From the IMG/VR virus record IMGVR_UViG_3300006789_000129, positions 1-26,683 of that record: DNA of 26,683 nucleotides; one strand, given 5' to 3'. The notes beneath the pieces are model-generated. The model was not told the origin of the DNA and did not search any database. It worked only from the letters and a program-made list of their open reading frames with translations. Position numbers and translations under genes: made by a program. Each line of letters starts with the position of its first letter. Position 1 is the first letter of the stretch. The DNA comes from a virus. Shown in pieces: positions 1 to 26,683 of the stretch.

Positions 1-3000
1 AACACCTAATTCTTTATAAAGTTTCTTATAGTCTCCTATTTCTTTTTCTGCGTATATTCTTGAATCTTCTAAAGACTTCCCTGTATTTTCTGCTAATGAC
101 TCTACGTATTCGTTAAAATACTTTTGATCCATCTTTTCTATAATCTCTTTTACTTTAGTTATATTAGTAGGATCATTTATAGCATCTTTAAAACCTTTAA
201 TAATACGTTGTCTATCTATAGCACCTATATCAATAAAAGCGTCGTCTAACAGCAACTCTCCTAAAGTATTTTTATCTACAAAATCTTTATCGTCTAACAT
301 AGCTCGTAAGACTTGTTTTTGTTTGCTAGTAAATTTAACTTTACTTATTCTATCTTCAAACAAATCTTTAGAAGCTCGCTCAGGACCTTTTCCAGAGCTC
401 ATGTCTAATATATAGTTCTGCCAACCTTCAGGTTTATTTTCTTTTAACCATTTTTCAAATTGCTTTCCAGTAATAGATTTACCTAATTGGTGTATAGCAG
501 CTTTAATTCTTTGGTCAACCTTACCATTCTCTTTAAGAGTTTGAAACTTACCGTCAGGCATAATTCCAAAAAACTCTTTCATTCCTGCTTCATTAAACGC
601 TAGCTTTTCTTTACCCATCAAACCAGGTCCAGTTTTTTGAGCAAACTCTCCTTCTCTGTAAAATAAAGCTTTACCTTTAGCATCGACCGCTTTTAGTAAA
701 ACATTTTGAATACCTGTCGAATAACCTCTTACACCTTCTTTTCCTGACTCTGCATAACCATTAGCCCATGAATCGAAGATTTCTTTAGCTTGCTCATTGA
801 TTTTATTTTGAGCACTTTCAACTTCTTTTTGAGTTAATCTAGTTGACTTAGGATTTATTTTACCATCAGATTTATTTATCTTACTTTCTTTAACACCAAA
901 GTATTTTGCTACTCCTGAGAAATCAGGCGTAGTTTTATATGAGAAATTTTCTTTTTCCCAATTAATTTTTTCAGCATCAGAATCTAATTTAGATACAATT
1001 TCTTTAGCTTCAGCTTTGTTTTTAACCACAGTTATAGGATCAAGCTTAGCGTTGCCTTGAGCATCTGTTCTACCCTCTTGGAAATCTAATGCTTTACCAG
1101 TAGCCGATCTACCTTTTTCTACTAATCCTTCAAATATTTTATCACTAGCCTCACCACTTACTTTTTGTAGTAATTTTATTTTATTACCTTCTTTGTAAGC
1201 AACTCCAGCATCAACTAAAGCATTACTAACTTGCTTTTTTAAACCTTCTATAGCGTAAGCTCCAAAAGGTATTTCAAGGTTTGAAATTAATTCTTTTCTA
1301 GCTTCAAATGCTTCTTTACTTTCTCCTGTTCTCTGTTTAGTATAAGCTGTGTTCCCGTATCTTCTAGCATATTCTTGTAATTGTTTATCTAAAGAGTCTA
1401 AGAAAGCTTCTTTAGTAATCTTATCCATCATGTCTCTGCCTTCATACTTTGACAATACCTCTCTAGGTAGTCTAGTATTATTAAACCACAGCATCATTTG
1501 ATCTTCAGGTGTTTTTGCCTCGTAAGGCGTTACATTCATTTCCTTAGCCCTAGCTTGAATATTTTTTACTATGTCAGTATTTTCTTGCGTTATTTGTTCT
1601 GTTGTTTTATCACCCGTAAAATCAAAGTCCATAGACTTTTTACCTGCTTTTTTCTTTTTTATTCTTGCAGCTACAGCTTCTTCATAAGATTTACCTTGAT
1701 CAGCCAATTGCATTTCTTCTAACGCTGAAACGTTCTCTAATCTCTTATTGTTAGAGTCCATTAAACGTCTCATTTGTTTACTAAAAGAGCTATTATATTT
1801 TCCAGATGTAATCCCTTTGTTTAGAGCATATATAGTTGATAACACTTCTGATCCAGTCTTGATGTTTGTTTTAGCTAAACCTAACGGCTTACCTATTTTA
1901 CCCATCATTTTCATAACTGTAGAATACGTTTTACCAGTTAAATACTTATTAGTAGCTTGAACCATAGGATCCGATGCTAATTCCATCATGTATGTAAAAT
2001 ACTCTTCGCTTCTATCTTTTTTAGAATAACCTTCTTTATCAGAATATTTCTCTGATATAAAATCAATAAGTTGTTTTCCTGTTACTTCTCCATATTCACT
2101 ATGGTTAAAAGTCATATTAGAAGTTTCATTAGCAAATTTCTCAACCTGCTTTAAAAAGTTTTCTTTAGCAACTGGGTTATCCTTAAAGTAGTGTTCTACA
2201 ATAGCGTGCCCAATCTCATGTGGTACTTTACCACGCTTGTACTTGTTAAGATCAAGATGTATAATACCACCATCCTTGTTTGGCTCATATCTAGCAGCTG
2301 TGTTATCACCTTCTAATTTTCCAGCTCTCCAAGCGTCTCCTCTCCCTATAACTATCTTAGGATTTTTCCAAGAATTATTTCCGTCTTTATCAGTGAAATT
2401 ACCTGATTCTCTTATTTGATTAAAATAACCTTCAAGATGAGCTTGTAGGTTTTGCTCAAATTGTGGGTCTACAATTCTATCACCATTAGCATCTTCTTTT
2501 GGTAGTCCAGTATCTTTATCAATTACCCATGGATCTAACGCGTCATATTGAGTCTGTATAGCTATTCTTTGAGAAAGACCATGGTATATATCCATGTTAC
2601 TTTTTAACTTTCTGCCAAGACGATTCATTTGTTTTTTCTTATTACCACTAAAACCCTCACCAGTGTCAAGCATTTCTAAAAGTTTAGGTAAAGCTAAATT
2701 TTCTGGTAAATTGTTAATTTCAGACCTTTGCTTATCGCTTAAGTTTGTCCAAACTTCATTTAACGTGTTATCTCCACTAGCATCTACACTTCCATCTTTA
2801 TTTCTTTTAAAACTAGTTAGAGAACCATCTAATCCAGACATTTGTCTTAACTTAGCCTGTGCTTTAAACCTTGCTTTATTTCCAGAAAATAAACCAGTAT
2901 ATTGACTTCTACCTTTTTTAGTAAAAACATCTGTGACTATATTATCTCTAGCGTTTACACCTGTTAATTGAAACATCAACGTGTTAGAAACAATTCTTTT

Positions 3001-5796
3001 AAACATTTCGTCTTGATCACCGTACAGCTCATCCATTGTATCAGAGAAATCTCTATCATTACTTAGCTCATCTGCAAGAGCATGTACTAATTGATCTGCC
3101 TCAATAGCCATAGCCCCTGATGGTCCTTTAGTTAAATATCTTTGTGACAACCTTTGTAAAGCTGGTCTATTCTTTGTTAAGAAATTCATTTTACCTAAAG
3201 CAGATCCAAATCCAAAAAAGAAAGCACCAGTACCTAAGCCAAAGTCTGCGGTATTAGCTTGCATCTTTATCTCCTCTCTTAAAGCTCCAGTTACAAATCT
3301 TCTAGCTTTAGTGCCAGCAAAAAACTTTGCAGCTTTACTCACGTCGTGACCTCTTTTTATTGCTACCCCTAATCTAGCAAGAGCGGCTGGTGAAGCCATT
3401 CCAAAAGTCGCAGCTTCAAATATTGCAAATTCAACTAAAGTTGGAACAAAATTTCCAATAGCTCCAACCGTTGCTTCAGTATACCCTATTTCTAGATTTT
3501 CTTTTGCAGCTTTTGATAAGTTGACAGCTTCTATTTCACCACTTCTTACTTCTTCACTATTGTTAATGACACTAACAGTATTTTCAATCATGTTCATTCT
3601 ATCTCTTGCCGTAGACGCAGTGTTGTATAAGTGAGATGGAATACCATCTCCCCACATAGTTCCAAAAGCTCTTACTACTGTAGTACCTCCATCTGACGCT
3701 ATATCTTTTAAGTAACCTGGAACATCTGATATTGAATTTACATTTCTGTAAGGAGCGGTCATATCTGCTGGATCTGTACTTAAATAACCAACCTCATAAA
3801 GACCTTGCGTTTCTCCTTTGGTAGCATAATACTCTAACTGCCAATCTTTAAAATCTTTTCTATCCTTTTCAGAAAGATAGTTCATACTTTCGTCCATCAT
3901 CCCCTCAAACTGAGTATATGTCATACCGCTTTGTAGTAACTCATTGTACGTTACATCTATGCTATTTATTCTTTCGCCGTTCACGTCTTGTAAAAATGTT
4001 GTTCCTTGACCTGTAAGATCTAATTCTACAGGATCATCCCCCATCCTAGTATATCCTCTCATAGCCTTCTTTTGGTTGTAAGTAGAAACTTCTTGACCTC
4101 TTTTCCTTAATATTTTCGCAATTGCACTATTTGCCCAACCTCCTTTAGAAGTATTAAATGTTAATTTAGCACCATTACCTATAGCAAGTAATTGATACTT
4201 GTCCTCAACTGATTTCTCAAACATGTCTTTAACAGCTTTAGACTGCGGAGTTTTAGACTTAACATCTGCTGAATTATTTAAATTGTTTTGAGATTGAGCA
4301 ACTAGCTTAGCATTTTTTTGACGTTTTAAAACCTCTGCTTTTTCTTCATCGCTTAACAAGGTTTGATCTAACCAAGTGTCTTTAACAAACAAATCAGCTC
4401 CATTTTTCTTTAATATTAAAGCTGCGTTTTCATAATCCTTATATGCTTTTGTTAAATTTTCTTGATCTTCTGTACTTAAAGTTTCTTGTGATTGTAACGC
4501 TATTATTTTAGTTTCTGCTTGTTCAAGAGCGGTATTAGCACTTATTATGGTTGGAGTTTGTGGATTTTGATTAGTATAGTAATTAGTTAGACTATTGTAA
4601 TCTCTTTCAAATTCATTACGACTTAATCCTTTGTATTCATAACCAGCAGCATTCATGTTTATTGCTTGTTCTCTATTATCTCTAACTGCTTGATTAATGC
4701 TATTTACAAACACATCTTTTGAAATTAGTTCATCAAAAGAATCTCTGCTCATTTTGTATCCTTGTTGGCCAGAATTAATAATTAATTGCTCATAAGCATC
4801 ATCTAATAATTGATCTCTTGTATATTCATTTTTATCATGACTAATGTTATACCAACTAGGATCTGATACAGCCGTTCCTTCTTCACCACTGAAAAGTTTA
4901 GATCCTACAGATCCACCTGTTTTTTCATTCAATAAATTAACAATAGAATTTTTTATAATATTAGATTGTTCAAGTATTTCTTCACCAGTCATTGGGGCTT
5001 GAGTAAATTGAACTGCTCCTTCTCCTATTGTCGCTTTCTCTTCATCTGGTAAATTTTTATAATCTTCAAGAGAAATGAATTGATCTTTAACCATTCCATA
5101 ATCGCCTCCAAAATCCGACATAAAGTCCCTATTTGCGTCTTTAGTAACTCCAGTTGTTTCATAAACTTTAGCTTGTGTAGGGTTAGCATTTTGCTGAGAA
5201 TTTTCACCTATAAACCCCATTAACGCAGCATAATTAGGATATGCATTAAAAGGATTATCCATAAAATCAGGTGCAGACGTGTTTGCGGTGTAAACAGTTA
5301 TATCTTTACCAGTGACTTCGGACTTTACATTAACGGCATCAACACCTGGTCTGACTGGAACTGTTACTTTAAACTGATCACCATATTTTTCTTCTAAAAT
5401 ATCTACTAACGTATCTTCTCCTTGCATTTCAAATTCCTCGTAACTCAAAGTAGATGAAGAAACATCTTCTTCTTCTTTCTTTGGTTCTTTCCACCAGTCT
5501 CCTAAGGCTCTAACCCCAGGGTCACTACCCCAACCTACATCACTAACAGCTTGTATATTGTTTTCAGAAATATAATCTTCAAAAGTTAAGCCATTGTCTT
5601 CTGCTGCTTGCAATACTTCTGACTCAGAATAATTATTATCATCCCAATTGTAGTGTTTTTCTTGCTCTTGCTTCTCTACCCTGCTTATCCCATTATTGTT
5701 GATATAATCTTCAACAGATAAACTTTGCTGTGCAGCAGCAGCAGCTATCTCTGATAGGGAGTACTCACTTCCTCCCCATATATATACTTCTTCCAT
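1..5796 (-). CDS. Giant internal/ejected virion protein with HExxH metallopeptidase-like site (partial, C terminus off the window)
   Basis: I read this frame by hand from ATG at 5796 down to base 1 with no stop, giving at least 1932 residues; the 3' end lies outside the window. Residues 12-37 and 56-81 are two copies of a short helical repeat ending in EDYI. The N-terminal third is acidic and polar. Residues about 775-812 form a hydrophobic, Ala/Gly-rich stretch. Residues 1193-1197 read HEIGH, preceded by a strand-like IIHLDLN and followed at 1264-1265 by EE in SEEYFTYM, the layout expected of a HExxH...E zinc peptidase. The rest is Lys/Glu-rich helix. It is the last and largest of three genes behind the tail genes, where podoviruses encode internal core or ejection proteins, so that role is inferred. 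I saw no RNA polymerase DxDGD motif in the visible part. The leader is A/T-rich, 6 bases after the previous stop. Confidence 0.8.
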   Translation of the reverse strand, partial: MEEVYIWGGSEYSLSEIAAAAAQQSLSVEDYINNNGISRVEKQEQEKHYNWDDNNYSESEVLQAAEDNGLTFEDYISENNIQAVSDVGWGSDPGVRALGDWWKEPKKEEEDVSSSTLSYEEFEMQGEDTLVDILEEKYGDQFKVTVPVRPGVDAVNVKSEVTGKDITVYTANTSAPDFMDNPFNAYPNYAALMGFIGENSQQNANPTQAKVYETTGVTKDANRDFMSDFGGDYGMVKDQFISLEDYKNLPDEEKATIGEGAVQFTQAPMTGEEILEQSNIIKNSIVNLLNEKTGGSVGSKLFSGEEGTAVSDPSWYNISHDKNEYTRDQLLDDAYEQLIINSGQQGYKMSRDSFDELISKDVFVNSINQAVRDNREQAINMNAAGYEYKGLSRNEFERDYNSLTNYYTNQNPQTPTIISANTALEQAETKIIALQSQETLSTEDQENLTKAYKDYENAALILKKNGADLFVKDTWLDQTLLSDEEKAEVLKRQKNAKLVAQSQNNLNNSADVKSKTPQSKAVKDMFEKSVEDKYQLLAIGNGAKLTFNTSKGGWANSAIAKILRKRGQEVSTYNQKKAMRGYTRMGDDPVELDLTGQGTTFLQDVNGERINSIDVTYNELLQSGMTYTQFEGMMDESMNYLSEKDRKDFKDWQLEYYATKGETQGLYEVGYLSTDPADMTAPYRNVNSISDVPGYLKDIASDGGTTVVRAFGTMWGDGIPSHLYNTASTARDRMNMIENTVSVINNSEEVRSGEIEAVNLSKAAKENLEIGYTEATVGAIGNFVPTLVEFAIFEAATFGMASPAALARLGVAIKRGHDVSKAAKFFAGTKARRFVTGALREEIKMQANTADFGLGTGAFFFGFGSALGKMNFLTKNRPALQRLSQRYLTKGPSGAMAIEADQLVHALADELSNDRDFSDTMDELYGDQDEMFKRIVSNTLMFQLTGVNARDNIVTDVFTKKGRSQYTGLFSGNKARFKAQAKLRQMSGLDGSLTSFKRNKDGSVDASGDNTLNEVWTNLSDKQRSEINNLPENLALPKLLEMLDTGEGFSGNKKKQMNRLGRKLKSNMDIYHGLSQRIAIQTQYDALDPWVIDKDTGLPKEDANGDRIVDPQFEQNLQAHLEGYFNQIRESGNFTDKDGNNSWKNPKIVIGRGDAWRAGKLEGDNTAARYEPNKDGGIIHLDLNKYKRGKVPHEIGHAIVEHYFKDNPVAKENFLKQVEKFANETSNMTFNHSEYGEVTGKQLIDFISEKYSDKEGYSKKDRSEEYFTYMMELASDPMVQATNKYLTGKTYSTVMKMMGKIGKPLGLAKTNIKTGSEVLSTIYALNKGITSGKYNSSFSKQMRRLMDSNNKRLENVSALEEMQLADQGKSYEEAVAARIKKKKAGKKSMDFDFTGDKTTEQITQENTDIVKNIQARAKEMNVTPYEAKTPEDQMMLWFNNTRLPREVLSKYEGRDMMDKITKEAFLDSLDKQLQEYARRYGNTAYTKQRTGESKEAFEARKELISNLEIPFGAYAIEGLKKQVSNALVDAGVAYKEGNKIKLLQKVSGEASDKIFEGLVEKGRSATGKALDFQEGRTDAQGNAKLDPITVVKNKAEAKEIVSKLDSDAEKINWEKENFSYKTTPDFSGVAKYFGVKESKINKSDGKINPKSTRLTQKEVESAQNKINEQAKEIFDSWANGYAESGKEGVRGYSTGIQNVLLKAVDAKGKALFYREGEFAQKTGPGLMGKEKLAFNEAGMKEFFGIMPDGKFQTLKENGKVDQRIKAAIHQLGKSITGKQFEKWLKENKPEGWQNYILDMSSGKGPERASKDLFEDRISKVKFTSKQKQVLRAMLDDKDFVDKNTLGELLLDDAFIDIGAIDRQRIIKGFKDAINDPTNITKVKEIIEKMDQKYFNEYVESLAENTGKSLEDSRIYAEKEIGDYKKLYKELGV
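2002..2220 (-). other. Candidate zinc-binding site (HExxH plus downstream EE) in the giant virion protein
   Basis: HEIGH occupies 2206-2220 (residues 1193-1197). The EE pair at 2002-2007 (residues 1264-1265) is a candidate third ligand about 70 residues later. The residue pattern after HEIGH lacks the metzincin GxxH extension, so a gluzincin-like arrangement is the better guess. The motif is seen directly; catalytic activity is inference. Confidence 0.5.
5554..5763 (-). repeat. Two-copy N-terminal protein repeat (EDYI motif)
   Basis: Residues 12-37 and 56-81 of the giant protein align without gaps: both start Y-S-x-S-E, continue with an alanine-containing helix, then L-[ST]-[VF]-E-D-Y-I-x-x-N-x-I. 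The period is 44 residues. The copies differ at DNA level, so this is an old protein duplication, not a recent DNA repeat. Confidence 0.6.
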
Positions 5797-5802
5797 ATAT
5801 TG

Positions 5803-7635
5803 TTATTTAGTTCCTGGTAGGTTTGCTTTTTTGGCCATTACTTTCCCTTTTTCTCCAACACTTTTATTCCAAGCAGCTAAAGCATCTTTCAAAGTAGTTA
5901 ATTTTTTTATATCTTTATCCCATCTCCTTGATTTATTCCGGTTATCCATAAAATCTTGTATTTTCTTTTTCTGTCCTGCACTTAATTTAGCAGGATCTGT
6001 TATTTCGGGAGCTGAAGGATCAAGAGATCCACCTTCTCTCATTTTATGTCTAACTCCCGTAAAGTTTAGTGAGTATTGTTTTAACTTACTTAAAGCTGCG
6101 TCATCATAACCTGCTGCTTCATATGTCCTATTCATAACAGCATCACGATTATTTGAATTTTGTAACCATACTTTAGGATTACCATTTTCGTCTATTTCAA
6201 ATATAGAGTTTTTATAGCTATCTTTATAAACACCTTTAGCATTTCCTTTTCTAAACGTCTTCAACCATTCTTCTTTAGTTTCGTCATCCATTCGGATTTG
6301 TCCCCCTAGTACTTGCTGTTCTATTTCATTAATAGTGTAATATTTCGTTCCATTGCCTGGCAGACTTCTTAAGTAGTCAGCATATGCTTGTGGACCTTGT
6401 GTTTTACTAAAGAAAGAATTTGCTTGATACTGTAATTTTTGGAAGTCCTCAACATCTGCAGCTGGTGGTGGTACAACTGGAGTTGGTGGCTTATATCCAG
6501 TATTTACTTTTGTGGAACTAGCGTTTGTAACGTCAAACCCTTTACCTTTATCATCTACAATAAACATATTAGCAGCGTAGTTAGCAGCTAGATATTGAGC
6601 AGCTTCTTTCATAGGCATTTTTTTACCCATATAGGTTGTTACTTCATCTGGCTTATAATAACCTGGATCTTCAGTATAATCACCTGACACTGCTAAAACC
6701 TCCCAAAAAGTTTGCATTTGCTCCGTATCTTGTAGTAGAGCTAAACTCTTGTTTCTAAATGCTTCTTTATAAGCTTTCTCATCTATATATACTTTTTTAC
6801 CACCAGTTGTGGTTATATATCTACCACCACCACTTAAACGTTGACTTTCACTAGTTTCCGTGGTTTTAAAAACTTCAGGAGTTTGAGCAAGATTTTCGTG
6901 TATTAGCTTTAAAGATTCTGTAGGGTCTTCATTAAACTGTATAGGGTAAGTAGCATTTTCCCCTGTCATTATATTAGTTATAAGTTCTACAGGTACTTTA
7001 ACATCTTTTCCCTTAATGTTTTTAACATAATATGGCTCTCCTGCTTTACCAACTTCATACTTAACATCACCACTATTATCAAATACACCTTTTACAATTT
7101 CTACTAAATTAGCAGTATTACCACTACCGTTGTAAATCATTTTACCTATATCACCTTTTTTTAAGCCATTAGATGCTTGTATTTTATTATTTAGTTCAAA
7201 CAAAGATCCGGTATTAGCTACCATAGCGTCCAACGTTCTTTCATTTTTAGCTATTGTTTCGTATGCCTTACTATGGCCCATAGTTAATCCTTTCCCATCA
7301 TATTTCTCACCATATACACCTTGGCCTAAAGCTGCTTGTGTTCTTGCGTTTGATATATCACGAGCAGCATTTCTTAATGTGTCTCTAGTGTTATCATCAA
7401 AAGTAGTTCCTAGTTGTTTCTCAGCAAGAAGAGCTTGGTCATAAGCTGTTTCAAAATCTTTTATATTTTGTTTTTCAAGCTCAAATAATCTTTGTCCTTC
7501 TAGTTCATATTTAGCTGTCTCTCTAGTATAATCTAAAGTGTTTCTAGCAGCAAGACTCTTTGTAAAGTCATCAGTTGCTTTGTAAGCTTCTGATAAATCT
7601 GCAGTAGATCTTGGGGTTAATTTTACTTTTGGCAT
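5803..7635 (-). CDS. Probable internal virion (ejection/core) protein, 610 aa
   Basis: I do not recognise a named family. The N-terminal 130 residues are predicted mostly helical and charged (MPKVKLTPRSTADLSEAYKA, then Glu/Lys-rich helix). The middle holds beta-like stretches rich in Gly and Lys. A proline-rich linker (PPTPVVPPP) near residues 381-390 separates this from a C-terminal half that ends in a highly basic helix rich in Lys and Arg. No signal peptide or membrane segment is visible. It sits between a 259-residue Ala/Gly-rich protein and the giant protein, spaced 14 and 6 bases from them, in the position where short-tailed phages keep proteins carried inside the capsid and injected with the DNA. 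That role is inferred from order and composition alone. The start is ATG with an A/T-only leader. Confidence 0.8.
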   Translation of the reverse strand: MPKVKLTPRSTADLSEAYKATDDFTKSLAARNTLDYTRETAKYELEGQRLFELEKQNIKDFETAYDQALLAEKQLGTTFDDNTRDTLRNAARDISNARTQAALGQGVYGEKYDGKGLTMGHSKAYETIAKNERTLDAMVANTGSLFELNNKIQASNGLKKGDIGKMIYNGSGNTANLVEIVKGVFDNSGDVKYEVGKAGEPYYVKNIKGKDVKVPVELITNIMTGENATYPIQFNEDPTESLKLIHENLAQTPEVFKTTETSESQRLSGGGRYITTTGGKKVYIDEKAYKEAFRNKSLALLQDTEQMQTFWEVLAVSGDYTEDPGYYKPDEVTTYMGKKMPMKEAAQYLAANYAANMFIVDDKGKGFDVTNASSTKVNTGYKPPTPVVPPPAADVEDFQKLQYQANSFFSKTQGPQAYADYLRSLPGNGTKYYTINEIEQQVLGGQIRMDDETKEEWLKTFRKGNAKGVYKDSYKNSIFEIDENGNPKVWLQNSNNRDAVMNRTYEAAGYDDAALSKLKQYSLNFTGVRHKMREGGSLDPSAPEITDPAKLSAGQKKKIQDFMDNRNKSRRWDKDIKKLTTLKDALAAWNKSVGEKGKVMAKKANLPGTK

Positions 7636-7649
7636 ATTAATTTATTTTA

Positions 7650-8429
7650 TTAAAAGAACCTTCTTTTATTATTATCCAAGTCTTCTTTAGTAGTAGTATA
7701 TGTTCCAGCTTGAACACCTAAAGCACCTAAGCTCCCTAATCCTCCAGCTAAACCTTCCATACCTTCAACCATTCGCTGGTTATATAAATCTGCTTTACTT
7801 TGTTCATAATCCATTTGTTGATCCAACCTAGAGAACTCTGCTTGTTGAACCATCATATCTCCTTTAGCGGCTAATTGAGCATTTCTAGCTTCTTGTTTTT
7901 CTATGTCTGATGCTATACCTTGTTTTGAGTTGGCAGCTGCTCTAGCTAAAGCTGTAGCTCCACCTGCTCCATAACCTGTTTCTCTCATAGTATCAAGAGT
8001 GTTTGCTAATACTTGATCAGTTTCTTCAGCTTTCATCTCTGCAGCTTTAGTAGCTACTGGCATATTTGCATAAGGATTTCTAATAGGCTTAGACATGTAT
8101 TGCGACATTAAGTTATCAACTAAACCTTGTTGATTTTTAGCATCTCTTTTTGCTTTACCATACTGTATCCCTGACATCACAGTAGCTCCTAATGCTGGTA
8201 CTGCTCCTGCCGCTAACCCCATCCAACTTGTTTGTTGAACTGGTTGTTGTCCTTGCCATATGTCCCATGCTTGCTGCATAGGGTTACTTACCGGATTTGC
8301 CGGTGGATTTGTACCAAATAAAGCACTAGAGGATACTGTAAAAGCTCCTCCACCCATAGGTCCTGGTCCAGAGCCTTGTGCGTTACCTACATTAGTATTA
8401 GTGCCCGCGTTTTGTCCATGATGTGCCAT
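7650..8429 (-). CDS. Probable small ejection protein, Ala/Gly-rich, 259 aa
   Basis: The N terminus (residues 1-65) is a low-complexity Asn/Gly/Pro/Gln tract. Residues 69-88 (WMGLAAGAVPALGATVMSGI) form a hydrophobic stretch that could insert in a membrane, and 226-240 is a second Gly/Leu/Ala-rich one. Between them residues 120-215 are a long Ala/Gln/Glu helix containing GAGGATALARAA followed by SKQGIASDIEKQEARN, a pattern I recall from unnamed proteins of uncultured marine phages. Small proteins with a hydrophobic stretch and an Ala/Gln-rich helix lying just after tail genes are typical ejection proteins (compare T7 gp14 by position, not by sequence). The function is inference. The start follows the 620-residue protein by 10 bases, with leader AAATT before ATG. 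Confidence 0.75.
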   Translation of the reverse strand: MAHHGQNAGTNTNVGNAQGSGPGPMGGGAFTVSSSALFGTNPPANPVSNPMQQAWDIWQGQQPVQQTSWMGLAAGAVPALGATVMSGIQYGKAKRDAKNQQGLVDNLMSQYMSKPIRNPYANMPVATKAAEMKAEETDQVLANTLDTMRETGYGAGGATALARAAANSKQGIASDIEKQEARNAQLAAKGDMMVQQAEFSRLDQQMDYEQSKADLYNQRMVEGMEGLAGGLGSLGALGVQAGTYTTTKEDLDNNKRRFF

Positions 8430-8439
8430 AATTTAAATT

Positions 8440-10302
8440 TTAATAAGATGATATAGCGTAATCCGAAGATACCGCAAATAATTCTTTAAGTCCATAAATG
8501 TCTGTTGTTGTGTCAGTTGATATTTTAACAGTAGCAAAAAATCCTTTAATACCAGATACGTTTTCACCATTTTCTGAAATAACAACCTGACCAGGTCGTG
8601 TGCTGTTAGATAAATAACCAGATCTATCATATTTGTTTCTCAAGTTAGCATGATACTTATTCTCTCGTAAATTAAATCCTAACCTATAGTTTACTCCTCC
8701 TTCAGTATATAAACCTTCGTCATAACTATAAACAGTTTTAACCTCGTCATTAAATGTTTGACCTCCAACAAATTCTTCACTGTCAGAGATAAAGCTTTCT
8801 ACTTGCCAACCATTAGTTCCTTCATACCCCACTGTTTTGAAGTTTTTGTTAACAGATGGATTAGCATTAAATATAAAAGTTATAGAGGAATTTACTGGTT
8901 CAGCCTCATAATAACTATTTCTATACCCGTTTAAATCATAATGAATATATAAATTATTTCCTTTAGTGCTATATAAGTTGTTTCTTAAACTTTTTGTATT
9001 ATAAGGGTAATAACTATAAAAACTAACCCAACCTTGACTCATTTCATCATAAGATAAAGTATGATAAGAGTCGTCCGCTGTAGGTGATGTGCCATAATTA
9101 ACAAGAGATAGTATGTAATTATCTTTATATGTGTCATAAACACCTATAATTCTATCTTGTTTATATGAAACAAATACTACACCATCTGAAGGATGACCTG
9201 TGACACCTAAGTTTTGGCTAGGTAAGCCTACTAAATAAACTCTACTTGTTGAAAAATCAACAGATGCAACGTATGATTGACAATCGATTAAATTACCACT
9301 ATGTCTTAAATATAAACCCATTCCAGGTTCTATTAAATCAAACTGCTCTTGAGTGTAAGTTGTTAAAGTTATGTAAATAGGGGTTGCAAACGGAGGAAGG
9401 GAACTAGGATAAGGCCATGTAGGGTTTTGTGATAATCCACCTGGATCTAAAAAATCTACTGTATATAAATATGGATCATCTTTTATATTAGCTAATTCAT
9501 CTCTAAAAAAGTCATTCATTCCATAATTAGAAATCTCTGTAATACCATCTTTAGATAATCTACAAATTGACTTTCTATATTTGTCTGCAAAATATTTTCT
9601 AAATCCAAATACATCAAAACTATCTGGGTTTTTACTTATTCCATACTCTCCAGTATATGGAGTGATTTGTCCTAAAACCAAAGGCGTCGATGTAACTGCA
9701 GCTGAACCTTCAGCGGAATAAATAGCGTCTTTATCGATTAATACTGAGCTAACTTTATTTTCTTGAAATACAGTTAAATTAGTATTTTCTGCATACATTC
9801 TTTGTATACCTCCATAGTGTGGGTCTAAAGACTTGGTTATGTCTTCAGCTACTGAAAATACATTTGTTTCATTATAAGATGTTCTAGAGTTGTATACTCC
9901 TGAATATATAATAGAATTAAACCTATTGTTAGGTTGTGGATTTTCTTCTACTAAATAAGCTCTAACACCTAAATCTGTTATTGTATTATTAAAACCTCCT
10001 CTAATTCTAGCTTCTTCCACTATCCAGTTAGGATCAGTAGTTCCTATCACCCATTGACTAGCGTCTTTAGCGACGTTAGAAATAGGATATTGAACGTAAG
10101 GAGATGGTACAGTAACCGGATTTGGAACCCAAAAAGGATACCCATCTCTTTCATAATTAGATCCTTCAACGCTTGGCCAAGTTCTATAAATAGCTCTATC
10201 AGAACTACTAAAGTCAGTGCCTCCTTGAGCTGTATCTCTATTAGTTACTAGTCTTCTTAATACATAAGAGTTATAATAATCTACTTCTAATTCAAAAGCC
10301 AT
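8440..10302 (-). CDS. Tail/muzzle-companion structural protein, 620 aa
   Basis: This protein is rich in Tyr, Asn, Ser, Gly and Thr with alternating hydrophobic strands, as expected of an all-beta tail component. Its best conserved-looking part is residues about 127-270: FNSIIYSGVYNSRT, then VAEDITKSLDP, NTNLTVFQENKVSSVLIDKD, GEYGISKNPDSF and CRLSKDGITEISNYGM. I recall these strings from structural proteins of marine Bacteroidota and crAss-like phages, where the region belongs to the tail tip or muzzle assembly. It directly follows the 1363-residue muzzle-like gene, so the two products probably form one assembly; in some relatives they may be one chain. The C-terminal third is beta-rich with no motif I recognise. 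A receptor-binding role is possible but nothing in the sequence proves it. ATG start; the gap to the upstream gene is 35 bases without a hairpin. Confidence 0.8.
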   Translation of the reverse strand: MAFELEVDYYNSYVLRRLVTNRDTAQGGTDFSSSDRAIYRTWPSVEGSNYERDGYPFWVPNPVTVPSPYVQYPISNVAKDASQWVIGTTDPNWIVEEARIRGGFNNTITDLGVRAYLVEENPQPNNRFNSIIYSGVYNSRTSYNETNVFSVAEDITKSLDPHYGGIQRMYAENTNLTVFQENKVSSVLIDKDAIYSAEGSAAVTSTPLVLGQITPYTGEYGISKNPDSFDVFGFRKYFADKYRKSICRLSKDGITEISNYGMNDFFRDELANIKDDPYLYTVDFLDPGGLSQNPTWPYPSSLPPFATPIYITLTTYTQEQFDLIEPGMGLYLRHSGNLIDCQSYVASVDFSTSRVYLVGLPSQNLGVTGHPSDGVVFVSYKQDRIIGVYDTYKDNYILSLVNYGTSPTADDSYHTLSYDEMSQGWVSFYSYYPYNTKSLRNNLYSTKGNNLYIHYDLNGYRNSYYEAEPVNSSITFIFNANPSVNKNFKTVGYEGTNGWQVESFISDSEEFVGGQTFNDEVKTVYSYDEGLYTEGGVNYRLGFNLRENKYHANLRNKYDRSGYLSNSTRPGQVVISENGENVSGIKGFFATVKISTDTTTDIYGLKELFAVSSDYAISSY

Positions 10303-10337
10303 AATTTATAATCACTTGTTTTTATACTATTTAACAA

Positions 10338-13300
10338 TCAATCAGTTTGTGTTTCATAAAACCTAACGTAAGCGTAATAATCTATACTTTCTTGTCCACC
10401 TGTAAAGTCTTCATAAACTTTATAGGTTATTCTATAAGTTATATTAAGGGAATTAGGTAAAGGTGTATTAGCATTACCTCCTAAACTAGGCGGATTTGTA
10501 GTGCTTGTGATAATTCTTTTATCGGAATTATCTACAACAAAAGGAGACTGTGATAAAGATTTTTCCCAATAATTTGAAGGATTTTTAACCCAAGAACCTA
10601 ACTGATTACTAGCTCCCCATTGAGGGTTGTAACCTGAACTTTGCCAATATATAGTACTAGTGTCAACTCTAATTATTTTCACTTTTAAACCATAAGTTCG
10701 TTCAGCTTTATAAGGGTCGAGTATAGTAGACGGTGGTGGGTTATCCCCTAATCGAGTCCCATTTTGTAAATAATAGTGTTCATTAGTTGAAGCTGAGGGT
10801 TTAACATCTTGATCCCAATTCCATCTTCCAGTACTTGCATATTGTACTTTTTGTGGATCATACCATCTCCAAAATTCATGATCAAAATCTACAATTTCTA
10901 TGCTACTACCATTAAAGTTAGCTTGGGAGACATCCCAACATAAACCTCCAGTAATGTTTTTGTAACTATGAGGCCACCAACCACTAGATGGTTTATTCCA
11001 CAAATCTGTTAAAGCTATAGGTTCTCCATATAAATCGTTAGCAAAAGCTTTTGTAACATCGCTATATGGAGCATCACCATCTATTCTAGGAGCTATGTTA
11101 GATAAATCACCTATAAAAGAATAATTATCAACCACGCCGTTTGCTGTAATTTTTAAAACAAACAGGAATTGATCATTACTTGGCAATCCTTTATATATAA
11201 AATTTGGTGGGGTTTGCGCAGCGTTATTAGATAATCTAATTTTAAATCTAGGAGCAGCACTACCAGGCGTACCAGCAGTTGATTGATACACTTGAAACTT
11301 ATCAGTTATTAAAGGTCCAGATGTGGTAGAACCTTGATATACTTCTTGTAGCGATATAGTAGATAACCAATCTGCTGTAGTACTACCATTAGAGTCGACA
11401 ACTTCAAATTCATTTGTAACTATATCGTCACCTGCTGCAAAGTTTTCTCTTTGAATAAATGCAAATTCTGTAACACCACCTAAGCCATTTAATGTAGCAT
11501 CGTTATTTATACTATTGTTTAATTCTGATATTAATCCAGAGGTAGTGGTTTCCCAAAGTATATTTAAATTAGATTTAGTAGGTTTTGTTTCAAAAACACC
11601 AATTTGCCTAGTTGCTATAGTTATATTGTTAACGCTTGTGTAGCTAGGTATAGTACCAATTCTATTTTTAGTTGACAATGTTGCTATATGAGGATTTTCT
11701 CCACTTCTCCAAAATATATCTCTAAACTCTATAGTGTTTACAGTAGCTGGAGCCATTGGAATAGATGGAGAATAGAATGGATACCAAGGGTCTGGATTAC
11801 CTAGACTTGTAGAATCTACAACATTTTCTTTTCCAGGATAAAACTGTCCTTTAGTAGTAGTCCATTTATCAAAATCAAAAAACTGCTTTATAGTATTTAC
11901 TGAAATTTTATCAATAGCTGCGTCAGTTGCTACTTGTGTACTGTAAATTGATTCATCGTCATTACTTACTGTGCCTGAGTTAGGATTTACTCTACAAAAT
12001 AAAACAGTGGAACTACCAAAGTTTTTATCTAAAGGTCCTACGTTTTCTAAATTTCTTGGAATTTTATTTATATTATCACCTAATAAGGCTATATTAGCAT
12101 TTGTTTTAGACTCATTGAATTCAGGTCTTCCAAGACCATTTCCATCTCCAACATTAGATCCGTCCCAATCAATTCTTCCAGCTAAAACACCGGGAGTATA
12201 AACATTGTAATAATCTTGATCCTGCTGTTTTACCACAATTCTATAACTGTACCAACCTAATGGATTGCTAGCACTGTATAGTCCACCTGTTGCTTTAGCC
12301 GTTGGTATTAAACCATTAAAAACTACTTTTAATGAGTTACCAGGCCATTCAACAGGGTCGTTATTAGCATTACTGTAAGATGTAAATATAGTGGAATCTC
12401 TAGCTGAATTGTTACTTGTTAATACACTTTCATTTAACAACACGTTTGAAGATCTACCAAATCTATCTACTAATACAATGCCAACTTGATATGTTCTGTT
12501 TTGTTTAAGAGTTTGTAAAGGATATTCCCAACGTGACAACTGAGCAGGTTTACTGGTATCTAAATTAAATTTTTCATTAATCTTAACAGAGTAATCTATA
12601 AAATTAGGAGCATTATTCCTGTCTATGTAATTACCGTACATTACTCTATTGCCCGTGACGTCTTGCGTCATTGCTCTAATTGGAGCTTTATCATGTACTC
12701 GTGTAGTTGCTTTTTCTGGTAAAACTTTATATGGTTCAGTAGATTTGTACTGGTACAAAAATTGATCTTTTCTTAAATCAGCATCCCATCCCACTAAATC
12801 ATCTCCGCTTAATGTTATTACAACTTGTGGACTTCCATCACCTAATTCGTTTGCTGGTATTATAATTACGTCTCCAGCTCTAAATCCAGAACCTGAGTAA
12901 GTGCATTTAATGTCTTGAATATCGTTATTAGCGGTTGTATAAACTTGTAGTCTAACTTTTTTACCATTACCAGTTACAACCACAGTAGTTGGATTATGAT
13001 ATCCTATATCAAAAGCTGTTGTTGCAGCAAAAGTTATTGTACTATTGTTTAAGTCACCACCAGCAAGCGTTATGGGGTCTTTATAATTTATAGGAGCTCC
13101 AATATGGCTTTCAAAGTCTTCAAGATCTATAGAATCTAAAACCTTTATATTAGTTGATTCAGATTCTTTAAACAATATATCTATACCTGTAACATTAAGC
13201 TTACTATAAATTTCATCATAATTATATGGTAAATCTATAGTACATCCAGCAGTGGTTAACTTATTTTCAAAAAACTCTACAATAGTGTTTTGTTTTGTTT

Positions 13301-14429
13301 TTTGTTCATCACCTTCTAACCAGTTTCCATCTTGTTTAGATAAAAAAGCAGGTTGAGTAAAAGGAGCCATTAGAGAGTATTCTCCATCCTCAAACTTAAA
13401 TCTATAACTAAATCTTACAAACTTATCTTTTAAATAATCCTTATCTCCACTAAAATTTGGATTGTAAAAAGGATTAGCAACAGCTATTTCATAGGTATCA
13501 GGAGCTGTGTTAGTAGTGCTCCAATCGGACGGGAAAGTAGTTAAACTAACATATGGTGTATCACCAATACTTACAGCATCGTTTAATCTAGATGTTATAA
13601 AATACCATTTAGATAACTGTGTTTTGTTTCGTAAAAAATATCTTGGAGACGCGGTAGAAGTTATTGCGGCATAATCCTCTAATTGTCCCATAAACTTAGG
13701 TGTTAATCCAGAAGCTCCAAAATCGATATATTTTGTTGTTCCACTTGTTACTGGTATTGCAGGAGCTGTAAAATGTGGAGGAAGTTGCTCGCTAATATCA
13801 TCTATTAATGTAGGTTGAAATATAATATCAGAACTAGCTGCGCTTGAAGCGGTTACGTTTTCTACGAATCTTATAGAATTTACAGGAGCATATTTTAAAA
13901 CACTTATTAAATCTTCACTATTGTAATAAGAAGGAGAACTTTTTGCTTTATTTATATTTATTTTTCTAGGTTGATTTCTATTATCTGTCCAGAAAAGTAA
14001 ATCTTCTATAATATTTACACTATATATCTTGTGAGTTTTAGAAAAATTAAGAAAACTACCTTGCGCTAATACTACTCCAGACCCTGCGTTAGCGTCATAC
14101 ATAGCTATGTAACATCTAGCAGAAGAAAATAAACCAGCATGATTATTTAAATTATTTGTACTTGAATCATTATAGTTTGTTATAAAGCAAAATATCCTAT
14201 TAGTACTAACATCGCTGTGTAATCCAATAATTTCTAAATGCTTATCAGGTAGATTAAAGTTTTCAATTTGTAAAGTACCTCTTATATTTTCTAAAGCACC
14301 CACGTCAGAACCTTCTGACTTACTTATACTAACGTCTCTAGCATCTCGATATTCTCCATTGGGCAATAACCTAGCGTCTAGATCTTTATTCATTCTAGAC
14401 TTAAGAAAATTATTTTGTACTTGTGGCAT
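10338..14429 (-). CDS. Muzzle-like / tail stabilisation structural protein, 1363 aa
   Basis: The N terminus reads NKDLDARLLPNGEYRDARDV, a signature I recall from large tail proteins of crAss-like and marine podoviruses (muzzle or 'stabilisation' protein). The first 200 residues look like beta-propeller blades (FCFITNYND, CYIAMYD, DLLFWTDNRNQPRKINI). Around residues 415-450 is a helical and strand segment, then a GSGF beta module (about 456-545), then VRALTQ-type core seen here as APIRAMTQDVTGNRVMYGNY. Further on, GVFETKPTKSNLNILWETTT is another string typical of this family. The C terminus is beta-rich with many Asn, Ser and Thr. The length fits the roughly 1300-1400 residues I recall for crAss-like muzzles. 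It starts 2 bases after the ring-protein gene and is followed by a 620-residue companion. Assignment is from remembered motifs and order, not a search. Confidence 0.85.
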   Translation of the reverse strand: MPQVQNNFLKSRMNKDLDARLLPNGEYRDARDVSISKSEGSDVGALENIRGTLQIENFNLPDKHLEIIGLHSDVSTNRIFCFITNYNDSSTNNLNNHAGLFSSARCYIAMYDANAGSGVVLAQGSFLNFSKTHKIYSVNIIEDLLFWTDNRNQPRKININKAKSSPSYYNSEDLISVLKYAPVNSIRFVENVTASSAASSDIIFQPTLIDDISEQLPPHFTAPAIPVTSGTTKYIDFGASGLTPKFMGQLEDYAAITSTASPRYFLRNKTQLSKWYFITSRLNDAVSIGDTPYVSLTTFPSDWSTTNTAPDTYEIAVANPFYNPNFSGDKDYLKDKFVRFSYRFKFEDGEYSLMAPFTQPAFLSKQDGNWLEGDEQKTKQNTIVEFFENKLTTAGCTIDLPYNYDEIYSKLNVTGIDILFKESESTNIKVLDSIDLEDFESHIGAPINYKDPITLAGGDLNNSTITFAATTAFDIGYHNPTTVVVTGNGKKVRLQVYTTANNDIQDIKCTYSGSGFRAGDVIIIPANELGDGSPQVVITLSGDDLVGWDADLRKDQFLYQYKSTEPYKVLPEKATTRVHDKAPIRAMTQDVTGNRVMYGNYIDRNNAPNFIDYSVKINEKFNLDTSKPAQLSRWEYPLQTLKQNRTYQVGIVLVDRFGRSSNVLLNESVLTSNNSARDSTIFTSYSNANNDPVEWPGNSLKVVFNGLIPTAKATGGLYSASNPLGWYSYRIVVKQQDQDYYNVYTPGVLAGRIDWDGSNVGDGNGLGRPEFNESKTNANIALLGDNINKIPRNLENVGPLDKNFGSSTVLFCRVNPNSGTVSNDDESIYSTQVATDAAIDKISVNTIKQFFDFDKWTTTKGQFYPGKENVVDSTSLGNPDPWYPFYSPSIPMAPATVNTIEFRDIFWRSGENPHIATLSTKNRIGTIPSYTSVNNITIATRQIGVFETKPTKSNLNILWETTTSGLISELNNSINNDATLNGLGGVTEFAFIQRENFAAGDDIVTNEFEVVDSNGSTTADWLSTISLQEVYQGSTTSGPLITDKFQVYQSTAGTPGSAAPRFKIRLSNNAAQTPPNFIYKGLPSNDQFLFVLKITANGVVDNYSFIGDLSNIAPRIDGDAPYSDVTKAFANDLYGEPIALTDLWNKPSSGWWPHSYKNITGGLCWDVSQANFNGSSIEIVDFDHEFWRWYDPQKVQYASTGRWNWDQDVKPSASTNEHYYLQNGTRLGDNPPPSTILDPYKAERTYGLKVKIIRVDTSTIYWQSSGYNPQWGASNQLGSWVKNPSNYWEKSLSQSPFVVDNSDKRIITSTTNPPSLGGNANTPLPNSLNITYRITYKVYEDFTGGQESIDYYAYVRFYETQTD
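12795..13064 (-). other. GSGF beta module inside the muzzle-like protein
   Basis: Residues about 456-545 form a Thr/Val/Asn-rich beta segment with YSGSGFRAGDVIIIPANELG and then VVITLSGDDL. The same layout occurs in the ring protein encoded at 15599-16693. Boundaries are approximate and judged by composition. Confidence 0.5.
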
Positions 14430-14431
14430 AT

Positions 14432-15592
14432 TTAACTTTTAATCCATTTAGATTTTCCTCTCATCACTTGAACTATTTCGTCTGTCTTTATGTTATTCAA
14501 GCGTATTTTAGCATTTCTCATAGCAGCTGATCTATCTCTTTTATATCGGCTAATAACATATTCTGGTATACCAAAGCGAGTAGAAAGCACTGCATAAGCG
14601 ATATGCATGTACATAGCTTCTTCAGCAAACTTAGGTATTTTAGAATCTTCATCTGTCGCTAAACCGTCTGACAAATATTCAAATATAATTAATTTATTAG
14701 CTAAGTCATTTGAAAATGAAAAACTACCTAATCTTTCATTTATAGTAAACCACCCATTAATATTTGCTTCCTCTGGCTCTAAGCCATATCTTTGACCTAG
14801 TACATTTTGAGGATACATGGGGTATCTATAATCATTTGGCTGCCATTGAGTATTTAAAGATCTATCTTTCCATCTCTCTTCAGTTATAGATTGTTGCGCT
14901 TCTAAATTTTCACCAAATGAATCTTGAGTAGGTATTCCATCAGCGTCTTGAATAGGTAATTCTGTAGGGTCTGATGTAACTCTAGTTGGATATATAATAT
15001 GTTTAGCTCCAGATTTGTCAACCCAAGAACATCTAACATAATTAACATAATCTTGTGGAAGTGGAGTAGTTAAGCTAGGTGGAATAGTTAGTTCTTGAGA
15101 TTTAATAACTTTTAACATGTCATAACTAAATTCCTGCATGCCTCTTCTAGCGTGGAACAAAACATCACTTCGCTTTACACCTTGAATTAGTTTGCCTTCA
15201 CCAACATAGCCTACTAAAAAGTTATTAATCACGTCTTCAACTGAAATATAAGAATAAGAACCATAATTATTGTCAATTGCGTATTGCTTTAATTGACATA
15301 AAACTGTTGAAGGATTAGCAAACGCAGAACTATTTCTAATCGTATTACCATCAGGGCCAATAACACTTATTTGAGCTTCAGGTATTAAGTTAACTGCGCT
15401 AGGCGTAGGATTAGCTGTTGTTAATTCGTATAAGTCAAAGTTTGAAACTGGGGCTATACGATTTCCAGCTGCATCAAAAGCACTAACAAGAGGTGTGTCA
15501 AAACTAAATGTTAACTGCTGAACTGCAGAAGATATTTCAAAAGTCTGTTGTCCAGCGTAGTATTGTGCGTTAGTTTCAGTTATTAAAGCCAT
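14432..15592 (-). CDS. Ring/adaptor-type head-tail connector protein, 386 aa
   Basis: The best conserved-looking part is residues 115-207: a helix (SVEDVINNFLVGYVGEGKLI), then DVLFHARRGMQEFSYDMLKV, ELTIPPSLTTPLPQDYVNYV and a strand ending at YPT. I recall this arrangement from ring or adaptor proteins of crAss-like and marine podoviruses, which stack beneath the portal. Residues 1-95 are a beta-rich cap. The C-terminal section has a helix (FAEEAMYMHIAYAVLSTRFG) followed by a basic helix rich in Arg and Lys, typical of connector subunits that pack around the DNA channel. It lies between another ring-type gene (gap 6 bases) and the muzzle gene (gap 2 bases), consistent with stoichiometric assembly. 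The exact ring position is not decidable from sequence. Confidence 0.8.
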   Translation of the reverse strand: MALITETNAQYYAGQQTFEISSAVQQLTFSFDTPLVSAFDAAGNRIAPVSNFDLYELTTANPTPSAVNLIPEAQISVIGPDGNTIRNSSAFANPSTVLCQLKQYAIDNNYGSYSYISVEDVINNFLVGYVGEGKLIQGVKRSDVLFHARRGMQEFSYDMLKVIKSQELTIPPSLTTPLPQDYVNYVRCSWVDKSGAKHIIYPTRVTSDPTELPIQDADGIPTQDSFGENLEAQQSITEERWKDRSLNTQWQPNDYRYPMYPQNVLGQRYGLEPEEANINGWFTINERLGSFSFSNDLANKLIIFEYLSDGLATDEDSKIPKFAEEAMYMHIAYAVLSTRFGIPEYVISRYKRDRSAAMRNAKIRLNNIKTDEIVQVMRGKSKWIKS

Positions 15593-15598
15593 TTTCTA

Positions 15599-16693
15599 TT
15601 ATTGTTTTTCGTTACTTTCGTCTTTTTGTACTTGAGCTAAAGCAGTTTGCACAGCTTGTGGATCTCTTATTATAACACCTGCGTATAATAATATATTTAA
15701 TATAACTTCAGATTGCTCTGAGTTGTGTAACATGAAATCTGTAGAACCTTGAGCAGAAGCACTCATAAGATTATTAGCTGTTAAAACTATAGTAGCAGTA
15801 CCTGTACCAGCACCACCAGGAAATGTAGCTGAAGCAGCGTTTATAGTTATTGTATCTCCAACAGCGAAACCACTACCAACACTGGCTACAGTTACAGATG
15901 TTACTGTATTAGAGGCAACTGTAACAGTTACAGAGCCACCTGTACTAGAACCGCTTGTAAAAACTGGATCTGCAACATCTGAAGTAATATTAATAGTATA
16001 AGTACCATCTGTTAAACCAGTTGTAGTATTCGTATTAAGAGTCAAAACTTGACTTAAAATTAAAGAACTTGTGTTATATGTGGTTGCATCATATAGGAAT
16101 TGCCCTATACCACCTAAAACATAACCCCATCTTGGTTCGATAGGTTTTTTTAAGTAATCTAATTCTATAGGTGTTTGTTCATCTTGAGTGGCTATAACTG
16201 GAAATACTTTAATTTTATCTCCTTCGTAAAGAAATATGCCATAATTTTTAGATGGTTGAACTAGCTTTGACCTTCTTATTAAATTAAAGTCGTGTCTATT
16301 TACTCTTTGTAATTCCTTATATTGAGTGCTATATACAAAACCCGTGCTACCTGCTCCATCATTAAAATAGTTAACTTGTCTATAAGATACATTTCCTAAC
16401 TTGTATAAATCACTTGGTATAGTAAAATTATCATTATTTTTGTCATAAGCTGGTAAAGAACTAGTTTTAAACTCTTGTAATTTTTCTTCAGTTAATTCTA
16501 ATCTATCTGCGTAATCGATATCATTTTGAGGTTGTCTAGATTGTTGATTTAAATCTTCAAAATATCTTTCAAATATTTCTCGTTGAACCTGATTACTTAT
16601 TTTATTAAATTCGTCAGGAGTCATGTAACCTCTTTGTTCCTTATTAAGGACTAATAGGACTGTTTTATATACCGTATTTACGTTTATTGCCAT
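15599..16693 (-). CDS. Ring/adaptor-type connector protein with inserted GSGF module, 364 aa
   Basis: The N terminus (VNTVYKTVLLVLNKEQRGYM, then TPDEFNKISNQVQREIFERY) is a pattern I recall from the first ring or adaptor protein of crAss-like and marine podoviruses. Residues 60-200 carry the strand-rich core (YGIFLYEGDKIKVFPV, LDYLKKPIEPRWGY). Residues about 205-310 are quite different: a Ser/Thr/Gly/Val-rich stretch with GSGFAVGDTITI and few charged residues. The ancestral-looking end resumes at STDFMLHNSEQSEVILNILL and RDPQAVQTALAQVQ. I therefore read 205-310 as an inserted beta domain. It is the first gene after a strong terminator, so it needs read-through or its own promoter; I saw no flavobacterial-type promoter in the 53-base gap. 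ATG start, A/T-rich leader without Shine-Dalgarno. Confidence 0.8.
   Translation of the reverse strand: MAINVNTVYKTVLLVLNKEQRGYMTPDEFNKISNQVQREIFERYFEDLNQQSRQPQNDIDYADRLELTEEKLQEFKTSSLPAYDKNNDNFTIPSDLYKLGNVSYRQVNYFNDGAGSTGFVYSTQYKELQRVNRHDFNLIRRSKLVQPSKNYGIFLYEGDKIKVFPVIATQDEQTPIELDYLKKPIEPRWGYVLGGIGQFLYDATTYNTSSLILSQVLTLNTNTTTGLTDGTYTINITSDVADPVFTSGSSTGGSVTVTVASNTVTSVTVASVGSGFAVGDTITINAASATFPGGAGTGTATIVLTANNLMSASAQGSTDFMLHNSEQSEVILNILLYAGVIIRDPQAVQTALAQVQKDESNEKQ
15764..16081 (-). other. Inserted GSGF beta module in the ring protein
   Basis: Residues about 205-310 are almost free of Lys, Arg and Glu and are made of Thr/Val/Ser strands and Gly turns, with GSGFAVGDTITI near residue 273. The flanking residues read as one continuous connector family on either side, which is why an insertion is inferred. 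Confidence 0.5.
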
Positions 16694-16705
16694 TTGTGTA
16701 TATTT

Positions 16706-16731
16706 AAAAAAAGGCGGCGAAAAGCCGCCTT
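16706..16731 (-). terminator. Rho-independent terminator after the 258-aa gene
   Basis: On the minus strand an 8-bp perfect stem (AAGGCGGC / GCCGCCTT, 16731-16724 with 16718-16711) closes a 5-base loop and is followed by a run of T (16710-16706, plus the two T ending the stem). It starts 16 bases past the stop of the 258-residue gene and ends before the start of the ring-protein gene. Confidence 0.9.
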
Positions 16732-16746
16732 ATATATAATCACTTG

Positions 16747-17523
16747 TTATTTAAGTTTTTTCTCTATTGATTTAAAAACTTCTACACCTTCATCTGTTTT
16801 AAACCAAGAGGCTAAAGCCGAGTAAGGGTTTTCATCAAAAGGTACATTCATAAGTTTTTTACCATTTGTAGCCCAAGAAAAAGTTTTTTGATCTGGTGAT
16901 AAAACTATTATCTTAGCTTCTGAAGCTTTAATACCAAAGTTTCTAAGCTCTACGTTTTCATCATTAGCTAACTCTATAAATAAAGATGGATTTTGTCTAG
17001 AAAATAATACTATATCTCTTTTAAGCTCTTTAGAACTCATTGTAGATACACTAGATCCAATTTCAACTCTTAATATAGCTTCAGCTTGATCAATCTCCAT
17101 AGAGTGCGCTAAGTTCATTGCTTGTATTTCCATTTCTAAATAATCTAATTGATCTACAGCTTCTTGAACTTCGTCTCTTTCCGCATATAATGCGTTTCTG
17201 TTAGGATGGTAAAGTGAAAGCAATTTTTGTAATGCTACTTTTTCTTTAGCAACCATTAATACACCGTCTTCAAAAACAATATGACCTAATGTTACTGGTC
17301 CATTTTGTTCATCTACAAATGGACTTTTCATATTAGTTGCATATCTAAGTTCTCTATTATGACCTTTTTGCTCATCAAAATACATTAAAGGTTTTCTAAG
17401 AGAATGTCTTGAGTTTATTCTAAAAGTTAACGGTGTTTTATCATTTAATAAATGATAATATCTATCTTTATATTCCCAAGTGTCTTTTACAACTTCAGGT
17501 TTTTTCTTTTCTTTTGTTTCCAT
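16747..17523 (-). CDS. Conserved-looking capsid-region protein of unknown function, 258 aa
   Basis: I do not recognise a named family, though the pattern RELRYATNMKSPFVDEQNGP (residues about 58-77) followed by IVFEDGVLMV and YHPNRNALYAERD seems familiar from proteins beside capsid genes in large marine phages. The first 15 residues are Lys/Glu-rich. Residues 110-150 are a long acidic helix (DEVQEAVDQLDYLEMEIQAM) and the C-terminal part is alpha/beta with a final basic helix. There is no signal peptide, membrane segment or catalytic motif. The gene is unusual in being set off on both sides by terminators (17551-17578 upstream, 16706-16731 downstream), so its level is probably controlled separately from the capsid and tail genes. 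The start at 17523 follows four copies of ATATT. A virion or assembly role is inferred from position. Confidence 0.8.
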   Translation of the reverse strand: METKEKKKPEVVKDTWEYKDRYYHLLNDKTPLTFRINSRHSLRKPLMYFDEQKGHNRELRYATNMKSPFVDEQNGPVTLGHIVFEDGVLMVAKEKVALQKLLSLYHPNRNALYAERDEVQEAVDQLDYLEMEIQAMNLAHSMEIDQAEAILRVEIGSSVSTMSSKELKRDIVLFSRQNPSLFIELANDENVELRNFGIKASEAKIIVLSPDQKTFSWATNGKKLMNVPFDENPYSALASWFKTDEGVEVFKSIEKKLK

Positions 17524-17543
17524 AATATAATATAATATAATAT
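17524..17543 (-). repeat. Pentamer repeat (ATATT)4 directly before a start codon
   Basis: On the minus strand four tandem ATATT units touch the ATG of the 258-residue gene. A two-unit version precedes the scaffold gene (20531-20540). The tract may keep the start unstructured, which suits a host that does not rely on Shine-Dalgarno pairing; that role is inference. Confidence 0.7.
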
Positions 17544-17550
17544 AATAATT

Positions 17551-17578
17551 AAAAAAGACCCCGCCGAAGCGGGATCTT
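17551..17578 (-). terminator. Rho-independent terminator closing the capsid cassette
   Basis: On the minus strand a 10-bp stem (AAGATCCCGC paired with GCGGGGTCTT, one T-G wobble) is capped by the very stable TTCG tetraloop and followed by further T to 17551. It lies 15 bases past the stop of the 91-residue gene, so it would end transcripts carrying the capsid protein gene. Confidence 0.92.
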
Positions 17579-17592
17579 ATTATTTTTTGCTA

Positions 17593-17868
17593 TTAAGCAG
17601 CAAGAACTGAAGCAACTGATTTGCCTCCGTTAGCCTCTATAGCAGGTCCTTCTGGATTACCTTGATACGCAACTAAAGCAGCTCTAATAGCTTCTTTAAC
17701 TGTATCTCTGTCTCCAGCAGTCGTTACTTTAACTTCTACAGCAGCTGTATCACCAACATAAACTAAATCTATATCAGAACTAGAAGTTCCGTCTATAACT
17801 AATTTTATATTGTCAGCAGCTATAGCGTGAACCTTACTATTAGCGTCTGTGATTTTTAAATATCCCAT
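17593..17868 (-). CDS. Small capsid-adjacent protein, possible head decoration or cement protein, 91 aa
   Basis: The chain starts with a strand (MGYLKITDAN), continues with IAADNIKLVIDG and IDLVYVG, then TAAVEVKVTTAGDRDTVKEA leading to a helix (IRAALVAYQ), and ends in an Ala/Ser-rich tail. This beta-then-helix pattern and its small size fit a decoration or auxiliary head protein, but I cannot match it to a family. It starts 27 bases after the capsid protein stop and ends just before a strong terminator, so it is probably co-transcribed with the capsid gene and made in large amounts. Its base composition is richer in G and C than most of the window, as is that of the capsid gene. Function is inferred from position. 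Confidence 0.75.
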   Translation of the reverse strand: MGYLKITDANSKVHAIAADNIKLVIDGTSSSDIDLVYVGDTAAVEVKVTTAGDRDTVKEAIRAALVAYQGNPEGPAIEANGGKSVASVLAA

Positions 17869-17895
17869 AATTTCTATCTTTTAAAATGTTAATAA

Positions 17896-19353
17896 TTATA
17901 CAGTAGACTTAAACAATACGAAGTTATTCGCAGCTTGAGTTACTAAACATCTTTCAGATAAGAAGTGTATTTGCATCGCATCTAATCCAGATGTATAAGC
18001 GCCACCTACAGAACCAACAACCCAAGATTTATATCTTCTATCATCAGCTTCTGAAGCTCTATATCTTACATGCAAAAATGGTCGTCTAATGTTAGATCCC
18101 ATCATTTGGTCATAAACAGTAGTTGTTCCAGCTGGAATTAAAACTCCATCAATGTCTTCTGTTAAACCTCTTGTAGAAGCATCATTAAGATATTTCCAAT
18201 CAGTTTTGTAGAAGTCATAAGAACCTCTTCTGAATCCAGAGAATCCAAAATTAAGAGCCATATCAGCATCATTATTAAATAAACCATAAGAAGCAGCACC
18301 TGTTGAAGCATAAGATCCGTTCATAGCAGCGATCATATCATCAAAATCAAGAGCTGTTTGTCTGTTTAAAAATAACATGTTTTCTTCAATAGCACCTTGC
18401 TTGTCTAATTGTTTAAGGATAGCATCAAAGTCAGCCATTGCGCCTGAACCAGGAGCAGCAGCACCAGCGAAATCATTATAAATGTTTCCTCTAGCTTCGA
18501 TAGCGGCGAACATACCTTCAGAACCATCTAAAGAAACACCACCAGAAGCACCTTTTTTCTCAGCTTCAACCATTGACATTTCAAGATAATCTTCAAATCT
18601 CAATCTAGTTTCAGACTCAGCTTTTAAATACCATAAGTATCCAGATGTTCCATCTTCAGCAGCAACTTCAACCCATCCAATCTGAGCAGTGTCAGAACCA
18701 GAAACTTCATAGAAGTCTTTAAGGATGATTGGCTTATTGCTAAACTGAGTAAAATCAGGTTGAATAGCAGCAACACCAGAAGTAGCTAAATTAGCAGCAG
18801 CTTCCATACCTTGTGTACCTTTTCCAAATTCAGAGCCATAAACAAATAGTTTAGCTTCACCTGAAGCTCCAGCTAAAGAAGCCATATTGGCAACCTTATA
18901 AGTTTCAACCGTAATGGTAGCGACTCTAGGTGCTCCACTAGCTGCTGAAACGTCAGAAACTCTACCTTTTAAAGTAACTAATCCTTCTGAAATTACAATT
19001 GTTTGTCCTTTTCTTACAGCACACTGCTTTCCAGCTTCAATAGGAACTGTAATTGTTGTGCTTGTCGCAATAGTACACCCATCGTAAGAAACGTGTAATC
19101 TATTTTGTTCAGACCATATTACTTGATCTGATGTCATTGGCATTTCAGCGCCAACCATTCTTAAGAAACCTTGTAACGTTCTGTTACCAAATCTCTCTAC
19201 TTCTGCCTCATACAATTCTGGTAAGTATTGTTGTGCAAAAGAATCACTGTCACCAGAACCAGAACCACCGTTGAATGACAAGTAGTTAGTATCTAACGCT
19301 TGTTTTTTCTGATGTGGTATTAATCCTGGAGCATTAGTTATATCTAATCCCAT
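17896..19353 (-). CDS. Major capsid protein (HK97-type fold expected), 485 aa
   Basis: The N-terminal arm is acidic and Gly/Ser-rich, then comes SFAQQYLPELYEAEVERFGN, helix-like and typical of an HK97 N-arm. Residues 95-170 are strands (TITVPIEAGKQCAVRKGQTI). Residues about 220-280 include YEVSGSDTAQIGWVEV and SETRLRFEDYLEMSMVEAEK, a long helix that could be the spine helix. The last 100 residues (GVLIPAGTTTVYDQMMG, then RRPFLHVRYRASEADDRRYK) look like the A-domain and P-domain end strands. The length is close to the roughly 490 residues I recall for crAss-like capsid proteins. The gene is more GC-rich and less biased to A/T-ending codons than its neighbours, consistent with high expression. 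It lies 19 bases after the scaffold gene. No cleavage site is recognisable. Confidence 0.88.
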   Translation of the reverse strand: MGLDITNAPGLIPHQKKQALDTNYLSFNGGSGSGDSDSFAQQYLPELYEAEVERFGNRTLQGFLRMVGAEMPMTSDQVIWSEQNRLHVSYDGCTIATSTTITVPIEAGKQCAVRKGQTIVISEGLVTLKGRVSDVSAASGAPRVATITVETYKVANMASLAGASGEAKLFVYGSEFGKGTQGMEAAANLATSGVAAIQPDFTQFSNKPIILKDFYEVSGSDTAQIGWVEVAAEDGTSGYLWYLKAESETRLRFEDYLEMSMVEAEKKGASGGVSLDGSEGMFAAIEARGNIYNDFAGAAAPGSGAMADFDAILKQLDKQGAIEENMLFLNRQTALDFDDMIAAMNGSYASTGAASYGLFNNDADMALNFGFSGFRRGSYDFYKTDWKYLNDASTRGLTEDIDGVLIPAGTTTVYDQMMGSNIRRPFLHVRYRASEADDRRYKSWVVGSVGGAYTSGLDAMQIHFLSERCLVTQAANNFVLFKSTV

Positions 19354-19372
19354 TTTAATTTAGTTTTAAGTT

Positions 19373-20530
19373 TTATTTTTTTATTGTTTTTATTCTTAAC
19401 TTAGAACTATCTGCGCCTGTAATTGCTTTTACTTTTAACCCATTAATATAAACATCTCCTGTCGTAGAACTAGTTCTCGGTTCAGATGATATATTCTTAG
19501 ATTTAGCCATCATATCCTTTACAGCATCGGCTTTACCTTGCTCATAGAAATGATTAGCTATTGTATCTGCGTTTTCAGCAGCGTAGATGGCTTTGTGATA
19601 ATTAGCAAAATCTTTAACTTCTCCTTTATCATTTAGGAACTTCCCAACAAAATTAGTTAAGTCAGATTGGCTGTTAGCAACGTTATCGGTGTTAGAAACG
19701 TTATACCTAAATTTTTTATCTCCAACATTGAAATTAAAACCTTTAAAATCATTATTAAAAAAACTATTAGTATTGTTCTTAAACCTATCATGTCGCTGTC
19801 TCACCATTTTCTGTTCTTCGTTGTATCTATTGAAAAAGTCAGTTGCTTTTTGTTGTTCTTGAGTAATACCTGGCCTCAACTTGATTTCATCGTAATATTT
19901 ACTCTTTAAGTCTTCCAAAAAGTTCTTGGCTTTTGCAACTTCTTCTTTATATGCGAGTTTCTTTTTACGCACATATCTTTCCTCATCGACTTCTTCGTCG
20001 TAAGAAAAACTATCTTCTAATACAAAGTTTATTTCTTCATTGTTTAAATGAGACTTTGTATGTTTGTAATATTCTTTAAGTAAAGCAGTTTCATCAATGT
20101 TAGAATAATCAGCATTTAATCTAACGTAGTCTTCTACTGTTCCACCAGTTTCTTTCATAAAAGATACAAGTTTATCTACGTTTTCAGGCAGATCAATTTT
20201 GTCTTCAACAAAAGGTTCTGTTTTTAATTCTTCTTTAACAGGTTCTTCTTCTATTATTTCAATAATGTTTTGTATCTCTTTTTCAGTATCTTCGGTGTCG
20301 TGTTCTTGCTCCGTTATTTGCGGTTGTGCGTTAGGTTCTTTTTCTGTATCTTCACTTTCTTCTGGAGATGACAAAACAACCTTTGTTATTTCTGACTCTT
20401 GAGCAGTGTCTTCTTTTTTATTTAATTCAACTTTAACCGTATCTTCAGAGGAGACTAGTTTTTTTGGTCTACCTTTTTTCTTCTTTTCCGGCATTTTAAA
20501 ATTGCCTTCTTCTTTTTCTTCTTTTGACAT
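19373..20530 (-). CDS. Capsid scaffolding-type protein with N-terminal AT-hook-like motif, 385 aa
   Basis: The gene lies between portal and capsid protein, the classical scaffold position. Residues 1-115 are disordered and highly charged: KKKKGRPKK (residues 16-24) is an AT-hook-like core, followed by a long Glu/Asp/Thr/Pro tract. Residues 116-215 are helical, with LVSFMKETGG then TVEDYVRLNADYS (119-143) and a coiled-coil-like Lys/Glu segment (190-215). Residues 255-285 contain an Asn/Phe-rich patch (NSFFNNDFKGFNFNVG). The tail ends in a basic KLRIKTIKK, reminiscent of scaffold C termini that dock on coat protein. An alternative start at Met13 would still keep the AT-hook. The leader is (ATATT)2 before ATG. 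A virion-resident role remains possible; I see no protease motif. Confidence 0.78.
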   Translation of the reverse strand: MSKEEKEEGNFKMPEKKKKGRPKKLVSSEDTVKVELNKKEDTAQESEITKVVLSSPEESEDTEKEPNAQPQITEQEHDTEDTEKEIQNIIEIIEEEPVKEELKTEPFVEDKIDLPENVDKLVSFMKETGGTVEDYVRLNADYSNIDETALLKEYYKHTKSHLNNEEINFVLEDSFSYDEEVDEERYVRKKKLAYKEEVAKAKNFLEDLKSKYYDEIKLRPGITQEQQKATDFFNRYNEEQKMVRQRHDRFKNNTNSFFNNDFKGFNFNVGDKKFRYNVSNTDNVANSQSDLTNFVGKFLNDKGEVKDFANYHKAIYAAENADTIANHFYEQGKADAVKDMMAKSKNISSEPRTSSTTGDVYINGLKVKAITGADSSKLRIKTIKK

Positions 20531-20540
20531 AATATAATAT
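20531..20540 (-). repeat. (ATATT)2 leader before the scaffold start
   Basis: Two ATATT units touch the ATG at 20530, the same unit that occurs four times before the 258-residue gene. No Shine-Dalgarno-like sequence is nearby. Confidence 0.6.
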
Positions 20541-20555
20541 AATAGTTAACAAAAA

Positions 20556-22976
20556 TTATTTAGGCATAAACTGCTCTAAACCGAATCCATCTAAATTGTC
20601 ATTACCAGCGGATTCGAAATTCTTTGGTAATGAATTATTTTTCCTTTGTGAAATTAATTCACTTTGTTGCGTAGCTTGTATTTGAGTTCTTTTATCTTTT
20701 CTATCTTCAATAAATTGTTCTTTATCTCTATCTGTTTGTACTCTAGCTTTTGCTAGTTGAAGATTATACTGAAACTCTTGCTCCATAAGCATTTTCTTTA
20801 TTTCAGCTTCTCTTTCTATTTTAGAAACTTCCATTTGAGTTCTAGCTTGTTCGTATTGAACCTTTTGTTCAGTTAGCACTTGTTGTTTTTGTGTCTCAGC
20901 CATAGCTGCTTGTTCTGCAGCTTGAGCTTGAGCTTGAGCTTGAATTTGAACCATTCGCTCCTGTTGAGCTTGATCTTTTTCCGCTTTAGCTTTTTTTCTA
21001 GCTTTTAAAAATTGATTAGCTAACTTTAGATTTTTAACTTGTCTAATATCTATAACATCATCTAAATCTATTAAATTCGCTTTTAATGCTATTTGTATAT
21101 TTTGTTCTAATAAAGCTTTTTCTTCTTCATCTGGCTCTAGGTCTAAGTATATACCAAAATCGTGAATACTAGCATTAACTAACTCATCTAAAGTGCCCAC
21201 GTTGTAATTAGATATACTTTGTTGTAAAGCCATTCTTGTAAGTGGAAACATAAGAGAATCACCTATACGAAGCGATATGTTTTCGCAAGTTCTTAACGTT
21301 ATATATAAACTAGACTGAAGGATGTGCCTTGTGGCTACATTAGAATTAGCAGCTGCTAGCTTTTGCAAACCAACTAAAGATTGCTTGTCAGGCAGCGTTC
21401 CGTCTCTAGCCTCGTTAAGTCCAGTTACATCTCTTATCATCTTTAAATAATACTCATAAGTTTGTATTAAAGATTGAATTTTAGCCATACCGTTAGAACT
21501 GTTTAACTCTTGTATTGGTACTTTACCTGGGTTCATACCGCCATCTTGAGAATAAGATCTTCCAACTATACTACCAGTTTGAAAATACATATTTAAAGCT
21601 TCTTGCGGATTATAGCTAGTTCCATTACCTAAGTTAACTTCGTTAATTCCATCTATATCCATAAATACACCGTCAGGAACCATTCTAGACAATACTTGTT
21701 GAAGTTTTAAATGAGTAATTTGAATCATGTCAGCAAAACCTGTAACTCTACTTACGATAGATTCTATTCTACCTTTATAAAGTCTAGGAGCACAAATATT
21801 ATAATTCATGTTTACTTTACAAATATCAGAAGTTGGCCTTGTCATATGTTCAGACATTTCCCATTTTAACATCATAGGATGACCCAGTATTTTAGCGCCA
21901 CTATACAAAACCTCTATAGATCTATGAGCTTTTTTCCAGTTGTCTCCTTCTGGTGCATCTAAAAAAGTATCTTGCTTTTCTAATGCTTTTTCTAATCCAG
22001 CTGTAGTTTCTTTTATTTTAAATACTTGATTTGTATATGTTTTATAATCAAAGTACAAAACCTGAACAGTATTACCGTCGTATCTACCACTCCAGTTTCT
22101 AGTATAATTTTGATTGCCTGGATATTTTTGTATTTCTTCTATTTCAGAAGGTGTCAACTGAGGAAACTGTTTAACTAGCTCTGAAAGACTAATATTTTTA
22201 ACTTCACCAACATAATATAAATCTTCAAAATTAGGATCCTCAGTGTAGGAATAAACCAAACTAGATGGATCTACATAATCTAATACTATACCTTCAGATC
22301 TATTCCATGTTGTTTTTACACAACCTATACCTAATACTGTTAAGTCGTAGTTTAATCTTCTTCTAGTTAATTCAAATCTATTTTTTGCTAAAACATTATT
22401 TATTAGTTCTTCTTCAGCTATTTCAATAGACTGCTTGTAAGTCATTTGCATGTAGACATCTAGTTCCTCCTTGTCTCTAGGTGGATTATCTAAGTCTTGT
22501 CCAAAAGCAACGTTTATGCCAGTTAGTTTTTGAGCTTTTTCTATAAAATCTTTTGCTTGTATATCTATTAATAAATTTTCTGCAAAATTAGTTCTTTTCT
22601 TTACAGAGCTCGGATCTTGAGCTTGAGCATTTATAGCATAATTACGTTGTGACATACCATTCACTACAATGTCTACAAATTTAGGTATAATAGGAACGGG
22701 CTTCCAGTCTAAATTTAAGTATGATAAATCTCCATTTATTGACATTTCATCTTTATACTTTTGAATAGACTGCTCTCCTCTAGCGTATAATCTTAATCTA
22801 TGGAAGTTGTTATAATTTGTGTTAAATCTATCATACCAACCCCTATCATTTCTAAACCATTCATTTTCAATGGCTCTACCTACTCTTAATCCATAATCGT
22901 AAGTAGCTTTTTCTCCGTCAGAAACGACTTGACTAGGAAAAGAACTTGTAGTGTTAGCGTTAGGAATTATATTCAT
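20556..22976 (-). CDS. Portal protein, 806 aa
   Basis: The N-terminal region carries DYGLRVGRAIENEWF, then RLRLYARGEQSIQKYKDEMS and YLNLDWKPVPIIPKFVDIVV, strings I recall from portals of crAss-like and marine Bacteroidota podoviruses. The length is close to the roughly 800 residues of those portals. Residues 150-460 form the wing-like alpha/beta part (LTVLGIGCVKTTWNRSEGIV, LVYSYTEDPNFEDLYYVGEV). Residues about 500-570 (YYLKMIRDVTGLNEARDG, then KQSLVGLQKLAAANSNVATR) match the stem and crown helices around the channel. From about 650 to 790 a long Gln/Ala/Lys/Glu coiled coil could form a barrel into the capsid. The gene starts one base after the terminase stop, with no leader of its own, so it is translated from the same message. 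Confidence 0.9.
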   Translation of the reverse strand: MNIIPNANTTSSFPSQVVSDGEKATYDYGLRVGRAIENEWFRNDRGWYDRFNTNYNNFHRLRLYARGEQSIQKYKDEMSINGDLSYLNLDWKPVPIIPKFVDIVVNGMSQRNYAINAQAQDPSSVKKRTNFAENLLIDIQAKDFIEKAQKLTGINVAFGQDLDNPPRDKEELDVYMQMTYKQSIEIAEEELINNVLAKNRFELTRRRLNYDLTVLGIGCVKTTWNRSEGIVLDYVDPSSLVYSYTEDPNFEDLYYVGEVKNISLSELVKQFPQLTPSEIEEIQKYPGNQNYTRNWSGRYDGNTVQVLYFDYKTYTNQVFKIKETTAGLEKALEKQDTFLDAPEGDNWKKAHRSIEVLYSGAKILGHPMMLKWEMSEHMTRPTSDICKVNMNYNICAPRLYKGRIESIVSRVTGFADMIQITHLKLQQVLSRMVPDGVFMDIDGINEVNLGNGTSYNPQEALNMYFQTGSIVGRSYSQDGGMNPGKVPIQELNSSNGMAKIQSLIQTYEYYLKMIRDVTGLNEARDGTLPDKQSLVGLQKLAAANSNVATRHILQSSLYITLRTCENISLRIGDSLMFPLTRMALQQSISNYNVGTLDELVNASIHDFGIYLDLEPDEEEKALLEQNIQIALKANLIDLDDVIDIRQVKNLKLANQFLKARKKAKAEKDQAQQERMVQIQAQAQAQAAEQAAMAETQKQQVLTEQKVQYEQARTQMEVSKIEREAEIKKMLMEQEFQYNLQLAKARVQTDRDKEQFIEDRKDKRTQIQATQQSELISQRKNNSLPKNFESAGNDNLDGFGLEQFMPK
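20919..20942 (-). repeat. Hexanucleotide repeat encoding Gln-Ala repeats in the portal
   Basis: Four tandem AGCTTG units on the plus strand read as CAAGCT on the coding strand and give QAQAQAQA at about residues 679-686, in the C-terminal coiled coil. Such a repeat can change copy number without breaking frame. Confidence 0.8.
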
Positions 22977-25199
22977 TTATATTATTTTTGAAATGTAGCC
23001 AGTGTTATCGTATTTTTTTATACCTAAATTTAAAGATTTTACAGATCTTTTTGCCGTAGGTGTATATCTATTTTTATTGCAAGCCATTATAGCCAAACCA
23101 GAACTAATGGAAGCATCATGTTTTGTTCTATTATTAATATTAAAACTTGCCCAATCTTCTAATGTTTTCTGAAAATACATGTCTCCACAGCTATTATCTT
23201 TCTGGCCTACATAATCTTCTATGTAGCTTTCTATAGCAGCAGCATGTGCTTGTTTAATATCTTCACTCGAGTTAGGTATTCCACCAATTTCTTTTTCTGT
23301 GGTAGACAATTTATTCCAAACTTTATCCGGTCTGTTTATTGAAAAACCTCTATATCCTCTTCTTTTAAAATAATACAGTAATCTAGGTTTATTGTTCTCT
23401 GCTAGTATAGGCATTCCGTAAAAATGACAAGCCATTAATACTTCTTCAAAAAATATCTCAGCAGTTTGAGGTCTAGCTATATATTCTAAAAAAAAGTGGT
23501 TTGGTGGTGCGTCTTCCATTGAAAACTTAGTCAATCCATGAAGCGATCCATTAGATCCTTTACCATCCACAGTACCACTGATATCATAAGAATCACATCC
23601 AAATGCTCCAATATGATCGTTTCCAGGGTGTTTAGTTCCATTTTTATTTATTATTTTATTTTGCAAATGAACCGGAGGAACCCATGAAACCATAAACCTA
23701 CCATTTTTGTTTGGCATAAATATAACCCTTGAGTCTTTAATACCATTTTCCCACATAAACGAACCTTGAGTTATATTAAAACTATTAGCTAGCTCATCGT
23801 TATAGTCTATTTGCTCGTATATTTTTGTTAAGTTAAATAAACTATTTTTTGTTTCGTCTCTAAAAGCATGCGCTTCAGTTCTTGGAAACTGCCTGTAATA
23901 TTCATTTAAACTATCTTGATCTGATTTTAATCCATCTACTTCGTTTTCCCAGTGTTCGATAACTCCGATTGTAATTGGGATATTGTCGACTCCGAGTTTT
24001 GGATTTTCTGGCGTAGTGAATACAGGTAATCCAAAAGTATCCATGAATCCTTCGTAGTTCCATTCCATAGGGATGAAAAGAGAGTAGAGGCCAGAACTTG
24101 TTTGTCCGTTTCTATTTCTTTTTGTAACGTCTGAATTGTAATATAATTTTTTGAAGTTGTTTCCACCTTTGTCTAATGCGTTTGAAGTTGAGCCCATCAT
24201 ACATTTACCTACAATTCTTCTTCCTAGTCTTAACGTAGTTTTTGTGACCCTCCAGTTATTTAATATATTGTCAGGTCGCTCCCATTTACCGCTTTCATCA
24301 TGAGCTAGTATTTTTAGCTTTTCACCATCATAAGAGTTATCTCCTGTGTTTTTCCAGTCAATAGTTGTATCAAGACCAGCTAGTTCTTTTAGTTTTACAT
24401 TATCATCTAGTTTACGTCTAGTAAGTTTCGAAGCTGGGACTCTATATGCCAGTTCGGTCTTAGGACGATCCATACCATCCTGGATTGGCTTGAAGAAAAA
24501 CGGATAGTTAACGGATATCGGGACAACTTTATCTGTGAACATTTTTTTAGCATCTGATCCAGACTTCGAAAGGATGCCGAATCTGGCATCACTAGATATT
24601 GTGGCTTGGTTAACGAGTTCTGCTGAGGACATAAAAGAAAATCCAGACCGTCTGTTTTTAAGATAGCACATCCCATAACATCTATCATCTGCTTTGCATG
24701 CCTCCCAAAATATAAAGAAGAGTCTATTTGCTTCTCTATAGTCGGCTGAACCAACATCGATTTTTGACCACTGCAAGTACATATAATGAGTGCCTGTAAT
24801 ATAAGTAGGCACGCCATTATTATAGAACCAGTAACCCTCTTCTCTTCTTTTAAATTCTTCATCTATATAATCAAACCATTTTTCTTTAAAATCTGTAGGG
24901 TATTCTTCCCAATCAAACCGACTTTTAATTCTAGCTAATTCTTTAGGGTATTCTTGTTTTTCCCAGTATTGCTTCTTTTTATCTTCGCTTCGTTTAAACG
25001 GTTCATATTCTGCTGGTAACGCAATGCGGAGATTTTGAATTTCAATGATCTGTCCAATTTTACCTGTTTTACTTACAACAACAAAGTCATAATCAGCGTT
25101 GTAACCATAACTCCATTTCTTAAGTCTGTTTTGTTTTTTTAAGAATTTTGGATTTACAACATCTTTAATTTCATGCCATAAAGTTTGTTTATAAATCAT
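22977..25199 (-). CDS. terL: Terminase large subunit (ATPase plus nuclease), 740 aa
   Basis: The protein would pump DNA into the procapsid and cut it. The ATPase domain shows a Walker-A-like loop KNRRSGFSF (residues 181-189, with the deviant arginine-rich form common in terminases), Walker B LKILAHDE with D301 and E302, and a coupling motif GSTSN (336-340). The RNase H-like nuclease domain shows its three acidic positions in GCDSYD (D536), AENN (E601) and KHDAS (D695). Residues 1-150 are an extra N-terminal region. The start overlaps the small-subunit stop by four bases (ATGA), which couples their translation, and the stop abuts the portal start. Codon use is patchy: residues about 205-255 and 335-421 favour C-ending codons, unlike the rest of the window. 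Confidence 0.93.
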   Translation of the reverse strand: MIYKQTLWHEIKDVVNPKFLKKQNRLKKWSYGYNADYDFVVVSKTGKIGQIIEIQNLRIALPAEYEPFKRSEDKKKQYWEKQEYPKELARIKSRFDWEEYPTDFKEKWFDYIDEEFKRREEGYWFYNNGVPTYITGTHYMYLQWSKIDVGSADYREANRLFFIFWEACKADDRCYGMCYLKNRRSGFSFMSSAELVNQATISSDARFGILSKSGSDAKKMFTDKVVPISVNYPFFFKPIQDGMDRPKTELAYRVPASKLTRRKLDDNVKLKELAGLDTTIDWKNTGDNSYDGEKLKILAHDESGKWERPDNILNNWRVTKTTLRLGRRIVGKCMMGSTSNALDKGGNNFKKLYYNSDVTKRNRNGQTSSGLYSLFIPMEWNYEGFMDTFGLPVFTTPENPKLGVDNIPITIGVIEHWENEVDGLKSDQDSLNEYYRQFPRTEAHAFRDETKNSLFNLTKIYEQIDYNDELANSFNITQGSFMWENGIKDSRVIFMPNKNGRFMVSWVPPVHLQNKIINKNGTKHPGNDHIGAFGCDSYDISGTVDGKGSNGSLHGLTKFSMEDAPPNHFFLEYIARPQTAEIFFEEVLMACHFYGMPILAENNKPRLLYYFKRRGYRGFSINRPDKVWNKLSTTEKEIGGIPNSSEDIKQAHAAAIESYIEDYVGQKDNSCGDMYFQKTLEDWASFNINNRTKHDASISSGLAIMACNKNRYTPTAKRSVKSLNLGIKKYDNTGYISKII

Positions 25200-25471
25200 T
25201 TACTACGCCCTTCTGCAAAACCCTTAAAAGATCTTTCTTCTTTTTTATCTTTTGGCTTATCGCTTAGCATTTCTTCTTCCTCGTTAATCTTGCTTAGTAT
25301 TTCAAAAGCATCCATTATAGCAAGTTTTTTTGTTGCTGCCGCATTTTTAAGTCTATCAGCACTTACATCATCATCTGAATCAACTATTTTCTCCTTAGCT
25401 ACTTTTATTAATTCCTCAATAGCTTTTTGCCCAGCTTGGATTATTTTCTTTTTCGTCTCCTTCGTGTTCAT
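25196..25471 (-). CDS. Probable terminase small subunit, 91 aa
   Basis: The chain is helical and charged: a Lys-rich N terminus, AIEELIKVAKEKIV, then SADRLKNAAATKKLAIMDAF, EILSKINEEEEML and a basic GFAEGRSK end. I recall the LKNAAATKKLAI segment from small proteins lying just before the large terminase in marine phages. Position, size and helical make-up fit a small terminase that recognises phage DNA, but no helix-turn-helix is clear, so this is inference. The start overlaps the upstream co-chaperonin gene by 56 bases; no later Met exists before residue 53, so a shorter form would need a rare start codon. The stop overlaps the large-subunit start (ATGA). Confidence 0.75.
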   Translation of the reverse strand: MNTKETKKKIIQAGQKAIEELIKVAKEKIVDSDDDVSADRLKNAAATKKLAIMDAFEILSKINEEEEMLSDKPKDKKEERSFKGFAEGRSK

Positions 25472-26009
25472 GGATCAAAACTATATCATTAAATTTCATA
25501 CAATAAAGACGCTCATCTTTTATAACAAACTCAAACTCTGAATTAGGTGTAAAAGATATTTTTGTCCCAGGTGTTATTCCTGCGCGTTCTAAGAGATTAT
25601 TAGAATATTTTACTATTCCAATATTGTCTAATTCTTTATCTACTGTTAGATTGTTTGTATTTAATAAAGGTTTTACAAAGCAATAATCTAAGTGTGTTTT
25701 ATAATTGTATAAATATATTTGCTCAGGCGAGCAAAAGTATAAATTATCTTTAAAAAATGTAGATGAATTTTTTTCATTACCTTTCATATCATAATATCTT
25801 CTAAAAATATTATGATGAACATAAACAACATCACCTTTTTTAATTGAACTATCATAAGCGGCTGGAGTTGACACTACAACCGCTTTTTTACTAACAAATC
25901 TATGATCTTCTATATTAGCGTTTATTATAAGTTCTTTATTGTTTATTTTTTTAGTATTGTTATATCTATTATGTAAAGGTTTAACTATAAATTTATACAA
26001 ACTCCTCAT
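25416..26009 (-). CDS. Predicted tandem GroES-like co-chaperonin, 197 aa
   Basis: The chain seems to hold two GroES-fold units. The first starts with YKFIVKPL, has AVVVSTP (residues 43-49) and IKKGDVVYVHHNIFRRYYD (56-74), and closes with DNLYFCSPEQIYLY. The second starts with DYCFVKPLL (108-116), has IGIVKYSNN, then ITPGTKISFTPNSEFEF and DERLYCMKFNDIVLIH. In GroES the order is RVIVKP..., a G-V strand, VKVGD-V-F, then Y-M-DI, which both halves follow. Phage co-chaperonins such as T4 gp31 team with host GroEL to fold capsid protein; being placed just ahead of terminase, portal and capsid genes agrees with that. The GroEL-binding mobile loop would lie around residues 18-40 but is not recognisable. 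The gene overlaps the previous stop by one base (TAATG). Confidence 0.65.
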   Translation of the reverse strand: MRSLYKFIVKPLHNRYNNTKKINNKELIINANIEDHRFVSKKAVVVSTPAAYDSSIKKGDVVYVHHNIFRRYYDMKGNEKNSSTFFKDNLYFCSPEQIYLYNYKTHLDYCFVKPLLNTNNLTVDKELDNIGIVKYSNNLLERAGITPGTKISFTPNSEFEFVIKDERLYCMKFNDIVLIHEHEGDEKENNPSWAKSY

Positions 26010-26236
26010 TAGTACTTAAGGTCAAACTCTACAGCTATAGCCATATTTCGATTAAACTTTTTCCAAGGTAATACTTCATTATTTTTTTGAATAAAAATAG
26101 AATACTCACCTTCTAGCTCATCACTTATTATGTCACATATAGTATGACCACCATAAACCTCTTGACCAATAGAGTAATGCATAGCATCATTCTTATAATC
26201 AGAACCTATACTAATTTTTCTAATTATATTAGACAT
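26009..26236 (-). CDS. Small conserved-looking phage protein of unknown function, 75 aa
   Basis: I do not know a function. The N terminus reads IIRKISIGSDYKNDAMHYSI, followed by GQEVYGGHTICDI and a beta-like second half (YSIFIQKNNEVLPWKKF, then AIAVEFDLKY). The compact beta pattern with few gaps suggests a small barrel or sandwich. I recall similar short proteins next to co-chaperonin genes in marine phages, but cannot confirm this. It overlaps the 80-residue gene upstream by 8 bases and the co-chaperonin gene downstream by 1 base, so it is translated as part of the same run. Confidence 0.65.
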   Translation of the reverse strand: MSNIIRKISIGSDYKNDAMHYSIGQEVYGGHTICDIISDELEGEYSIFIQKNNEVLPWKKFNRNMAIAVEFDLKY

Positions 26237-26471
26237 TAGCTAATTCTTCTTCCTTGATTTCAGTATAAGAACCATCTTCAAGGTTTATATTAACTTGACC
26301 GTATTCTGCTTCAAGTTGTTTTTTAAAATCTTCAATACCTTCGTTTACTCCTGCTAACTCATGAAGTAATCCATGTTTATTAGCTTCTAAGTAACCTACT
26401 TCATTTAAGATTTTAGTAACCGCTGCTTGTTGTTCTTGTATTTTTTTTAATTGTTCTTCTTTAATTTTCAT
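26229..26471 (-). CDS. Small coiled-coil protein of unknown function, 80 aa
   Basis: Residues 1-56 are a charged, mostly helical segment rich in Lys, Glu, Gln and Leu (KEEQLKKIQEQQAAVTKILN, then EANKHGLLHELAGV and IEDFKKQLEAEYG), long enough for a coiled-coil hairpin. The C terminus is a short strand and acidic tail (VNINLEDGSYTEIKEEE). I cannot assign a function. Its stop overlaps the next start by 8 bases. The ATG lies 28 bases after the stop of the partial gene upstream, in A/T-rich sequence without a Shine-Dalgarno or promoter-like motif. Confidence 0.65.
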   Translation of the reverse strand: MKIKEEQLKKIQEQQAAVTKILNEVGYLEANKHGLLHELAGVNEGIEDFKKQLEAEYGQVNINLEDGSYTEIKEEELANV

Positions 26472-26499
26472 TTGATTAAATTTAATTGTTTGTTTTTTT

Positions 26500-26682
26500 T
26501 TACTCTACTGGTGGTGGTTCTGGTGGCGTCCACTCTGGTGTTGCCATCAATACTAATACCGCTGCATGATCCATTGTCTCTACCGGAGTTAATGAACCAT
26601 TAGTTATAAAACTAGGTTCAACTTGGTAAGATAACAACCCTTGCGTGTTAGCGATATTTCTTCTCATTGTTTGAGCAGAACT
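26500..26682 (-). CDS. C-terminal 60 residues of a protein of unknown function (N terminus off the window)
   Basis: This frame is open from the right edge to a TAA at 26502-26500. The visible chain contains MRRNIANTQGLLSYQVEPSF, then LTPVETMDHAAVLVLMATPE, and ends in a proline-rich tail (WTPPEPPPVE). The proline-rich end after a short helical or strand segment is the only clear feature. No family is recognisable. An internal Met could start a shorter protein, so whether the gene really begins outside the window is uncertain. Confidence 0.55.
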   Translation of the reverse strand, partial: SSAQTMRRNIANTQGLLSYQVEPSFITNGSLTPVETMDHAAVLVLMATPEWTPPEPPPVE

Positions 26683-26683
26683 T

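Follow-up and report, generated by a model that had tools for sequence, protein, structure and literature searches.

The window analysed here, a 26,683-base virus record, contains at one end an unusually long late gene whose product carries an HExxH sequence, and this locus raises the question of whether the giant protein contains a genuine metallopeptidase domain and, if so, what such a domain would do in a virion protein. A sequence-only reading had proposed a gluzincin-type zinc-peptidase-like site, carried by a giant protein that is probably ejected from the virion. Computation supports a conserved domain of zincin type, and the giant that holds it belongs to a family of virion proteins.

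Phage affiliation and late-gene organization

The late genes of the window are of the crassvirus-related phage type (Table 1), and their relatives in the annotated phage collection are the Flavobacterium elemo phages, Cellulophaga phages phi38:1 and phi40:1, Maribacter phage Panino, Tenacibaculum phages, and the Manatee Spring genome. A crass-type muzzle, which serves as a criterion for Crassvirales, is present, both PF25731 and PF25729 scoring above the cut-off. The nearest classified relatives are phi40:1 (Pervagoviridae) and Gundel_1 (Pachyviridae), which the records place outside Crassvirales. The phage of the window is named here a marine crassvirus relative, Pervagoviridae/Pachyviridae-like.

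The muzzle is encoded by two ORFs, positions 10338-14429 specifying the N-terminal part (1363 aa) and positions 8440-10302 the C-terminal part (620 aa). A two-ORF muzzle is also found in many marine relatives, and a single ORF in phi40:1, crAss001, and locus L095. Two more head/packaging proteins in the window matched phrog_13977 and phrog_14543 and are read here, by position, as ring-type proteins. A head/packaging protein encoded at 15599-16693 (minus strand) contains a Thr/Ser/Val-rich insert at approximately residues 212-303, which matches parts of other structural proteins.

Table 1. Positions in the window of the late genes and of the elements of the candidate peptidase site
Feature	Position	Strand	Basis
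Giant cargo-type protein, 1932 residues visible	1..5796	-	ATG at 5796; homology to L124 and L112
Zincin-type metallopeptidase domain (predicted), ~residues 1109-1275	1972..2472	-	Family alignment; AlphaFold2 model; VIA zincin matches
E1265, predicted third metal ligand, second E of SEEYFTYM	2002..2004	-	E in 41/43
HEIGH, residues 1193-1197, two predicted metal ligands and general-base Glu	2206..2220	-	Invariant in 43/43 (set chosen for the motif)
610-aa protein, cargo protein C2 position	5803..7635	-	Position only; cf. crAss001 gp46 and phi40:1 gp100
259-aa protein, cargo protein C1 position	7650..8429	-	Homologous to phi40:1 gp099, E 5e-6
Muzzle, two ORFs	8440..14429	-	PF25729 3.1e-9 and PF25731 5.8e-13, both above the curated cut-off
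Major capsid protein (MCP)	17896..19353	-	phrog_13704 8.5e-92; 39-54% identity to four isolate/genome MCPs
Portal protein	20556..22976	-	phrog_6547 2.8e-141
Terminase large subunit	22977..25199	-	Position only: adjoins portal as in MW202828 and PP540027

The giant protein and its probable place among virion proteins

The ORF of the giant has no stop codon before the end of the window, so the C-terminus of the protein is missing. Searches with the whole giant found no match in the annotated phage collection or in Pfam at E up to 0.1, and nothing convincing among PHROGs (phrog_20708 at 0.029) or PDB sequences; peptide patterns of the full giant or of the domain likewise found no match in viral_contigs. 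Relatives were reached instead via the neighbouring MCP and muzzle genes. Among the giants obtained in this way, full-length matches to the window giant at E up to 1e-5 were limited to those of loci L124 (30.7% identity over 1825 aa) and L112 (25% over 1703 aa), with partial matches to L094 and L138. A short repeat of the YSxxEVxxAAxxxxLSxEDYI type occurs twice near the N-terminus of the window giant (residues 12-32 and 56-76; 5557-5775, minus strand) and once in L134.

Giants are found at the same locus, behind the muzzle and two smaller proteins, in MW202828 (3859 aa), Panino (1829 aa), phi40:1 (1691 aa), elemo (3694 aa), and Gundel_1 (2482 aa). In crAss001 and phi14:2, the muzzle, C1, and C2 genes are likewise followed by gp47 and g067, respectively, with one tail protein in between in phi14:2, and the ORF order in the window (muzzle, C1, C2, and giant) agrees with that leading to the gp47-position cargo of crAss001. 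As this order is common to the relatives, the giant belongs to the cargo-protein block.

Three proteins of phi40:1, gp099, gp100, and gp101, are virion proteins by MS/MS according to the record annotation, and peptidase-bearing giants are among the homologues of gp101 (L135, 3e-11; Gundel_1, 3e-15). The giant family is therefore a virion-protein family, though gp101 itself has no peptidase domain. Directly compared, the window giant and gp101 gave an E-value of 0.095, and the link between them runs through position and the giants of relatives. The giants of elemo and Gundel_1 are annotated as 'structural protein' in their records. Homology to an MS/MS-detected relative and the position in the cargo block thus bear out the earlier suggestion of a probable virion protein; the window giant is very probably packaged in the virion and would be delivered into the host.

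Occurrence and conservation of the HExxH site

Translation of the minus-strand ORF 1-5796 places HEIGH at residues 1193-1197, exactly as had been read, and SEEYFTYM starts at residue 1263, its EE pair being residues 1264-1265. E1265 lies 72 residues after H1193, in agreement with the distance of about 70 residues given previously, and the interval 2002-2220 corresponds exactly to H1193 through E1265.

HExxH by itself is a weak motif, and Pfam gave no match to the domain, so that a chance motif in an alpha-helical protein had to be weighed. Sixteen muzzle sequences were used as queries, and the best 80 of 593 confirmed stretches were taken as loci; in 58 of them the muzzle is followed by an ORF of 600 aa or more, and in 22 it is not. 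Fifty of these 58 ORFs are at least 1000 aa long, and the eight shorter ones (truncated giants or neighbours, none with HExxH) were excluded. HExxH is present in 48 of the 50 giants from these best 80 of 593 loci, a few of which are near-duplicates; it occurs exactly once in 47 and twice in L129. Of the 595 remaining plus-strand ORFs with a length of 250 aa or more in these 80 of 593 loci, 2 contain it. Shuffled giants contain the motif in a mean of 0.295 of 50 (at most 3 of 50), and 0.0056 occurrences per 2000 aa are expected from the composition of these His-poor proteins. Chance is thus refuted for the family (48/50 vs 0.3/50 expected) and, in view also of the match to gut crassvirus domains described below (hhalign probability 91.6% vs at most 0.4% in controls), can be practically dismissed. 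A separate set of 19 stretches was obtained via the capsid gene, partly from the same records as the muzzle set. Three of these end before the giant, HExxH was found in 14 giants, and none was found in L103 (1655 aa, open) or L097 (934 aa, open). The Manatee Spring giant (L002:741-12320, minus strand; 3859 aa) contains HExxH at both 1615 and 2500, in differing surroundings.

The family alignment comprises 43 domains with that of the window first; it was restricted to HExxH-bearing members, four sequences having been dropped at 90% identity or more and two as truncated. Mean column identity is 16%, and the H, E, and H of the motif are invariant (43/43). The downstream residue aligned with E1265 lies 43-93 residues from the first His and is Glu in 41 members and Asp in two. 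The question of whether homologues lose the His or Glu residues can therefore be answered from both this alignment and the unselected count of 48 among the 50 giants (best 80 of 593 loci): the residues are present and conserved, and their role as zinc ligands is predicted from the sequences. In the two giants without the motif, the aligned site is degenerate and reads HExxxH in L123 and EExxH in L187. dN/dS ranged from 0.13 to 0.46, i.e. below 0.5 in all 10 pairs tried.

A profile built from the 43 domains also finds giants outside the training set, several at E 1e-43 to 1e-15 and, with filters off, those of elemo (4e-24; domain at about residues 1463-1668) and L092 (7e-19). Two loci of the capsid set are themselves profile members (L090 is identical to L164, and L093 to L183) and are not independent. 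The domain was not found by profile search of phi40:1, Panino, or L103. The degenerate sites in two giants and the absence of the domain from phi40:1 and Panino indicate that it is dispensable for some such giants. In Pfam, the window domain matched no family at E up to 10, the 43 members gave sub-threshold matches only (e.g. M78 in two, DUF6782 in two, and Tox-MPTase2 in one), and a search of the 43-domain profile against PDB sequences yielded no significant match (best E 0.035, an S-layer protein).

Predicted fold

An AlphaFold2 model of the window domain, based on the 43-row alignment, has a mean pLDDT of 73.6 (about 85-90 in the core) and a pTM of 0.73. It consists of a helix (residues 19-39 of the model), three strands (55-59, 76-79, and 86-90), a helix carrying H101 and H105 (98-111), and a helix carrying E173 (167-182), which is the element order of zincins. 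When the model was compared with the PDB by Foldseek, zincins (4l7a, collagenase H, Certhrax, IrrE, and MMPs) were among the top rows, intermixed with unrelated chains and with E-values of at least 0.024. After re-alignment by VIA, zincins ranked first and made up most of the 50 rows. The highest Z-scores were those of Certhrax (6.5; 161 residues aligned, 4.6 A), anthrax lethal factor (6.1), and PPEP-3 (5.7), followed at approximately 4-5 by 4l7a, IrrE (4.5), M36, SprT/Spartan (4.2), MATCAP, and ArdC; as a VIA Z-score below 8 can mean merely a common arrangement, the weight rests on the zincin majority among the rows. Certhrax and many lethal-factor rows are aligned to the N-terminal non-catalytic domain (~18-252), and others to the catalytic domain (464-770); the N-terminal and catalytic domains of these toxins both have the zincin fold. 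Matches of the window model in BFVD were large phage polyvalent proteins, the virion RNA polymerase of a Vibrio phage, the Gundel_1 giant, and crassvirus proteins.

A second model, that of the L109 domain, was obtained with higher confidence (mean pLDDT 81.5, pTM 0.77) and shows a similar element order with shorter strands. Foldseek returned no zincin for this model (best E 0.59, a Pho85-Pcl10 chain), and its best VIA match was an unrelated structure with Z 3.3, collagenase reaching 2.2 and 2.0. This non-match is the main result that counts against the zincin-fold claim, and a weak match does not prove that the folds differ. Comparison with metallopeptidase folds, the check suggested with the initial reading, has thus come out in part: the element order and the best matches of the window model are those of zincins, at modest Z-scores (at most 6.5 to solved gluzincin/M34 structures), whereas the L109 model gave no convincing match. 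Taken together, the invariant HExxH, the near-invariant Glu, and the zincin-like predicted fold support a gluzincin-type peptidase-like site with putative metal binding and activity.

A homologous domain in gut crassviruses

The cargo protein gp47 of crAss001 (L192), which has been detected by MS in virions according to passages of PMC10172136, contains HEAFH at residue 2157 and a downstream EE. In phi14:2, g065 (L193; MS/MS in the record) contains HEIMH at residue 245 and a downstream Glu. Cargo or RNAP-associated proteins of true Crassvirales that MS has detected thus bear the motif as well. A search with the gp47 domain matched 56 phage records, and all 10 of the divergent matches examined, drawn from 25 of the 56 matches listed, keep HExxH in the matching frame; these 10 span Steigviridae and Suoliviridae, and two of the frames stop soon past HExxH. 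In an alignment of eight gut domains, H108, E109, H112, E144, and E145 are invariant.

The window giant and gp47 gave no match by blastp, and gp47 was not found by hmmsearch with the profile of the marine set. Profile-profile alignment (hhalign) of the gut set (ten frames and gp47, without the phi14:2 site) with the marine set, however, gave a probability of 91.6% and a score of 51, with HExxH placed on HExxH and the alignment confined to the peptidase domain. As controls, capsid, portal, and muzzle alignments gave 0.1-0.3%, the reversed alignment gave 0.4%, and the best of 30 column-permuted alignments scored 15.2. By profile comparison, gp47 of crAss001 thus carries a domain homologous to the HExxH domain of the window giant.

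Relation to known systems

The closest described counterpart is the zincin-like MPTase of polyvalent proteins, which, in the passages of PMC5512222 that describe it, combines an HExxH helix, a later Glu helix, and a helix with three strands in giant late-gene virion proteins. All of these features recur here. In the window model, HExxH lies in the first of two C-terminal helices and is invariant, Glu (41/43) lies in the second, and a three-stranded sheet with a preceding helix is present; the large multidomain protein lies near the muzzle, portal, and MCP genes, and its relatives contain a HAD-type DFDDT motif. The window domain differs in having no Pfam match, i.e. no match to a curated peptidase sequence family, and in having its relatives among crass-like phages that are flavobacterial or marine; the main text of PMC5512222 has no mention of crAss, Cellulophaga, or Flavobacteri. 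With sequence, fold-order, and context features shared and the match to a curated family lacking, the domain is best regarded as a divergent addition to the polyvalent-protein MPTases.

The C1 domain of the N4 virion RNA polymerase, as described in part of PMC12633501, likewise represents a conserved domain with HExxH inside a giant protein that is ejected. The N4 protein differs in having a T7-like RNAP in the same chain, whereas the giants of the window family showed no recurrent D-hydrophobic-D-[GAS]-D in a loose test. crAss001 gp47, annotated as 'putative RNA-polymerase subunit', is alike in its place behind the muzzle, C1, and C2, in its HEAFH with downstream EE, and in profile homology; it differs in that its domain lies near the C-terminus (2157 of 2341) rather than mid-protein, and no pairwise similarity was detected elsewhere. 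The best structural neighbours of the window model are the folds of anthrax lethal factor and PPEP, which we take to be M34-type, and of Certhrax (Z about 5-6.5); their identity to the window domain is 10-18%, they are tied among themselves, and a common fold does not show a function.

In a literature search covering main texts other than that of the 2018 crAss-like genome paper (Yutin), no paper was recognised as naming this domain in crassviruses. The main texts of PMC10136315 and PMC7886860 mention no protease, peptidase, or zincin, and the main text of PMC10172136 mentions no protease, peptidase, or zinc. In the literature so covered, the domain in human-gut crassvirus cargo appears to have gone unremarked.

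Possible role of the domain

In the proposed mechanism, His1193, His1197, and Glu1265 would hold a zinc ion, and Glu1194 would activate water. The giant would travel inside the capsid, pass through the tail in a partly unfolded state, and refold in the host, where the domain would cut its own giant, and perhaps partner cargo proteins, freeing separate domains (in relatives, a HAD-type phosphatase domain lies further along). According to passages of PMC10172136, crassvirus cargo is held in the capsid and is partly unfolded when it is extruded. For polyvalent proteins, it has been suggested that the zincin domains may process their own chain in the head or in the host (Iyer et al. 2017, PMC5512222, in part), and the same passages report that the N4 virion RNA polymerase, which bears a domain of this kind, enters the virion without being processed. 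A cut in the giant once it has been ejected is preferred here because the domain lies mid-chain between other domains, which it would free. Self-processing during or after ejection is therefore the favoured role, and the full proposal of a gluzincin-type metallopeptidase domain in a giant crassvirus-related cargo protein, the main job of which would be to cut the giant itself and perhaps partner cargo, has, in our estimate, about an even chance of being correct. Against this proposal stand the unprocessed N4 protein, the degenerate sites of L123 and L187, the lack of the domain in phi40:1 and Panino, the absence of a Pfam family for the window domain, Foldseek E-values against the PDB of at least 0.024, and the higher-confidence L109 model without a zincin match.

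An active protease that acts after delivery on host proteins (e.g. in defence, transcription, or the envelope) and not on the giant appears rather unlikely, with several observations in its favour: the window model comes closest in fold to zincins of the effector or regulator type (lethal factor, Certhrax, PPEP, and IrrE), the very high divergence around a fixed active site fits changing targets, and the giants vary by lineage, some being without the domain. The usual mid-protein location of the domain (residues 579-1583 in the giants), however, suits release by cleavage and action in trans equally. It is improbable that the domain is a virion-assembly protease by which the giant, or cargo other than it, is matured before packaging or in its course. 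A late gene next to those of the muzzle and further virion proteins would fit this role, and P1 DdrB is discussed in passages of PMC5512222 as being cut by its own MPTase before packaging, whereas the N4 virion RNA polymerase is described there as packaged uncut. That the zincin fold serves solely to bind metal or as a structural module, with no catalytic function, seems very doubtful; this would account for the two natural degenerate sites and the absence of the domain from some phages, but 48 of 50 giants retain all of HExxH, and selection on them is purifying.

In a broader proposal, virion-delivered metallopeptidases would be general to crassviruses and their marine relatives: the gp47-position cargo, filed as RNA-polymerase subunit or hypothetical protein, would bring an active zincin into Bacteroidota cells on ejection, and this zincin would cut cargo or host proteins within the first minutes of infection. 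We advance this proposal tentatively, as a possibility with somewhat less than even prospects.

To our knowledge, little is known of the roles of packaged crassvirus cargo proteins. An identifiable active site makes a giant filed as a 'structural' or 'RNA polymerase subunit' protein testable, and opens the question of whether ejection, early transcription, or host takeover depends on proteolysis. Cultured phages of this kind include elemo (Flavobacterium sp. BAL314), Gundel_1 (Tenacibaculum), and crAss001 (Bacteroides intestinalis), and crassviruses are described in the abstract of PMC10172136 as the human gut's most abundant viruses. Even if inactive, the domain provides a marker for comparing otherwise hypervariable giants.

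Other domains in the giants

A virion RNA polymerase reading of the giants was considered and set aside, the loose D-hydrophobic-D-[GAS]-D scan having found no recurrent motif; this negative is weak, since the phi14:2 vRNAP has DFDID, which the pattern misses. Phmmer searches of the full elemo and L089 giants against PDB sequences gave nothing meaningful.

An NDFxFADD block is present in 19 giants, 18 of which have a DFDDT motif upstream of the block; in 18 of the 19, this HAD motif is C-terminal to the peptidase. By motif, DFDDT is read as a putative HAD-type phosphatase, and in two of three giants the DFDDT region gave a weak to moderate match to phrog_415 'polynucleotide kinase' (9e-6 and 0.0018). 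Since L124, whose homology to the window giant extends over 1825 aa, carries DFDDT at residue 2202, past the window end and some 440 residues after the alignment stops, the window giant probably has it too. DFDDT followed by NDFYFADD was seen in the C-terminal half of L104, L095, L109, L124, and other giants, and is followed by a strongly conserved block of ~130 aa. In the elemo giant (L005:18852-29936, plus strand), DUF3293 (PF11697, 1e-12) occupies residues 1323-1392, directly before the peptidase domain.
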